Source of the DNA: Hydrogenovibrio sp. SC-1
GTDB taxonomy: Bacteria; Pseudomonadota; Gammaproteobacteria; Thiomicrospirales; Thiomicrospiraceae
Length of the DNA stretch: 64,000 nt
Reading direction: 5' to 3'
NCBI RefSeq assembly: GCF_002848135.1
Contig: NZ_PKGB01000001.1
Span: 124,001-188,000, forward strand
The notes under the pieces were generated by a model. The model saw only the letters and a list, made by a program, of their open reading frames with translations. It was not told where the DNA came from and did no database searches. A program made the position numbers and the translations under genes. How positions within the stretch are numbered: position 1 is the stretch's first letter; every line of letters begins with the position of its first letter. Below, piece by piece: positions 1-64,000 of this stretch.

Positions 1-1185
1 ACCGATTTTAATCAATCCTTAGATCGACTGGGCACCGATGCTGAAAAGTATGAGTTGCGCACAACGTTATTTGGCACAGATAAGGTATTGCCGATGTGGG
101 TGGCAGATCAAGATTTGGCCACCCCAGATTTTATTGTGCAAGCGTTACAAAATCGATTAACGCATCCGGTTTTAGGGTATACCTTAATGTCAGATCGCTT
201 GTATCAAGCGATTATCAATTGGCAGGCACAATATCACTATGATGTTAAAGCTTCTGAAATCGTCTTTACCCATAATGTTGCTAATGGCTTTCATTTAGCG
301 GTGCAAGCGTTTACGGAACCTGGTGATGCGGTATTGGTACAAACGCCTGTTTATCCGCCATTTTTAAAGGCCGCGCCGCATAATCAGCGCAAAACAGTAA
401 CGGCCCCTTTGCAATGGCAGGATGGACATTATCAAATTGATTTTGAGGCATTAGAAAGCATCATACTTGAGCAACAAGTCAAGTTGCTACTGTTTTGCCA
501 TCCGCAAAACCCATCCGGTCGGGTTTGGCAAAAATCCGAATTGCTGAAGCTAGCAGAACTTTGCCTAAAACATCAAGTATTGGTGGTGTCGGATGAGATT
601 CATGCCGATATGACGTTTGCCCCCCATCAGCACGTGCCCATGGCTTCGTTATCCGCTGAAATCGCACAAAATACCGTGACTTTAAGCTCCCCTGGTAAGA
701 CGTTTAATTTAGGGGGCTTGCAGACGGGATATGCCATTATTGCTAATCCAAGATTGCGTCGTCGCTATATTCAAGCTTGTCAATCGGTGTCGATTTTGGA
801 ACCGAATCTATTTGCTAATGTGGCGATGGAAGCTGCCTATTCGGAAGATGGCAAATCCTATCGAGATGAACTGGTATCGTTTTTACAAGACAATATTCAA
901 ACAGTCACTGAGTTTTTTCAACAGCATTTTCCGCAAGTGGGGGTGGTGCAGCCGCAAGCCTCTTTTTTAATTTGGCTCGATTTTTCAGCGCTGTTTTCAG
1001 AGCAATCGGCGTTAAAAAACTGGTTAATCCATGAAGCAGGATTGGGGTTGAATGATGGTGAAACCTTTGGCGAAAATGGCACAGGCTTTATGCGAATGAA
1101 TATCGCTGTGTCACCCAGCCAATTAGCCCAAGCCTTATCCCAACTAGAAACCGCTAAGTCAGCATTACCCAATTATCAGCGTTAA
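1..1185 (+). CDS. PatB/MalY family C-S lyase / aminotransferase (5' end outside window)
   Basis: PLP-dependent fold-type I enzyme of the MalY/PatB group, which cleaves the C-S bond of cystathionine or related cysteine conjugates in the cytoplasm. The frame is open from the first base and the residues read there (DFNQSLDRLGT) match the usual start of PatB proteins, so the gene begins just upstream; the in-frame TTG at 55 is not the start. Visible features are the substrate-loop motif PMWVADQD, the NPSG-type segment (HPQNPSGRV), the aspartate of SDEIHAD that contacts the PLP ring, and the PLP lysine in SSPGKTFNLGG. It ends in TAA seven bases before a palindromic terminator. The gene lies just outside the distal end of the integron array and reads toward it. 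Family assignment is firm; the exact substrate is not. Confidence 0.88.
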   Translation, partial: TDFNQSLDRLGTDAEKYELRTTLFGTDKVLPMWVADQDLATPDFIVQALQNRLTHPVLGYTLMSDRLYQAIINWQAQYHYDVKASEIVFTHNVANGFHLAVQAFTEPGDAVLVQTPVYPPFLKAAPHNQRKTVTAPLQWQDGHYQIDFEALESIILEQQVKLLLFCHPQNPSGRVWQKSELLKLAELCLKHQVLVVSDEIHADMTFAPHQHVPMASLSAEIAQNTVTLSSPGKTFNLGGLQTGYAIIANPRLRRRYIQACQSVSILEPNLFANVAMEAAYSEDGKSYRDELVSFLQDNIQTVTEFFQQHFPQVGVVQPQASFLIWLDFSALFSEQSALKNWLIHEAGLGLNDGETFGENGTGFMRMNIAVSPSQLAQALSQLETAKSALPNYQR

Positions 1186-1211
1186 AAATCACCAGGCCTG
1201 GGTATTATTTT
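1186..1211. terminator. CCAGGCCTGG palindromic terminator, copy 1
   Basis: The ten-base palindrome CCAGGCCTGG (1192-1201) sits between an A-rich left arm and ATTATTTT on the right, directly after the PatB/MalY stop codon. The stem has no separate loop. It marks the outer edge of the integron region and has the same 12 bases (CCAGGCCTGGGT) as the copy after intI. Confidence 0.55.
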
Positions 1212-1233
1212 AAAAGGGCGTTGATCCCTTAAT

Positions 1234-1293
1234 TCTTAACGCCTCAATAACCGGCGCAGCTTTGCTGCGTCCGAGTGCTTTGACTTGTTAACT
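1234..1293 (-). other. attC recombination site of cassette 2 (60 bp)
   Basis: Short 59-base-element type attC at the distal end of the array. On the minus strand it begins with R'' AGTTAAC (1293-1287) and ends with R' GTTAAGA (1240-1234). The centre is a hairpin, CGCAGC-AAA-GCTGCG, flanked by CGG/CCGG, much like the 60-bp attC sites of resistance-gene cassettes. R'' overlaps the bases just after the TAA of the ATPase gene. R' departs from GTTRRRY at the last base, acceptable because that base belongs to the next DNA segment. Confidence 0.82.
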
Positions 1294-1295
1294 CT

Positions 1296-2888
1296 TTATC
1301 CTGACAGGTATTCGAAAACAGCAGAGGTAGCTTCATTCTTAATATACCTAGAGCGTACCTCGCCCACGTAATATGCTCTCTGGATAGTCTCCTCAGTGGC
1401 ATCTAGAACATCTCTGATCGAATTTAGAGATAGACCTTTTAACGCATCGATAAGCCACTCAGGTAAATCAAGAAAATCGACAGGCTTTCTAAGTTGGTCA
1501 TCTAAAGCTGAGCTAATGGTTTGATCATCGAAATCATCTAAATCTGTTTCAAGGTTGCTGAATGTTGGGTGATTGGCTCCATACTCCGTCATTCTTTTAA
1601 TGGTAAGATTACGAACGATGTTGTTTCCAGTTGAAGCTGGGGTATTTTCTAACGATAGCAAACACCCCATATTCACACTATATCTTGCTCCAACACCGCT
1701 TCTCGTGGCTTTTACCGCATCAGAATGCAATGAAATAATCCCGGTATAGCAAAGTAGCCCTAAAGCTTTTTTGATCTTTGCGGGTGAATCTTTGTGAATC
1801 CAGAAGAAACATGACGTTTTCTTGTCATCAGATAAATATGCATCATTTTTTTGCTTTATTTCTGGCAGAACGTGTTCTTCAACAAAGTCCCTACCCCAAT
1901 TGATAAAATCCACAAATCCCAAATATTTATCGGCAAGCAATGAATGCTCTTCCCATATATCGCTTTTGTAAAACTCTTTAATTGCAGTATTTACTTCGCG
2001 CGAGGATACCGATGGCGCTCTTACTAGAGTCTTTAACAGAACCCTAGGGTTCCCATTAGACGCATACGCTAGCAATGAAAAATTACCTATGTTTTGTGCA
2101 ATTTTTCCGAGCAACCGACTATCTGCTTGCTTCTCAACCATGTGCCTCATGTTTTCGACGTAGCCGGTACTCGATACATCTCTCTCTAGATTAATAAAAA
2201 TTGCATCATGTATTGGCTGAAAATAATCTCCAAATGATGTTACGCCAGGATAAACTGCTGCATTGCAGTTTATGTATGGGCTATTAATATCCCGGTATAG
2301 GCTAAAAAACTGACGCTGCTGAGCTGGCCTTAATATATGAGCAGCTTCGTCAATGAAGAAATTTACCGTTTCTATTCCTGCTTCTTCGCAAATATCTTCC
2401 ACAGCCTCTTTGAAATCATCTATCGATGGCAGAAATTGAGAATCTATAGTCTGTGATTTCTGTGGTTTCCATGAATTTTCAAATTCTGCAACTAATCGGG
2501 ATAGATACTCCTCTTGCTCTTCGTTGTTTCCCGACAATAAAGACACAGGTAAAACGAAACCTGCTTTTGTTAAACTTCTGATTAGTGATGAACACAGTTT
2601 CGCAAGCATCCAGTGATAAAACTGGGTTTCATCTGTTAGTTGCAGAACCGCACCTTGCGTGAATGACACATATACTGGAAGAATCTTAAGCTGCTCTAGG
2701 TCTCGTTTAAGCTCAGCTTCCGCGACCCTCAACAAAAATGACTTGCCAACACCGCGACTACCTACCAAAACAATAGGAGAATCACTCTTGAGCCGTTCGA
2801 TTATGGAACGATCTTCCGGTGTTTCTACGAAATAATCTAATATTTTTGTAGGTTTAATTGTTTCTGTACGTATTTTAAAATCTGTCAT
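1296..2888 (-). CDS. Cassette-borne P-loop (ORC/AAA-like) ATPase with RpoA alpha-CTD-like tail
   Basis: 530 residues. Walker A is G43-SRGVGK-S50 and Walker B is VNFFIDE (175-181), followed by a sensor-like stretch around 208-220, so this is a P-loop ATPase of the AAA/ORC or STAND kind. The middle (about 330-450) resembles winged-helix regions of ORC-type ATPases but I cannot assign it firmly. The last 65 residues (466-530) begin LRKPVDFLDL and continue with helix-hairpin-helix spacing (SIRDVLDATEETIQ, YVGEVR). This closely follows the RNA polymerase alpha C-terminal domain, a DNA- and protein-binding fold. The start lies 13 bases after the stop of the upstream cassette gene; a GAGGAA ribosome site is about 12 bases upstream. 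It is the second gene of cassette 2. Role unknown; the pairing with a possible HEPN-like protein on an integron cassette suggests a stress or phage-defence module. Confidence 0.8.
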   Translation of the reverse strand: MTDFKIRTETIKPTKILDYFVETPEDRSIIERLKSDSPIVLVGSRGVGKSFLLRVAEAELKRDLEQLKILPVYVSFTQGAVLQLTDETQFYHWMLAKLCSSLIRSLTKAGFVLPVSLLSGNNEEQEEYLSRLVAEFENSWKPQKSQTIDSQFLPSIDDFKEAVEDICEEAGIETVNFFIDEAAHILRPAQQRQFFSLYRDINSPYINCNAAVYPGVTSFGDYFQPIHDAIFINLERDVSSTGYVENMRHMVEKQADSRLLGKIAQNIGNFSLLAYASNGNPRVLLKTLVRAPSVSSREVNTAIKEFYKSDIWEEHSLLADKYLGFVDFINWGRDFVEEHVLPEIKQKNDAYLSDDKKTSCFFWIHKDSPAKIKKALGLLCYTGIISLHSDAVKATRSGVGARYSVNMGCLLSLENTPASTGNNIVRNLTIKRMTEYGANHPTFSNLETDLDDFDDQTISSALDDQLRKPVDFLDLPEWLIDALKGLSLNSIRDVLDATEETIQRAYYVGEVRSRYIKNEATSAVFEYLSG

Positions 2889-2901
2889 CTTTATGGGTTC
2901 C

Positions 2902-3612
2902 TCAGGAAGCGAATAAGAGATTGAATTCTACGACTCCGCCTAATTCCTCTTTTGCCATTTCCTCTATCTTACTGAGATCATGGTTCTCTACATCTTTTGA
3001 GAACCGCATGAATAGCAAGAATAAAGCTAAAAACCTACTAGTTTCCATGAAATCAATCCAACGCTCCAGGAGAGAGGTGTTAAATTCAATAGAATTTGGC
3101 AACTCCTCAATTTTATTGAAATTTCCATGTATAAACTCAGAGGATTCTCTATAAAGCTTTGATGCTATTGTTATTAAATGATCGCCTTCAGATTCTACTT
3201 CAGAATAAAATGCTCGGATGAATATTTTCGAAAATATCCCGTTCTCTTTATCGACTAGTGAACCCCAAGATATATCTCGTAAACCAAGCTTCCAGTGCCT
3301 TAAATGGAGCTCATTGGTTGAAAGATAGATAAATCGGCATATCTGTTCAAGGAAATAGCGCTGCGCAATAAATGAATACCTATATTGGCCACTTACAACA
3401 GCCTGAAATCCAAGTTCAAACTCTTGGGTAGCACTAACAAGAATGGTGCAATCAGTTCTATCTTTAAGTAGCTCCGTCCATGTATTCAAATCACCTGAGA
3501 ACTGGAACAACTCGACAAGCGTAGGGCCCAGATTTGAAGAAAACGAATCTTCTATGACTTGTCCAAATTGGTTATTGAGGCTTGTGAAGTGATCTTTACA
3601 GTTTGTTTCCAT
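2902..3612 (-). CDS. Cassette-borne protein of unknown function, possible HEPN-like
   Basis: 236 residues, predicted soluble and helical, no signal peptide. I do not recognise a named family. The segment YRESSEFIHGNF holds R155-x6-H162, within the R-x4-6-H spacing of HEPN ribonucleases, and SEFIHG resembles the SEYVHG-type motif of helical proteins that accompany ATPases. This is suggestive only. It is the first gene of cassette 2: its ATG is 41 bases inside the cassette start and its stop is 13 bases before the ATPase gene, so the two are probably co-translated. The nearest ribosome site (AAGGA) is about 15 bases upstream, which is poor. It may be the effector or substrate-binding partner of the ATPase. 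Confidence 0.7.
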   Translation of the reverse strand: METNCKDHFTSLNNQFGQVIEDSFSSNLGPTLVELFQFSGDLNTWTELLKDRTDCTILVSATQEFELGFQAVVSGQYRYSFIAQRYFLEQICRFIYLSTNELHLRHWKLGLRDISWGSLVDKENGIFSKIFIRAFYSEVESEGDHLITIASKLYRESSEFIHGNFNKIEELPNSIEFNTSLLERWIDFMETSRFLALFLLFMRFSKDVENHDLSKIEEMAKEELGGVVEFNLLFAS

Positions 3613-3646
3613 CTAAGGCAATCCTTGCGTTGCTTTGGCACTTGAG

Positions 3647-3760
3647 AGTTAACGCCTTGCTCATTTGAGTTTTGGTTGGAGTGGAGTTTTTGGGTAAAGT
3701 GGCGTAGCCACCCAAAAACCGAGCGTAGACCAAAACGTCAAATGGAGCAATTTGTTAGGC
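3647..3760 (-). other. attC recombination site of cassette 1 (114 bp)
   Basis: Long attC between the two cassettes. On the minus strand it starts with R'' GCCTAAC (3760-3754) and ends with R' GTTAACT (3653-3647). The arms pair along ATTGCTCCATTTG / CAAATGAGCAA with one extrahelical base, the usual strand-discrimination signal. The interior carries long paired stretches (TTTTGG/CCAAAA and GTTTTTGGGTGG/CCACTTTACCCAAAAAC). At 114 bp it resembles sites of sedentary chromosomal integrons rather than the 60-bp site of cassette 2. Confidence 0.9.
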
Positions 3761-3762
3761 TT

Positions 3763-4038
3763 TTACGCTAAACCATTTGCTTTCAATACTTTTTTAACAG
3801 AAGGTATCTCTGGGTCCAACTTTGCAAGCAGCTTTGCAAACTCAAGTGTTTTATCGTTAAGTCCGGCATCATTTGCCACATACACAAGTTGCAGAAGCGC
3901 AACCACTTTACCATCATTATCTATATCATTAAGTTTTGGCTCCAATAAATCGATGGCTTCAATAAACTTCCCTTGCCCTCTCAGAATTGCCACATTGCCT
4001 AGTAAAACCTTTAGTTCATTCGAATCGAGCCCAATCAT
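3763..4038 (-). CDS. Cassette 1 protein, small TPR-like
   Basis: 91 residues, soluble, no signal peptide. Two or three helix pairs with TPR spacing can be seen (LLGNVAILRGQGKFIEAIDLLEP, then VVALLQLVYVANDAGLNDKTLEFAKLLAKLDP). TPR proteins are protein-binding adaptors; no partner can be named. A strong ribosome site (GGGGGA) lies 7-12 bases before the ATG, and the TAA falls two bases before the attC, leaving almost no untranslated DNA in the cassette, which is typical. As the attI-proximal gene it should be the best expressed of the array. Confidence 0.78.
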   Translation of the reverse strand: MIGLDSNELKVLLGNVAILRGQGKFIEAIDLLEPKLNDIDNDGKVVALLQLVYVANDAGLNDKTLEFAKLLAKLDPEIPSVKKVLKANGLA

Positions 4039-4100
4039 AAATTTTTCCCCCTGGTTTATTTGGATGAACTTCTAGTATAGAACGGCAGATTTATTTATAT

Positions 4101-4249
4101 GCCTAACATTTAGTATAAGGCATTATTGCCTTCTTATTGGGTATTGGCTTTGTTTTCATATTTATTTGATAGTATATTGATGAAAACTGTTGATTTGACA
4201 GGTTATACGGTGTTATCTAGATTTGCTGTCATTATGAAAAAGCGCTTTT
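4101..4249. other. attI region and candidate cassette promoter area
   Basis: Non-coding DNA between intI and the first cassette. On the minus strand GTTAGGC (4107-4101) is the core site where cassette 1 joins attI, matching GTTRRRY. Just upstream is an inverted repeat, AAGGCA-TTAT-TGCCTT (4117-4132), a possible integrase-binding element. Minus-strand TATACT boxes occur at 4117-4112 and 4176-4171 and could be -10 elements of a cassette promoter, but neither has a good -35 at the right distance. Confidence 0.72.
4187..4223 (+). promoter_or_regulatory. intI promoter with LexA-like inverted repeat
   Basis: A consensus -35 TTGACA (4195-4200), 17-base spacer and -10 TAGATT (4218-4223) lie 26 bases before the intI ATG. 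The -35 is embedded in CTGT-N7-ACAG (4187-4201), one base short of the CTGT-N8-ACAG LexA operator. LexA control of intI is known for many integrons, so SOS regulation is plausible, but the spacing is off by one. Confidence 0.6.
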
Positions 4250-5230
4250 ATGAATAATACACTAATGAAATCATCGTTGCTAGATAAAATGCGTAATCAG
4301 TTGCGCCGTGAGGGTTACGCATATTCTACCGAAAATGGGTATTGCGATTGGGTGCGGCGGTTTGTGAAGTTTCATGGAATTTTAAGCCGTGAGACGATGT
4401 TGGTTGATTCGTCGCAGAAGGTGGGGCAGTTTTTATCGGATTTAGCGGTGGTACAAAATGTGGCGCCTTCGACTCAAAACCAGGCGTTAAATGCATTGAC
4501 TTACTGTTATAGCCGTGTTTTGAATGCACCGTTTACAGATGTTAAAGCCTGTCGGTCGCGTAAGGAGCCGCGTATTCCAGTGGTGTTGACGAAGGAAGAA
4601 GTAGGCCAAGTTTTATCGGTGATGGATGGCACTCCGGGGTTGATTGTTAAGTTGTTGTATGCCAGCGGTTTACGCATTACCGAGGCGGTGCGTTTGCGGG
4701 TGCAGGATGTTGATTTTGGCTTTAAGCAAATTACAGTGCGTGATGGTAAGGGTAAAAAAGATCGGGTGACGCCTTTAGCCAATAATCTGGCACCTTTATT
4801 GGAAGTTCAATTGCAAAAGGTGAAAACGCTGCATGATCAAGATTTGGAGCAGGGTTTTGGTTCGGTGTATTTGCCGTATGCGTTGGCTAAGAAGTATCCA
4901 AATGCAAGTCGAGAGTTGGCTTGGCAGTATGTGTTTCCTAGTCGTAATTTGGCAGAAGACCCGCGTTCGGGTGTGACGCGCCGCCATCATGTGGATCAGT
5001 CGTTGGTGAATAAGGCAATAAAGCGTGCGGTGAAACAGTGTGGCATTTTAAAGAAGGTGAGTGCGCATACGTTTCGGCATTCGTTTGCGACGCATCTTTT
5101 GCAAACGGGCACGGATATTCGTACCATTCAGGCGTTGTTGGGTCATGCCGATTTGCAAACCACGATGATTTATACCCATGTGTTAAAGCAGGGTGGGCAG
5201 GGGGTGGTGAGTCCGTTTGATGTTTTGTAG
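4250..5230 (+). CDS. intI: Integron integrase IntI (tyrosine recombinase)
   Basis: 326 residues. Site-specific tyrosine recombinase that joins gene cassettes at attI and excises them at single-stranded attC sites. An N-terminal SAM-like core-binding domain (about 8-95) is followed by the catalytic domain with R142 (ASGLRITEA), H273 and R276 (HTFRHSF), H299 (LGHADL) and nucleophile Y308 (MIYTHV). The insertion that separates IntI from XerC/D is present: about residues 205-250, with ELAWQYVFPS and DPRSGVTRRHHVD, as is the terminal GGQGVVSPFD. All key residues are intact, so the enzyme should be active. ATG 4250 was taken; ATG 4265 is an alternative. Divergent from the cassettes, followed by a palindromic terminator. 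Confidence 0.97.
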   Translation: MNNTLMKSSLLDKMRNQLRREGYAYSTENGYCDWVRRFVKFHGILSRETMLVDSSQKVGQFLSDLAVVQNVAPSTQNQALNALTYCYSRVLNAPFTDVKACRSRKEPRIPVVLTKEEVGQVLSVMDGTPGLIVKLLYASGLRITEAVRLRVQDVDFGFKQITVRDGKGKKDRVTPLANNLAPLLEVQLQKVKTLHDQDLEQGFGSVYLPYALAKKYPNASRELAWQYVFPSRNLAEDPRSGVTRRHHVDQSLVNKAIKRAVKQCGILKKVSAHTFRHSFATHLLQTGTDIRTIQALLGHADLQTTMIYTHVLKQGGQGVVSPFDVL

Positions 5231-5235
5231 TGTTC

Positions 5236-5262
5236 AAAATTGCCCAGGCCTGGGTGTTTTCG
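5236..5262. terminator. CCAGGCCTGG palindromic terminator, copy 2
   Basis: CCAGGCCTGG at 5244-5253, extended to 12 paired bases (5243-5254) plus two G-T pairs, lies six bases after the intI stop between AAAAT and TGTTTT. It probably ends the intI transcript. Confidence 0.6.
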
Positions 5263-5303
5263 GTTTGTTTTTTAGCAGGTCAAGCAAGACTTGGTTTAAT
5301 ACA

Positions 5304-5332
5304 TTACACTCGCTTTGGGGGTTTTGTATAAT
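5304..5332 (+). promoter_or_regulatory. Candidate aroC promoter
   Basis: A perfect -10 TATAAT (5327-5332) lies 34 bases before the aroC start. The hexamer 17 bases upstream (TTACAC, 5304-5309) is a poor -35, so the call rests on the -10 and its position. Confidence 0.4.
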
Positions 5333-5365
5333 ATCTGCTTTGCAATCAAGTTTGAGAAGGCCGTT

Positions 5366-6469
5366 ATGTCAGGGAATACCTTAGGACAAAATTTTCGAGT
5401 CACCACGTTTGGGGAAAGTCATGGCATCGCGCTGGGTGCAATTGTGGACGGGTGTCCTCCAGGCATGGAGTTATGTGAAGCGGATATTCAAATCGAATTG
5501 GATCGCCGTAAGCCAGGAAAATCTAAGCATGCTACCGCACGCCGAGAAGATGATGCGGTGCAAATTTTGTCTGGGGTGTTCGAAGGAAAGACCACAGGGA
5601 CGCCGATCGGATTGATTATTCATAATATGGATCAGCGCTCAAGAGACTATTCAAAAGTGGCGGAAACCTTTCGCCCTGCACATGCTGACTATACCTATAC
5701 GCAAAAATATGGTTTCCGTGATTATCGCGGTGGCGGACGTGCATCCGCTCGTGAAACCGCGATGCGGGTGGCAGCAGGGGCGATTGCTAAAAAATATTTA
5801 AAAGAGCGTTTGGGCGTGGAAATCAAAGGGTATTTATCGCAATTGGGACCCATTAAGGTCGAAAATGTGTGTTGGCCGTTTGATAATGATAATGAATATT
5901 TTTGTCCTAATCCGGAAAAGCGTGAAGAAATTCGCGTTTATATGGATAACTTGCTGAAGCAAAAAAACTCCGTGGGCGCAAAGATTTCAGTCATTGCTAA
6001 AAATGTACCAGTGGGATTGGGTGAGCCGGTGTTTGATCGTTTAGATGCCGATTTGGCCCATGCGTTAATGAGTATCAACGCAGTGAAAGGCGTTGAAATT
6101 GGCGATGGATTTGCCGTAGCAGGGCAGTTGGGTACTGAGCATCGAGATGAAATGACGCCGGAAGAAGGTTTTGTGTCGAATCATGCTGGTGGTATTCTGG
6201 GTGGGATTTCTACTGGACAGGATATTATCGCGCATATTGCGTTAAAACCGACTTCCAGTATTATGACGGTTGGACGCAGTATTAATATTGGAGGAGAAGC
6301 GATTGAAATGGTGACCAAAGGGCGTCATGACCCTTGTGTCGGTATTCGCGCTACCCCCATTGCAGAAGCACAAATGGCCATCGTGTTATTGGATCACTTT
6401 ATGCGCAATCGCGCCCAGAATGGCGATGTGGTTGCGCCGATTATGGATTTAGCGAATCCGACACCTTAG
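5366..6469 (+). CDS. aroC: Chorismate synthase
   Basis: Converts 5-enolpyruvylshikimate-3-phosphate to chorismate with reduced FMN, the last step of the common aromatic pathway, in the cytoplasm. About 367 residues, full length for the bacterial enzyme. Signatures are the N-terminal [27 protein letters not shown] with [12 protein letters not shown], and the C-terminal [10 protein letters not shown]. The ATG at 5366 is preferred because this N-terminus is the conserved one and AGAAGG precedes it; the frame stays open upstream to 5315 without family similarity. It stands alone downstream of the integron. Confidence 0.97.
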
Positions 6470-6508
6470 TTTCACGTTATATCCTAAACCGCTTTAAAAG
6501 GCCATTTT

Positions 6509-7687
6509 ATGCCAGAAAAGCACTATCAACGTGTTTACCCCAAACTGTCGAGTTTTTACTTTGTGTACTTTATGCTGTTTGGGGCCTTTATTCCTTATAT
6601 TGGACTCTATTATCAGTCATTAGGGTTGAGCGCGATTGAAATCGGTCAATTGATGGCGGTGTTTGTCGGTACTAAAGTGGTGGCGCCGAATCTGCTGGGT
6701 TGGCTTTCCGATCATACAGGCCAACCGATACGTTGGCTGAGGTGGTGTGCGTTTCTAACGGTGCTCTTCTCGCTTGGCTGGTTATTCTTTGATCAGTTTT
6801 GGGGGCTATTGCTCACAGTCTTGGGCATGAGTTTTTTCTTTCATGCGGCCTTACCGTTATTTGAATCTTATACATTCGTTACGTTGGCGGAATTAAAACA
6901 CTGCTATGGTCGCGTTAGGCTATGGGGGTCTCTAGGGTTTATTGCTGCCGTCATTGGCGTTGGGTGGCAGTTAGATCAGTTTGCGATGACGACATTTCCT
7001 TGGGTCTTGTTGATTTTAGCGGTGATAATCTGGCTGATTACCTTTGCTGTTCGTGAGGCAAGTATGCCGGCACATGAAGAGAATGCTACAGGGTTTTTAA
7101 CCATCCTAAAGCAGCCGCATGTGGCCAGTTTGTTAGTCGTTAGCGTCTTAGTGCAATTTTCTCATGGTACCTATTACAGTTTCTACAGTATTTTCCTCAC
7201 TGATCATGGTTATAGCCATCAATGGATTGCCATACTCTGGACGTTAGGCGTTGTCGCGGAAATTGGGGTGTTTTTCTGGATGAGTCCCTTATTTGAACGT
7301 TTTTCGGTGGTGAAACTATTATGGATCAGTTTGGGGCTGACGTTGTTACGCTGGGTAATGATTCCTTTGGTGCCGGATTCGTTGCCGTTATTGTTGTTCG
7401 CACAACTGCTACATGCTGCCAGTTATGGCCTATTCCATGCCGCCGCTATTTATTTAATCGATGCCTATTTTACTGGCCGCAATCAGCATAAAGGACAAGC
7501 GATTTATGCGTCAGCCAGTCATGGATTGGGCGGGGCGTTTGGAATGTTGGTCGCGGGCTATAGTTGGTATTTTGGTGGTGCTATTTGGGGGTTTGGTATC
7601 AGTGCTTTGGCGATTGTTTTATCCATTTGGATTGCGCTGAAATGGGTTGGCAAAACGCCTAAAGCTTCAAACACCTCGGTTCTATAA
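6509..7687 (+). CDS. MFS transporter, HcaT-like
   Basis: 392-residue integral membrane protein with about 12 hydrophobic helices, start to end. The N-terminus (KLSSFYFVYFMLFGAFIPYIGLYYQSLGLSA) and the GWLSDHTG loop between helices 2 and 3 place it in the MFS_1-like group that includes the 3-phenylpropionate transporter HcaT. HcaT and its relatives are proton symporters; the substrate here cannot be told. It follows aroC by 39 bases and may share its transcript. Confidence 0.8.
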   Translation: MPEKHYQRVYPKLSSFYFVYFMLFGAFIPYIGLYYQSLGLSAIEIGQLMAVFVGTKVVAPNLLGWLSDHTGQPIRWLRWCAFLTVLFSLGWLFFDQFWGLLLTVLGMSFFFHAALPLFESYTFVTLAELKHCYGRVRLWGSLGFIAAVIGVGWQLDQFAMTTFPWVLLILAVIIWLITFAVREASMPAHEENATGFLTILKQPHVASLLVVSVLVQFSHGTYYSFYSIFLTDHGYSHQWIAILWTLGVVAEIGVFFWMSPLFERFSVVKLLWISLGLTLLRWVMIPLVPDSLPLLLFAQLLHAASYGLFHAAAIYLIDAYFTGRNQHKGQAIYASASHGLGGAFGMLVAGYSWYFGGAIWGFGISALAIVLSIWIALKWVGKTPKASNTSVL

Positions 7688-7719
7688 CAATATGAGATAT
7701 CAACATGATTTTTTTGTGT

Positions 7720-7748
7720 TTGACTTATTTTGGTGGCAACTCTAGACT
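7720..7748 (+). promoter_or_regulatory. Candidate metY promoter
   Basis: TTGACT (7720-7725), 17-base spacer, TAGACT (7743-7748), placed 72 bases before the metY start. Both hexamers differ from consensus at one or two positions. Confidence 0.5.
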
Positions 7749-7820
7749 TAAAATTCATTCTTAAAGAATCAGATAACCTAATTCCTAAATAATCAAAATC
7801 CATCATAATCAGAGGTGAAT

Positions 7821-9101
7821 ATGAAATTAGAATCGCTTGCATTACATCATGGCTATGAATCTGAAGCCACCACCAAAGCGGCCACGACGCCGATTTATCA
7901 AACCACATCTTATACATTTGATAATACCCAGCATGGTGCCGACTTATTCGATTTAAAAGTACCTGGTAATATTTACAGCCGTATTATGAACCCAACCTGC
8001 GACGTGTTGGAACAACGGATGGCGGCCATGGAAGGCGGGATTGGTGCTTTGGCCGTGGCTTCAGGAATGGCGGCGATTACCTATGCGATTCAGACCATTA
8101 CCCAAGCCGGTGATAATATTATTAGCACCAGTCAGCTCTATGGCGGGACTTATAATTTATTCGCGCATACTTTCCCTCAGCAAGGGATTGAAGTGCGAAT
8201 GAAAAAAGCCGATGATTTTGCAGGGTTTGAAGCGGCGATTGATGACCGTACTCGTGCGATTTATTGTGAATCGATAGGTAATCCGGCAGGGAATGTGGTG
8301 GATATTCCGCGTTTGGCGGAAATTGCTCATAAACATGGCATTCCAGTAATCGTGGACAATACGGTGGCCACGCCTTATTTGTGTCGTCCTTTTGAATTGG
8401 GTGCCGATATTGTGGTGCATTCGTTAACCAAATATATTGGTGGCCATGGTACAACCATTGGCGGCGTGGTGATTGATTCTGGAAAATTTGATTGGGCTGC
8501 TCAGCCTGAGCGTTTTGCGGTTTTGAATGAGCCAGATCCATCTTATCATGGTGTGTCTTATACACGTGATGTGGGTGCGGCGGCTTTTATTGCGCGTTGC
8601 CGCGTGGTGCCTTTGCGTAATACCGGGTCGGCTTTATCTGCGCACAGCGCCTTCTTGCTGATGCAAGGGTTGGAAACCTTGGGCTTACGGATGGAGCGGC
8701 ATTGTGAAAACGCCCTGAAAGTGGCGGAATATCTAAAAGCCCATCCAAAAGTCTCTTGGGTCAATTATGCTGGATTGCCATCGGATCGTTATCATGAGCT
8801 GTGTCAAACCGTGACGCATGGTCAGGCATCCGGTATTTTGAGTTTTGGCATTAAAGGCGGCCGTGAGGCCGGCGCGCAGTTTATTGATGCTTTGCAAATG
8901 ATTTTGAGATTGGTCAATATTGGCGATGCTAAATCTTTAGCGTGTCACCCAGCGACCACGACCCATCGTCAGCTCAATGCTGAAGAACTTGAAACGGCAG
9001 GGGTCTCTGAAGACTTGGTTCGAATCTCCGTGGGGATTGAGCATATTGATGATATTTTGGCGGATATCGAGCAAGCATTAGCGGCGGTGACTGAGGTATA
9101 A
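7821..9101 (+). CDS. metY: O-acetylhomoserine sulfhydrylase
   Basis: PLP enzyme of the Cys/Met metabolism family that makes homocysteine from O-acetylhomoserine and sulfide (direct sulfhydrylation). About 426 residues, longer than MetB/MetC (about 390) and right for MetY. Signatures: ATTPIYQTTSYTFD near the N-terminus, SQLYGGTYNLF, VDNTVATPYLCRPFELGADIVVHSLTKYIGGHG with the PLP lysine, and the long C-terminal half with SLACHPATTTHRQ. ATG 7821 follows AGAGG at a short distance; GTG 7815 is also in frame. A direct route from sulfide suits a sulfur-metabolising organism. Confidence 0.95.
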   Translation: MKLESLALHHGYESEATTKAATTPIYQTTSYTFDNTQHGADLFDLKVPGNIYSRIMNPTCDVLEQRMAAMEGGIGALAVASGMAAITYAIQTITQAGDNIISTSQLYGGTYNLFAHTFPQQGIEVRMKKADDFAGFEAAIDDRTRAIYCESIGNPAGNVVDIPRLAEIAHKHGIPVIVDNTVATPYLCRPFELGADIVVHSLTKYIGGHGTTIGGVVIDSGKFDWAAQPERFAVLNEPDPSYHGVSYTRDVGAAAFIARCRVVPLRNTGSALSAHSAFLLMQGLETLGLRMERHCENALKVAEYLKAHPKVSWVNYAGLPSDRYHELCQTVTHGQASGILSFGIKGGREAGAQFIDALQMILRLVNIGDAKSLACHPATTTHRQLNAEELETAGVSEDLVRISVGIEHIDDILADIEQALAAVTEV

Positions 9102-9128
9102 TACCTTACTCACAAGTTGGCAATTAGA

Positions 9129-9165
9129 AAGGCTTTGACAGGGTTGACCTGCAAAGCCTTTTTTA
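9129..9165 (+). terminator. Intrinsic terminator after metY
   Basis: Nine-base stem AAGGCTTTG / CAAAGCCTT with a 14-base loop followed by TTTT, in the gap between metY and gloA. The gloA ribosome site begins just after it. Confidence 0.75.
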
Positions 9166-9180
9166 TGTAAAGGAGTTTAT

Positions 9181-9564
9181 ATGCGTTTATTACATACGAT
9201 GTTAAGAGTGGGCGATTTAGACAAGTCGATACAGTTCTATACAGAAGTGTTAGGCATGACACTCTTAAGACGAAAGGAGTATCCTGAAGGGGAATTTACC
9301 CTCGCATTTCTGGGGTATGGCAATGAAGCAGACAATACCGTATTGGAATTGACCTACAATTGGGGACAATCGCAATATGACTTGGGTGAGGGGTATGGGC
9401 ATATCGCCATCGAAGTTGAGGATGTGTATCAAGCCGCGGATGCGATTCAGGCTGCAGGTGGTAAAATTCTTCGACCTGCTGGACCAATGAATGCCGGAAC
9501 CACTATTATTGCATTTGTTGAAGACCCGGATGGTTATCAAATCGAATTAATTGGCGCTAAATAG
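9181..9564 (+). CDS. gloA: Lactoylglutathione lyase (glyoxalase I)
   Basis: Cytoplasmic metalloenzyme that isomerises the hemithioacetal of methylglyoxal and glutathione to S-lactoylglutathione. 127 residues, the usual length of the short bacterial form. Two beta-alpha-beta-beta-beta modules with metal ligands: H5 (LLHTMLRV), E56 ([11 protein letters not shown]), H74 (GYGHIAIEV) and E122 ([10 protein letters not shown]). The variant [19 protein letters not shown] is diagnostic. AAGGAG lies five bases before the ATG. It has its own transcript start after the metY terminator, or reads through from it. Confidence 0.96.
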
Positions 9565-9606
9565 CACTCAATTTGAACAGTTTTAGACAGTTAAAAAGGA
9601 AAAATA

Positions 9607-9918
9607 ATGTCTCAATTTGAAAATGTCACGGTTGTTAAAGCGGCCAATATCTATTACGGCGGCAAAGTCACCAGTCGTACGGTTTTGTTTGCTGACGGCT
9701 CTAAAAAGACGCTCGGTATTTTATTGCCAGGAGATTACACCTTTGGCACCGAAGCGGCAGAGTTGATGGAAATGTTGGCGGGCGAAGTCGCAGTATTACT
9801 GCCGGGTGAAAGTGAGTGGCGCACGGTATTGGCAGGGGAGTCTTTTGAAGTGCCTGCTAATGCATCGTTTGATATCAAAGTGAAAACTGTCGCAGATTAT
9901 TGCTGTTCTTACTTTTAA
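9607..9918 (+). CDS. ppnP: Pyrimidine/purine nucleoside phosphorylase
   Basis: 103-residue single-domain cupin of the former DUF1255/YaiE family; E. coli PpnP splits nucleosides with phosphate to base and ribose-1-phosphate. The whole protein matches: N-terminal [23 protein letters not shown], the [20 protein letters not shown] core, and the end [16 protein letters not shown]. The ribosome site AAAAAGGA lies just before the ATG. It follows gloA by 42 bases and is convergent with the RND operon. Confidence 0.93.
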
Positions 9919-9947
9919 TTCAATTTTACTCTCAATACTTACCCTTG

Positions 9948-9971
9948 AAATAACCAGGCCTGGTTATTTTA
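9948..9971. terminator. CCAGGCCTGG palindromic terminator, copy 3 (bidirectional)
   Basis: CCAGGCCTGG (9954-9963) within a perfect 22-base palindrome (9948-9969) whose ends are A-rich and T-rich on either strand. It sits between the convergent ppnP and RND pump genes and can end both transcripts. Confidence 0.8.
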
Positions 9972-9998
9972 AGGGCTCATTTCAATGTTGCCCATTCC

Positions 9999-12900
9999 TT
10001 AGTTTGTCACAGTTTTCGCCTGAAACCACTGGTACATCAACACAAAGAACAGCGGTACTAAGAAAATACCCAGTGCGGTTGCACTGATCATACCACCTAA
10101 TACTGCGGTACCGATCGCATTGTGCGCACCAGAACCCGCACCGGAGCTGAGGGCTAACGGCAGTACGCCAAACCCAAAGGCCAACGAAGTCATTAAAATG
10201 GGTCTGAGACGCATTTTTGCGGCTTGAATGGTCGCTTCGATGGCATTCATACCTTCTTCAACCAAGTCTTTAGAAAACTCGACAATCAAAATGGCATTCT
10301 TGGTTGCCAGTCCAACGATGGTTAATAGGCCAACTTGAAAGTAAATATCGCTCGGCTTGGCAAAAAAGTGTGCGGCCAATAACGTGCCTAATACGCCTAA
10401 TGGCACAATCAGTATGACAGAAATCGGTAGTGTCCAACTTTCATAGAGCGCGGCTAAACACAAGAAAACCACCAGTATCGACAAAACATACAGTAAGGTA
10501 GCTTTTTCGCCAGCTGCTTTTTCTTCATAAGATAAGCCTGTCCATTCAATGCTAACGCCTTTTGGTAGCTGCTTACTCAGTGCTTCAACGGTCGCCATCG
10601 CTTCTCCTGAACTGATATGCGGAGGCGACATGCCTAATATTTGCAAGGCGGCTTGACCGTTATAACGTTCTAATTTGGGCGATTCTTTAATCCAAGTCAT
10701 GTCCACAAATGCCGATACTGGAATCATATCGCCTGTTTTATTGCGTACATACCAGTCGTTAAAGTTATCTGGGGTTGAGCGGTATTGCGGTTCAGATTGA
10801 ACATAGATGCGTTTGACCTTCCCTTGCTTAATAAAGTCATCCACATAGGCACGTCCCCAAGCAATAGAGAGAGATTGGTTAATGTCGGCAATCGACAATC
10901 CCAAGGCTTGCGCTTTTTGTTTATTAACTTGTACCGATAGCACTGCGGCGGGTTCTTGACCGTTAGGACGCACTCCGACTAAATTTGGATTTTGGCTGGC
11001 CATGCCTAGCATTTGATTGCGGGCATTATAGAGTTGTTCACGGCCAAAACCACCAGTATCTTTGACATAAAAATTAAAGCCCATTGCATTCCCCAATTCC
11101 ATAACAGGCGGTGGGGCAAAGGCAAATACCATCGCTTCTTTAATCTGACTGAAAGCGCCCATGGCTCGACCCGCAATCGCATTCACACTGCGGCTGGGAT
11201 CAGTTCTTTCAGACCAATCTTTGAGGCGAACAAAGGCAATGGCAGTATTTTGACCGGTCCCAGAGAAGTTGAATCCAATAACGGTAAACAAGGCTTCAAT
11301 ATTCTCTTTCTCGGTTTCTAAATAGTGATGTTCCAATTTCTTAACCACTTCCAGGGTATCTTCTTGAGTGGCGCCAGAAGGCATCATTACTTGGCTTAAT
11401 AGCATGCCTTGGTCTTCATTTGGTAAAAAGCCGGCGGGTGTTTTGGCATAAAGATAACCAACACTCCCGACAATCAGTAAGTAAATGCCAAAAAAGAGAT
11501 AACGATGACGGATAATGCCTTTCACGCCCTGACCATAGGCATGGGTACCTCGGTCAAATTGTCGGTTAAACCAACCAAAGAACCCTTTAGATTCGGCGGC
11601 TTTATCCACTGGTTTTAACAGGGTGGCGCATAACGCTGGTGTGAGAATAAAGGCGGCAAGTACCGAGAGCACCATCGCCGAAACAATGGTAACGGCGAAT
11701 TGCTGGTAAATAACCCCTGCGGAGCCTGGAAAAAAGGCCATCGGCAAAAACACTGCACTCAGCACCAGGCCGATACCGATTAGGGCGCCGGAAATTTGGT
11801 TCATAGATTTATGGGTGGCTTCTTTGGCGGGTAAATTTTCCTCATGCATTACCCTTTCCACATTCTCTACGACGACGATGGCATCATCGACTAACAGACC
11901 GATGGCCAATACCATGGCAAACATGGTGAGGGTGTTAATTGAGTAGCCGAAGTAGGACAGCACACCAAAAGTACCCAACAGCACTACAGGAACGGTAATG
12001 GTCGGAATCAGTGTTGCGCGAAGATTGCCCAGGAATAGGTACATAATTAACACCACCAAAATAATGGCTTCGATTAGGGTTTGTACCACCCCTTCAATTG
12101 ACAGTTTAATAAACGGTGTGGTGTCATAGGCTTTGACGTAAGACATTCCTTCAGGGAAGTAGGGTGCCAGTTCATCGAGTTTGGCCATGACTCTTTCAGC
12201 AGTCTCCAGGGCATTGGCATTGGCTGCCGTTTTCACTGCGAAACCTGCAGCAGGTGCTCCTTTATAACGCGCCGTTCGAGCATAACTTTCAGCACCAATT
12301 TCGACACGAGCCACATCACTTAGTGTGACAGAAGTACCATCTTCGGCAGTTTTAATAACGATCTGTTCGAATTCGCTGACATTTTTCAAACGGCTTTGTA
12401 AATTCACCACCACGTTAATTGGCTGATTAACAGGCGCGGGGGCGTCTCCCAATTGGCCAGCGGTCACCACAGCATTATGGGTGCGAATGGCATTGACAAT
12501 ATCGTTGGGAATCAATTGGTGGTTTGCCAGTTTGTAGGGGTCTAGCCAGACGCGTAATGCGTATTCAGCACTGAATTGCATGACTTCGCCAACTCCATCC
12601 AAGCGACTGATCGGGTCAACAATATGGGTGCCAATATAGTCTCCTAAGTCGGTCGCACTGAAGGTGTTGTCCGGTGAGATAAACCCAATGACCATTAAAA
12701 AATTACGAACCGATTTAGCGACCTGAATCCCTTGCCGTTGTACCGGTTCGGGTAAGGATGTCATGGCGGCTTGCAGTTTGTTTTGAATCTGCATTTGGGC
12801 AATGTCAGCATCGGTTCCCGTTTTAAAGGTGAGGGTAATATTGGCTTGTCCAGTCGATTCGCTGGTAGCGGACATATACATTAAGTTGTCTAACCCTTTC

Positions 12901-13142
12901 ATTTTGCTTTCAATGATTTGGGTGACGGTATTCTCAATGGTTTTCGCCGAGGCACCGGGGTAGGTGGCGGTAATGGTAATGGTTGGCGGCGCGATGGCTG
13001 GATATTGTGAAATAGGTAGGTTAACGACCGATAAGGTACCGGCAATCATCACTAATAGTGCAATCACCCATGCAAACACCGGGCGATTAATAAAGAAAGT
13101 GGCGAAAGAATGACGATGGTGGCGGTGGCTGGTTTCAGACAT
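9999..13142 (-). CDS. RND multidrug efflux pump, inner-membrane AcrB-type subunit
   Basis: 1047 residues, full length for the HAE1 family. Proton-driven trimeric exporter of drugs and other amphiphiles. N-terminal helix (RPVFAWVIALLVMIAGTLSV), large periplasmic porter loops, and the proton-relay aspartate pair in GLLVDDAIVVVENVER (TM4) with the lysine of GLATKNAILIVEF (TM10). The segment SGAGSGAHNAIGTAVLGGM near the C-terminus is typical of AcrB/MexB. Its ATG shares one base with the stop of the adaptor gene (TAATG), so the two are translationally coupled. No outer-membrane TolC/OprM gene is adjacent, so the channel must come from elsewhere. Substrates cannot be read from sequence. Confidence 0.95.
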   Translation of the reverse strand: MSETSHRHHRHSFATFFINRPVFAWVIALLVMIAGTLSVVNLPISQYPAIAPPTITITATYPGASAKTIENTVTQIIESKMKGLDNLMYMSATSESTGQANITLTFKTGTDADIAQMQIQNKLQAAMTSLPEPVQRQGIQVAKSVRNFLMVIGFISPDNTFSATDLGDYIGTHIVDPISRLDGVGEVMQFSAEYALRVWLDPYKLANHQLIPNDIVNAIRTHNAVVTAGQLGDAPAPVNQPINVVVNLQSRLKNVSEFEQIVIKTAEDGTSVTLSDVARVEIGAESYARTARYKGAPAAGFAVKTAANANALETAERVMAKLDELAPYFPEGMSYVKAYDTTPFIKLSIEGVVQTLIEAIILVVLIMYLFLGNLRATLIPTITVPVVLLGTFGVLSYFGYSINTLTMFAMVLAIGLLVDDAIVVVENVERVMHEENLPAKEATHKSMNQISGALIGIGLVLSAVFLPMAFFPGSAGVIYQQFAVTIVSAMVLSVLAAFILTPALCATLLKPVDKAAESKGFFGWFNRQFDRGTHAYGQGVKGIIRHRYLFFGIYLLIVGSVGYLYAKTPAGFLPNEDQGMLLSQVMMPSGATQEDTLEVVKKLEHHYLETEKENIEALFTVIGFNFSGTGQNTAIAFVRLKDWSERTDPSRSVNAIAGRAMGAFSQIKEAMVFAFAPPPVMELGNAMGFNFYVKDTGGFGREQLYNARNQMLGMASQNPNLVGVRPNGQEPAAVLSVQVNKQKAQALGLSIADINQSLSIAWGRAYVDDFIKQGKVKRIYVQSEPQYRSTPDNFNDWYVRNKTGDMIPVSAFVDMTWIKESPKLERYNGQAALQILGMSPPHISSGEAMATVEALSKQLPKGVSIEWTGLSYEEKAAGEKATLLYVLSILVVFLCLAALYESWTLPISVILIVPLGVLGTLLAAHFFAKPSDIYFQVGLLTIVGLATKNAILIVEFSKDLVEEGMNAIEATIQAAKMRLRPILMTSLAFGFGVLPLALSSGAGSGAHNAIGTAVLGGMISATALGIFLVPLFFVLMYQWFQAKTVTN

Positions 13143-14320
13143 TAGCTAGCGCCTCCCTGTACAGGGATTAGGGCAGCCTTCATGCCAGGACGAATGAATT
13201 GAAGGCCTTTAACAATCACTTGGTCTCCAGGTGCTAAGCCATCGGTAATAATCCAGTTTTCTTGATATAAGCCAGCCTCTTTGACAGGCTTAACAGCAAC
13301 GGTATTGTCTGGCGTTAGAACCATGACAAATGGCTGACCTAACGCATTGCGTTGTAATGAAAGGGTTGGAATCAGCGCGACTTGTTCCAACATGCCTGTG
13401 GTAACTTGACCTTGCATAAACATACCCGGCAGAATTAAGGTGTCGGGGTTTTGAAATTGCGTTCTTAAAATCACCGCATCGGTAGCTGGATTCACTTGGA
13501 ATTCTGATAGTAAGATTTTGCCAGTGCTTGGGTAAGGTTGGTGTGGTAGTTTAAGGCGTACAGGATAATCCGCTAGATTCACCTGTTCATTTGCTAAAGC
13601 TTTTCGCAAAGGCAATGCCTGATTAGCCGTGACCGAAAAATCAACATAAATGGGGTCAAGTTGCTGAATCGTTGCGAGTGATTGCGCCTGGTTGGTGGTA
13701 ACTAAAGCTCCTTTTGTAACGGTAGAGCGACCAATGCGACCACTGATAGGTGCCTTAATTTGGGTTCTTTCAAGCTGTATAGCTGCCGTTTTGAGGGCGG
13801 CTTGATTGGCGGCTAAATTGGCTTTGGCTTCACGTAATAATGCCTTGGCATCATCCAAAACTTGTTCGCTGACCGCATTAATTTTAACTAATCGCTCATT
13901 ACGAGTCACTTTGATTTGAGCATTGGTCAGTAAGGCTTTGGACTTTTCAACGGCCGCCTTAGCACTTTCGTATAAGGCTTGATAACTGGCAGCATCCAGT
14001 TGGTAAAGCGTATCTCCTTTATTGACGAAGGAGCCTTCTTTGAAAAGACGTTGGGTAATAATGCCTTCAACCTGGGGGCGGATTTCTGCCGTGGCAGATG
14101 CCTGAGCGCGCCCCGTAATGGCTAATTGATTGGGTACCTGTGTCATTTGCACAGAGAGGACGCCCACTTGCGGTAATCTCATAGCCGGATTGGCTTTTTG
14201 TGCAGGTTTTGCAGCGGGGGTTTTTGAGTCGTCGCAAGCAGTAAGGCCTAATGCCAAACTTGCTAAGAGTAGTCCTTTGAGTGCAATCAAAGTCGGTGCA
14301 GAAAATAAACGGGTTTCCAT
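13142..14320 (-). CDS. RND efflux periplasmic adaptor, AcrA-type lipoprotein
   Basis: 392-residue membrane-fusion protein that links the AcrB-type pump to an outer-membrane channel. The signal peptide ends in a lipobox (LGLTAC, Cys at about 29), so it should be anchored in the inner membrane as a lipoprotein. Lipoyl half-motifs (PQVEGIITQRLFKEGSFVNKGDTLYQLD and TQIKAPISGRIGRS) flank a coiled-coil hairpin around 100-170. First gene of the pump operon, with an inverted repeat 50-67 bases upstream that looks like a repressor site. Confidence 0.94.
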   Translation of the reverse strand: METRLFSAPTLIALKGLLLASLALGLTACDDSKTPAAKPAQKANPAMRLPQVGVLSVQMTQVPNQLAITGRAQASATAEIRPQVEGIITQRLFKEGSFVNKGDTLYQLDAASYQALYESAKAAVEKSKALLTNAQIKVTRNERLVKINAVSEQVLDDAKALLREAKANLAANQAALKTAAIQLERTQIKAPISGRIGRSTVTKGALVTTNQAQSLATIQQLDPIYVDFSVTANQALPLRKALANEQVNLADYPVRLKLPHQPYPSTGKILLSEFQVNPATDAVILRTQFQNPDTLILPGMFMQGQVTTGMLEQVALIPTLSLQRNALGQPFVMVLTPDNTVAVKPVKEAGLYQENWIITDGLAPGDQVIVKGLQFIRPGMKAALIPVQGGAS

Positions 14321-14369
14321 GATAGCTATCCTTGCTATTTATATTGAAGATCTATTGTAACGGATGTAG

Positions 14370-14387
14370 TGTTACTTTGGTGTAACA
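14370..14387. promoter_or_regulatory. Inverted repeat upstream of RND operon, candidate operator
   Basis: Perfect six-base half-sites TGTTAC (14370-14375) and GTAACA (14382-14387) around a six-base centre. A further GTAAC half-site lies at 14357-14361. Position and symmetry fit a TetR- or MarR-type repressor site for the pump genes; no regulator gene is next to it. Confidence 0.5.
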
Positions 14388-14415
14388 TTTTTATAAAGCA
14401 GCGCAGAAAATAGCA

Positions 14416-14440
14416 AAAACGCCCAGGCCTGGGCGTTTTA
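14416..14440. terminator. CCAGGCCTGG palindromic terminator, copy 4
   Basis: CCAGGCCTGG (14423-14432) inside a perfect 24-base palindrome (14416-14439), A-rich on the left and T-rich on the right. It lies downstream of trpS (minus strand) and upstream of the RND promoter region, so it should end trpS transcripts. Confidence 0.75.
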
Positions 14441-14475
14441 AAAGGGGAAAGCTAGTTTCGTTAGGGGGGTATCGT

Positions 14476-15480
14476 TTAGGGCAAAATAAAACCGATGGCT
14501 TCTTGTACCGCTTCTAAAGTGGGTTGAGCTTGCGATTTAGCGCGGTCAGCTCCTTGTTTTAGGATGGCTTTCAGATCAGACTCGTTTTGTCTCAGCTGGT
14601 GATAACGTTGTTGGATCGGGGCTAGGTAGTCGGCAACCAGTTCGCCCAATTCGACTTTGAGGTGACCATACATTTTGCCTTCAAAGTGCTGTACAACTGA
14701 CTCAATAGGCTGACCGCTAATGACAGAGTAAATGGTGAGCAGGTTAGAAACGCCCTGTTTGTTTTCAGGGTCATAGTTAATTTCTGTACCCGAATCGGTC
14801 TGTGCCTTTTTGAATTTCTTAATAATGGTTTTCGGGTCGTCCAGTAGTCCTATAAAGTTGTTTTTATTGGTATCCGATTTTGACATCTTTGACGTCGGAT
14901 CTTGCAAGCTCATAATACGACCACCCGAGGTAGTCGGCGGAATAAAGGGTTCGGGAATTTTGAAAATCTCACGATCAAACCGATTGTTAAAGCGATGGGC
15001 AATGTCACGCGCTAATTCTAAGTGCTGTTTTTGGTCTGCACCAACAGGTACTTTTTCTGTTTGATAAAGCAGAATGTCAGCCGCCATCAATACTGGATAA
15101 TCAAATAGCCCAACATTAATGTTCTGCGCATGCTTTTGCGATTTATCTTTAAATTGTGTCATGCGGCTGAGCTCACCCATATAGGCAGAGCAGTTGAGTA
15201 TCCATGCTAATTCACTATGCGCGGGCACATGAGATTGGATAAACACCGTGCTTTGATCTGGATCAATGCCGCTGGCCAGATAGAGCGCCACAAAATCTAG
15301 ACTTCGCTTAGCAAGATCCGCAGGTGATTGTTCAACAGTAATGGCATGCATATTCACCAAGGAAAATAAACAATGGTAGTCAGATTGCATTGTGACCCAG
15401 TTTTTAATGGAGCCAATATAATTGCCAATCATTAAATCACCAGAAGGTTGGATGCCACTGAATAAAGTTGGTTTTTGCAT
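14476..15480 (-). CDS. trpS: Tryptophanyl-tRNA synthetase
   Basis: 334-residue class I aminoacyl-tRNA synthetase, full length, that charges tRNA-Trp in the cytoplasm. The Rossmann fold starts at [21 protein letters not shown] (HIGH-type motif as GNYIG), followed by [14 protein letters not shown] and the KMSKS loop. It stands alone between the RND operon and bepA, with a palindromic terminator downstream. Confidence 0.97.
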
Positions 15481-15590
15481 AGCGAAGTCCGTTAGTTATC
15501 GTTGATCAATTTTTAAAAAGAACGTATTTTCGCACTTTTTTGGTTAAAAAGCGAAAAAGTACAGCGATGTGGTTTTGCCATACAATTAGG

Positions 15591-17012
15591 TTACTGGGCT
15601 TCTTTCAGGAGGGCGAGTGTTTTTTCAGTTTCTTCGAGCAGTTGTGACACCTTTAAGTAAAAAGTGGACTTTTGATCAGTAATCATGGGTTCCAGTTGGG
15701 TTAGCAACAAGAAAGCGCGAGGGATATTGCCGATATTGTATTGAGCTAAGGCATCGTAATAATAGCTAAATTGGGGCTGCTTTTGTTTTGCGTAAAGTTC
15801 CGTCAACGTATTGTAAAGCATGTACTGATAGTGATAGCTTGGCGTACGAGCTTTGAGCAATTCAATGGCTTTATCGGTTTGATCAAATGCGACTAAGCTT
15901 TTGGCGTATAGAAAGGGGATTGCGAAGTCGGATGGATAAAAATCCATCAGTCTTTCTAAGTCCTCTAATGCACTGACATCTTGCTGTGTGACCTTAACTT
16001 CAATCAAAAGCTGTCTATACAAGCGTTCATCAGGGTTTTCTTCAATCAGTTTTTCCAGACACTGGGCGTCAAGGTGGTTTATATCTTGGTTCGGTAAATA
16101 AAGGGTTTTGAGATTGCGTTGATAACAGGCATGAGATTGTTTGAGTTGAATTTGCTCAAAAGGATCTGTTGTATGGGTTTGACTGACATATTTGAGTCGC
16201 ATTTGCATCAACTTTAGCGCGTCATAGCTCAAGGGACGCTTGCTATCGAGTTGTTCCGCCCGATCTCTGGCTTTGGCTAATCGATTTTCAGTGACGGGGT
16301 GTGTCATTAAGATTTCAGGCGGAGAGTTTTTATAAAGCTGTCCTTCTTTGGATAGACGGTTAAAAAAGTCCCCCATTGCAAAAGGGTTGTAGCCTGCTTC
16401 ATTGAGGTACTTTATGCCAAAATAGTCAGCCTCACTTTCATGAATGCGTGAGTTTTTCAATTGCTTTTCAATAGTGAGGCCGACAGATCCCATATAGGCG
16501 GCGATGCCGGCATTGGGGTTTTGTGACCCAATTAAAATCGCGGCCAAAATGGAGGCGATGCCAGCTGTGCTGGCCACGCTTTGATTTTCATAGGTTCTGG
16601 ATAGGTGCCGTTGGGTAACATGGGCGATTTCATGCGCCATGACTGAAGCCAGCTCGTCTTCCGAACGCGCTGATGCAATTAAACCTGTGTGGATGCCAAT
16701 CACACCATTAGGGCCAGCAAAGGCGTTGATAGAAGGGTCGTCAATTATAAAAAAACTGTAGTGACGGTTCTGACCAGTTTCACCGGTGATTTTTTCACCA
16801 ATGCGCCGAATATAACTAAGGAGTGTGGCGTCATAGACCAAAGGGTATTGCGTGTGTAATGCGGTAGAAAAGGATTTTCCAAGTAAGGTTTCAGTCTGGC
16901 TGTCATAATCTTTTAAGTCGGAAGCGCCTAAGTCAGGGAGGTTATTCGACGCATGAGCTTGAAGGGAAAGCAGAAGGATAGCAAAATAAACAAGACGCAA
17001 CATTTTGTCCAA
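15591..17012 (-). CDS. bepA: M48 periplasmic metalloprotease with TPR domain (BepA-like)
   Basis: 473 residues. In E. coli BepA assists LptD assembly and degrades misfolded outer-membrane proteins in the periplasm. A signal peptide covers about residues 1-21 (cleavage after AHA). The M48 domain has the zinc motif HEIAH (127-131) with third ligand E in ESEADYFG (about 190). TPR repeats fill the C-terminal half. The length fits BepA (487 in E. coli). The start ATG 17012 is followed by a normal signal sequence. Divergent from the tusA-like gene, 72 bases away. Confidence 0.9.
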   Translation of the reverse strand: MDKMLRLVYFAILLLSLQAHASNNLPDLGASDLKDYDSQTETLLGKSFSTALHTQYPLVYDATLLSYIRRIGEKITGETGQNRHYSFFIIDDPSINAFAGPNGVIGIHTGLIASARSEDELASVMAHEIAHVTQRHLSRTYENQSVASTAGIASILAAILIGSQNPNAGIAAYMGSVGLTIEKQLKNSRIHESEADYFGIKYLNEAGYNPFAMGDFFNRLSKEGQLYKNSPPEILMTHPVTENRLAKARDRAEQLDSKRPLSYDALKLMQMRLKYVSQTHTTDPFEQIQLKQSHACYQRNLKTLYLPNQDINHLDAQCLEKLIEENPDERLYRQLLIEVKVTQQDVSALEDLERLMDFYPSDFAIPFLYAKSLVAFDQTDKAIELLKARTPSYHYQYMLYNTLTELYAKQKQPQFSYYYDALAQYNIGNIPRAFLLLTQLEPMITDQKSTFYLKVSQLLEETEKTLALLKEAQ

Positions 17013-17084
17013 TAAGTTTTATAGAATTGAGTGAAATATATTGTAAGATAAAACCATCGCAAATGCATTGAGGGAATGTTGAGA

Positions 17085-17324
17085 ATGCAGCCTAAGTTTG
17101 TTCTGGATGTCAGAAATCTACCCTGTCCGTTACCTTTGGTTAAGTTGAAAAAAGCCTTGTCAGAAGTTGATTTATTAGCGCAGTCAATTGAAATGCATGT
17201 TTCAGATCAAGCGGCTTTAAGGGATATTCCTGCATTTTGTTCACAGCAGGGCTTGGCATGCCAACTGCTGAAAGACAGATCAGATGAAAAAGTGTTCCAG
17301 ATTCAGTGTTCGGATTCCCTATAA
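17085..17324 (+). CDS. TusA-family sulfur carrier protein
   Basis: 79 residues with the family signature around the persulfide-carrying cysteine: LDVRNLPCPLPLVKLKKAL. TusA-like proteins relay sulfur for tRNA thiolation, or in sulfur oxidisers for rhodanese/Hdr pathways; nothing nearby decides which. ATG 17085 is preferred because GAGGGA ends nine bases before it, whereas the in-frame ATG at 17076 abuts that site. Followed 76 bases later by galU. Confidence 0.88.
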   Translation: MQPKFVLDVRNLPCPLPLVKLKKALSEVDLLAQSIEMHVSDQAALRDIPAFCSQQGLACQLLKDRSDEKVFQIQCSDSL

Positions 17325-17400
17325 TGAAGCAGTGGACGCACTTTTTTGGCACATTTGTATTTAAATCAACGAAATTCAATCAAGCAAAGAGAAGTTTTAA

Positions 17401-18285
17401 ATGTCCTATAAAAAATTAACCAAAGCTGTTATTCCCGTTGCGGGGCTTGGAACCCGATTTTTACCGGCCACTAAAGCCATTCCAAAAGAAATGCTGACGG
17501 TTGTGGATAAACCACTCATTCAGTACATCGTACATGAAGCGGCTGAAGCGGGTATTACCGATATTATTTTGGTAACCCATTCTAGTAAAGGTGCAATCGA
17601 AAATCATTTTGATAAGCATTATGAACTTGAAGCTGAGCTGAATATACGAGGTAAATCAGAAAGGTTGGTGCCATTACAAGAAATTACACCTGAAGGGGTG
17701 AGAATTGTGAGTGTGCGCCAGCCAGAAGCTTTGGGGCTAGGTCATGCCATTCTTTGTGCTTCTCCCATTATTGCCGATAATGAACCTTTCGCAGTATTGT
17801 TGCCGGATGTTTTAATGTATCACCCCAAAAGAGGCTGTTTATCACAAATGGCTGAGCAATATCGAAAAATGCATACCAGTGTGGTGGCATTGGAAGCGGT
17901 CGATGAAGCAGAAGTTGAAAAGTATGGGATCGCGGGTGTGAAAGGGCCCGATTTGAGAATTGTGGAGTTGGTTGAAAAACCAAAGCCGAAAGAAGCTCCC
18001 TCTAATTTGTCGGTGGTAGGTCGTTATATCTTTACGCCTAGATTAATGGGGATTTTAAAAACGACCAAGCCGGGTGCTGGCGGAGAGATTCAATTAACGG
18101 ATGCAATGGATGAATTGTTAGAAGAAGAGGTGATGTTTGGCTTTGAATTCAAAAATGGCAAAACCTATGATTGTGGTGATAAGCAAGGGTATTTAAGAGC
18201 CAATGTCGAATATGCATTGAGAGATCCGGTATTGGGTAAGGATTTTAAAGCGTATTTAAGTTCATTGGCATTAGAGAAAAAATAA
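17401..18285 (+). CDS. galU: UTP-glucose-1-phosphate uridylyltransferase
   Basis: Makes UDP-glucose from UTP and glucose-1-phosphate for cell-surface polysaccharides. 294 residues, full length. Nucleotidyltransferase signature AVIPVAGLGTRFLPATKAIPKEML at the N-terminus, then QYIVHEA and the sugar-binding VVGRYIFTP...GGEIQLTDAM region. First of a sugar-nucleotide cluster galU-pgi-ugd-like, which can supply the polysaccharide locus at the far end of the window. Confidence 0.97.
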   Translation: MSYKKLTKAVIPVAGLGTRFLPATKAIPKEMLTVVDKPLIQYIVHEAAEAGITDIILVTHSSKGAIENHFDKHYELEAELNIRGKSERLVPLQEITPEGVRIVSVRQPEALGLGHAILCASPIIADNEPFAVLLPDVLMYHPKRGCLSQMAEQYRKMHTSVVALEAVDEAEVEKYGIAGVKGPDLRIVELVEKPKPKEAPSNLSVVGRYIFTPRLMGILKTTKPGAGGEIQLTDAMDELLEEEVMFGFEFKNGKTYDCGDKQGYLRANVEYALRDPVLGKDFKAYLSSLALEKK

Positions 18286-18418
18286 TGAAATGTTCGCTGT
18301 TTTGCGGGCCAGAAGTATTCGCGTAATGGAGTGTCTTTCTCGGCATGGATGTTTTCTCTGGGGCGGCTAGCTGAAGAGAGAATTGGCCGATTGGGTCGTA
18401 AGTTTTTAAGGAGATCGA

Positions 18419-20050
18419 ATGGGCGTTGAACAATCCCCTGCTTGGCAGGCTTTACAAGTACATTGTGACTCAGGAATGGGGTCGGCGCATTTGTCGGCAT
18501 TATTTGAAGATACATCGAGAACAGAAAAGTTCTCACTTGAACTCGATGATTTGTATGTCGATTTTTCTAAAAATCGTATTTCTGAACAAACCCTCGAACA
18601 TTTGATTAATCTAGCTGAACAACAGAAGCTACCCGCAGCGATTCAGGCTTTATTAACTGGAGAAAAAGTCAATGATACCGAGGATCGTCCCGCTTTACAC
18701 ACGGCTTTAAGAGCGCATGGATATGACGTGACGGGTGAAGCCGCTAAGGTACAGCCAGACGTTGAGCAGGCTTTGCAGAAAATGGCGGTGATGGCTGAAA
18801 AGATTCGGTCTAAACACTGGCGAGGATACAGCGGTAAGCCCATTACTGATGTAGTGAATATCGGAGTGGGTGGGTCGGACTTAGGGCCTTTAATGATTAC
18901 GCACAGTTTGCAAACCATTGACTCTCCAGTCAACCTGCATTTCATTTCCTCTATTGACGGCACACAAACGTCTAACTTATTAAAAAGTCTGAAACAAGAA
19001 ACCACGCTATTTATTCTCGCTTCGAAATCCTTTACCACCATTGATACCTTATCTAATGCTGAAACGGCTAAAGACTGGCTTCAAGAGTGTATTGAGGATG
19101 ATGCCGTTATTTATGCACAACACTTTATCGGAGTTTCAACCAAACCCGACAAAATGACGGAATGGGGTATTCCACCTGAGAATCAATTGTTATTTTGGGA
19201 TTGGGTCGGTGGTCGTTATTCTTTGTGGTCAGCAATCGGGTTGCCCATTGCTCTAAAAATCGGTATGAAGCGGTTTAGAGAGCTATTGCAAGGGGCGCAT
19301 ATTATGGATCAGCATTTTGCCACAGCTCCCTTGGCTCAGAACATTCCGGTGGTTTTAGGGTTAATTGATGTTTGGAACGTGAATTTTTTAAATATCCATG
19401 ATAAAGCCATTCTGCCTTATGATGCGCGGTTGAAATATATTCCATCCTATTTAGAGCAGTTGGTGATGGAGAGTAACGGAAAATCGGTGGCGCGTTCGGG
19501 CGAAAAAGTCGCTTACCGTACTTGTCCTATTCTATGGGGTGAAGTGGGGCCAAATGCGCAACATGCTTTTTACCAGCTTCTGCATCAAGGTACGCAAGCC
19601 GTGATGTGTGACTTTATTGCGCCCGTTGAGCGGGACGATATTGAAGAAGGGTCGCAATCGGAACGCAATGAAAGCTTGCGTCATCAGCATGAGTTAGCCA
19701 TGGCCAACTGCTTTGCCCAGTCGCGTGTGTTAATGTTGGGGGATGATGCGATTCCAGAGTCGCTGAAATCGGCATTTGATTCGCCGTTTAAACATTATCC
19801 AGGCAATCAGCCGTCGAATACGATTCTAATGAAAACCATTTCTCCCAAAACGCTGGGGATGTTAATCGCGTTGTATGAACATAAAACCTATGTTGAAGGG
19901 GTGATTTGGGAGATTAACCCATTTGACCAATGGGGCGTTGAGTTAGGGAAGCTGATTGCTAAGGAAGCTTACAGTGCCATTAAAGAGCCCGCTTTAGCTG
20001 AGGGGTTTGATAGTTCGACAAAAGCATTAATCGATAGGGTAGCAAAATGA
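18419..20050 (+). CDS. pgi: Glucose-6-phosphate isomerase
   Basis: Interconverts glucose-6-phosphate and fructose-6-phosphate. 543 residues, as in E. coli (549). Family signatures: VNIGVGGSDLGPLM, the active-site segments FILASKSFTT and GGRYSLWSAIGLP, PYDARLKYIPSYLEQLVMESNGKS, and FDQWGVELGK near the end. AAGGAGAT lies six bases before the ATG. Its stop overlaps the start of the next gene by four bases (ATGA), so the two are translated together. The 133 bases after galU hold no gene. Confidence 0.97.
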   Translation: MGVEQSPAWQALQVHCDSGMGSAHLSALFEDTSRTEKFSLELDDLYVDFSKNRISEQTLEHLINLAEQQKLPAAIQALLTGEKVNDTEDRPALHTALRAHGYDVTGEAAKVQPDVEQALQKMAVMAEKIRSKHWRGYSGKPITDVVNIGVGGSDLGPLMITHSLQTIDSPVNLHFISSIDGTQTSNLLKSLKQETTLFILASKSFTTIDTLSNAETAKDWLQECIEDDAVIYAQHFIGVSTKPDKMTEWGIPPENQLLFWDWVGGRYSLWSAIGLPIALKIGMKRFRELLQGAHIMDQHFATAPLAQNIPVVLGLIDVWNVNFLNIHDKAILPYDARLKYIPSYLEQLVMESNGKSVARSGEKVAYRTCPILWGEVGPNAQHAFYQLLHQGTQAVMCDFIAPVERDDIEEGSQSERNESLRHQHELAMANCFAQSRVLMLGDDAIPESLKSAFDSPFKHYPGNQPSNTILMKTISPKTLGMLIALYEHKTYVEGVIWEINPFDQWGVELGKLIAKEAYSAIKEPALAEGFDSSTKALIDRVAK

Positions 20051-21357
20051 AAGTTTCAGTATTTGGGTGTGAATTAAGTGGCTTGGTGACGGCCGGTTTG
20101 CTGGCGCATACGGGTAATGAAGTGATGTCGCTGCCGGTTGGCAATCTTAAGGTTGAAGATTTGCAACAGGGAATTTTGCCACGTGAAGAGCCTGGCCTGG
20201 ATCAATTGATTAAAAGTCAATATCAAGAGGGACGTCTGAGTTTTGAGTCTGATTGGCAAGCAGGGATCATGCATGGGGATGTTTATATTTTGAGTATGCC
20301 TTCTTGGCGTGCAGATCGTGCAGAGAAAGTCATTGAAGAAATTGGTAAGACCGCCCGTAAAGATGTGGTGGTGGTCAATCAAAGTACCTTTCCGGTCGGC
20401 ACTGCAGATCGATTTCAGGCATCCATTAAATTAGCTTTTGCCGAGCGGGGCTTGGTTGCCAAAGCAGCGGTGGTTTCTATGCCCGAATTTATCAGTGAAG
20501 GGTCTGCCATTAATGATTTTTCAAAACCCTCTCGTGTCATTCTTGGAGGATCTGATAAAGAAGCCATACGGTTGCTCAGAGATTTGATGCGCCCGTTTAA
20601 TCATGTGACAGATCAGGTCAAAATTATGTCGACGCGGGCGGCGGAATATACCAAGTATGCCGTGAATGCCCTTTTGGCGACTCGAATCAGCCTGGTGAAT
20701 GAATTGGCCAATAATGCCGAGCATTACAATATCGATATTGAAGAAGTGCGCCAAGGATTGGGGTCGGATTCTCGAATTGGTTTTAGTTATTTATTTCCAG
20801 GGTGTGGTTTTGGTGGGCCTAATTTTGCAGCGGATGTGGAAGCGTTGGTGGGCAGTTTTCAGTCTAAAGGCTATGATGCGGATTTATTAAAAGTAGTGTT
20901 GCAAAACAATGAAATTCAAAAAGAAGTGCTGTTTCGTAAAGCTTGGCGCTTCTTTAAGAATGATTTGCGCGGCTTGAAAATCGGTATTTGGGGGCTGTCA
21001 TTTAAACCGAATACCGCCACAGTCGATAATGCGCCCAGTGTCAAAACCATTGAAGCGTTAATTGCGCAAGGGGCCGAAGTGGTGGCTTATGATCCAAAGG
21101 CAGGCCCAGCATTTAGCGAATATTGGGGCGATAGATTTGGTGTGACACTGGTGGATGATATGTATGATGCTCTCGAAGATGTGGATGCATTGATGGTGCT
21201 CACCGAGTGGCGTCGATTCTGGAGCCCGGATTATGACAGAATGACGGAAGTCATGAAGCGCCCAGTGGTTTTTGATGGCCGAAATATTTATGAACATTCG
21301 GTGATGGCGGCGCATGGCTTTCGCTACTTTGCAATCGGCCGAGGAGAGGTCATTTAG
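20047..21357 (+). CDS. UDP-glucose/GDP-mannose dehydrogenase family protein lacking the catalytic Cys
   Basis: 436 residues, length and domain order of UDP-glucose 6-dehydrogenase (N-terminal Rossmann, helical dimerisation domain with AEYTKYAVNALLATRISLVNELA, C-terminal UDP-binding domain with GLSFKPNTATVDNAPS). The active-site motif differs: where the family has GGSCFPKD this protein has GGPNFAAD (256-263), so the thioester-forming cysteine is N259 and the following lysine is alanine. The NAD loop is also changed (GCELSG instead of GxGxxG). It may be a divergent dehydrogenase with another chemistry or a non-catalytic paralogue. It overlaps pgi by four bases. Confidence 0.85.
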   Translation: MKVSVFGCELSGLVTAGLLAHTGNEVMSLPVGNLKVEDLQQGILPREEPGLDQLIKSQYQEGRLSFESDWQAGIMHGDVYILSMPSWRADRAEKVIEEIGKTARKDVVVVNQSTFPVGTADRFQASIKLAFAERGLVAKAAVVSMPEFISEGSAINDFSKPSRVILGGSDKEAIRLLRDLMRPFNHVTDQVKIMSTRAAEYTKYAVNALLATRISLVNELANNAEHYNIDIEEVRQGLGSDSRIGFSYLFPGCGFGGPNFAADVEALVGSFQSKGYDADLLKVVLQNNEIQKEVLFRKAWRFFKNDLRGLKIGIWGLSFKPNTATVDNAPSVKTIEALIAQGAEVVAYDPKAGPAFSEYWGDRFGVTLVDDMYDALEDVDALMVLTEWRRFWSPDYDRMTEVMKRPVVFDGRNIYEHSVMAAHGFRYFAIGRGEVI

Positions 21358-21375
21358 GGGGCGGATTAGGCTTCG

Positions 21376-21398
21376 AAAATAACCCGGCCTGGTGTTTT
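21376..21398. terminator. Degenerate palindrome after ugd-like gene
   Basis: CCCGGCCTGG (21383-21392), one base different from the repeated CCAGGCCTGG, between GAAAATAA and TGTTTTT. It sits 25 bases after the ugd-like stop, where a terminator is expected. Probably a mutated copy. Confidence 0.45.
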
Positions 21399-21555
21399 TA
21401 CGCTGACAATAACGCTTGTATCCACGCGGTTTTGTAGCTAGAATAAACGCCTTTTTTACCCGTTGTTATTAGGGCATCTACTTGCTAAACTGATGTGTCC
21501 ACTCGCGGGTTGTTGATCATGATCAAACATGGTTGACGCTAATCAATGATAATAA

Positions 21556-22383
21556 ATGAGCGCTATGAAACCATTTGAAAAAGGCATTTACCTCCTTCCT
21601 AACCTGATGACAACCTTGGCGTTGTTTGGTGGGTTTTATGCTGTTATTGCTGGGATGAATGGCCAGTATGAGTTGGGGGCGATCGCTATTTTTGTGGCGA
21701 TGATTTTTGATGGTTTGGATGGCCGGATTGCACGCATGACCAATTCATCAAGTGCATTTGGTGCGGAATATGATAGCTTAGCCGACATGGTATCCTTTGG
21801 GTTGGCGCCAGCATTGTTGGTGTATCAGTGGGCGCTTCAAGATTTCGGAAAGTTAGGCTGGTTGATTGCCTTTATCTATTCAGTTGGCGCTGCCTTGCGT
21901 CTTGCTCGATTCAATACTCAGGTCGGTATCGCGGATAAACGCTATTTTCAAGGGTTGCCCAGTCCTGCAGCGGCGGCACTCTTGGCCGGATTTGTGTGGA
22001 TGATTGAAACCAATCAGATAGAAACCGGAATTGAGTCGATCATTGTGCTGGTGCTAACCCTGTTTTCTGGGTTAATGATGGTCAGCAATATTCGTTTTAG
22101 CTCCTTTAAAGAATTCAACTTAAAAGGTAAGGTACCGTTTGTGACCTTGTTTGTGATCGTGTTAGTGTTTGTGGTGATTACCATTAAGCCGGCCATGATT
22201 TTGTTTGGTTTGTTTTTAGGCTATTTTATTTCTGGCCCTTTATTGACGTTACGAATGATTCAACAAAAACGAACATTGCGTCGACAAGCCAAAAAACACA
22301 CCTCGCCCTCCGAAGTGCAAGCGCCGACCGATGATCCGGCCGCGAATGCCGACTCAACTCCTAAACAAACCAAGCCCGATTAG
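21556..22383 (+). CDS. pssA: CDP-diacylglycerol-serine O-phosphatidyltransferase
   Basis: Inner-membrane enzyme that makes phosphatidylserine, precursor of phosphatidylethanolamine. 275 residues. The CDP-alcohol phosphotransferase motif is complete: [26 protein letters not shown] (about 54-79), with all conserved aspartates. About seven to eight hydrophobic segments follow, then a polar, proline- and alanine-rich tail. ATG 21556 was taken; ATG 21565 is also possible. This is the Bacillus-type membrane form rather than the E. coli PLD-like PssA. Fourteen bases separate it from leuA. Confidence 0.92.
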
Positions 22384-22397
22384 AGAGCAGCACAACT

Positions 22398-23945
22398 ATG
22401 AAAGACGAATTGATAATTTTTGATACCACTTTACGGGATGGGGAGCAAAGTCCCGGTGCTTCCATGACCAAGGAAGAAAAGGTTCGTATCGCCAAACAAT
22501 TAGAAAAGCTTCGTGTCAATGTGATTGAAGCTGGGTTTCCGGCCGCCAGTCAAGGGGATTTTGAATCCGTCCATGCGGTGGCGAGCGCGGTGAAAGATGT
22601 CACCGTTTGCGGTTTGGCCCGGGCGGTGGAAAATGATATTGTCCGTGCTGGCGAAGCCATACAGCCTGCCGAATCGGGACGGATTCATACCTTTATTGCC
22701 ACGTCACCCATTCACATGGAAAAAAAGCTCAAGATGTCACCTGATCAGGTGGTGGAAAGAGCCGTTTGGGCGGTCAAGCGTGCGCGTGACTTTACTGACA
22801 ATGTTGAGTTCTCGCCAGAGGATGCCGGACGGTCGGATATTGATTTTTTATGTCGTGTGATCGAAGCTGCCATTGATGCGGGGGCGACCACGATTAATAT
22901 CCCCGATACGGTGGGTTACAATATTCCAGAGCAGTTTGGCGCTTTGTTTGAACAATTGTTGAACCGTATTCCTAATGCCGATAAAGCTATTTTTTCAGCC
23001 CATTGTCACAATGACTTAGGCTTGGCAGTCGCCAATTCACTCGCGGCAGTCAGTGCGGGTGCTCGACAGGTTGAGTGTACCATTAATGGATTGGGCGAAC
23101 GTGCGGGGAATACGGCATTAGAAGAATTGGTGATGGCTGTACGTACCCGTCAAGACATCTTTACGGTGGATAGTCGCATTTATACGCCTGAGATTCTAGC
23201 AGCCTCTCGTCTGGTAGCTGGGATTACTGGCTTTGCTGTGCAGCCGAATAAAGCGATTGTCGGCACCAATGCCTTTTCACATGAATCGGGTATTCATCAG
23301 GATGGTGTACTGAAGCATCGTGAGACCTATGAAATTATGCGTGCGGAAGATGTCGGCTGGAGCACCAATAAAATGGTGCTAGGCAAACACTCAGGGCGAA
23401 GTGCTTTCCGAGCGCGTTTAAAAGAGCTTGGTATTGAGTTTGAGACCGAACAAGAGCTCAGTGATGCGTTTGTCAGTTTTAAAGATTTAGCGGATCGTAA
23501 ACATGAAATTTACGACGAGGATTTACAGGCGTTAGTGACCGATAACAATACCCGCCGCGTTGAAAATGAAACTTTCCGATTAATTGCGCTAAAGGCCAAT
23601 ACCGAAATGGGCGACCAACCCTCTGCTGAAATTACTTTGTGGGTTGCCGGTGAAGAAAAAACAGCATCTGCTGTCGGCGGCGGTGTGGTTGATGCGACCT
23701 TTAAAGCCATTGAACAGTTAGTAAACTCTGGCGCCAGCTTAGAGTTGTATTCTGTCAGTAATGTCACCAATGGTACCGATTCTTTGGGTGAAACGACGGT
23801 CCGCATGGAGAAAGCCGGTCGCATTGTCAATGGTCAGGGAGCGGATACCGATATCGTCACCGCATCTGCCAAAGCCTATATCAATGCGTTGAATAAGTTG
23901 CTTGACCCAGGTCGTAAAGCTCATCCGCAAGCCGCGGCTGTTTAA
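22398..23945 (+). CDS. leuA: 2-isopropylmalate synthase
   Basis: First committed step of leucine synthesis, joining acetyl-CoA and 2-ketoisovalerate. 515 residues, the bacterial length. The HMGL-like TIM barrel begins [19 protein letters not shown]; metal-binding [13 protein letters not shown] and [13 protein letters not shown] follow; the C-terminal regulatory domain (about 390-515) would bind leucine for feedback inhibition. It follows pssA closely and may share its transcript. Confidence 0.97.
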
Positions 23946-23954
23946 TTGGTGCCA

Positions 23955-24533
23955 ATGGGTTTGAATCAGCCATTTTTTTCAGCATTAGGCTTGCCGCTTT
24001 GGAAAGCCAGGCCTGGTTTCTTTTCTGAAGGTTTGAAGGTAACGCAGCAGTCAGAATCTAATACTGAACTGGAGGCGGTTGCAACTCAGACAAACATTTC
24101 ACAACCTCCTATAGACAATACGACTTCTATCCATGATGAAAGTTCTACCGCATCGACTGAAGCGGTGGCACTAAATTCATTACCCTGGGTTTGGGTGGGT
24201 GCAGGTTTGGCGGATATTTGGCAAAACCCACAACGGCCGGAATGGCAACTCACGTTGAATATCTTAAAAGCGTTTGATCGTTCAATATCCGAACTCCATT
24301 TTGTGGATTCTCAACTTTGTCAAAGCGAAGAAGCAATAATGAATGCCTTAGACACCATTATTGATTTGGGGGTTGATCGGGTGTTTGTCTTTGAGCGAAA
24401 TACGGCAATTATTGAGGACTTACAAGCTGGAGCGGAGTTGATCGATTTGCCCAGCTTTGAACAGCTATTCACTTCTGCAGAGGCTAAAAAATCCCTCTAT
24501 CAAATTTTGTGTCAAGCCAATGGCATTGGCTAA
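23955..24533 (+). CDS. holD: DNA polymerase III psi subunit (HolD-like)
   Basis: About 192 residues, longer than E. coli HolD (137). The N-terminus (FFSALGLPLWKARPGFF) resembles the HolD segment that binds chi (QLQQLGITQWSLRRPG), and the end (LPSFEQLFTSAEAKKSLYQILC) resembles its C-terminus. A low-complexity acidic insert of about 45 residues (T, S, E, Q-rich) separates the chi-binding peptide from the core. Psi links chi and the clamp loader to SSB. The neighbour rimI supports the call, since holD-rimI is a conserved pair. ATG 23955 was chosen over the in-frame TTG at 23946. One intragenic copy of the CCAGGCCTGG palindrome falls in codons for ARPG. Confidence 0.78.
   Translation: MGLNQPFFSALGLPLWKARPGFFSEGLKVTQQSESNTELEAVATQTNISQPPIDNTTSIHDESSTASTEAVALNSLPWVWVGAGLADIWQNPQRPEWQLTLNILKAFDRSISELHFVDSQLCQSEEAIMNALDTIIDLGVDRVFVFERNTAIIEDLQAGAELIDLPSFEQLFTSAEAKKSLYQILCQANGIG
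24007..24016. repeat. CCAGGCCTGG palindrome, intragenic copy in holD
   Basis: Exact ten-base palindrome inside the holD-like reading frame, encoding part of the ARPG turn. Flanks are not palindromic beyond the ten bases apart from an A-T-rich bias. Confidence 0.75.
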
Positions 24534-24557
24534 GTTTGTCAAAGGCGCTTTCAGTTA

Positions 24558-25037
24558 ATGAAGGGCTATGATTTCTTTCGACCCATGACGGAGCTGGATT
24601 TGGATTGGGTATTGTCAATCGAGCAGCAGGCCTATGACTTTCCTTGGTCGCGTCGTGGGTTTGAGCAAGCGTTGGATGATGGTCTGGCTTATGTCTTTTG
24701 TGATGCCCAACAACATAAGTTAGGGTATGCGTGTTTTTTGACAGTATTGGATGAGGTGCATTTACTGAATTTTTGTGTGGCACCGAAATGTCAACGTCAA
24801 GGCATTGGGCGTGTTGCATTGCAAGCGTTGCAGAAGCATTTCTGCGCCGCAAATTATCAGATTATGTTGCTTGAAGTGCGGGTGTCTAATGCGGCTATCG
24901 GCTTGTATGAGTCCCTTGGTTTTGTTCAAAATGGGATTCGCCCCAATTATTACGCTGCTTGGGATTATCAGGATGGCGAATTGGTAAAAGTGCGCGAGGA
25001 TGCATTATTAATGTCCTGCGCACTCAAGACGGATTAA
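24558..25037 (+). CDS. rimI: Ribosomal protein S18 alanine N-acetyltransferase
   Basis: 159-residue GNAT acetyltransferase. RimI acetylates the N-terminal alanine of ribosomal protein S18. Signatures: N-terminal MTELDLDWVLSIEQQAYDFPWSRRGFEQAL, the acetyl-CoA loop CQRQGIGRVAL, and LLEVRVSNAAIGLYESLGF with the terminal NYYAAW. It follows holD by 24 bases, the usual pairing. Confidence 0.94.
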   Translation: MKGYDFFRPMTELDLDWVLSIEQQAYDFPWSRRGFEQALDDGLAYVFCDAQQHKLGYACFLTVLDEVHLLNFCVAPKCQRQGIGRVALQALQKHFCAANYQIMLLEVRVSNAAIGLYESLGFVQNGIRPNYYAAWDYQDGELVKVREDALLMSCALKTD

Positions 25038-25060
25038 AAAAAACCAGGCCTGGTTGTTTT
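25038..25060. terminator. CCAGGCCTGG palindromic terminator, copy 5
   Basis: CCAGGCCTGG (25044-25053), extended to 14 paired bases, with a run of A on the left and TTGTTTT on the right. It separates the convergent rimI and suhB and can serve both strands. Confidence 0.78.
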
Positions 25061-25859
25061 ATTGGCGATATTGTTCAGGAATGGTTTGACCGATGATTTT
25101 GGCCATGGCTTTTAGCATTTTGCTGTTGGCCGCAATGAGATTGCCGGATTTCAAATAATCATTACCACCTTTAAAGTCGGTGACCAGTCCACCGGCTTCT
25201 TGGACGATGAGTGCGCCCGCAGCGATATCCCAAGGTTTCAAATTGAGTTCCCAATAGCCATCAACGCGACCACAAGCGACATAAGCTAAGTCCAATGCTG
25301 CGGAACCAGCGCGACGAATGCCAGCGGTATTGAGCATAAATTGTTTTAAGCTGGCTAAATAGGCATCAACATAGTCAAGCTCTTGAAACGGAATGCCCGT
25401 GGCCATCAGCGCATTTTGTAATGTGGATTGCTCACTGACACGGATGCGGTAATTATTCATGCGCGCACCTTCCCCTCTCGAAGCGGAAAAGCATTCGTCT
25501 TTTAAGGGATCATAAATGACGCCATGCATTAATCGGCCTTTCTCGGTGACCGCGATGGAAACGGAAAACACTGGAAACTGATGCAGAAAGTTGGTGGTGC
25601 CATCAAGCGGATCAATAATCCATTCAAAATCCGATTCGGTTTGATGGTGACCACTTTCTTCAGCTTTGATGCTGTGATCAGGGTAATATTTACGAATACA
25701 GTCGATAATGATTTTTTCAGCGCGCTTGTCCACTTCGCTGACATAGTCGTGACGACCTTTTTCTTGAATGTTAAGTTGGTCAATGTGGTTGAGCTGGTCA
25801 GCGATAAACTCGCCAGCCTGTTTGGCTGCGAGGGTGGCGATATTTAAAATTGGGTGCAT
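25059..25859 (-). CDS. suhB: Inositol-1-monophosphatase family protein
   Basis: 266 residues. Mg-dependent phosphatase that hydrolyses inositol-1-phosphate; in E. coli SuhB also joins the rRNA antitermination complex. Motifs: E in KAEESG, WIIDPLDGTTNFLHQFP, and the C-terminal WDIAAGALIVQEAGG. The start MHPILNIATLAAKQAG (25859) matches the family; the frame runs open upstream to 25931 but those residues do not. Divergent from trmJ. Confidence 0.94.
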   Translation of the reverse strand: MHPILNIATLAAKQAGEFIADQLNHIDQLNIQEKGRHDYVSEVDKRAEKIIIDCIRKYYPDHSIKAEESGHHQTESDFEWIIDPLDGTTNFLHQFPVFSVSIAVTEKGRLMHGVIYDPLKDECFSASRGEGARMNNYRIRVSEQSTLQNALMATGIPFQELDYVDAYLASLKQFMLNTAGIRRAGSAALDLAYVACGRVDGYWELNLKPWDIAAGALIVQEAGGLVTDFKGGNDYLKSGNLIAANSKMLKAMAKIIGQTIPEQYRQ

Positions 25860-25959
25860 AAGGTGGTTTCCAGTTGTTAAAATATTCCCTATAGATTGCC
25901 TGTTTTCGGGTTGGGCGATAGGGTTTGTCAAAGAATAAAAGAATTATAACGGAAAATTG

Positions 25960-26760
25960 ATGATAGAAGATTATAGAAGCCACCCAAATTTGGCAAAGAT
26001 TAAAATCGTGCTGATAGAAACATCGCATCCTGGCAATATTGGTGCTGTGGCGCGGGCAATGAAAAACATGGGACTCAGTCAGCTGGTGTTAGTGAACCCG
26101 AAGGAATTTCCTTCTCAAGTGGCTTCAGCACGCGCTTCTGGGGCGGCGGATGTGTTGGATTCGGCAGTCAAAGTTGACTCACTGGATGCTGCGGTTGCCG
26201 ATTGTCAATTGGTGGTGGGAGCCAGTGCTAGAATGCGCAAAGTCTCTTGGCCGCAATTAGATGTCCGGCAAACTGCGACCTTGGCTATGGAAACTTTGAA
26301 TGCGAGTGAGACTGCCGCACCAGTTGCCATTTTATTCGGGCGTGAGGATTCGGGTCTGAGTAATGCCGAAATGGATAAATGTCACTATTTAGCACATATT
26401 CCGACCAACCCAACCTATAGTTCTCTCAATATTGCTGCTGCGGTACAGGTGTTTGTTTATGAACTATTGATGGCAACAGAAATTAAGAGTGTTCATCAGG
26501 CAGAAGGCTATCGTCATCAATTGGCCAGTGGTGAACGGATGGAAGGGCTTTATGATCACCTCTATCAAGCGCTACAAGATATTGAATTTTTAGATCCGGC
26601 AAAGAATGCCCGGTTTATGCGACGCATGCGTCGCTTGTTTAATCGGAGTCAATTAGATGTCAAAGAGGTGGATATTTTAAGAGGTATTTTGACAGCGGCA
26701 CAACGGCAAGCCGATCAATTGCAAGCGTTTAAAAAGGAAAGTGATGCTGAAAAGAATTAG
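25960..26760 (+). CDS. trmJ: tRNA (cytidine/uridine-2'-O-)-methyltransferase
   Basis: SPOUT methyltransferase that modifies position 32 of tRNAs. About 266 residues. N-terminal [25 protein letters not shown], the knot motifs [16 protein letters not shown] and [23 protein letters not shown], and the C-terminal extension typical of TrmJ. ATG 25960 is preferred over TTG 25957. The last 17 bases overlap cysE. Confidence 0.95.
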
Positions 26761-27544
26761 AGATGATATTCGATCGGTCTTTGATCGAGACCCTGCTGCG
26801 AGAAATACGTTTGAAGTCTTGACCACCTATCCTGGATTACACGCGATTCTATGGTATCGAGTTTCTCATTGGTTATGGGAGAAAGGGCTAAAGTGGCTAT
26901 CGCGATTTATTTCAGCCCTGGCTCGTTGGTTAACCGGGATTGAGATCCATCCAGCAGCCACTATCGGGGAACGCTTTTTTATCGATCACGGAATGGGGGT
27001 GGTCATTGGCGAAACTGCAATAATTGGTGATGACTGTACCATCTATCATGGCGTTACATTGGGGGGGACCAGTTGGAATGAAGGTAAGCGTCACCCCACT
27101 CTGGGAAATCGAGTTGTGGTGGGTGCGGGTGCTAAAGTATTAGGCCCGATTGAAATTGGAGACGATGCGCGGATTGGATCGAATGCAGTGGTCATCAAGC
27201 CGGTACCCGCTGGGCAAACCGTCGTTGGAATTCCTGGGCGAGTTGTCGAAACGAACTTATCAGAAAAAGAAAAACGTCGTCAAAAAATGGCACAAAAAAT
27301 TGGCTTTGATGCTTATGGTGTGAGTCAAAATGTTGAAGACCCGGTGGAAAAAGCGATTTATAGTTTGTTGGATCATGTGCAGAGTCAGGACGAACAATTA
27401 GAGCTCTTAAATAAGCAAGTTCAAAGGTTGGGTGGCGAAGATACGCATGTCGATTTACCGAGTCTGGAAGATGCTGTTTTAGAGCCAGGTGACCCTGAAC
27501 AGCAGGCCCATATTAAATCTGAAATGGATCGGGATAAATCTTGA
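26744..27544 (+). CDS. cysE: Serine O-acetyltransferase
   Basis: Makes O-acetylserine from serine and acetyl-CoA, the start of cysteine synthesis. About 266 residues. N-terminal helical region ([18 protein letters not shown]), then left-handed beta-helix hexapeptide repeats ([46 protein letters not shown]) and [17 protein letters not shown] precedes ATG 26744. It lies just upstream of iscR, an arrangement shared by many bacteria that links cysteine and iron-sulfur supply. The tail after about residue 175 is long, polar and acidic. Confidence 0.95.
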
Positions 27545-27569
27545 GTAAAATACTAGGTTATTGTAAGAT
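27541..27569 (+). promoter_or_regulatory. iscR promoter overlapping a candidate IscR site
   Basis: TTGAGT (27541-27546), 17-base spacer and TAAGAT (27564-27569). The stretch CTTGAGTAAAATACTAGGTTAT across the -35 resembles the type-1 IscR operator, which would give the usual autorepression by [2Fe-2S]-IscR. It overlaps the cysE stop codon. Confidence 0.5.
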
Positions 27570-27614
27570 ATCGATTCATTAGAGGATTACGCTTAACAGT
27601 GGAAAAGGGGCGCT

Positions 27615-28049
27615 ATGAAACTCACATCAAAAGGCCGGTATGCTGTCACCGCAATGTTGGATATTGCACTGAATCAAGCAAAGGGTCCAATTACATTGGC
27701 GATGATTTCAGAAAGGCAGGCGATTTCGTTGTCTTATTTGGAACAAATTTTTGCAAAGCTTAAAAAGTCTGGATTGGTTTTAAGTGCACGAGGGCCGGGT
27801 GGTGGCTATCGACTCAGTCGAAGCGCCGAAGAGATTTCGGTGGGTGAAATTATTGCCGCTGTTAACGAAGACTTAGAGCCCCGTCGATGTCAAGGTCGAG
27901 CCAATTGCCAAGGCGGCAATCAATGTTTGTCACACGAGTTATGGGCTGACTTAAGTGATATGATTCAACAATTTTTAGTGAGTGTTTCGCTTCAACAGGT
28001 GATTGAACAAAAAGCGGTTCAGCAAAAAGTTGCGTTTGGGGTCGCTTAG
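27615..28049 (+). CDS. iscR: Rrf2-family iron-sulfur regulator IscR
   Basis: 144-residue winged-helix regulator of Fe-S biogenesis. Starts [19 protein letters not shown], with the wing [10 protein letters not shown]. The cluster ligands C92, C98, C104 and H107 are present in [18 protein letters not shown] at the same numbers as in E. coli IscR, so it should bind a [2Fe-2S] cluster. Followed directly by iscA; iscS and iscU are missing from this spot. Confidence 0.96.
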
Positions 28050-28075
28050 CGAATGAAACAAAGAAGGAATGGATA

Positions 28076-28402
28076 ATGGCAGTGACATTAACACAGGCAG
28101 CCGCTGATAGAGTGAATACCATGATTGCCAAAAGGGGACATGGGTTAGGGTTAAAGGTCAGTACCAAAACCAGTGGTTGTGCAGGGTTTTCTTATGAAGT
28201 GGGTTATGCGGATGAGATATCCGATCAGGATCAGGTCTTTGAAAGCTATGGCGTGAAGGTGATTGTGCCTGAAAAAAGTCTGCCTCTAATTGATGGCATG
28301 GAGCTTGACTATGTTAAAGAAAGCTTGCTCAGTGAAGGGTTTGTATTTAATAATCCGCATGTCAAAGACAGTTGTGGTTGTGGAGAGTCTTTTTCGGTTT
28401 AA
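28076..28402 (+). CDS. iscA: Iron-sulfur cluster assembly protein IscA
   Basis: 108-residue A-type carrier of the HesB/IscA family that hands [4Fe-4S] clusters to apo-enzymes. The three conserved cysteines are C35 (TSGCAGFSYE) and the pair in SCGCGESF near residue 100. The length is exactly typical. It lies 26 bases after iscR in the same transcript and ends before an intrinsic terminator. Confidence 0.94.
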   Translation: MAVTLTQAAADRVNTMIAKRGHGLGLKVSTKTSGCAGFSYEVGYADEISDQDQVFESYGVKVIVPEKSLPLIDGMELDYVKESLLSEGFVFNNPHVKDSCGCGESFSV

Positions 28403-28430
28403 GCTTGAATTCAGCGTTTGGATATTAAAT

Positions 28431-28456
28431 AAACCCTGGCCTTGCCGGGGTTTTTT
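28431..28456 (+). terminator. Intrinsic terminator after iscA
   Basis: Stem ACCCTGGC / GCCGGGGT with a three-base loop and one mismatch, followed by TTTTTT, 30 bases after the iscA stop. Confidence 0.8.
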
Positions 28457-28589
28457 GCTTTTATACTGCTGAAATGCCATTAAGCACAAAATCTTTTAGT
28501 GTTTATTCATGCAAAGGTGGGGCGAGGTTGTTAAAATAATCAGATTAATATTTTAGAAAAGTTAACTCGGGTTAACGAAGGTTGATGGA

Positions 28590-29018
28590 ATGCTGCAAAG
28601 AACATTTTCGATTATTAAACCTGATGCCACTCAACGGAATTTAGTGGGTGAAATTATGGCGCGCCTGGAAAAAAATGGTTTGAAAATCATCGCTGCAAAA
28701 ATGGTCAAGTTGACAGAACAACAAGCCGCTGGGTTTTATTCAGAGCATGCGGGCAAGTCTTTTTATGACACCTTGATTAAAAATATGACGGCAGGGCCGA
28801 TTGTTGTTCAGGTATTGGAAGGCGAGTATGCCATTGCTAAAAACCGTGAAGTGATGGGCGTGACCGATCCAGAAAAAGCAGAGGAAGGGACGATTCGTAG
28901 AGATTTTGCACTGTCGATGCAACAAAATTCGGTGCATGGCTCTGATTCAGTCGAGAGTGCAGCACGGGAAATTCGTTATTTTTTTAGTGAAATAGAAATA
29001 ACGACTGATGTCAGCTAA
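28590..29018 (+). CDS. ndk: Nucleoside diphosphate kinase
   Basis: Transfers the gamma phosphate of NTPs to NDPs through a phosphohistidine. 142 residues, full length. Signatures: [14 protein letters not shown] at the start, and the active-site [16 protein letters not shown] with the catalytic histidine. First of the run ndk-rlmN-rodZ-like-hisS-yfgM-bamB-der, an order common in gammaproteobacteria. Confidence 0.97.
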
Positions 29019-29042
29019 CTCAATGCCTGTTATTAACCGAAC

Positions 29043-30197
29043 ATGACTATGGCAACTCAACCCTCAAATCTGAAAGTGCTGTCAGAAGGCAGTGAGCTAC
29101 CGGCAAAAACCGATTTGCTGGGAATGGATTATGCCAGTTTAGTGGACTTTTTTGCCAAAATTGGCGAAAAGCCATTTAGAGCCGCTCAAGTGATGAAGTG
29201 GATTCATCAGTTTGGTGTGTCCGATTTTAACGAGATGACCAATTTGAGTAAGGCTTTACGACAGAAGCTGATTGACACGGCTGTGATTCGAACGCCTAAG
29301 ATCGTCTCTGAACAACGATCCAGTGATGGCACCATTAAGTGGTTGTTGGAAGTCGACCATCACAATTGTGTTGAGGCGGTCTTTATCCCTGAAAAAAGTC
29401 GGGGCACTTTATGTATCTCATCCCAAGTGGGTTGTGCTTTGGAATGCAGCTTCTGTTCAACGGGGCAGCAAGGGTTTAACCGTAATTTGGAAAACTGGGA
29501 AATCGTTGCGCAGATGTGGGTTGCCAATAAAGCGCTAGGGTGTAAGCCTAAAGAAGACCGAGTGATTTCCAATGTTGTTTTTATGGGGATGGGAGAACCA
29601 TTATTAAATGTGACCCATACCTTTCCGGCTGCGCGAATTTTAATGGATGATCATGGTTATGGTTTATCCAAACGCCGTGTTACCATTAGTACCGCCGGAG
29701 TGGTTCCTGCCATTGATAAAATTAAGGCAGCACTGGATGTCAGTTTGGCCATCTCATTGCATGCACCGAATAATGCGTTACGTGATGAGCTAGTGCCCAT
29801 CAATCAAAAATATCCATTGGAAGTTTTGATGCCAGCATTGCATCGTTATGTTGAGGGTGGTCATAGTAAAAAGCATGTGACCGTAGAGTATGTGATGTTA
29901 GATCAGGTAAATGATCGTGTTGAACATGCCAATCAATTGGTTGCATTGTTAGGAGATTTGGCCTGTAAAGTGAATCTGATTCCTTTCAATCCGTTTCCTA
30001 ATGCACCTTATCAGCGTTCATCGAATAATGCCGTTCACCGCTTTCAGGATGTATTGATGGCATCAGGTATTAATTGTACTGTGCGTAAAACACGTGGAGA
30101 TGATATCGATGCCGCCTGTGGTCAATTGGCAGGAAAAGTGAAAGATCGTACCAAAAGAACCCTTCAAACCATCAATTTGGATCAGTTAAATGGTTAA
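29043..30197 (+). CDS. rlmN: Dual-specificity 23S rRNA / tRNA adenine-C2 methyltransferase
   Basis: Radical-SAM enzyme that methylates C2 of A2503 in 23S rRNA and A37 of some tRNAs. 384 residues. The cluster motif is [11 protein letters not shown] (CxxxCxxC), with GMGEPLLN and the C-terminal cysteine in [21 protein letters not shown] that forms the methyl-carrying thiyl. ATG 29043 was taken; ATG 29049 is an alternative. It overlaps the next gene by eight bases. Confidence 0.96.
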
Positions 30198-30603
30198 TGA
30201 ACAAACAGAAGAATCCCGCCCAGAAAACACCGTAGATGCCACGCGACTGGCGAACGCACTGAGAAAAGCGCGTGAAGCAAAAGGTTGGTCAATTGACGAA
30301 GTCGCTGAGAAACTCAAGGTTGGTGCTGAGCATTTGGCCTATTTGGAAAGTGACCAACTCGACATCACGTCCCTAGACCCGTTTAAACGTGGATATCTCA
30401 GGAACTACGCTGAAATTGTTGGGTTAGATATTACCGCTTACAGTGAAATTTTTAGCGATGTCAAAGCGACAGAAGCGCCTTTGATTTCAGTAAGTTCCGA
30501 AGACCCTTCCATTAAGCCTGTTTTTTCCATGGCAACTTTAAAAATTATTACCAGTGTTGTGATTATTTTATTAATTGCTTTATTGGTTGTGATTAACCTT
30601 TAG
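30190..30603 (+). CDS. Short RodZ-like HTH membrane protein
   Basis: 137 residues. N-terminal helix-turn-helix of the RodZ type ([48 protein letters not shown]), then a linker and one hydrophobic segment (about 114-136) at the very end. E. coli RodZ (337 residues) is a bitopic partner of MreB with a periplasmic domain; that domain is absent here. The gene position between rlmN and hisS is that of rodZ (without pilF and ispG). It may still anchor MreB through the HTH part. Confidence 0.82.
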
Positions 30604-30641
30604 CGGGCGGATGCCCGAGTTCCGAATAGATAAGAGAAAGA

Positions 30642-31937
30642 ATGATGTCAGATAAGATCAATGCAATTCGAGGCATGAATGATTTAGTTGGAGACGCATC
30701 GGTTGCATATGACACTTTAGTGGCAACGGCTGAAGCAGTTTTGAAGCAATATGGGTTTCAATCGATCCGGTTACCCCTCGTAGAGAAAACCGAATTATTT
30801 GCACGGTCGATCGGAGAAGTGACCGATATCGTCGAGAAAGAAATGTACACCTTTGCCGATCGCAATGGCGATAGTCTTACCTTGCGTCCAGAAGGCACTG
30901 CGGGTTGTGTGCGTGCTGTGATTGAAAACGGATTAGCCCACAACCAGATCCAAAAACTGTATTATTCTGGCCCGATGTTTCGTCATGAGCGTCCACAGAA
31001 GGGACGTTACCGTCAATTTAATCAGGTTGGTGTGGAAGTGTTTGGCTTGGAGACGGTCGATGCCGATGCTGAGTTAATTGCATTGACCGCGCGGTTATGG
31101 GACAAGTTGGGTCTCACTGGGCTTGAGCTGCAAATCAATTCACTTGGCAGTCAAGAATCGAGACAAGCATATAGAGAGCTGTTGGTCAATTATTTGGAGC
31201 AACACAAGTCACAACTGGATGAAGATAGCTTGCGGCGTTTAAACTCGAATCCATTACGAATTTTGGATAGCAAAAACCCGGATATGGCTGACATTATTGC
31301 TGGAGCCCCCAAGCTGATTGACCATTTAGATGATGCATCAAAACTGCATTATCAAGACCTTAAAGCGCATTTAGACGATTTGGGGATTGAGTATACAGAA
31401 AACCCGAACCTGGTTCGTGGACTGGATTATTACAATCGCACGGTCTTTGAATGGGTAACGACCGAATTAGGGGCGCAAGGCACGGTCTGCGCCGGTGGTC
31501 GTTATGATGGTTTGGTTGAGCAAATCGGTGGCAAACCAACGCCTGCCGTTGGTTTCGCGATGGGCGTTGAAAGGTTAACCGCCTTATTAATGGATAAAAG
31601 TCTAATTTCCATTAAACCCGTGGCCGATATCTATGTGGTCTTGGCGGGTGATGCAACAAAACGCCCAGGCCTGGTCATTTCTGAACAAATTAGAGAAGCC
31701 TTGCCTCACTTAAAATTACAGATGAATTGTGGGGGCGGCAGTTTTAAAAGTCAGTTTAAAAAAGCCGACAAATCTGGAGCAAAACTGGCGTTAGTTTTGG
31801 GTGACAATGAAGTGGCCCAACAGCAAATCGTGGTCAAATATTTGCGAGAAGACAGAGAACAAGAGCTAATTGAGTGGCAATCGTTGATGCCGCACTTGTC
31901 TCATATCTTTTCAGAAGCTGCCACGGCATCTGAATAA
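30642..31937 (+). CDS. hisS: Histidyl-tRNA synthetase
   Basis: 431-residue class II synthetase. Motif 1 around [17 protein letters not shown], motif 2 in [26 protein letters not shown], the histidine-specific [15 protein letters not shown], and motif 3 in [11 protein letters not shown], then the anticodon-binding domain. Two ATGs in a row (30642 and 30645). An intragenic CCAGGCCTGG copy lies at 31665 in codons for RPGL. Confidence 0.97.
31665..31674. repeat. CCAGGCCTGG palindrome, intragenic copy in hisS
   Basis: Exact palindrome in the hisS frame, at the start of the anticodon-binding domain (KRPGLVIS). The left flank AAAACGC equals that of the trpS terminator copy, and the right flank TCATTTC resembles that of the copy in the FAD oxidoreductase gene. 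Confidence 0.75.
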
Positions 31938-31984
31938 ATTAGAAAACCATAAATCAAGTTGAAAGACGTTATAGGAAACCAATC

Positions 31985-32626
31985 ATGAGTCGTTATGAAA
32001 CAGATGAAGATCAAGTTGAAGCATTAAAACAGTGGTGGCAGAAAAACGGTACCCAGTTGTTGTCTGGTATTTTAGTGATCGTTTTAGCCTGGTCTGGATG
32101 GACTTACTGGCAGAATACCAAATTAAACGAAGGGTTGAAGGCCTCAGCGATGTTCGAGATGCTTCAGATTCGTCAGCAGCAAGGTTCCTTTGGGGAAGCG
32201 ATGCGTGAAGGTTTGACGTTAATGGAAGAGCAGCCAGAAAGCCCTTATTCAACAGCAATTGCTTTCATGGTTGCTAAGCACTATTTGGAACAAGATAAAT
32301 TAGATTTGGCCTATGAAAATTATCAATGGGTCGTTAATCATGCACCAGATGCATCCCTAAAGCTAGTGGCACAATTGCGCCTGGTAACACTTTATAGTGA
32401 CCAGCAACGCTTTGGAGATGCTGCTCAGTTACTGGCTCAAATTGACGAAACGGTTTTGTCTGAATCTGAGAAGGCTAACCTTGCTTTTCATCGTGCAGAA
32501 TTAGCCTTTAATCAAGGTGACTTATCTACTGCAAGAGCAGGTTATCAGGCGGTGGTTGATAATCCATCAACCGTGGATTCGTTACAAAATGTGGCCAGTA
32601 TTAAACTGGCTGATCTAGCAGAATAA
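31985..32626 (+). CDS. yfgM: YfgM-like periplasmic TPR chaperone
   Basis: 213 residues. A cytoplasmic N-terminus with YETDEDQVEALKQWWQKNG, a single membrane helix (about 19-38, LLSGILVIVLAWSGWTYW), then TPR repeats. This is the layout of YfgM (Anc), which sits next to BamB and works with PpiD and SecYEG on proteins leaving the translocon. It is followed by bamB and der, as in E. coli. Confidence 0.92.
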   Translation: MSRYETDEDQVEALKQWWQKNGTQLLSGILVIVLAWSGWTYWQNTKLNEGLKASAMFEMLQIRQQQGSFGEAMREGLTLMEEQPESPYSTAIAFMVAKHYLEQDKLDLAYENYQWVVNHAPDASLKLVAQLRLVTLYSDQQRFGDAAQLLAQIDETVLSESEKANLAFHRAELAFNQGDLSTARAGYQAVVDNPSTVDSLQNVASIKLADLAE

Positions 32627-32651
32627 GGTGGGTTTTCATTCCGTGATATTA

Positions 32652-33899
32652 ATGCGTATTTTATTTTTATTTACCGTCTTAACGTTAGTTGGGTGTTCTA
32701 GTAGTCCGAAAGTGGTTCGGGAACCGACCCCCTTACTGAAGATGACATCGCCTTATGCGTTGGAAAAACAGTGGCAATTACAATTGGATGCCTTTAACCG
32801 AGAGGATAGTCATGGCCTGTATTTTGCCGATATTAAGAAGGCCGTGTATTTTGCGACCCCAAAGGGTGGCTTGATTAAAGCCCATAAAGCCAATCAAGAC
32901 CGTTGGCAGGATCAGGTGATCTGGCAAACACGTTTCCAAGCACCGATTGCGTCCGGCCCAACGATTTACCGAAGCACCGTTATCGTGGGCACGTCAAAAG
33001 GTCAGGTATTGGCTGTGAATCAAAGTGATGGCAGTCAGGCTTGGATGACACAATTAACGAGTGAGGTGTTGAGCCGTCCCATTATTGCTGAAGGTAAGGT
33101 GTTTGTCCGCACAGTGGATGGTAAAGTGGTGGCATTGAATGCGGATACTGGGGTCAAAGAATGGGTGGTTGAACATAACTTACCGAATCTGTCCTTCCGC
33201 GGAATCGCGCCAATTACATATGCATCTGGAAAACTTTTCCTGGGTTGGGAGACAGGCCAAGTTCAGTCATTAGAGTCCAAAGCGGGTGCCCTGGATTGGC
33301 AAACGCAAGTTATTGTGCCATCAGGTCGCACTGACTTGGAAAGGATGGTCGATATCCAAGCGGGTTTAATTGTTAAAGATGGTCGATTATTTGTATTAGG
33401 TTATCAAGGTAAGTTGTTAGCGATGAATGCCAACACCGGAAACCTTTATTGGTCCAAAGAAATTTCGGGATTTAGAAATTTTGTGGTGGATGACAAAGCA
33501 TTATACCTAGTCGATGAAAATGATCTTCTAACCGCAGTCGATTATGTGAATGGCACCCAATTATGGCAACAGCAGAACTTTAAATATCGTCAATTGCGTA
33601 ATATCAAATTGTATAACGATACCCAATTACTCGTCGCTGATGGTCTTGGCTATTTACATTGGATTGATAAACTGGATGGTACCCCAGTTGCACGGGCACG
33701 TCACGGCAGTGGTTATTTGGGTACCAGTGAAGGCATTGCACGCGTTCAGATTGCAGATCAACAACTATATGTGTTAGATAATGATGGTTATCTGACGGTG
33801 TATCAAGTTAAGCCTGCTGATTGGTATCAATTTAACCATTCTAATGACCCGCAAGGTGTCAAAAAATCCGTTACGCCTAAAACAAAGGAAATTCAGTGA
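32652..33899 (+). CDS. bamB: Outer-membrane assembly lipoprotein BamB
   Basis: Beta-propeller lipoprotein of the BAM complex that inserts outer-membrane beta-barrel proteins. About 415 residues. Signal peptide with lipobox LVGC (Cys near 15 from ATG 32652), then repeated PQQ-like blades (DGSQAWMTQ, DGKVVALNADTGVKEW, GKLLAMNANTGNLYW). ATG 32652 gives a normal signal peptide; an upstream GTG at 32628 would add eight residues. The stop overlaps the der start (GTGA). Confidence 0.95.
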   Translation: MRILFLFTVLTLVGCSSSPKVVREPTPLLKMTSPYALEKQWQLQLDAFNREDSHGLYFADIKKAVYFATPKGGLIKAHKANQDRWQDQVIWQTRFQAPIASGPTIYRSTVIVGTSKGQVLAVNQSDGSQAWMTQLTSEVLSRPIIAEGKVFVRTVDGKVVALNADTGVKEWVVEHNLPNLSFRGIAPITYASGKLFLGWETGQVQSLESKAGALDWQTQVIVPSGRTDLERMVDIQAGLIVKDGRLFVLGYQGKLLAMNANTGNLYWSKEISGFRNFVVDDKALYLVDENDLLTAVDYVNGTQLWQQQNFKYRQLRNIKLYNDTQLLVADGLGYLHWIDKLDGTPVARARHGSGYLGTSEGIARVQIADQQLYVLDNDGYLTVYQVKPADWYQFNHSNDPQGVKKSVTPKTKEIQ

Positions 33900-35344
33900 G
33901 CAAACCGGTTATTGCCTTGGTTGGCCGCCCCAATGTGGGTAAGTCCACACTTTTTAATCGTCTGACTCGGTCTCGAGATGCGATTGTTGCTGATTATCCA
34001 GGCCTAACAAGGGATCGTCAATATGGCACGGGGCGGCTAGGCGATACGCCTTATATTGTGGTCGATACTGGTGGCTTGAGTGGTGAGCAAGAAGGCGTTG
34101 ACCCATTAATGGCAGGACAAGTTCAGTCTGCCATTGGTGAAGCGGATGCAGTGTTATTCTTGGTCGATGGTCGTGCCGGGTTAATTCCTGCTGACGAGAG
34201 TATTGCGCACTATGTCCGCCAATTTAATAAGCCGATTTATTTATTAGTCAACAAGGCAGAAGGCCATAAGAAAGCGGTTATTGCTAATGACTTTTATCAA
34301 ATGGGATTAGGAGAACCGCATGTTATTTCTTCTGCCCATGGTGATAATGTGGCAGAAATGATTGGGCAAGTGCTTTCGGATGTCGCGCCTTTCGGAGCTG
34401 AAGAAGACGAAGATGCACTCGATTTAGATAAGCACCCGGGCATTCGAGTTGCGGTTATTGGTCGCCCCAATGTTGGTAAGTCCACATTGATTAATCGTAT
34501 GATGGGTGAAGAACGCGTGGTGGCATTTGATATGCCGGGCACGACGCGTGACAGTATTTATGTCCCGTTTCAGCGGGGTGAGCGCCTTTACACTTTGATT
34601 GATACGGCAGGTGTGCGTCGTCGTAAAAACATTAAAGAAAAAATCGAAAAATTCAGTATTGTTAAAGCCATTGAAGCCATGGAAAATTCCAATGTCGTAG
34701 TGCTGGTGGTAGACGGTTCTGAAGGTATTACCGATCAGGATCTGACCTTGTTGGGGTTGGCGATGGAATCGGGCCGCGGTTTGGTGATTGCTATAAATAA
34801 ATGGGATAACCTATCGCCGGAACAGCGCAGTAAAGTGAAACATGAATTGGAATTTAAATTGCACTTTGTGGATTATGCTAAGCGTCATTTAATTTCTGCA
34901 TTACACGGAACAGGGGTTGGTGATTTGTTTAAGACGGTCAATGCGGTTTATGATGCGTCCATGAAGCAGGTATCCACCTCTGATTTGAACCGAGTTTTAT
35001 CACAAGCGATTTTAGATCATCAACCACCGCTTATTGGTGGGTGCAGAGTGAAATGTCGTTATGCGCACTTAGGGGGACTCAATCCCCCTAGAGTGATTAT
35101 TCATGGTAATCAAGTTGATAAATTACCACAAGCCTATACCAAGTATTTAATGAATGTGTTTCGCAAGGCATTTAAATGGGTGGGTACACCCGTGATGATT
35201 GAGTATAAGGTGACTGCAAACCCTTATGAGGGGCGTAAGTCCAATTTTACTTTCCGTCGAGGGAAGTCGGAGTCGCAAGCAGAAAATGCATTGCTAAAAC
35301 GCAAACGCAAAAAGAAACCTCAGCAAAAACGCCGCACTCATTAA
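33896..35344 (+). CDS. der: Ribosome-assembly GTPase Der (EngA)
   Basis: Double-GTPase needed for 50S subunit maturation. 482 residues. Two G1 motifs GRPNVGKST (about 10-18 and 192-200), G3 DTGG and DTAG, G4 NKAE and NKWD, then a KH-like domain and a basic tail rich in K and R. The first G4 reads NKAE in place of NKxD, which could weaken guanine recognition there but is common in Der. GTG start overlapping the bamB stop by four bases. Confidence 0.97.
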   Translation: MSKPVIALVGRPNVGKSTLFNRLTRSRDAIVADYPGLTRDRQYGTGRLGDTPYIVVDTGGLSGEQEGVDPLMAGQVQSAIGEADAVLFLVDGRAGLIPADESIAHYVRQFNKPIYLLVNKAEGHKKAVIANDFYQMGLGEPHVISSAHGDNVAEMIGQVLSDVAPFGAEEDEDALDLDKHPGIRVAVIGRPNVGKSTLINRMMGEERVVAFDMPGTTRDSIYVPFQRGERLYTLIDTAGVRRRKNIKEKIEKFSIVKAIEAMENSNVVVLVVDGSEGITDQDLTLLGLAMESGRGLVIAINKWDNLSPEQRSKVKHELEFKLHFVDYAKRHLISALHGTGVGDLFKTVNAVYDASMKQVSTSDLNRVLSQAILDHQPPLIGGCRVKCRYAHLGGLNPPRVIIHGNQVDKLPQAYTKYLMNVFRKAFKWVGTPVMIEYKVTANPYEGRKSNFTFRRGKSESQAENALLKRKRKKKPQQKRRTH

Positions 35345-35407
35345 TATCCGTTCAACGAAAACCAAAGAGATTCACTGCTTATCTATGACCTCTTTTTCGA
35401 CACTAAT

Positions 35408-38197
35408 TTAGCGTAACGCCATCCAAAAGATTTCAGCCGGGTGAAGACCTTGTTTTTCGGCAAAGTCTTCAATTTGGTGACGGCAACTGGTTCCTGTTGC
35501 AATTACTAAGTCTTCTTTATCCGCTTTTTCTAAAGTTGGTAATAAGGTTTGACTGGCAATTTTGTGAGAAACATCATAATTCTTATAACCAAATTCACCC
35601 GACATCCCACAACAACCCGATTGAATGGTATTAACACGCAGCTCTGGAATGAGTTGAAGTGCCTTAACTACTTCTGCCGGTTTAGCCAAAGATTTTTGAT
35701 GACAATGCACATGCAACCAAGCAGTTTTTCTTAACGGCTGGAAGTCAAGTGACTGGGTTTGGTTGAGCTGTAAGATCAACTCTTCAAATAATAACACCGA
35801 TGAAAATGACCAGGCCTGGTCATTCTCGGTCACCAAATCACAGGCTTCATCACGCCAAACCAAAGTGTCAGACGGTTCGATACCAACAACAAAGTCGGTC
35901 TCTGTTACGTTATGTAACTGCTTTTGTATGTCGGATAATGCTGTTTTCGCTTCGCTTAGTAATCCTTGGCTCAGCAGTGCTCGGGGAGAACTGGTTAATA
36001 GAACCGGTTCAACCTTAAGCCCAAGTGCTTGCAAGCTCTGAATGGCGGCTTGAGCGATATTCGGTTCTTGATATTGCACATATAAATCGAGCAGTAACCA
36101 AACGGTTTTTTGATTTGATGGCGAAACGGAATTAGGTTTCGGCTGGCTAGCAAGCCATTTACCTGCTGATTGATTTGCCAATTTGGGAAGGGTTCGTCTT
36201 GAATCAACGCCCATGAGACGTTTAATCAACCCGAGGTTTTGGATTCCATTGTAAAGGCTAGGCATTAGTGCTCCCAGCTTCATAATGGCACCATAAAACT
36301 TAATCGACAGGCGGCTCAATGAAAAAGCATCGACTTGATAAAGGACTTCGGATTTTAAGCGTGCCATATCAACACTGGCAGGACATTCCGATTTACAAGC
36401 CTTGCAGCCTAAACAAAGTGATAACGCATCTTGTAGTTCTTGTTGTTTTAAGGCAGCCAATGGATTAGGTTCTGTTAGCGCGTGGCGCAATAGATTGCTG
36501 CGGCCTCGGGTGGAATAATGTTCTTCACGAGTCGCCTGATAAGAGGGGCACATCACGCCATTACCCGGTGATTTCCGGCAGGCTCCAGCACCATTACATT
36601 TTTCAACCGCATCCATTAGCGATAAATCTTTTTGCCAGTTGTACCCAGGGCTGAGTAACTGCTGAGGTTGGCGATTCGCTCGTAAATTATCGGTAATGGG
36701 GGCGTCACCGATAATGACACCTGGATTGAAAAGGTTTTGCGGGTCAAAGGTTTGCTTTAAGGTAACCAGGTGTTGATAAACAGCATCCCCTAATTGTTGT
36801 CGAATAAAAGGTGCTCGAATACGGCCATCGCCATGCTCCCCGGAAATCGCCCCACGGTATTTTTTAACCAAGGCAGCGCTGCGTTCAGCAACAATTTGAA
36901 ACAATTGCTTGCCTTTATCAGTCGCCAAGTCCATTTCAGGGCGGACGTGAATCAGTCCAACGGATGCATGGCCATAATAGACACAGCCAATGTCCAATTC
37001 CGCCATTAATGCCTGCGTATCTTGGTAGAAAGCGGGTAAGTCGGCGACAGGTACTGCGGCATCTTCTATAACGGCAACGGCCTTATCTCGAGTGGGTTTA
37101 CCCATTAATAACCCTAAGCCAGCCTTGCGTAGATTCCACACTTTACTGCTGTCTTGAGGCTCTATGATGGGACAGGCATAAGCCCCTTGTAGCAACATCC
37201 AGGCTTGGTCATTTTTTAGGCGTTGTTGGAGTTGATTCGCATCCTCGTCAAATAATTCAACCACCAATACGGCTTCAGGGTCTTGTTGTACCCAAAAACG
37301 ATTCTGAGTTTGCTCTGCATTATTTTTAGTGCCGTCAAGGGTTGCTTTATCAATTAGTTCAATCGCAGCTGGTTTGAACTGTAAATAACGTGGAACCACC
37401 TGCATAGCAGTGTAAATCGAGTCAAAGTGAGCGCAGAATAGCTGACGGTGTTTGGGCAAGTCGACCAATCTTAATGTCGCCTTGGTGATGACGCCTAAAG
37501 TTCCTTCACTGCCGCAGATCAGCGGGGTTAAGTTAAAGGGTTTACCATCCGGATTAAAGGGTTGGTAGTCACGATAGAGTACATCCAGGGCATAGCCAGT
37601 TGTTCTGCGGACGATTGATGGATCGGGGAATGCATCGACGATGGCTTGGCCATGGGCTTCTAGCATTTCAATGACAGTGCGATAAATGGTACCTTCAAGC
37701 GTTTGAAGCGATAATTTTTGGTGCAGTTCGTCGGCGGCTAAGTCTTCAAACTTAACCAAGTTGCCATCGGCTAAAATTACTTCAACTGATTTAACATGGT
37801 CACGGGTGGTGCCATAATAAATGGAATAAGATCCACAAGAATTATTACCAATCATTCCGCCGATCATGGCGCGGTTAGAGGTCGAAGTATCGGGAGCAAA
37901 CCGTAAATGATCTTGTTTGACGAAGTCATTTAAATCATCCTGAATTACGCCAGGTTCAACGTCAACTTCTTTTAACTCAGGTCGATAATCCAAAATTTTA
38001 GTCAAGTGTTTGGAAATATCGACCAATAAACCAGAACCGATGGCTTGCCCGCCTAAAGAAGTTCCGCCAGCACGCATAGTAATCGGTTGCTTGGATGCTA
38101 AGGCGGCTTGGACGCGCGCTTGTAGCATAGCGGTATCTTTTGGATAGATAAAGTCCGCTGGAAAAATCTCATAGACAGAAGCATCAGTTGAAATCAT
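35408..38197 (-). CDS. FAD-binding and Fe-S-binding oxidoreductase (D-2-hydroxyacid dehydrogenase, GlcD-GlpC fusion type)
   Basis: 929 residues, a fusion of a flavin dehydrogenase and a ferredoxin/CCG-domain subunit. The N-terminal half has the FAD-binding PCMH fold (MRAGGTSLGGQAIGSGLLVDISKHL, IGNNSCGSYSIYYG) and the FAD-oxidase C domain ending SGEHGDGR. Then two Fe-S motifs (a CNGAGACRK cluster and CLGCKACKSECPASVDM) and, at the C-terminus, CCG motifs (HVHCHQKSL, SGCCGMSGEFGYKN). Proteins of this layout include bacterial D-lactate dehydrogenases of the Dld-II/YdiJ kind that feed electrons to the respiratory chain. The substrate is an inference. Probably forms an operon with the upstream serA (32 bases). 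A perfect 20-base palindrome lies at 35805-35824 in the frame. Confidence 0.9.
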   Translation of the reverse strand: MISTDASVYEIFPADFIYPKDTAMLQARVQAALASKQPITMRAGGTSLGGQAIGSGLLVDISKHLTKILDYRPELKEVDVEPGVIQDDLNDFVKQDHLRFAPDTSTSNRAMIGGMIGNNSCGSYSIYYGTTRDHVKSVEVILADGNLVKFEDLAADELHQKLSLQTLEGTIYRTVIEMLEAHGQAIVDAFPDPSIVRRTTGYALDVLYRDYQPFNPDGKPFNLTPLICGSEGTLGVITKATLRLVDLPKHRQLFCAHFDSIYTAMQVVPRYLQFKPAAIELIDKATLDGTKNNAEQTQNRFWVQQDPEAVLVVELFDEDANQLQQRLKNDQAWMLLQGAYACPIIEPQDSSKVWNLRKAGLGLLMGKPTRDKAVAVIEDAAVPVADLPAFYQDTQALMAELDIGCVYYGHASVGLIHVRPEMDLATDKGKQLFQIVAERSAALVKKYRGAISGEHGDGRIRAPFIRQQLGDAVYQHLVTLKQTFDPQNLFNPGVIIGDAPITDNLRANRQPQQLLSPGYNWQKDLSLMDAVEKCNGAGACRKSPGNGVMCPSYQATREEHYSTRGRSNLLRHALTEPNPLAALKQQELQDALSLCLGCKACKSECPASVDMARLKSEVLYQVDAFSLSRLSIKFYGAIMKLGALMPSLYNGIQNLGLIKRLMGVDSRRTLPKLANQSAGKWLASQPKPNSVSPSNQKTVWLLLDLYVQYQEPNIAQAAIQSLQALGLKVEPVLLTSSPRALLSQGLLSEAKTALSDIQKQLHNVTETDFVVGIEPSDTLVWRDEACDLVTENDQAWSFSSVLLFEELILQLNQTQSLDFQPLRKTAWLHVHCHQKSLAKPAEVVKALQLIPELRVNTIQSGCCGMSGEFGYKNYDVSHKIASQTLLPTLEKADKEDLVIATGTSCRHQIEDFAEKQGLHPAEIFWMALR
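35805..35824. repeat. CCAGGCCTGG palindrome, intragenic copy inside a 20-base palindrome
   Basis: The ten-base core at 35810-35819 is extended to a perfect 20-base palindrome with arms starting AATGA. It is translated in the FAD/Fe-S gene as part of ENDQAWSF. No insertion boundary is seen around it. Confidence 0.8.
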
Positions 38198-38229
38198 GAA
38201 GGTTCCTAAGGTTCTAAATCGGTCAGTAA

Positions 38230-39459
38230 TTAATGTAAAACACGGGTACGAATAGTGCCGTCAATTGCTTGCAGTTCTTTTAAACCGGTCTCTCGATCTT
38301 TAGAGTCGATATCAATGACCACATAACCAATTTCATTATTGGTTTGCAGGTATTGTGCCGCGACATTAATGTTCTGAGCCGCAAAGGCCTCATTGATTTT
38401 TGTCATAATACCTGGGCGGTTTTGGTGGATGTGCAATAGTCGGCTACGATCACGGTGTTCAGGCAGTGAGACTTCGGGAAAGTTCTTTGCCGAAAGAGTG
38501 GTGCCGGTGTCTGAGTAACGCACCAATTTAGTCGCCACTTCTAGCCCAATATTTTCTTGTGCTTCTTCAGTGCTACCGCCTATATGCGGGGTTAAAATGA
38601 CATTGTCCATACCGCGTAATGGTGATTGGAACTCTTCATCATTTGACTTTGGTTCTTCTGGAAACACATCGATAGCGGCACCAGATAGGTGGCCAGAAGT
38701 TAAAGCGGCTGCTAATGCATCAATATCGACTACAGTGCCACGAGCGGCATTAATAAAAATAGCCCCTTTTTTCATCAGTGCAAATTGTTCAGCGCCCATC
38801 ATATTTTGGGTTTCTTCGGTTTCTGGAACGTGTAGAGAAACAATATCAGATTTCTTTAACAGAGCCTCTAACGATTTCACTTGCGATGCATTGCTTAATG
38901 GTAATTTTGTTTCAATATCATGGAAAATGACGTTCATGCCGATGTTTTCAGCCATAATGCTTAATTGAATTCCAATATGTCCATAACCGACGATGCCTAA
39001 AGTTTTGCCGCGTGCTTCGACGGAGCCTGCTGCAGATTTGTCCCATTCGCCACGGTGCACCTTGGCATTTTTAGCAGGAATATCTCTCAATAAAAGTAGG
39101 ATTTCCCCTAAGACTAATTCAGCAACCGAACGGGTATTGGAAAAGGGTGCATTGAAAACTGCAATGCCGAGTCGTTTGGCTTCTTCTAGATCAACTTGAT
39201 TGGTGCCAATGCAAAAACAGCCAACCCCGACCAGTTTTTTGGCCGTAGCAAACACATCGGCAGTCAGGTTGGTGCGAGATCGAATGCCGACAAAATGCGC
39301 GTTCGCAATCTTTTGCTTTAATTCGTCTTCAGGCAAAGACCCTTTGATGTATTCAATGTTGTGGTAGCCGTTTTCATTAAAAACATCAACCGCAGATTGA
39401 TGGGGGCCTTCCAGAAGTAAGATTCTAATTTTATCTTTAGCAAGAGATTTATCGGTCAT
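38230..39459 (-). CDS. serA: D-3-phosphoglycerate dehydrogenase
   Basis: Oxidises 3-phosphoglycerate as the first step of serine synthesis. 409 residues, close to E. coli SerA (410). NAD loop LGIVGYGHIGIQLS, catalytic NAARGTVVDIDAL, the histidine in TPHIGGSTEEAQ, and a C-terminal ACT domain (from about 335, HQNRPGIMTKINEAF) for serine feedback inhibition. Serine also feeds cysE in this window. It lies upstream of the FAD/Fe-S gene on the same strand. Confidence 0.96.
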   Translation of the reverse strand: MTDKSLAKDKIRILLLEGPHQSAVDVFNENGYHNIEYIKGSLPEDELKQKIANAHFVGIRSRTNLTADVFATAKKLVGVGCFCIGTNQVDLEEAKRLGIAVFNAPFSNTRSVAELVLGEILLLLRDIPAKNAKVHRGEWDKSAAGSVEARGKTLGIVGYGHIGIQLSIMAENIGMNVIFHDIETKLPLSNASQVKSLEALLKKSDIVSLHVPETEETQNMMGAEQFALMKKGAIFINAARGTVVDIDALAAALTSGHLSGAAIDVFPEEPKSNDEEFQSPLRGMDNVILTPHIGGSTEEAQENIGLEVATKLVRYSDTGTTLSAKNFPEVSLPEHRDRSRLLHIHQNRPGIMTKINEAFAAQNINVAAQYLQTNNEIGYVVIDIDSKDRETGLKELQAIDGTIRTRVLH

Positions 39460-39544
39460 GGCGCTTCCTGATGTTCAAATTAACAAAGCGCAATTATAAA
39501 TGATTCAGAAAAGATTGTAGAGGCCTTAACGCCCACAGAGAGGA

Positions 39545-39583
39545 AAAAAACGATAGAGCGCCTTAATAAAGTTGGCGCTCTTA
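39545..39583 (-). terminator. Intrinsic terminator after cytochrome c gene
   Basis: Eight-base stem AGAGCGCC / GGCGCTCT with an 11-base loop. On the minus strand a run of seven T follows four bases after the stem, 26 bases after the stop of the cytochrome gene. Confidence 0.7.
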
Positions 39584-39608
39584 GGGTAAAGCAGACATGT
39601 TTTATAAA

Positions 39609-39908
39609 TTATTTTGGTGCCTGAGCAGAGAAATAAGCTGCCAATTCTTTAATTTCTTGATCCGTTAACCCTTTTGCAAAAGGCTGCATAGTGGCATTTT
39701 TACGGAATCCATCTCTAAAGTTTTTTAATTGAACTTCAAGGTACTGCGCATGCTGGCCAGCTAAGTTAGGGAAAATAGGGGATAAGCTGTTGCCATCTTT
39801 TCCATGACATCCTGCACAAGTATTGGCTTTGGCAGGCATTTCAGCAGCCATTGATGTTTGAGTAAAAAGTAGGCCAGCAGATAGTGCGATTAATAGTAGA
39901 GTTCTCAT
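39609..39908 (-). CDS. Small periplasmic cytochrome c (class I)
   Basis: 99 residues. Signal peptide (about 1-21, cleavage near SMAA), then one haem motif CAGCH and a distal methionine in the MQPFAKGLTDQEIKELAAYF region, as in c4/c5-type domains. Likely an electron carrier in the periplasm between quinol or sulfur-oxidising enzymes and a terminal oxidase. The next cytochrome gene upstream is similar in layout, but a terminator separates them. Confidence 0.9.
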   Translation of the reverse strand: MRTLLLIALSAGLLFTQTSMAAEMPAKANTCAGCHGKDGNSLSPIFPNLAGQHAQYLEVQLKNFRDGFRKNATMQPFAKGLTDQEIKELAAYFSAQAPK

Positions 39909-40018
39909 AAACAGTATCTCTTGTTGAATAAATAGACAGAAGCTATTAAAAACGATTTTTTCACTTAGGTCAATCTTTTACAAAGCTTTAGATAAGTGGA
40001 AAAATTTACTTAATATGA

Positions 40019-40046
40019 AAAAAAACCGCTTAAAAAAGCGGCTTTT
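40019..40046 (-). terminator. Intrinsic terminator between cytochrome genes
   Basis: Stem AGCCGCTT / AAGCGGTT on the minus strand with a four-base T loop, followed by a long T run. It lies 18 bases after the stop of the upstream cytochrome gene. Confidence 0.8.
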
Positions 40047-40063
40047 CTAAAATCAAAGCAAAC

Positions 40064-40378
40064 TTAGTGTAATTCTGCTTCGATGTATGCAGTTACGTTT
40101 TGAATGTCTGCTTCAGAAAGACCAGCAGCCATAGGTGCCATCATTGAAGTCATAGGACCTCTTTGTTCACCATTTTTATAAGCGTGTAATTTTGCTTGTA
40201 GGTCAGAAGCTGATTGACCTGCTAGTTTAGGACCAACAACACCTTGTCCTTGCTCACCATGACAAGAAACACAAGTTGAAGAGAAAGTAGCTTTTCCTGC
40301 GGCTACATCACCAGCTTGAGCTGCTAGACCAAAAGACATTAAAGATGTTGCAGTGACTGCAAGTAATAATTTTTTCAT
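40064..40378 (-). CDS. Small periplasmic cytochrome c (class I)
   Basis: 104 residues from ATG 40378. Signal peptide MKKLLLAVTATSLMSFGLAAQA, haem motif CVSCH, and a methionine-rich stretch (PMTSMMAPMAAGLSEADIQNVTAYI) that supplies the sixth ligand. GGAG is six bases before this ATG, so it is preferred over the in-frame ATG at 40396, which would spoil the signal peptide. Likely electron carrier. The low sequence similarity to its neighbour outside the fold suggests an old duplication or separate origin. Confidence 0.9.
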   Translation of the reverse strand: MKKLLLAVTATSLMSFGLAAQAGDVAAGKATFSSTCVSCHGEQGQGVVGPKLAGQSASDLQAKLHAYKNGEQRGPMTSMMAPMAAGLSEADIQNVTAYIEAELH

Positions 40379-40587
40379 TTGTACTCTCCTAAGCACTGAT
40401 TAAGAATCGTATTTCTATTTAGTATAAGGCATAGCCTTGCGCGTAATTACAGCGGAATTTAATTCAATAGTCAAGGGGAGTGAGGAAATTAACTCATGTG
40501 GTAAAGTGCTATTTAAAAAGACATAAGCTTTGGGAGTCGGTAAAATGACTTTTAGAAGTTAAAGAGAGTAGTGGATAAGGATTTTTT

Positions 40588-41490
40588 GTGAAGACAGTAA
40601 CCCATTTAAAAAAACTGGAAGCTGAAGCCATTCATATCATGCGTGAAGTGGTTGCTGAATTTGAAAACCCCGCCATGCTATATAGTATTGGTAAAGATTC
40701 GTCGGTGATGTTGCATCTAGCGCAAAAGGCCTTTTATCCTGCGCCACCACCATTTCCGTTAGTCCATGTGGATACCACTTGGAAGTTCAAGGAAATGATT
40801 GGATTTCGTGATCAACGAGCCAAGGAAGTGGGGATGGAATTAATTGTCCATATTAACCCCAAAGGGGCGGAATTGAATATTTCACCCTTTGAACATGGCT
40901 CGACGATGCACACGGATATCATGAAGACCGAAGGCTTGCGCCAGATGCTAGATCATTATCAGTATGACGCTGTCTTTGGTGGTGCGAGACGAGATGAAGA
41001 AAAATCTCGTGCGAAAGAACGTATTTATTCTTTCCGTGACGATCATCACCGTTGGGATCCAAAAAACCAGCGTCCAGAGCTTTGGGATATTTATAATGGC
41101 CGCCATAAAAAAGGTGAATCCATTCGGGTATTCCCATTATCGAACTGGACGGAGTTGGATATTTGGCAGTACATTTATTTAGAGCAAGTACCGATTCCAG
41201 ATTTATACTTTTCAAAAGAACGTCCAGTGGTTGAGTATGGTGGTACCAAGATAATGGTGGATGACGATCGTATGCCTGAAGAGCTACGCAAAACGGCCAA
41301 AATGGAAAAGGTTCGTTTTAGAACCTTGGGCTGTTATCCATTGACTGGCGCAGTTGCATCAGAAGCAACGACTTTGCCTGAAATTATTCAAGAAATGTTG
41401 TTAACCAAGGTTTCCGAGCGTCAAGGGCGCATGATTGATCATGATGAAGCCGGTTCGATGGAAAAGAAAAAAATGGAAGGGTACTTCTAA
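40588..41490 (+). CDS. cysD: Sulfate adenylyltransferase small subunit
   Basis: Forms APS from sulfate and ATP together with CysN. 300 residues, as usual for CysD. PAPS-reductase-like fold with the P-loop [30 protein letters not shown], and the basic tail [18 protein letters not shown] start with GGA nine to twelve bases upstream; no better ATG. Its stop overlaps cysN's ATG by one base. First gene of a sulfate-activation operon. Confidence 0.97.
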
Positions 41491-42923
41491 TGTCACACCA
41501 ATCAGATCTGATTGCAGAAAATATTGAATCCTATTTACATCAGCATGAAAACAAAGAACTGCTACGGTTTATTACTTGCGGCAGTGTCGATGATGGAAAA
41601 AGTACCTTAATTGGCCGTTTGCTACATGATAGCAAAATGATCTTTGAAGATCAGTTAGCCGCCATTAATAAAGATTCCAAAAAGCATGGTACCACTGGAG
41701 AAGAAGTTGATTTAGCGCTTTTGGTGGATGGTTTGCAATCTGAGCGCGAGCAAGGTATTACCATTGATGTTGCCTATCGTTTTTTCTCAACCGACAAGCG
41801 TAAATATATTATTGCCGATACACCGGGTCATGAACAATATACCCGTAATATGGCAACTGGAGCATCAACAGCAGACTTAGCGATTATTTTGATTGATGCG
41901 CGTCATGGGGTTCAAACCCAGACGCGTCGTCATTCATTTATTACCAAATTGCTTGGCTTGAAGCACATTGTGGTTGCCATTAATAAAATGGATTTGGTCG
42001 ATTATTCGCAACAACGATATGATGATATCAAAGCTGACTATACTGAGTTCGCTAAGCAACTAGGTATTGAATCACCGGTGTTTATCCCATTGTCAGCATT
42101 GAAAGGTGATAACGTTGTGAACCCAAGCGAGCAGATGGATTGGTATCAAGGAAAACCGTTAATGGGATTGCTCGATTCTATCGCCATTGCTGATAATGTC
42201 GACCTAGCGCACTTCCGGTTACCTGTTCAATATGTCAATCGTCCGCATTTAAATTTCCGTGGCTATTGTGGCACCATTGCTGCCGGTGAAATTGCAGTGG
42301 GGGATGCGGTGACGGTATTGCCATCTCGCAAAACGAGCAAGGTTAAAGACGTTATTCTACCTGCTACCAGTGATGAAACGGTTTCTGAGTCCGCCTTCGC
42401 ACCCTCAGCGGTAACGCTAACCCTGGAGGACGAAGTTGATATTAGTCGTGGTGATATGATTGTTAAATCGCAAGATATTCCTCTGGTCGCCAGCGATTTT
42501 AAAGTGATGTTGGTGTGGATGAATGAAGCCGCAATGACGCCAGGAAGTGATTATCTTATTAAACGTGCAACATCTGTGGTGTCGGGACGGTTTACCCAAA
42601 TTGATCACCAGATTGATGTGAATACGTTAGTTCAATCAGATGCGGCCAAGTTGGAGCTTAATCAAATCGCACAATGTCAGCTACACCTGAACCAGGCCAT
42701 TGCCTATGATGCTTATACTGATATCAAAGGAACTGGCTCTTTTATTGTTATTGATAAGTACTCCAATGCAACTTTGGCTGCGGGAATGATTGTTGAAGCG
42801 GTTGAAGCGAATAATGCGCATGCACCTTCACGTCACTATAGTGACGCGGAAAAGGCGTTAAATACTTATATACGTGAACACTATCCCGAATGGGGTTGTG
42901 TTGTGATTGATGATCAAGGGTAA
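41490..42923 (+). CDS. cysN: Sulfate adenylyltransferase large (GTPase) subunit
   Basis: 477-residue EF-Tu-like GTPase whose GTP hydrolysis drives APS synthesis by CysD. G1 [10 protein letters not shown]3 DTPGHEQ, G4 NKMD, then two beta-barrel domains. No fused CysC kinase domain; a separate cysC lies two genes on. Couples tightly to cysD and precedes the permease gene by nine bases. Confidence 0.97.
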
Positions 42924-42932
42924 AGTGGATCG

Positions 42933-44660
42933 ATGTTAACGGGTGCCATTTTTGTTTCCATTCTACTGTTGCTAGGAGGGTTGGTTTGGGGTCGTATTCA
43001 GGCCTTTAAATTGTTTTTGGCGTTATTATTAATTTATTATGTTTTTGGTTTAATTTCACTTGAATCAATGTTGGCTAATTATGTCAATACGGGGTTGGTC
43101 ACGCTGGTTTTTTTACTTCTGGTCAGTAGTGTTCTTGAGAAAACTCGGCTGTTTGAGTCTCTTTCTTGTTGGTTGGTAGGCAGAACGCAACGTCAATCGC
43201 TTGTGCGAATGAGTGGGGTTGTCGGGATTGGGTCTGCTTTCCTCAATAATACAGCAATGGTGGCTGCTTTTATGGCTCTGTTAGGGCGTTCAAAAACGAT
43301 CGCACCTTCTAAGCTACTAATGCCCTTGTCTTACTTTGCTATTCTTGGCGGTACGCTCACTTTGGTAGGTACCTCGACACATTTAATTGTGGATAGTTTT
43401 GTGGTTCAAGCGGGTCTGCCAAATTTACAGTTATTTGATTTTTTTTCAGTGGGTGTTTTTTTATTGCTGTTTGGTGGTATCACTTTGATTGTTCTGGGGG
43501 GGAAGTTGCTGCCTGATCTTCAAGTCACAAAGTCGCAAGTCGGTGATTATATGATTGAGGCTAAGTTGGAGGCTGGCTCGGATTTAATCAATTTGAGTGT
43601 TGAGCAAGCAGGCCTAAGACATCTTCATGATCTTTATTTGGCACAAGTGGTTTCGAGTGGCACAGTGATAACTCCAGTTTCACCTGCCTATGTGTTGCAA
43701 AGTGGAGATCGATTATTATTCGCGGGGGATATTAAATCGGCATCAAAATTATTGTTGTTTAACGGTTTAACCTTTTCTGGTGGAGCCTCAACCAAGGAGC
43801 AGCATTTCGTAGAAGTGGTGTTATCTCACCAATCTTCTATGATTGGTCAAACCCTTAAAAGTGCGCAATTTCGTAATAAATTTGATGCGGCCGTGGTTGC
43901 TATTCGTCGTGGCAATGAACAATTAAATGGTCGGCTAGCTGAAATGATATTACAACCTGGAGATGTGTTGGTTTTGCTGACAGGTGTAGATTTTATAAAG
44001 CGTGAAAACTTGGATAAAAATTTCTACTTTTACACCGCATTAGAATCACAGAATCCATTGTCGTTAAAGCAAAGTGTTGTGGCGGTCTCCGCATTTGGTG
44101 GCGTGATAGCGCTTTCAGCTTTAGATTTTTTACCTTTGTTAAAAGGGTTGATGTTGCTACTGGTGATGTATTTAGTATTCGGGTTGACACATGTCAATGA
44201 ACTTCGTCGGCGTATGCCATTTGAGCTGGTGATGATCATCGGATCTGCGCTGGGTATTGCAGAAGTGATGATGCAGTTCGGCGTAGCAGATATGATTGCA
44301 AGTACCATCATGCTGTGGAGCGGTGCTTGGGGTATCTATGGTAGTTTTATTGGTATTTATTTGTTAACCGTAGTGATGACTGAATCCGTTACCAATAATG
44401 CAGCCGCGGCTATTAGTTTTCCAATCGCTTTGGTCACGGCACAAACATTAGATGTCAGTCCTTGGCCTTTTATAATGGCGGTCGCTTATGGTGCCAGTGC
44501 CAGCTTTTTAACACCATATGGATACCAAACTAATTTAATGGTCTATTCGCTGGGTGGCTATCGATTTATTGATTACTTAAAAATGGGACTACCTGTTTCG
44601 TTAGTTTATGGCATGACCGTGATTACCCTAGTCCCACTATTTTTTCCTTTTAATAACTGA
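42933..44660 (+). CDS. SLC13-family permease with RCK C-terminal domains, likely sulfate transporter
   Basis: 575 residues. Two halves of hydrophobic helices carry the anion-transporter motifs (SAFLNNTAMVAAF, and near the end TESVTNNAAAAISFPIA). Between them two TrkA-C/RCK-C modules are visible (about 205-280 and 290-370, with PAYVLQSGDRLLFAGD and MILQPGDVLVLLTG). This layout is that of SLC13 permeases linked with sulfate uptake (CysZ/SLT type). Its place between cysN and cysC makes sulfate import the best inference. Confidence 0.88.
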   Translation: MLTGAIFVSILLLLGGLVWGRIQAFKLFLALLLIYYVFGLISLESMLANYVNTGLVTLVFLLLVSSVLEKTRLFESLSCWLVGRTQRQSLVRMSGVVGIGSAFLNNTAMVAAFMALLGRSKTIAPSKLLMPLSYFAILGGTLTLVGTSTHLIVDSFVVQAGLPNLQLFDFFSVGVFLLLFGGITLIVLGGKLLPDLQVTKSQVGDYMIEAKLEAGSDLINLSVEQAGLRHLHDLYLAQVVSSGTVITPVSPAYVLQSGDRLLFAGDIKSASKLLLFNGLTFSGGASTKEQHFVEVVLSHQSSMIGQTLKSAQFRNKFDAAVVAIRRGNEQLNGRLAEMILQPGDVLVLLTGVDFIKRENLDKNFYFYTALESQNPLSLKQSVVAVSAFGGVIALSALDFLPLLKGLMLLLVMYLVFGLTHVNELRRRMPFELVMIIGSALGIAEVMMQFGVADMIASTIMLWSGAWGIYGSFIGIYLLTVVMTESVTNNAAAAISFPIALVTAQTLDVSPWPFIMAVAYGASASFLTPYGYQTNLMVYSLGGYRFIDYLKMGLPVSLVYGMTVITLVPLFFPFNN

Positions 44661-44690
44661 GGCTAAAGCCCTACGACCTTAGGATTTGTT

Positions 44691-45293
44691 ATGAATAACC
44701 CTTCTTCAAATATTGTTTGGCATCAACATTTTGTAACGCAACAAGATCGAGCCAAACAAAAGCATCAGACCCCTTGTATTATCTGGTTTACGGGTTTGAG
44801 CGGCAGTGGCAAATCGACTTTAGCAAACCAATTGGAGCGTACGCTTTTTGATTCGGGTAAACATTGCTATTTATTAGATGGAGACAATGTACGTCATCGA
44901 CTCAATAAAGATTTAGGCTTTGGCGAGGCTGATCGTATTGAAAATATCCGACGTGTAGGGGAGGTAGCCAATTTAATGTGTGATGCGGGTTTAATCGTTA
45001 TTACTGCCTTTATTTCTCCTTTTCAAGCTGATCGTGAACTGGTGCGAAACATGGCAAGGCCAGGCCATTTTTTAGAAGTTTTTATCGATACCCCGCTCGA
45101 AGTTTGTGAGCAAAGAGATCCCAAAGGACTCTATCAAAAAGCCCGTGCCGGGGAAATTGCCAATTTTACAGGTATCGACTCACCCTACGAGACGCCAAGA
45201 GCGCCGGACATCCATATTCACAATCATGACGTCTCAATTGAAATTGTTACCCTGCAATTGGTGGATGCACTAACCGAAAAAGGCATACTGTAA
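44691..45293 (+). CDS. cysC: Adenylylsulfate kinase
   Basis: Phosphorylates APS to PAPS. 200 residues. P-loop GLSGSGKST (about 37-45), [15 protein letters not shown], the APS-binding [14 protein letters not shown]-type segment and FTGIDSPYE. Last gene of cysD-cysN-permease-cysC. PAPS reductase and sulfite reductase genes are not in the window. Confidence 0.97.
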
Positions 45294-45636
45294 TCTGTTT
45301 CTGAAAGTGATCAGGTAGTGTCGATTTGAACTGATTTATGCCATTCTAGAAATGCACTGAAAATGTGATTTTATGGAGGTTTTGACGATTTTTTTTACAT
45401 GTCTGCAATTCATTCGGCTTTATTTAATTTGTCTGGGGTTCGTTTGTCAGAAACGATTCTCACAAATTTGTCACAGACTCAAAAAAAAGGGATTCTGTGA
45501 CCAGAGTCTGGTATTTACATTTTGAATGAAAACCAGACGCTTTTAATATCAAGTAATTAGCAGTAGTAAAGGAAAGAGATGTCCTTAAGGCTGATAGAAT
45601 GGGGCGTTAGCTAATAAAAATTTATTTAAAAAGGGG
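45294..45636. other. Non-coding gap between cysC and tRNA-Asn
   Basis: No credible gene. A seven-base inverted repeat GTCTGGT (45506-45512) / ACCAGAC (45532-45538) with GCTTTT after it may be a weak terminator. The rest is AT-rich and featureless to my reading. Confidence 0.5.
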
Positions 45637-45664
45637 TTGCAAAGTTTTGTAAGCTGTCTATAAT
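45637..45664 (+). promoter_or_regulatory. tRNA-Asn promoter
   Basis: TTGCAA (45637-45642), 16-base spacer, perfect TATAAT (45659-45664), 33 bases before the mature tRNA. A GC-rich discriminator (ACGCCC) follows, as expected for a stringently controlled stable-RNA promoter. Confidence 0.8.
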
Positions 45665-45697
45665 ACGCCCATTCAAACGCAATGTTTGACCAACTAT

Positions 45698-45773
45698 TCC
45701 CCAATAGTTCAGTTGGTAGAACACCGGACTGTTAATCCGTATGTCGCTGGTTCGAGTCCAGCTTGGGGAGCCA
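45698..45773 (+). tRNA. tRNA-Asn (anticodon GTT)
   Basis: 76 bases with encoded CCA. Acceptor TCCCCAA/TTGGGGA, D arm GTTC/GAAC, anticodon arm CCGGA-CTGTTAA-TCCGT with GTT, and T arm GCTGG-TTCGAGT-CCAGC all pair. Followed by an intrinsic terminator. Confidence 0.98.
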
Positions 45774-45780
45774 CATTCTA

Positions 45781-45829
45781 AAGCCTGATGTTTCAAGTAC
45801 TTACGTGTTTTGAAGTCAGGCTTTTTTAT
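45781..45829 (+). terminator. Intrinsic terminator after tRNA-Asn
   Basis: Stem AAGCCTGA / TCAGGCTT with an inner TTTCAA/TTGAA extension, followed by TTTTT. Confidence 0.8.
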
Positions 45830-46035
45830 TGCCCAAAATAACCCTTGTGGGGAAAATTGTGTCATGGCCGCTTGTAGAGTGGTTTACATGGCGTTTTAGT
45901 TACTTATGAGTAAAATCGATTCGCTTTTAAGGGGTCTTGATTTGCGGCAGGATTGACTGATGAAGTGGCAGGCTAAATAAGGTGAGGTTTTGGTAACAGG
46001 AGTGTAAAACCTCGTCCTTTGCGTTGGAGTGAGTG

Positions 46036-46857
46036 TTATTTCACTACAAACCAGTCATTCAACAAGTTTTCTTTGTTATATAAGTGCGGTTCATAGCCAT
46101 GTTCAAAGGTAAACTTTTGTAGGCTAAAGCCGGCTTCATTGACAATGGCGTGAGCTGCGCCTGTATCCCATTCCATTGTAGGCCCAAGTCTTGGGTAAAT
46201 GTCCGCTTTACCTTCTGCAACTAAGCATAGCTTTAGTGAGCTGCCAATCGACTCTAATGTAATTTTATGCCCTTGTTTAGCCAAGTCATCAATAAACTGT
46301 TCCGTTTCCTTGGATAAGTGTGATTTACTAGCTACTATCTTTAATTCGCCAGGCTTGCGCTCGCTAGCGATGGGTAAGGTGTGGGTAACTATGTTGCTGT
46401 TAATCCTTTCTGATTTGAAGGCACCATCGCCTTGCTTGGCATAATACAGCTGCCCTAAAGCGGGGGTGTAAACTACGCCTAATACCGGTGTATTATTGTG
46501 AATCAGGGCAATATTGACGGTAAACTCATCATTCCTTTTCACAAATTCTTTAGTACCATCTAATGGATCAACTAACCAAAAGGTTGTCCAGCTTTTCCGT
46601 TCTTCGTAAGGAATATCACGACCTTCTTCAGATAGGATGGGGATATTGACACCCAAAGTATCCGATATTTTTTTCAAACCTGCTTCAATAACTTGGTTTG
46701 ATTTTTGGTCAGCTTCGGTAAGAGGAGATTCGTCCGCTTTAAAAGCCACTTGAAAATCTTGTACATAAACGGTCATTATGACCTCTCCAGCCTCTTTGGC
46801 AATTGAAATAATGTCGGTAATATCGATTTGATCTAATAATAGTGGTATTGATGACAT
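46036..46857 (-). CDS. cysQ: 3'(2'),5'-bisphosphate nucleotidase
   Basis: Hydrolyses 3'-phosphoadenosine 5'-phosphate left over from PAPS use, protecting sulfate assimilation; fits the nearby cysDNC. About 273 residues of the inositol-monophosphatase fold: ADESPLTEADQKSNQVI, LSEEGRDIPYEERKSW, FWLVDPLDGTKEFVKRNDEFTVNIALI, and the C-terminal WDTGAAHAIVNEAG. ATG 46857 has GGAA upstream; ATG 46869 adds four residues and has none. Confidence 0.92.
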   Translation of the reverse strand: MSSIPLLLDQIDITDIISIAKEAGEVIMTVYVQDFQVAFKADESPLTEADQKSNQVIEAGLKKISDTLGVNIPILSEEGRDIPYEERKSWTTFWLVDPLDGTKEFVKRNDEFTVNIALIHNNTPVLGVVYTPALGQLYYAKQGDGAFKSERINSNIVTHTLPIASERKPGELKIVASKSHLSKETEQFIDDLAKQGHKITLESIGSSLKLCLVAEGKADIYPRLGPTMEWDTGAAHAIVNEAGFSLQKFTFEHGYEPHLYNKENLLNDWFVVK

Positions 46858-46992
46858 AATAGATTCCATCAGGCAGGGAAGTTGTAGGTAAGGTTTTGAT
46901 TAAGGATAGCACATTGCGAGTGTTTTTGGGTTGCCAATATTATCTTGAGCGCTATAAGGGTGGCATATGTTGTGGAGGAGAGAGAAATTAAT

Positions 46993-47040
46993 ATGAAAAT
47001 TTCCGGAAAATCACTTTTAATTACTAGTGGCATCAGATAA
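46993..47040 (+). pseudogene. Truncated N-terminus of a nucleotide-sugar epimerase/dehydratase (or leader peptide)
   Basis: A very strong ribosome site (GGAGGAGAGAG) is followed by ATG and 15 codons reading MKISGKSLLITSGIR, then TAA. The start closely resembles polysaccharide NAD-dependent dehydratases, which begin like M-x-GKSLLITGGTGSFG. It stops just where the glycine loop would follow. It is probably a gene remnant left by rearrangement at the edge of the polysaccharide locus; a leader peptide for the following regulator is the alternative. Confidence 0.5.
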
Positions 47041-47082
47041 AATCTTTAATTTCAAAATTTGAACAAAGTCCAGTTTAAAAAA

Positions 47083-47388
47083 ATGACTCCAGAAAACCAA
47101 TTACAAGTCCTGCGATATTTAGATTTCGAACCAAATCAACGTACTTTGGCTCAGAAACTTGGCTTTAGTTTGGGTAAAACGAACTACGTATTGAAGTGTT
47201 TAATGGAAAAAGGGTTGGTTAAAGCTGAGCGTTTTGCTCAAAATTCAAATAAATTAGGTTACCGATATGTGTTGACCCCTAAAGGTTTAAAAGAGCGTAT
47301 CCAGCTTACTGAACAGTTTATTTGTCGCAAACGTCAAGAATATGATGAATTATCTTCTGAATTGCAGAAGTTAAAAGCTTTTGAATGA
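47083..47388 (+). CDS. MarR-type EPS-associated transcriptional regulator
   Basis: 101 residues from ATG 47083. A winged-helix (about 5-75: LRYLDFEPNQRTLAQKLGFSLGKTNYVLKCLMEKGLVKAE) and a C-terminal helix, as in the MarR family EPS-associated regulators that head exopolysaccharide loci. ATG 47083 is preferred because family members start near this residue; an in-frame TTG at 47059 would add eight residues, and neither has a clear ribosome site. It probably controls the sugar genes that follow after a long leader. Confidence 0.82.
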   Translation: MTPENQLQVLRYLDFEPNQRTLAQKLGFSLGKTNYVLKCLMEKGLVKAERFAQNSNKLGYRYVLTPKGLKERIQLTEQFICRKRQEYDELSSELQKLKAFE

Positions 47389-47923
47389 TAAGGTTAAAGG
47401 TAGAAAAAAAGATTTTGGAGTAAAGGTTTGATGTTAAAGCCTTAATTGCAGTTGTTGCTGAATTTACCCTGTGGTCACTTTGTTATGTTTTGTAGATAAA
47501 CCCGATTGTGATGGTAGCTTCGTATTTCTTTTTGTTGAGAGTGGGTAAATTATTTTCTCGGTATTATCTGAAGAGCGGAGGCTAGGGTAGATTGCCTTCA
47601 AGTTTAGTAGTGAAAGTATCGTTAATGTTAACTAATCTTGATTGTAAAATATGGGTGACAGCCAAAGGTAATGTTTAAAAATAGCGCCTGTAAAACAGTC
47701 ATATTGATTTCATGCTGCTTGCTTTTATCATAAAAGTATGTCGGTTAGTGGCTGTCAGAGGCTAGTCTGGGGTAGAGAAAATGGATGTGTTATTTTGAAG
47801 TGAAGAGGTTGCCTAGTAGAGTAGGTTTTTACACAAAGTTTTAATAAGTTGTTAATTTAATATTGGTTCTGGTGTGGGCTGGTTAAGGTTCGGCAAGGTC
47901 TTTAATTGTGGAGTGATTACATA
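47389..47923. other. Long non-coding leader upstream of the polysaccharide genes
   Basis: About 535 bases with no credible reading frame. It holds two related elements, GAGGCTAG followed by GGGTAGA, at 47578-47591 and 47758-47776, exactly 180 bases apart. No ops/JUMPstart (GGCGGTAG) copy is present. Promoter and regulatory sites for the operon must lie here, but none can be named. Confidence 0.5.
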
Positions 47924-48502
47924 GTGAATGCAAAAGAATTTACCCCTCTTTATATAGAGAAACTGAAGTTGTTGTTAGATAGTGTGGATGCGAGTATTAT
48001 TCAAGATATTATTGAGTCGCTAGAATTAACTGTCAAGAAAAAGTCTAGAGTATATATTCTTGGTAATGGAGGTAGTTCTGCAACGGCCTCTCATATGGTT
48101 AACGACTTAGGTGCCGGCTTGCGTCGAAGAGAAATTATGAACTTCGATGTAACTAGTTTGGGTGATAATTCTCCAGTAGTTACAGCAATTGCTAATGATA
48201 TTGGTTATGAAAATGTATTTTATATGCAAATGAACGGGTTAGTTTCTAAAGACGATCTCGTAATAGCTATTTCATGTAGTGGTGATTCGCCCAATATCGT
48301 CAAAGCTGTTGGTTATGCAAAAGAAATTGGGTGTAAGGTCGTTGGTATAACGGGGTTTGAAGGTGGTTATCTTAAAGAAGTTGCCGATATTAAATTTCAT
48401 GTAGATGCCCCTAAGGGCGAGTATGGGTTGGTTGAAGATGTACATATGATCCTAGATCATATTATTTACTCATATTACATTAATCGAGGTTCTAATGCTT
48501 AG
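47924..48502 (+). CDS. SIS-domain phosphosugar isomerase (GmhA-like)
   Basis: About 192 residues. SIS fold with ILGNGGSSATASHMVNDLGAGLRRR, AISCSGDSPNIVKAVGYAKEIGCKVVGITG and the C-terminal EDVHMILDHIIYSYY. This is the phosphoheptose isomerase (GmhA) group, which converts sedoheptulose-7-phosphate to D-glycero-D-manno-heptose-7-phosphate. GTG 47924, with GGAG ten bases upstream, is the likely start; TTG 47906 is an alternative. First gene of the operon; overlaps the next by eight bases. The sugar handled in this cluster is an inference. Confidence 0.85.
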   Translation: MNAKEFTPLYIEKLKLLLDSVDASIIQDIIESLELTVKKKSRVYILGNGGSSATASHMVNDLGAGLRRREIMNFDVTSLGDNSPVVTAIANDIGYENVFYMQMNGLVSKDDLVIAISCSGDSPNIVKAVGYAKEIGCKVVGITGFEGGYLKEVADIKFHVDAPKGEYGLVEDVHMILDHIIYSYYINRGSNA

Positions 48503-49502
48503 AGTCGGTATTGCAGGGTATGGAAAGCTTGGTAAGGTTAGAGAAATTCATGTTAATAACGTTGATTTCGCAGAGGTTGTAGCGATATATGACATTGATC
48601 CTCCTGAATTACAGGGAGGGGTTGTTGTTTGTAACAGTTATGATGAGTTGTTGGATCAAAAATTAGATGCTGTATTTATTTGTGCTTACAATGATGTGCT
48701 TTCTGATTTTACAGTAAAAGCATTGGGACGGGGTGTTCATGTGTTTTGTGAGAAGCCTCCTGCGAGAAGTACTGCAGAGCTTCTCGCAGTTATTGAAGCG
48801 GAAAGTGCATCAGGGTTGATATTAAAGTATGGTTTTAATCATCGTTACCATTATTCTGTGATGGAAGCTAAAAAGTTAATAGACTCGGGGGATATGGGGC
48901 GTTTATTGTGGCTGCGTGGTGTCTACGGGAAGGCTGGCAGTATCGACTACCATCAAAATTGGCGAAATTTTAGAAACTTATCGGGCGGGGGGATATTGAT
49001 TGATCAAGGTATTCATATGCTTGATTTAATGATGTATTTTTCGGGTGGAACTTTTGAAAAAATTAATAGTTTTGTCACGACCGCTTTTTGGGATGTAGAG
49101 GCTGAAGATAATGCTTTTGCAATTATGCAAAATAAAGACCGTGTTACAGCAATGCTACATTCTTCCGCTACTCAGTGGAAACATAAATTTTTATTAGAAA
49201 TGTGTTTCGAAGAAGGCTATATAAACCTGGATGGGATCCTATCAGGAACTAGGAGTTATGCGCCAGAAACGCTCGTGGTTGGTAGAAGGGAGTTTGAGGA
49301 TGTAACCCATGCGATGGGTAAGCCTAAAGAAACTACTACATGGTTTGAATATGATCGCTCTTGGGAGTATGAGGTGCAAGAGTTTCTTAATGCAATTCAA
49401 GGTAGAGGTGAAATTGAAAACGGTACAAGCTCTGATGCATTTAATGCCTTGAAGTTGGTTGAAGATATTTATGAGTGTTCGGGGTTTTACAATGACAAGT
49501 AA
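48495..49502 (+). CDS. Gfo/Idh/MocA family oxidoreductase
   Basis: 335 residues. Rossmann fold with GIAGYGKLG at the start, EKPPARS (lysine of the catalytic EKP motif), and GGGILIDQGIHMLDLMMYFSGG with the catalytic D and H. Such enzymes oxidise or reduce sugar, inositol and nucleotide-sugar hydroxyls with NAD(P). Here a keto-cyclitol or keto-sugar made by neighbours is a fair guess. Overlaps both neighbours (8 and 11 bases). Confidence 0.88.
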   Translation: MLRVGIAGYGKLGKVREIHVNNVDFAEVVAIYDIDPPELQGGVVVCNSYDELLDQKLDAVFICAYNDVLSDFTVKALGRGVHVFCEKPPARSTAELLAVIEAESASGLILKYGFNHRYHYSVMEAKKLIDSGDMGRLLWLRGVYGKAGSIDYHQNWRNFRNLSGGGILIDQGIHMLDLMMYFSGGTFEKINSFVTTAFWDVEAEDNAFAIMQNKDRVTAMLHSSATQWKHKFLLEMCFEEGYINLDGILSGTRSYAPETLVVGRREFEDVTHAMGKPKETTTWFEYDRSWEYEVQEFLNAIQGRGEIENGTSSDAFNALKLVEDIYECSGFYNDK

Positions 49503-50421
49503 GGTGGTTGGTGTAACGGCGGTGGCGTTTTCCAGAGATCAAGAGAGAATTGAGTATCTAAGGGAAAGTTTTGATGGTGATGTAGTAATTAACGAAAAAC
49601 AGGTTCGTTTTACGCCAGAAGAGTTAATCCCTTTTTTGCAACACTGTGATTATGCGATTATCGGTTTGGATAAAATTACCGATGATGTTTTGTCTCAATG
49701 CCCACAATTGAAGGTGATATCTAAGTATGGTGTGGGTTTGGATAATATCGATTTCAAGGCCTGTGCGAAACATGGTGTAAAAGTTGTGTATCCGAAAGGA
49801 GTGAATAAAAGATCAGTTTCTGAAGAGGTTTTAGGCGCATCACTATCCTTGCTAAGAAACCTGTATGTTACTTCAAATCTTCTTAAAAAAGGGGAGTGGC
49901 TTGTTCAAGGAGGTAGACAGTTAACGAATACCACCTTTGGCATTATCGGTGTGGGTCATATTGGAAAAGATTTGATTGAAGTTCTGAAGCCATTTAATTG
50001 TGAACTTTTGGTTAACGATATTATTGAACAAGATGCCTATTATGCTTCTGTAGGTGCCAAGGCTGTTTCGAAAGAAGAAATATTTCAAAAGTGTGATGTT
50101 ATTTCTATTCATACACCGCTTGATGAACAAACAAAACACATGGTAAATACCGAAACATTAGCGATGATGAAGAGTAATGCAATAATTATTAACGCGGCTA
50201 GAGGTGGGATTGTTGATGAGAATGCTCTAAAGCGAGCTCTATTGGATAATAAAATAGCCGGAGCAGCATTGGACGTATATGAAGTTGAGCCTGCAGAAGA
50301 TAAAGCGTTGTTAGAAATTCCTAACCTAATGTGCATGCCACATATTGGTGGCAACGCCAAGGAAGCCGTCGTCGCTATGGGAATGGCAGCAATCACGAAT
50401 TTGATTAATGCTATTGAGTGA
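49492..50421 (+). CDS. D-2-hydroxyacid dehydrogenase family protein (SerA-like, short)
   Basis: 309 residues from ATG 49492. NAD-binding FGIIGVGHIGKDLIE, NAARGGIVDENAL, CMPHIGGNAKEAV with the catalytic histidine, but no ACT domain, unlike the serA in this window. In polysaccharide clusters such enzymes act on phosphoglycerate-like or sugar-acid substrates. The start MTSKVVGVTA overlaps the end of the previous gene by 11 bases. Substrate unknown. Confidence 0.86.
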   Translation: MTSKVVGVTAVAFSRDQERIEYLRESFDGDVVINEKQVRFTPEELIPFLQHCDYAIIGLDKITDDVLSQCPQLKVISKYGVGLDNIDFKACAKHGVKVVYPKGVNKRSVSEEVLGASLSLLRNLYVTSNLLKKGEWLVQGGRQLTNTTFGIIGVGHIGKDLIEVLKPFNCELLVNDIIEQDAYYASVGAKAVSKEEIFQKCDVISIHTPLDEQTKHMVNTETLAMMKSNAIIINAARGGIVDENALKRALLDNKIAGAALDVYEVEPAEDKALLEIPNLMCMPHIGGNAKEAVVAMGMAAITNLINAIE

Positions 50422-50427
50422 GATCTG

Positions 50428-51177
50428 ATGTTAATAAGTTTTAGAGATCAAAAAGTTCTGGTAACTGGTGGAAGTCGTGGAATAGGTAAACAAATTGCGT
50501 TACTTTTTATTGAGTCAGGATGTAATCAAATTGTCGTTACTGGGCAGTCAAAATCAATACCTGATTGGATAACAAGTTTCCAAAAAAAATCAATTGAAAT
50601 TCAATATCATTCTATGGATTTAGCCACAACAGGATGGGAAGACAGTTTTCGAAAACTTGTTGATGAATATGATGGTTTTGATGTTTGTGTAAATAATGCT
50701 GGAATTAACTCGATTCATCACTTATCAGAATTTCCTGTTGATAAAATTCAAGAAATATTGAAGGTGAACCTACAGTCGCCAATAATAATTAGTGGTATCG
50801 TCTCTAAAAAAATGGAGAAGAAGCAGTATGGTCGTATCGTAAATATAGCTTCTATCTTTGGAGTGGTATCAAAAGAAAAACGAAGTGCCTATACAGCAAG
50901 TAAATCAGGATTGATTGGTGTAACAAAGACGATGGCTCTGGATTTGGCTTCCAGCAAGGTTTTGGTGAATGCTGTTTCACCAGGTTTTATTGAGACAGAG
51001 CTAACTGAAAGAGTTTTGGGTGAAGAAGGTATTGCTGAGATGAAGCAAAGAATACCTTTGAATCGACTCGGTAAACCGCAGGAAATAGCAAATTATGTAT
51101 TGTTTTTAGCAAGTGATAAAAACACATATATGACTGGTCAAAATATAACCGTAGATGGAGGGTTTGTCTGTGAATGA
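50428..51177 (+). CDS. Short-chain dehydrogenase/reductase
   Basis: 249 residues, classical SDR. Cofactor loop TGGSRGIGKQ, NNAGI, catalytic S (NIASIFG) and YTASK, and the terminal SPGFIETELT. FabG-like in length. In this context it probably reduces or oxidises a sugar or cyclitol intermediate. Its last eight bases overlap the next gene. Confidence 0.9.
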   Translation: MLISFRDQKVLVTGGSRGIGKQIALLFIESGCNQIVVTGQSKSIPDWITSFQKKSIEIQYHSMDLATTGWEDSFRKLVDEYDGFDVCVNNAGINSIHHLSEFPVDKIQEILKVNLQSPIIISGIVSKKMEKKQYGRIVNIASIFGVVSKEKRSAYTASKSGLIGVTKTMALDLASSKVLVNAVSPGFIETELTERVLGEEGIAEMKQRIPLNRLGKPQEIANYVLFLASDKNTYMTGQNITVDGGFVCE

Positions 51178-52237
51178 GCTAAAGATTTTTTCAGATTCCG
51201 CAACTTATGATTTATTCTTTAGTTCAAATTGGGATGAGATTAGAACTGATATTGATAGGTGTGCAGCTGTAATTATTGACGATAAGGTGTTTGGTTTGTA
51301 TGGAGAAATTCTCAATATACAAGATAAAAAAATAATTAAAATAAAGGTGTCTGAAGATATTAAAACACCTCAAACTGCATTAGATATTTGTGAAGAAATG
51401 GTTTTGGCAGGAGTTACTCGTGATGCTTTTATTGTTGCCATTGGTGGAGGGGTTGTTCAGGATTTGGTAACGTTTGCTGCAAGTATTTACATGAGAGGTA
51501 TTGATTGGGTGTTGTACCCAACAACGCTGCTATCGCAAGCAGATAGTTGTATAGGTGGAAAAAGCTCAATTAATTTTAAATCTTGGAAAAATATTCTTGG
51601 AAATTTTTATACCCCAAAAAGAATATATATTCAGAGCCAGTTTCTAGAAACCTTAACTGATGATGATATTCGTTCAGGAATTGGTGAGATATTAAAGGTC
51701 TTTATGCTTTCTGGCCAGGAATCATTAGAACGTTTAATTGAACAAATGAATTGTTATCAAAATGATTCAAGAGTTCTTGAGTCCCTGATTTTCGAATCTC
51801 TAAAGTTAAAAAATAACATTCTTGAGGTGGATGCGCTCGATAACGGCTTGAGATTGAAAATGAATTATGGTCACTCTTTCGGTCACGCTTTAGAAGCTGC
51901 TACACATTTTGGTATTCCTCATGGTATAGCCGTAACAATAGGTTTAGATGTGGCAAATTATTTTGCCTTAAAGCAAGGGCTAATTGAACATCATTTATTT
52001 GATCGATTACATTCTACTTTAACTTTAAATCTTATAGATTCCGACTTTGTAGATTTTAATTTTAACGAATTTATTAGGGCTCTTGAGAAGGATAAGAAAA
52101 ATAAACAAGGTTTTTATGGCTTAATAGTTCCTGTTTCACAAGGGGAAGTAGAGCTTAAGTTTTTTGAGATGAACCAAATAAATAACAGTATGATTCGTGA
52201 ATATTTTACTAAATATTATTCGGCGAATGTTGAGTAG
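51170..52237 (+). CDS. Sugar-phosphate cyclase, 3-dehydroquinate synthase family
   Basis: 355 residues. Domains of the DHQ-synthase superfamily: NAD loop AIGGGVVQDLVTF, PTTLLSQADSCIGGKSSIN, the zinc ligands in SGIGEILKV (Glu), NYGHSFGHALEA (His) and PHGIAV (His). It differs from housekeeping AroB at several spots (GGGVVQD for GGGVVGD). The family includes AroB, 2-deoxy-scyllo-inosose synthase and 2-epi-5-epi-valiolone synthase, which cyclise phosphorylated keto-sugars. Position in a surface-sugar cluster beside a GmhA-like isomerase suggests a cyclitol product rather than dehydroquinate. GTG 51170 is the start: GGAGGG ends seven bases before it. Confidence 0.85.
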   Translation: MNELKIFSDSATYDLFFSSNWDEIRTDIDRCAAVIIDDKVFGLYGEILNIQDKKIIKIKVSEDIKTPQTALDICEEMVLAGVTRDAFIVAIGGGVVQDLVTFAASIYMRGIDWVLYPTTLLSQADSCIGGKSSINFKSWKNILGNFYTPKRIYIQSQFLETLTDDDIRSGIGEILKVFMLSGQESLERLIEQMNCYQNDSRVLESLIFESLKLKNNILEVDALDNGLRLKMNYGHSFGHALEAATHFGIPHGIAVTIGLDVANYFALKQGLIEHHLFDRLHSTLTLNLIDSDFVDFNFNEFIRALEKDKKNKQGFYGLIVPVSQGEVELKFFEMNQINNSMIREYFTKYYSANVE

Positions 52238-52257
52238 TAGTAAGGTTAAGTGTCGTT

Positions 52258-52950
52258 ATGAATGTACAGTTTAATGAGATTAATGAAGAAATATTCTTCA
52301 AAACTGTTTCCACATGTTTAATTGAAGAGATAAATCGTGCAATTCAAGAAAATGGGCTGTGCAGGTTTGTCTTGAGTGGTGGTCGGACGCCGTTAGGCAT
52401 TTTTGACCAATTTGTTGAAAACGAAAATAAACTTGATTGGTCAAAAGTTGATATTTATTGGCTGGACGAACGTTGTGTAAGTCAAGATTCACCCGAGAGC
52501 AATTTTGGTGTGGCTAAACGTCACTTGATCGATCGTCTTAGGAAAAAACCAAAGTATTATCCTATGTATACAAGTGGGGAGTATTCTCAAGCTGCCTTAG
52601 AGTATGAAGAGCTGATTCGTAGGAATATATCAAAAAATAATGAAATCCCGGTTTTTGATATCGCATTAATTGGTATTGGATCTGATGGGCATTTCGCTTC
52701 CATCTTTCCAGAAGGTAATGTTTTAGCTGAAAAATACAAATTGATTAAACATGAGTACGTCGAAAAATTGGGCTCAAATAGAATTTCAATGACATTACCC
52801 TTGATTAATAAGTTCAAGCACGGTGTTGTTGTTTCACGAGGTAAAGATAAGTCATGGGTCGTAGAATCATGCAAATCCAAAGAGAACATGTCTTTGCCAA
52901 TAAGTCGAGTTAATATAGAAAATGGTACTTTGACTTGGTTTATATGTTGA
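52258..52950 (+). CDS. 6-phosphogluconolactonase family protein
   Basis: 230 residues of the DevB/Pgl family: [39 protein letters not shown] and [14 protein letters not shown]. The housekeeping enzyme opens 6-phosphogluconolactone; the same fold serves aminosugar-phosphate deaminases. No zwf or gnd is nearby, so a role on a product of this cluster is likely. Twenty bases follow the cyclase gene. Confidence 0.85.
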
Positions 52951-52957
52951 AAGGAAT

Positions 52958-54094
52958 ATGCTTTTGAATAATGGTAATACCATACTGGTCACAGGAGGTG
53001 CTGGATTTATTGGTTCAGCAGTCATCCGATACCTCATTAATGAGACCGATTTCACTGTAGTGAACGTTGATAAATTAACTTATGCAGGAAATAAAGAGTC
53101 ACTTACTTCTATTGAGTTAAGTAATCGTTACTATTTTGAAAGACTCGATATTTGTGATGCTTTAGAACTTCGACGTGTTTTTAATCAATATAAGCCAGAT
53201 ATTATTATGCATTTGGCTGCAGAATCGCATGTTGATCGATCAATTGATGGGCCTGGTGATTTTATTCAAACGAATATTGTGGGCACATATACTTTACTGG
53301 AACAAGCAAGAGCTTACTGGTCAGAGTTAGATTGTGATAAAAAAAGAAAGTTTCGCTTTCACCATATTTCAACTGATGAAGTGTATGGTGATTTACCTCA
53401 TCCTAATGAGATTAGAAATAAACAAATATATGATCAGGTCTTACCTCTGTTTACTGAAAAAACAGCGTATGCGCCAAGCTCTCCGTATAGCGCCAGTAAA
53501 GCGAGCTCAGATCATTTAGTAAGGGCTTGGCACAGAACTTATGGAGTGCCCACTCTTGTTACGAATTGCTCTAATAATTACGGTCCATATCATTTTCCAG
53601 AAAAATTAATTCCACTAGTGATTTTAAATGCAATCGAAGGGAAGCCTCTTCCTGTTTATGGAAAGGGTGATCAAATTCGTGATTGGCTTTATGTTGAAGA
53701 TCATGCCAGAGCTTTAGTGTTGGTTGCAACTAAGGGAAAAACTGGGCAAACCTATAATATAGGTGGACATAATGAGAAACAAAACATCGAAGTAGTCAAA
53801 GTTATTTGTAATATACTTGATGAATTAATTCCTCCATTTGATCTAGGTTTACGAACTAAAGATGGCGGGCAGCTCACTACATACAATTCACTGATTACAT
53901 TCGTAAGTGATAGGCCTGGTCATGATATGCGTTATGCTATTGATGCTAGTAAAATACAAAGAGAGCTTGGCTGGACCCCACAAGAAACATTTGAAAGTGG
54001 TATTCGAAAAACTGTACAGTGGTATTTGGATAACCTAGCATGGTGTAAACATGTGCAGGATGGCAGTTATCAAAGAGAAAGACTAGGAAATTAA
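52958..54094 (+). CDS. rmlB: dTDP-glucose 4,6-dehydratase
   Basis: 378 residues, extended SDR. NAD loop [33 protein letters not shown] with the catalytic D and [11 protein letters not shown], then [19 protein letters not shown]. Converts dTDP-glucose to dTDP-4-keto-6-deoxyglucose. ATG 52958 lies close to AAGGA; TTG 52964 has better spacing. The stop overlaps the rmlA start. Confidence 0.96.
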
Positions 54095-54969
54095 TGATGA
54101 AAGGCATTATCTTAGCCGGAGGCTCCGGTACACGGCTTTATCCCATTACACGGGGCGTATCTAAACAGTTGTTACCAATTTATGATAAACCAATGGTTTA
54201 CTATCCGTTAAGTGTGTTGATGCTTGCAGGCATTCAGGATGTTTTGATAATTACCACGTCAGAAGATCAAGCTGGCTTTATTCGTATGCTTGGCGATGGT
54301 AGAGATTTTGGTGTTAATATCAGCTACGCAGTTCAGCCTGCACCTAATGGTTTGGCAGAAGCATTTATTCTTGGTGAAGAATTTATCGGTAATGAAAGTG
54401 TATGTTTGGTTCTAGGTGATAATATTTTCTGGGGGCAGGGTTTTAGTCCTGTTCTCAAGAGAGCAGTAGGACGGCAAGTAGGGGCTACTGTCTTTGGTTA
54501 TCAAGTCAAAGATCCTGAACGTTTTGGTGTTGTGGAGTTTGATAAAGATAAAAAGGCCATTAGTATTGAAGAAAAGCCTAAAAAACCAAAATCAAATTAT
54601 GCTGTAACTGGCTTGTATTTTTTTGATAATGACGTGATTGAGATGGCTAAACAAGTTCAACCCTCTATTCGAGGAGAATTAGAAATTACCTCTATCAACC
54701 AAATGTACATGGAGCGTGGTGATTTAAATGTAGAATTGCTTGGTCGAGGTTTTGCTTGGCTTGACACGGGTACTCATGAGAGTCTATTAGAAGCTGCTAT
54801 GTTTGTTGAAACTATCGAGAAACGTCAAGGTTATAAGGTCGCCTGCCTTGAAGAAATTGCATGGCGTAATGGTTGGTTAAGCAGTGATGATGTGCTAGTA
54901 GCCGCTAAAGTCCTATCTAAGAATGGTTATGGGCAATACTTAGCCGATATGGTCGGTGGCGAGTTATGA
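54094..54969 (+). CDS. rmlA: Glucose-1-phosphate thymidylyltransferase
   Basis: 291 residues, full length. [72 protein letters not shown] are diagnostic. Makes dTDP-glucose from dTTP and glucose-1-phosphate. ATG 54094 and ATG 54097 are both possible; the second gives the usual MKGI start. Overlaps rmlB and the next gene by one to four bases. Confidence 0.97.
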
Positions 54970-55364
54970 TTGCCTATGAGCATCAGGTTTTAGGAGATCA
55001 CCGAGGGAAGCTAGTGGCTATCGAATCGAATCGTCAAGTTCCATTTGAAATAAAGCGAGTATTTTACATTTATGGAACACAACAAGATACGCCACGAGGA
55101 AACCATTCACATTATAAAACCAAGCAATATTTAATTGCCGTAAATGGAAAGTGTAAAGTCACTTTGAATGATGGCCGGCAGGAAATTACCTATGATTTAG
55201 ATGCACCCAACAAGGGAGTATTTCAAGATGCTTTAATATGGGGGACGATGCATGACTTTTCAAGCGATTGTGTGCTCCTTGTCTTGGCAGATAATTTTTA
55301 TGAATCATCAGATTATATTACCAATTACCAAGAGTTCCTGAGTATCGTCAATGGCAAATTTTAA
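54966..55364 (+). CDS. dTDP-4-keto-6-deoxyglucose 3,4-ketoisomerase (FdtA/QdtA family)
   Basis: 132-residue WxcM-like cupin. [12 protein letters not shown]-type start, the active-site [18 protein letters not shown] with paired histidines, and [31 protein letters not shown]. FdtA gives the 3-keto-6-deoxy-galactose form and QdtA the gluco form; the sequence alone does not tell which. With rmlAB and the aminotransferase it makes a dTDP-3-amino-3,6-dideoxyhexose. Overlaps the next gene by 14 bases. Confidence 0.9.
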
Positions 55365-55905
55365 AATTCACACGCTTGCTGATGTACAAACCGATAGGAT
55401 TGGAGAAAATACGACTATTTGGCAGTTTAGTGTGGTATTAAAAGGCGCTATAATAGGCGCTAATTGTAATATTAATGCATTAACCCTAATTGAAAATGAT
55501 GTGGTTCTAGGTGATAATGTTACAGTAAAATCAGGTGTCCAAATTTGGGATGGTTTACGTATTGGTAACAATGTCTTTATTGGTCCCAATGTCACTTTTA
55601 CTAACGATTTCACTCCAAGATCAAAGCATCAGCCAACGGAATTTTTGAAAACAACTCTTGAGCATCATGCCTCAGTTGGAGCTAACGCAACTATTATCGG
55701 TGGGCTTGTTATTGGTGCTTACGCCATGGTTGGTGCCGGTAGCGTGGTTACTAAAAATGTACCTCCATACGCTTTGGTGTATGGTAATCCAGCCAAACAG
55801 TATGGTTATGTTTGTGACTGTGGTTCTAAGCTTCAGAATTTTATATGTCCAAATTGTAATAATCATTTTCGCATGGTAGATAATGTTTTAAATAAAATAC
55901 AGTAG
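55351..55905 (+). CDS. Hexapeptide-repeat N-acetyltransferase (FdtC/QdtC-like)
   Basis: 184 residues of left-handed beta-helix repeats ([97 protein letters not shown]). Its C-terminus carries a small zinc-ribbon-like CDCG...CPNC motif, as in WbpD-type acetyltransferases. It should acetylate the 3-amino group of the dTDP-sugar made by the neighbours. Confidence 0.9.
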
Positions 55906-55914
55906 GTATTAAAA

Positions 55915-57015
55915 TTGATTCCATTTTTAGATTTAAAAGGCATTAACGCTCAATATAGAGAAGAGTTGGCTCAAGTTGCAGTAGATGTGATTGATTCGGG
56001 TTGGTATATTCAAGGTAATTATGTTGAAACTTTTGAGCGCGAATTTGCTGACTATTGTGGTACTAAGCATTGTATTGGTGTAGCTAATGGGTTAGATGCC
56101 TTAATCTTAACTTTACGTGCATGGAAGGAATTGGGTAGGTTGCAAGAAGGTGATGAGGTTATTGTTCCTGCAAATACCTATATAGCAAGTATTTTAGCTA
56201 TTACTGAAAATGGCTTAACTCCTGTTTTGATTGAACCAGATGAGAGAACCTACAACTTATCAGGTGCTTTAGTCGAAAAAGCGATTACGTCTAAGACTAA
56301 AGTAATTCTTGCAGTGCATTTATACGGCCAATTGGCTCCTATGTTAGAAATTAATGCTATTGCTGAAAAATTTGACCTATTGGTGCTTGAGGATTCTGCT
56401 CAGGCGCACGGGGCTAGTATTAATGGACAAAAGGCTGGTAGTTGGGGTGATGCATCAGGTTTTAGTTTTTATCCTGGAAAAAATCTTGGTTCGTTAGGTG
56501 ATGCGGGGGCCGTAACTACTAATGATGACGAGTTGGCCCATATTATTCGAGCACTTGGTAATTACGGTAGTAATAAAAAGTATGAAAATATTTATCAAGG
56601 TGTAAATAGCCGCTTAGATGAAATACAAGCTGCCATGCTTACTGTAAAGTTGAAATATCTGGATATCGAAACTGAGAAGAGAAGATCTGTTGCTAAAGCA
56701 TATTTGGATGGAATTAGTAACCCAAAAATACAGTTACCGATTATTAATGACGAAGAAGATAGTCATGTATTTCATTTGTTTGTTATACGTACTTCTAAGC
56801 GTGATGAGTTACAGCAATATTTGCAAAATGCAGGCGTTCAGACGCTTATTCATTATCCAATACCTCCCCATCATCAAAAAGCCTACAGTAAATTTTTTAA
56901 ACTTGAATTGCCAACTACTGAAATGTTGCATAAAGAAGTATTAAGCTTGCCTATTTACCCTACTCTGGGACAAACATCCATTGAAATAATATCTAAACTC
57001 ATTAATGAATATTAA
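55915..57015 (+). CDS. DegT/DnrJ/EryC1 aminotransferase (FdtB/QdtB-like)
   Basis: 366-residue PLP sugar aminotransferase. [17 protein letters not shown] start, [37 protein letters not shown], and [16 protein letters not shown] with the PLP lysine. It should add the 3-amino group to the keto-sugar from the FdtA-like isomerase. The start is a TTG (55915): the MIPFLDL N-terminus is typical, and AGTAGG lies eight bases upstream. Overlaps the flippase gene by 11 bases. Confidence 0.92.
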
Positions 57016-58279
57016 TACCATCTTTGTTCTGACAACATTTCAGACTGTAGTAAAGCTTTTATCTGGAATTCTGATCAATAAAGTTTTTGCTGTTTACCTT
57101 GGTCCTGCAGGTTTGGCTGTTGTCGGCCAACTTCAGAACTTTATATCATTAGTCATTAATGTTGCTTCAGGTTCAATTCATACTGGGTTGGTTAAGTATA
57201 CTGCTGAATACAGTGACGATCATGAAAAACGCCGTAAGATATGGGGCAATGGATTTTATTTAAGTTTAATATTATCTGGACTAGTTATTGTTTTTATTAG
57301 TTTAAATGCAGAATTTTTTAGTGAACTAATATTGTTCTCACAAGAATATACAAGTTTAATCGCCATGTTAGCCTTAACGATGGTTTTTCAAGTCATTTAT
57401 ATGTTCATATTATCGATTTTAAATGGGTTGCAGGATTTAAAAGTTTTTATTATTACCAATATTGTAATTAGTGTTTTGACAACTGTTATTACGGTTTGGA
57501 TGTCTATCGACTTTGGTTTGGATGGCGCATTATATTCGATAATTATTTGTCAATTTGTTGTGTTTATATTTGTTTCTCTAATTTTTTATTCAAGATATGG
57601 GGTTCGCTTTTTTTATTTTGGGAGATTTAAACAAGTTTTTGAAAAAGATACTGTAAAAAAGCTATTACAGTTTGGTATGGTTTCATTTATTTCAGGGGTT
57701 GTTTTAAGCTTGACTCAAATTGGTGTTCGAAATATTGTCGTAAACTCAGCAAATTTGGATGTTGCAGGTTATTGGGAAGCTTTGATGAAAATATCAACTT
57801 ATTTTACAATGCTTTTTTTGTTGCCTGCCAGTATTTATTATTTACCGAGGTTTGCTGAGCTGAAGTCAGTTTCAAAAATTAAAAGTTTATTCTTAAAATC
57901 CGTAGTGTTTTTTTTACCATTTGCCCTGTTTGGGGCTTTTGTATTTTGGTTGTTTAAAGAGTTCTTTATTGAGCTCTTGTTGTCAAAAGAGTTTCTAGTA
58001 ATTGCACCTTTAGTTGTGTTGATGTTGATTGGTGATATTTTTAGAATTCTTGCATATCTTATTGTAAATTTGATGTTTGCTAAGAAATTTTTATTCCGAC
58101 TTATATTATTGGATATCGTATACGGCAGTGTTTTTATAACACTTGTCTATTTTCTGTTTGCTGATAATGGTATGGTTCTATTGGGATATGTTTATTTATT
58201 TTGTAATGTTTTAATTTTTCTTTATACGATACAATTTTACTTAAATATAGATACACTTTTGGAGAAAAAGGGTGCTTAA
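57005..58279 (+). CDS. Wzx-type polysaccharide flippase
   Basis: 424 residues, about 12 hydrophobic segments throughout. The N-terminus ([35 protein letters not shown]) resembles WzxE/O-antigen translocases that move lipid-linked repeat units across the inner membrane. It places this locus in the Wzx/Wzy pathway. Wzy is not in the window. Confidence 0.9.
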
Positions 58280-59036
58280 AAACAAATTAATAAATAATGA
58301 GCTTACAATTGGTTCTTGGCTAACAATGAACGAAACCAATATTGTTGAAATTATGGCTCAAGCAGGTTTTGAATGGCTGTGTATTGATATTGAGCATACT
58401 AGTATTGATTTGGAGGCAACTAAGAAACTTATTATTACTATTCAGTCTTCAAATATGAAAGCTCTAGTCCGAGTAAGCAAAAATGAAGAAGTTGTCATTA
58501 AACGAGTCATGGATATGGGGGCGGATGGAGTAATAATTCCCATGGTTAATTCAGAAGCAGATGCGCAACAGGCAGTTGGTTTTGTAAGGTATCCGCCATA
58601 TGGAACTCGAGGTGTTGGTTTGTCAAGGGCACAAGGATATGGTGAGCGTTTTAATGAGTACAAGGAATGGGTTTTAAATGAAGCTATTATAATAGCCCAA
58701 ATTGAACATGTTGATGGAGTTAAAGATATTGAAAATATTTTAGCAGTAGATGGGATTGATGGGACAATAATCGGTCCATATGACTTGTCTGGAAGTCTTG
58801 GTTTTCCTGGACAGTTCGAGAGGGATGATGTTAAGGAAGCAATTGACAAGGTTAAAAAAGCCTGTAAAGAAGCAAATAAGCCATATGGATTTCATGTCAT
58901 TCAGTCAGAGCCCGAGCATATGAAGAAGAGAATACTTGAAGGGGCGTCCTTCCTTGCATACAGTACAGATTTTTTCTTTTTAGGCGATTGTTCTAAGAGT
59001 GGGATGGCCTCGATAAGAGAGTCATTAGTTAAATAA
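58272..59036 (+). CDS. HpcH/HpaI family aldolase
   Basis: 254 residues. TIM barrel with IGSWLTMNETNIVEIMAQAGFEWLCIDIEHTSID at the start, RVSKNEEVVIKRVMDMGADGVIIPMVNS, and YGTRGVGLSRAQGYG, with divalent-metal ligands E and D. These enzymes join or split pyruvate-derived units and aldehydes (2-keto-3-deoxy-acids). Next to a CMP-ulosonate-type synthetase, a synthetic role in making a 3-deoxy-ulosonic acid is plausible. GTG start with GGAG seven bases upstream, overlapping the flippase. Confidence 0.88.
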   Translation: MLKNKLINNELTIGSWLTMNETNIVEIMAQAGFEWLCIDIEHTSIDLEATKKLIITIQSSNMKALVRVSKNEEVVIKRVMDMGADGVIIPMVNSEADAQQAVGFVRYPPYGTRGVGLSRAQGYGERFNEYKEWVLNEAIIIAQIEHVDGVKDIENILAVDGIDGTIIGPYDLSGSLGFPGQFERDDVKEAIDKVKKACKEANKPYGFHVIQSEPEHMKKRILEGASFLAYSTDFFFLGDCSKSGMASIRESLVK

Positions 59037-59061
59037 AAAACTTTTATAATAGAGAAACGTT

Positions 59062-59853
59062 ATGAGTAAAAAACAACTTAACATTGTAGCTGTAATTCCT
59101 GCACGAATGGCAGCGACCCGTTTTCCTGGTAAGCCAATGGCAAAAATTCTAGATATTCCAATGATAGAACATGTTTTTAAAAGGGTTAGCCTAGCTGAAT
59201 CTCTTTCAGACGTTTATGTCGCGACATGTGATGCAGAAATTTTTGATTATGTAGAATCTATCGATGGAAAAGCAGTCATGACATCCGATTGTCATGAAAG
59301 ATGTAGTGATCGCTGCGCTGAGGCTATGTTGAAAATTGAAGAATCTACTGGGAAAAGAGTTGATATTTTAGTTATGGTTCAAGGTGATGAGCCACTAACG
59401 CACCCTGATATGATTGATGAAGCGCTCTCTCCAATGTTATCTGATAGTTCAGTTCTGATCACAAATTTAACAGGTGAGATTAAAACTGATAACGAGTTTA
59501 ACAGTCCCAATGAAGTGAAGGTGGTTATGGATAAGGAAGGGAATGCACTTTACCTTTCTCGAGAACCCATTCCTTCTAAAAAGAAGTTTTCAGGAGAAGT
59601 CCCTCAGTATAAACAAATTCCTGTCATCCCATTCAAGCGTGACTTTCTAATTAAATATAATGAAATGACCCCAACAGAGTTAGAGATTATTGAATCAGTT
59701 GATATGTTGAGAGTGCTTGAAAATGGATATAAGTTAAAGATGATCAAGACAAATTATGTTGTTAAAGCTGTAGATATTCCAGAGGATATCGGGGTCGTAG
59801 AGTCTCTTATGATCAATGACAAGTTATATAAAAAAACATTATTTTCTATTTAA
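59062..59853 (+). CDS. KdsB-like CMP-sugar synthetase
   Basis: 263 residues of the 3-deoxy-manno-octulosonate cytidylyltransferase family: VAVIPARMAATRFPGKPMAKI, VQGDEPLTHPDMIDEAL, ALYLSREPIPS, and the C-terminal VVKAVDIPEDIGVVES. It differs from housekeeping KdsB in the CTP/KDO region (TSDCHERCSDRCAEAM in place of T..HxSGTDRxAE). Probably activates a related ulosonic acid with CTP. Follows the aldolase by 25 bases. Confidence 0.86.
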   Translation: MSKKQLNIVAVIPARMAATRFPGKPMAKILDIPMIEHVFKRVSLAESLSDVYVATCDAEIFDYVESIDGKAVMTSDCHERCSDRCAEAMLKIEESTGKRVDILVMVQGDEPLTHPDMIDEALSPMLSDSSVLITNLTGEIKTDNEFNSPNEVKVVMDKEGNALYLSREPIPSKKKFSGEVPQYKQIPVIPFKRDFLIKYNEMTPTELEIIESVDMLRVLENGYKLKMIKTNYVVKAVDIPEDIGVVESLMINDKLYKKTLFSI

Positions 59854-59882
59854 AAATTAAATTAAAAAAAGGTACCTTAAAA

Positions 59883-61724
59883 ATGTATATTTTAGGTGTT
59901 TCGGCTTATTATCATGATTCAGCAGCGGCAATTTTACGCAATGATGAAATAATAGCGGCTGCTCAAGAAGAAAGGTTCACAAGAATAAAACAGGATTCAG
60001 GATTTCCTAAAAATGCAATACTATATTGCTTAGCTGAAGCTGGTATTAGCTTAGATCAAGTCGATGCAATAGTTTTTTATGATGATCCGTCTTTAAAATT
60101 TAAGAGAATTTTAAAGACCTATGTGAATTTTTTTCCTAAAAGCTTACCCTTCGTTTTTAAGTCACTACCTATTTGGTTAACAAAAAAACTCTATTGGAAA
60201 TCAAATTTGATTCAAAGTTTTAGACAAGAATTAGGTGTAGATGTCCCAAAAGAGAAAATTAAAAATACGACTCACCACCACTCCCATGCTGCAAGTGCGT
60301 TTTATTCTTCTCCATTTAATAAAGCAGCAGTCTTAGTTTTAGATGGTGTAGGGGAGTTTGAAACGACAACCTTATGGAAAGGAGAAGGGAATAAACTTAC
60401 TAAAATAGAAAGTGTAGAATTTCCTCATTCAATAGGGTTACTTTATTCAGCGATCACCAGCTATATTGGGTTTAAAGTTAATAGTGGGGAATATAAGGTA
60501 ATGGGGTTGGCTCCGTATGGACGACCTAAATATGTTGATTTAATTAAGAATGAGATAGTCAACGTTTCCGAAGACGGTACGTTTCAACTCGATATGGATT
60601 ATTTCGATTTTCCGTTTGCAAATCATATGACAAACACAAAGTTTCATAAACTTTTTGGACGACCTCCTAGAGAACCTGAAACAGAGATTAGTCAATTTGA
60701 AATGGATGTGGCTAGATCTATTCAAGATGTTACAGAAGAAATTGTTATTAAATTAGCTAGATCAGCTAAAAAGCTATCTGGCTTGGAAAATATTTGTTTA
60801 GCAGGTGGTGTAGCATTAAATTGTGTCGCTAATGGCAAGCTTTTAAGAGAAAATATCTTCAATAATATTTGGATTCAACCGGCAGCTGGTGATGCTGGAG
60901 GGGCTCTAGGAGCCGCACAATGGTATTGTTATGAAGAGGCTGGAAATCCTAGGGTTGCTGATGATAAAAGTGATTCTATGAAGGGGTCATACTTGGGGCC
61001 TAGTTTTTCAAAAACAGATATCGCTGAATATTTAGACAGTGTTGATGCTGTATATACTTATTATGATGACTTTAGCAGTCTTCTTGATTGTGTATCAGAT
61101 GGGCTTGCAGATGAAAAAGTTATAGGTTGGCATCAAGGGAGAATGGAGTTTGGCCCACGTTCATTGGGTAATAGAAGTATTTTAGGTGATCCAAGAAGTC
61201 AAAAAATGCAAACGGTTATGAATTTAAAGATTAAGTATAGGGAGAGTTTTAGACCATTTGCTCCTTCAGTATTAAGAGAAAAGGTTTCTGATTATTTTCA
61301 GATTGATGTGGATAGTCCTTACATGCTTTTAGTTGCTCCTATTAAGGAGGATTTGACAATTAAAATGTCCGAAGAAGAGCAAAACTTATTTGGTATCGAG
61401 CAGTTAAGAGTTAATAGAAGTACAATTCCAGCTGTAACTCATGTGGATTATTCGGCTAGAATTCAGACTGTACATCCTGAAACAAACTCTAGGTATTATA
61501 GTTTGATTAAGGCATTTGAAGAAAAAACCGGCTGTTCAGTGGTGGTGAATACATCTTTTAATGTACGAGGTGAGCCAATTGTATGTACTCCTGAAGACAG
61601 TTACCGGTGTTTTATGAGAACTGAAATGGATATCTTAGTGATTGGAGATTATGTCTTATTAAAAGAAAATCAACCAAAACTAGAAAATGACACTAACTGG
61701 AAAGAGGAGTTCCAGCTTGACTAA
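59883..61724 (+). CDS. NodU/CmcH-type carbamoyltransferase
   Basis: 613 residues. N-terminal Kae1/YgjD-like domain with YHDSAAAIL, HHHSHAASAFYSSPF and GGVALNCVANGK; C-terminal YrdC-like carbamoylation domain (from about 410, GRMEFGPRSLGNRSILGDPR, NTSFNVRGEPIVCTPEDSYRCF). Transfers a carbamoyl group from carbamoyl phosphate to a sugar hydroxyl, as in NodU or antibiotic carbamoylases. Likely decorates a residue of the polysaccharide. Overlaps the SGNH gene. Confidence 0.92.
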   Translation: MYILGVSAYYHDSAAAILRNDEIIAAAQEERFTRIKQDSGFPKNAILYCLAEAGISLDQVDAIVFYDDPSLKFKRILKTYVNFFPKSLPFVFKSLPIWLTKKLYWKSNLIQSFRQELGVDVPKEKIKNTTHHHSHAASAFYSSPFNKAAVLVLDGVGEFETTTLWKGEGNKLTKIESVEFPHSIGLLYSAITSYIGFKVNSGEYKVMGLAPYGRPKYVDLIKNEIVNVSEDGTFQLDMDYFDFPFANHMTNTKFHKLFGRPPREPETEISQFEMDVARSIQDVTEEIVIKLARSAKKLSGLENICLAGGVALNCVANGKLLRENIFNNIWIQPAAGDAGGALGAAQWYCYEEAGNPRVADDKSDSMKGSYLGPSFSKTDIAEYLDSVDAVYTYYDDFSSLLDCVSDGLADEKVIGWHQGRMEFGPRSLGNRSILGDPRSQKMQTVMNLKIKYRESFRPFAPSVLREKVSDYFQIDVDSPYMLLVAPIKEDLTIKMSEEEQNLFGIEQLRVNRSTIPAVTHVDYSARIQTVHPETNSRYYSLIKAFEEKTGCSVVVNTSFNVRGEPIVCTPEDSYRCFMRTEMDILVIGDYVLLKENQPKLENDTNWKEEFQLD

Positions 61725-62757
61725 TAAGCGTTATAAATTTTTTCCTTGTATGGAAAATTATGACAAAATGGCTGCAGGTACTTTTGCACCATATGCAATG
61801 CTATCAGGGCCGATAGATTATCACGATTCAGTAATTAATACAGATGTAAGCGGTTTCCGTTGGACAAAGGGTCGTACTGAGATATTTAAAGTTGAAGATA
61901 TTGAAAAATATGAGCATGTAAATATTTTGATTGGTGGTTCAACAGTATTTGGTGTTGGGGCAAGTTCTGATTCACAAACAATTTCATCCTATTTGGCTAA
62001 AGAAACAGGGCAGGTATGGTTAAATTTTGGCCTTCGAGGTGGTGTATCAATCCAAGAGTATATTCATTTAATTCGCTTTATTTATAAAGCTAAGAAGGTT
62101 AATAATATAGTTTTTTTATCTGGGAATAATGACTTATATATTAATCTTGTCTCAGAATTTAATGATGGTTTTGATCGTAGATTTGGAGAGATTGATGCGT
62201 TAGATGCAGTCTATTCATGTAAGCGAAGAATTATAGTAGGATTAATTGCAAAAATTACTGGAACTGATAAAAAGTATCTATTTGAAAAAAGTATTTCAGA
62301 TATTTTATTAAGCCTTTTTAAAAAATCAATCAATGAAGAAAAAAGTTTAACTTTCGATGATAAAATGAACAATCTAGTACAGAATTATAATCGAAATTTT
62401 TTTCTATATTCGGCTTTAAAAAAACAATTAGAATGTAATGTTAGTTTCGTGTTACAGCCTTTTTTTAATTGGACACAGAAAAAAACCTCAACTGAAGAAT
62501 TTGAAGTGTTTGATGAGTTAGAGCGCATTCAAAAAGGAACGGCATGGAGTGTATATAAAGATAAGATGGATTTGTCTTTATACAAATTCTATAGTAGTCA
62601 ATTGAGAATGATGGGTGAAAAAAACGATCTAAGATTCGTTGATGCAAATGAAGATTTTAATGAGAATAGAACCTTATTTGTCGATGCAGTACATTTGAAT
62701 GATGACGGTAATCAGTTGATGAGTAAAATAATTTTAGCAAAGGCAATAACAACATGA
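61717..62757 (+). CDS. SGNH/GDSL hydrolase-like protein
   Basis: About 346 residues. Block I GGSTVFGVGASSD (nucleophile Ser), GNND (block III), and the DAVHLNDDG block V with catalytic Asp and His. No signal peptide or membrane helix. SGNH proteins act as esterases or, in some surface-sugar loci, as acyltransferases. Its substrate is unknown; it may trim or add an acyl group on the same sugar as the carbamoyltransferase. TTG 61717, with GAGGAG seven bases upstream, is the likely start. Ends in an ATGA overlap with a tiny gene. Confidence 0.72.
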   Translation: MTNKRYKFFPCMENYDKMAAGTFAPYAMLSGPIDYHDSVINTDVSGFRWTKGRTEIFKVEDIEKYEHVNILIGGSTVFGVGASSDSQTISSYLAKETGQVWLNFGLRGGVSIQEYIHLIRFIYKAKKVNNIVFLSGNNDLYINLVSEFNDGFDRRFGEIDALDAVYSCKRRIIVGLIAKITGTDKKYLFEKSISDILLSLFKKSINEEKSLTFDDKMNNLVQNYNRNFFLYSALKKQLECNVSFVLQPFFNWTQKKTSTEEFEVFDELERIQKGTAWSVYKDKMDLSLYKFYSSQLRMMGEKNDLRFVDANEDFNENRTLFVDAVHLNDDGNQLMSKIILAKAITT

Positions 62758-62843
62758 AGAAAATTTTCATAAAACTTTATGAAGCTGTTAAGAGCTTATT
62801 TAAGAAAAAAAAGAAGCAGAACGATAACTACCCAATGTGGTGA
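62754..62843 (+). CDS. Candidate 29-residue basic peptide, unknown
   Basis: A short frame coupled to the SGNH gene by an ATGA overlap. The peptide begins MKKIFIKLYEAVKSLFKKK, an amphipathic basic helix, and ends in polar and aromatic residues (NDNYPMW). Such coupling argues for real translation, but no homologue is recalled. It could be membrane-associated or a partner of the SGNH protein. Confidence 0.45.
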   Translation: MKKIFIKLYEAVKSLFKKKKKQNDNYPMW

Positions 62844-62970
62844 TTGTATTTTTTTATGAATAGTCAGGTTATCCAAAAAATTAGTTCTTAAATGATTTTT
62901 TAATTATGTTAGTTTTTTACTATTTTCTATAGGGTTGATATCTTGGCTATTAAAATAAACTAGGTGAATT

Positions 62971-63948
62971 GTGAAAGAAGAAGATATCCGTCCTAAGAAA
63001 ATTTTTGATACATTTTTGGGATTAATCCAAGAAGATGTTTCTGAAATATTTAATGGTTGCGAAACGCAAGAAATGCCATGCCCGGCATGTAATTCAGGCG
63101 CATCTCCTGTTGTTTACGAAAAAGATGGATTTGGTGTTAGTGAGTGCGAAGAGTGTTTGACTTTGTATGTTAACCCACGTCCAAAGTTTAAGTATTTTAA
63201 AAAGTTTTACTCTGATTCGAAGTCTTCAAAGTTTTGGGCTACTACATTTTATAAAGAAACTGAAGTATCTCGTCGAGAACAAATCTGGAAACCAAAAGCT
63301 CAGCAAATAAATGTACTTTTAAAAAACTACAATATTCAAAATGTCTATGATATCGGCGGAGGTTATGGGGTTTTTGCTGAAGAACTCGAAGCATTAGATT
63401 ATGCGTCAGTGACTGTTATTGAGCCTTCAATGCACTTAGCTAAAATATGCAGAGACAAAGGTTTCAAGGTTTTAGAGTCATTTTTAGAAGATTTAAGAAC
63501 TGATGATTTTGAATCAGCTCAGACTAAATGCTTTGTTAGTTTTGAGCTTTTTGAGCACTTATATGACCCGAAAGCATTTTTAGATAACTTATATTGTTTG
63601 ATGGGTTCTGGTGATATTTTTATATTTTCTACATTAAGTGGTTTAGGTGTAGATATACAAACATTAGGTAAACACTCAAAGTCTATTTCTCCGCCACAGC
63701 ATTTAAATTTTTTGAATCCTAGTTCAATAAAATTTCTCTTAAAAAGGATCGGCTTTACTATTGAGGGTGTTACAACGCCAGGAAAGCTTGATCTAGATAT
63801 AATGAAAAACAATTCAAAATATATCAATGATAGTTTCTGGCGAAAATTCTTGAAAGTCGCTTCTGAAGAACAATTTGATATGATGCAAAAGTCTATTTCC
63901 GATAGTGGCTTTAGTTCCCATATGCTTGTTGTTTGTAAAAAGCTGTAG
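62971..63948 (+). CDS. Class I SAM-dependent methyltransferase with N-terminal zinc-binding motif
   Basis: 325 residues. N-terminal CPACNSG...CEECLTLYVNPRP gives a four-cysteine zinc motif, as in sugar C-methyltransferases and related enzymes. The SAM fold follows with VYDIGGGYGVFAEELEAL (motif I) and the DIFIFSTLSGLGVD region. It probably methylates a sugar in this locus. GTG start with CTAGGTG upstream. 128 bases separate it from the preceding small frame; these are AT-rich and hold no other gene. Confidence 0.84.
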   Translation: MKEEDIRPKKIFDTFLGLIQEDVSEIFNGCETQEMPCPACNSGASPVVYEKDGFGVSECEECLTLYVNPRPKFKYFKKFYSDSKSSKFWATTFYKETEVSRREQIWKPKAQQINVLLKNYNIQNVYDIGGGYGVFAEELEALDYASVTVIEPSMHLAKICRDKGFKVLESFLEDLRTDDFESAQTKCFVSFELFEHLYDPKAFLDNLYCLMGSGDIFIFSTLSGLGVDIQTLGKHSKSISPPQHLNFLNPSSIKFLLKRIGFTIEGVTTPGKLDLDIMKNNSKYINDSFWRKFLKVASEEQFDMMQKSISDSGFSSHMLVVCKKL

Positions 63949-63962
63949 TAGAGCAAGTAAAT

Positions 63963-64000
63963 ATGCAAATAGTAGATTTGTCTGGCTTCAGTTTTAGTGG
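63963..64000 (+). CDS. Start of a further gene, cut by window end
   Basis: ATG 63963 opens a frame without stop to the end of the window (12 codons beginning MQIVDLSGFSFSG). It follows the methyltransferase by 14 bases with AGAG upstream. Too short to identify. Confidence 0.45.
   Translation, partial: MQIVDLSGFSFS

Follow-up and report, generated by a model that had tools for sequence, protein, structure and literature searches.

The window analysed here, a stretch of 64,000 nucleotides from Hydrogenovibrio sp. SC-1, contains a low-GC polysaccharide locus of the Wzx/Wzy type, and six of the genes in this locus (47924-52950) form a compact set that includes a sugar-phosphate cyclase. The features considered are as follows:

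47059..47388, + strand: EPS-associated MarR-family regulator (TIGR04176, 115 bits, cut-off 88), at the left edge of the polysaccharide locus
47924..48502, + strand: SIS-domain sugar-phosphate isomerase, GmhA type (Pfam SIS_2)
48495..49502, + strand: Gfo/Idh/MocA oxidoreductase (Pfam GFO_IDH_MocA and C3 domain)
49492..50421, + strand: D-2-hydroxyacid dehydrogenase, PGDH type (Pfam 2-Hacid_dh_C)
50428..51177, + strand: classical SDR (Pfam adh_short_C2)
51155..52237, + strand: sugar-phosphate cyclase, from a clade related to AroB but separate from it (DHQ_synthase family; TIGR04425)
52258..52950, + strand: 6-phosphogluconolactonase family protein (PDB 6PGL matches)
52958..57015, + strand: dTDP-amino-sugar genes (rmlB, rmlA, FdtA-like ORF, acetyltransferase, aminotransferase)
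57005..58279, + strand: Wzx-type flippase (Pfam Polysacc_synt; PRK15099 WzxE, 147 bits)
58272..59036, + strand: HpcH/HpaI-family aldolase (Pfam HpcH_HpaI; TIGR02311, 183 bits, cut-off 369)
59062..59853, + strand: KdsB-type cytidylyltransferase, a CMP-sugar synthetase (NF009905, 289 bits, cut-off 255)
62971..63948, + strand: zinc-ribbon class I methyltransferase (Pfam Methyltransf_23)

The original prediction described six overlapping or nearly touching genes that precede a group of dTDP-sugar genes, and this arrangement proved to be real: all six ORFs are intact, lie on the + strand and run from the SIS isomerase through the Gfo/Idh enzyme, the PGDH-like dehydrogenase, the SDR and the AroB-like cyclase to the lactonase, with the dTDP-amino-sugar genes following. 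The SIS and Gfo/Idh genes overlap by 8 bp, the dehydrogenase starts at an ATG (49492) inside the end of the Gfo/Idh gene, and the SDR follows after 6 bp and overlaps the cyclase by 23 bp; gaps of 20 bp and 7 bp separate the cyclase from the lactonase and the lactonase from rmlB, respectively. Two candidate starts were seen for the SIS gene, TTG at 47906 and GTG at 47924, of which the latter, the coordinate originally given, is preferred because it is preceded by a GGAG (47911-47914). Downstream, rmlB and rmlA exceed their NCBIfam cut-offs, and the FdtA-like ORF, which had no NCBIfam match, is so called from its sequence only.

The family assignments proposed for the six genes agree with the Pfam and NCBIfam calls. 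The best NCBIfam match of the SIS protein was TIGR00441 (gmhA; 102 bits, cut-off of 209 not reached), and its 13 best PDB matches are all phosphoheptose isomerases. The nearest PDB entries to the Gfo/Idh enzyme are inositol dehydrogenase and glucose-fructose and aldose-aldose oxidoreductases. The dehydrogenase scored 219 bits against TIGR01327 (PGDH), below the cut-off of 454, and matched PGDH in the PDB with an E-value of 9e-50, while the lactonase exceeded the TIGR01198 cut-off (165.5 against 124.45 bits). Since a housekeeping aroB lies next to aroK on contig C6, not in the polysaccharide locus, and a second pgl (contig C27), a further gmhA-like gene and two better kdsB matches occur elsewhere in the genome, the cyclase, lactonase, SIS and KdsB genes of the locus are extra copies.

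With regard to the cyclase, TIGR04425 was the best-scoring model, yet the window copy stays below its cut-off (363 against 400 bits). A close relative with the same partner genes (L024) reached 479 bits, and the two have in common both the TIGR04425 clade and the neighbourhood of Gfo/Idh, SDR and dehydrogenase genes. At NCBI this model is a hypothetical equivalog named AroB-related putative sugar phosphate phospholyase (cyclizing), with no reaction assigned. The zinc ligands (E178, H240 and H256) are complete and the GGGVVQD motif is present, as had been claimed. In DHQS numbering, R130, D146, K152, K161, N162, E194 and K197 are present, and K250, R264, N268, H271, H275, H287 and K356 are kept as well, K250 and R264 corresponding to K219 and R233 of the window cyclase. 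Nearly all of the 112 cyclase relatives retain the DHQS residues that were checked, with K197 replaced by His in 20 and by Arg in 3. An AF2 model of the window cyclase (pLDDT 92) matches DHQS structures, with AroB as the nearest folds.

The superfamily trees placed the cyclase in a clade separate from AroB (SH-aLRT 99 in one tree, 99/97 in another), and the AU test rejected a grouping with AroB (p=0.004). Together with the aroK-aroB pair on the other contig, this rules out that the cyclase is the housekeeping AroB; the original prediction withstands this check because the enzyme lies apart from AroB and the genome has an aroB of its own. One candidate picked up as a cyclase relative (G315) turned out to be an ordinary aroK-aroB. 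DOIS has Gly and Glu at positions 264 and 268, where the window cyclase has Arg and Asn, and EEVS/DDGS have Met at 250, Asp or Ala at 268 and Pro at 275, where it has Lys, Asn and His; R264 by itself is also retained in EEVS. DOIS and EEVS/DDGS also fall outside the window-cyclase clade, the DOIS branch being very long. On the basis of residues and trees, an assignment of the cyclase to DOIS or EEVS/DDGS was rejected. The choice between a heptulose- and a hexose-phosphate substrate had been left open by the original prediction. Because K250, R264, N268 and H275 are kept here and partly lost in DOIS, EEVS and DDGS, a DAHP-like acidic 2-keto 7-phosphate appears a likelier substrate than sedoheptulose-7-phosphate or glucose-6-phosphate, as far as the active-site residues can tell. 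Ring closure of a sugar acid by this enzyme is very probable, and would bring a rare carbocyclic sugar to the cell surface.

Next to related cyclases, the set recurs in part. Since an earlier 'type I' grouping had been defined partly by neighbours, the association tests were carried out on all 59 cyclase loci flanked by 4 kb in either direction. In several phyla the cyclase and SDR recur with SIS, Gfo/Idh and 2-hydroxyacid dehydrogenase genes, which indicates an association beyond chance. Gfo/Idh co-occurs with SIS (p=8e-8) and with the dehydrogenase (p=3e-8) in the 59 loci, p-values that ignore shared ancestry, and most loci resembling that of the window have both of these genes at a short distance from the cyclase. 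An SDR was found near 73 cyclases of the genome collection; the median distance is 0, and 72 lie no more than 3 kb away. Outside the core, a CMP-sugar synthetase is the partner that recurs most regularly, in 19 of the 20 loci with Gfo/Idh or SIS versus 3 of the 39 others. Moreover, HpcH accompanies KdsB in 10 of 11 loci, and a methyltransferase is near 11 of the 19 cyclase loci with Gfo/Idh versus none of the 40 without it. In contrast, besides the window, the lactonase is near only three related cyclases of the genome collection. The expected recurrence of the gene set was therefore borne out across phyla with two corrections: the lactonase is optional and does not belong to the conserved core, and the genes that recur reach beyond the original six, to HpcH, the KdsB-type enzyme and the methyltransferase.

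The genes are also found in other combinations. Two loci (L163 and L168) contain SIS, Gfo/Idh, dehydrogenase, KdsB, HpcH and methyltransferase genes and lack the SDR and cyclase, which implies that the first three together with KdsB can also function where no ring is formed. This, and the rarity of the lactonase near other cyclases, weakens the view of the six genes as one fixed unit. In relatives of the set that lack the cyclase, the dehydrogenase has a HAD phosphatase and an extended SDR as its partners, and a lactonase and KdsB are frequently present too, as if cyclase and HAD phosphatase were alternative routes of phosphate removal. On phage-like contigs, NeuA-like, SIS, SDR and cyclase genes are present, and Gfo/Idh and dehydrogenase were not detected. 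Nor does the cyclase family as a whole have a single gene context: a second one, with an acetolactate-synthase-like TPP enzyme and a different HpcH-type aldolase, and Gfo/Idh never co-occur (0 of 19 loci with Gfo/Idh versus 33 of 40 without). In this other branch, cyclase and SDR are paired with the different HpcH-type aldolase in 26 of the 59 loci. The plasmid collection gave no match by tblastn at 1e-40, and literature on the TIGR04425 name, on cyclases or DHQS in polysaccharide loci and on carbocyclic glycan sugars yielded nothing on the gene set.

The claim that this is not a standard sugar pathway is supported. The computations establish which genes are present, the separate clade of the cyclase, its conserved active site and the recurrence of the neighbourhood. 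We infer, tentatively and with a probability of about 0.45, a dedicated pathway that supplies the surface polysaccharide with a carbocyclic sugar acid, its substrates, step order and final product all being predicted. The SIS enzyme would convert a heptulose phosphate, e.g. sedoheptulose-7-phosphate, into an aldoheptose-7-phosphate, a start supported by the proximity of the SIS protein to phosphoheptose isomerases. The Gfo/Idh enzyme would then oxidise C1 of the aldose phosphate to give a lactone, which the 6PGL homologue would open to the aldonate. Oxidation at C2 by the PGDH-like dehydrogenase would produce a 2-keto-heptonate-7-phosphate, equivalent to DAHP with a 3-hydroxyl group added; in the PGDH/PdxB superfamily, PdxB provides a precedent for such oxidation of an aldonate phosphate. 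The cyclase would close the ring with expulsion of phosphate in the fashion of DHQ synthase, the SDR would reduce the ring ketone to a polyhydroxylated quinate-like acid, and the KdsB-type enzyme could possibly attach CMP at the carbon that carries both hydroxyl and carboxyl groups. Each of the six genes would thereby be given a step. Against this pathway, a carbocycle esterified with CMP could not donate a glycosyl group in the ordinary way, no clear role falls to HpcH, the lactonase is rare, and both the cyclase-free loci and the phage-like contigs depart from the scheme. A fuller version is doubtful: in it, an aldol-free oxidative route would start from heptulose phosphate and end in a carbocyclic acid of the ulosonic type, CMP-activated and used as a surface-glycan building block, and would run through a cyclase clade that is distinct from all characterised sugar-phosphate cyclases tested and occurs on phage-like contigs as well as in several phyla.

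The phage-like contigs would suit an EEVS-like enzyme that takes sedoheptulose-7-phosphate, or the SIS product, directly to a valiolone-type cyclitol, which the Gfo/Idh enzyme and SDR would modify as inositol dehydrogenases do, leaving dehydrogenase, HpcH and KdsB to make a separate CMP-sugar. The closeness of the Gfo/Idh enzyme to inositol dehydrogenases and the cyclase-free occurrence of the latter three genes agree with this. However, K250, N268 and H275 are of the DHQS and not the EEVS type, the tree sets the family apart from EEVS/DDGS, and most window-like loci do have dehydrogenase and Gfo/Idh genes near the cyclase, so that we consider it unlikely. A DOIS-like conversion of glucose-6-phosphate to deoxy-inosose, in which other hexose phosphates would be the substrates of the lactonase and dehydrogenases, would account for a lactonase above its family cut-off and again for an inositol-dehydrogenase-like Gfo/Idh enzyme. 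It is nevertheless highly improbable, as the cyclase lacks the Gly and Glu of DOIS, the SIS is of the phosphoheptose type and the tree keeps DOIS outside the family, albeit on its very long branch.

Two further explanations retain an acidic substrate. HpcH might join pyruvate, or hydroxypyruvate from the PGDH-like enzyme, to an aldose phosphate and so form the DAHP-like substrate, with KdsB activating a product of this aldolase. The route is favoured by the use of hydroxypyruvate by both PGDH-like enzymes and HpcH aldolases, by the pairing of HpcH with KdsB and by the aldolase of the other cyclase branch. We nonetheless regard it as distinctly unlikely, since about half of the loci with Gfo/Idh or SIS have no HpcH within 9 kb, and SIS, Gfo/Idh and lactonase would be left without a role. 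The cyclase might instead be a second dehydroquinate synthase that acts on DAHP and diverts shikimate carbon to a quinate- or shikimate-like glycan substituent. The retention of all checked DHQS residues, the score against TIGR01357 (aroB; 272 bits, below the cut-off of 305) and the AroB folds fit this notion, which is made improbable by the separate clade and the AU test, and by its giving no role to SIS, Gfo/Idh, dehydrogenase and lactonase, genes that co-occur far beyond chance.

To our knowledge, few carbocyclic sugars have been described in bacterial glycans, and how they are made has yet to be established. The set conserved in several phyla names likely enzymes for the formation of such sugars. 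Should the substrate be a 2-keto-heptonate phosphate, it would mean a new reaction for sugar-phosphate cyclases and a way of making sugar acids without the usual PEP condensation. The results also suggest that, in polysaccharide loci, the annotation as 3-dehydroquinate synthase is mistaken for many genes.

Among known systems, bradyrhizose provides a precedent for a carbocycle-containing sugar in a surface polysaccharide, namely LPS, with no link to the present genes and no cyclase in the parts of the text searched (PMC4743980). Sugar-phosphate cyclases outside the shikimate pathway also have precedents (PMC4426668, PMC5133447). EboD resembles the window cyclase in being an uncharacterised enzyme annotated as DHQS within a conserved six-gene neighbourhood (PMC5133447). 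The ebo partners described there (a UbiA-superfamily enzyme, a hydrolase and a phosphodiesterase-like protein) are absent from the window set, and its authors place EboD among enzymes that use sedoheptulose-7-phosphate (PMC5133447). DOIS (BtrC), EEVS and DDGS share superfamily and overall chemistry with the window cyclase and differ by changes at K250, R264, N268 or H275 and by lying outside its clade. AroB has the same fold and zinc ligands, and every residue checked for substrate or phosphate binding is shared, whereas the window cyclase has QD in the GGG motif in place of GD/SD, a separate clade and other gene partners.

Six complete ORFs on the + strand, overlapping or a few bases apart, occupy positions 47924–52950 in the close packing originally predicted, and three further partners lie in the window:

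47924–48502, +, SIS isomerase
48495–49502, +, Gfo/Idh oxidoreductase
49492–50421, +, 2-hydroxyacid dehydrogenase
50428–51177, +, SDR
51155–52237, +, cyclase
52258–52950, +, lactonase
58272–59036, +, HpcH aldolase
59062–59853, +, KdsB-type cytidylyltransferase
62971–63948, +, methyltransferase

The first ORF probably starts at GTG 47924, preferred over the alternative TTG 47906 because GGAG lies nine bases upstream. Pfam and NCBIfam concur with the families proposed for all six genes. The lactonase scored above the 6-phosphogluconolactonase cut-off (165.5 versus 124.45 bits), the SIS protein is closest to phosphoheptose isomerases, and the dehydrogenase is closest to phosphoglycerate dehydrogenase.

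The window gene encodes, with a probability of about 0.9, a dedicated cyclase other than AroB in a surface-glycan pathway. A tree of 90 sequences placed it inside a 69-member clade (SH-aLRT 99), apart from AroB (3-dehydroquinate synthase, DHQS), 2-deoxy-scyllo-inosose synthase (DOIS), 2-epi-5-epi-valiolone synthase (EEVS) and desmethyl-4-deoxygadusol synthase (DDGS), although the exact positions of DOIS and DDGS, which are on long branches, are unsure. The family branch was supported at 99/97 in a careful 36-sequence tree. Grouping with AroB was rejected by the AU test (p=0.004), and the genome carries a separate, normal aroK-aroB pair on contig C6; the predicted difference from AroB is thus borne out. 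Two Firmicute sequences (L104, L105) were placed among the AroBs. The best NCBIfam model, TIGR04425, gave 363 bits for the window cyclase, below the cut-off of 400, and 479 bits for its relative at L024.

With Aspergillus DHQS residues placed on the cyclases by motif mapping, at what we take to be the equivalent positions (Aspergillus numbering), the window cyclase retains R130, D146, K152, K161, N162, E194, K197, K250, R264, N268, H271, H275, H287 and K356. Its relatives share these residues, with K197 replaced by His in 20 and by Arg in 3 of 113, and with gaps or changes at a few positions. In DOIS, R264 is replaced by Gly and N268 by Glu; in EEVS and DDGS, K250 is replaced by Met, N268 by Asp or Ala and H275 by Pro. 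R264 by itself is common to EEVS too. The family signature is GGGxxQD; its Q corresponds to G or S in AroB, and two sequences of the set have G there. The genome search was seeded partly on this motif, but Q was also present in cyclases found without that seed (the viral search, L004, L026 and L028). The AlphaFold model (pLDDT 92) matched DHQS structures best. The residues fit, without proving, a substrate that resembles DAHP in being an acid phosphorylated at its end.

With regard to the setting, an EPS-associated MarR regulator precedes the six genes, and rmlB, rmlA, an FdtA-like ORF, an acetyltransferase, an aminotransferase and a Wzx-type flippase follow, in line with the predicted polysaccharide locus with dTDP-sugar genes downstream. 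The sequence beyond the window edge reads as a continuation of the locus: it has more sugar-nucleotide genes, genes resembling those of glycosyltransferases, and one for a membrane protein, possibly the Wzy polymerase. GC content drops from 41–45% upstream to 34–37% inside, and in a comparison of 12 genomes from the genus the cyclase was confined to its own genome, apart from one distant relative in G004; the locus is therefore variable and probably imported. The G004 cyclase (L004) belongs to another set, with an HMG-CoA-lyase-like aldolase, an SDR and an FGGY kinase. A NodU-type carbamoyltransferase (59883–61724) lies within the window's locus, and L036 and L165 have one as well. Adenylyl-sulfate kinase and CysQ (44691–46869) adjoin the locus and a sulfotransferase-like gene (L178:1464–2477) lies further along, which hints at a sulfated glycan.

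Scans returned 80 cyclase loci from genomes and 27 from viruses. About a dozen gene pairs were tested for association in the 59 genome loci flanked on each side by 4 kb or more of sequence, using analyst-set thresholds and p-values that ignore ancestry. On these terms Gfo/Idh co-occurred with SIS (p=8e-8), the dehydrogenase (3e-8) and the methyltransferase (3e-7), and HpcH with KdsB (3e-6). Of the 20 loci with Gfo/Idh or SIS, 19 had a CMP-transferase (KdsB- or NeuA-like) no more than 9 kb away, versus 3 of 39 others. In two Flavobacteriales (L034, L043), HpcH, KdsB, methyltransferase, dehydrogenase, Gfo/Idh, SIS, SDR and cyclase form one row, and window-like sets also recur in Devosia, Prochlorococcus, Pelagibacteraceae, Chloroflexi, Desulfarculus, Alteromonas and Lachnospiraceae records. 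The lactonase was near just three genome-collection cyclases, and the six genes of the original prediction are therefore no fixed unit.

In a second context, seen in 33 of the 59 loci, the neighbour is an acetolactate-synthase-like TPP enzyme, accompanied in 26 of these by a different HpcH-type aldolase; none of the 19 loci with Gfo/Idh has this enzyme, versus 33 of 40 without. L026, L058, L070, L072, L075 and others combine this enzyme with an HpcH-type aldolase, SDR and cyclase. On phage-like viral contigs (L109–L112, L114–L117) the cyclase gene is clustered with SDR, SIS and NeuA-like genes, with no Gfo/Idh or dehydrogenase detected; L109, L116 and L117 add a gene resembling a class III aminotransferase. 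A second phage-like group (L118–L135) has a TPP enzyme, SDR, cyclase and a NeuB-like gene.

Searching with the window HpcH and a related dehydrogenase also returned cyclase-less loci. In L147–L149, L162, L164, L165 and L167 the partners of the dehydrogenase are an extended SDR and a HAD phosphatase, and KdsB, HpcH, lactonase and methyltransferase are frequently present too; the sets of L147, L148, L149, L165 and L167 possibly represent an unstudied CMP-sugar-acid pathway. Near the checked cyclases, no HAD phosphatase of that kind was seen except at L103. Neither SDR nor cyclase is present in L163 and L168, which do carry SIS, Gfo/Idh, dehydrogenase, KdsB, HpcH and methyltransferase. In L168 a transketolase-like gene (4266–6248) precedes KdsB, Gfo/Idh, SIS and dehydrogenase; it may supply sedoheptulose-7-phosphate or be a coincidence. 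We read these few loci as suggesting that the dehydrogenase yields a 2-keto acid for activation by a CMP-transferase, and that cyclase and SDR take the phosphorylated intermediate along another route.

The proposed pathway would run from SIS through Gfo/Idh, lactonase, 2-hydroxyacid dehydrogenase and cyclase to SDR and possibly KdsB, giving every one of the six genes a step. C2 oxidation of an aldonate phosphate has a known precedent in PdxB. Its weak points are the HpcH gene, the loci that lack the cyclase, the phage-like contigs, which combine cyclase and SDR with SIS and a NeuA-like gene but on which Gfo/Idh and dehydrogenase were not detected, and the odd chemistry that a CMP ester on a carbocycle would represent. 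As a whole we hold it tentatively, at slightly below even odds.

The gene set is real and widespread and its predicted chemistry unproven; our literature search, which covered open-access papers, found nothing on it, and TIGR04425 is a hypothetical family only. The characterised sugar-phosphate cyclases are DHQS, aminoDHQS, DOIS, EEVS, EVS and DDGS, with EboD as a further, uncharacterised one (PMC4426668, PMC5133447).
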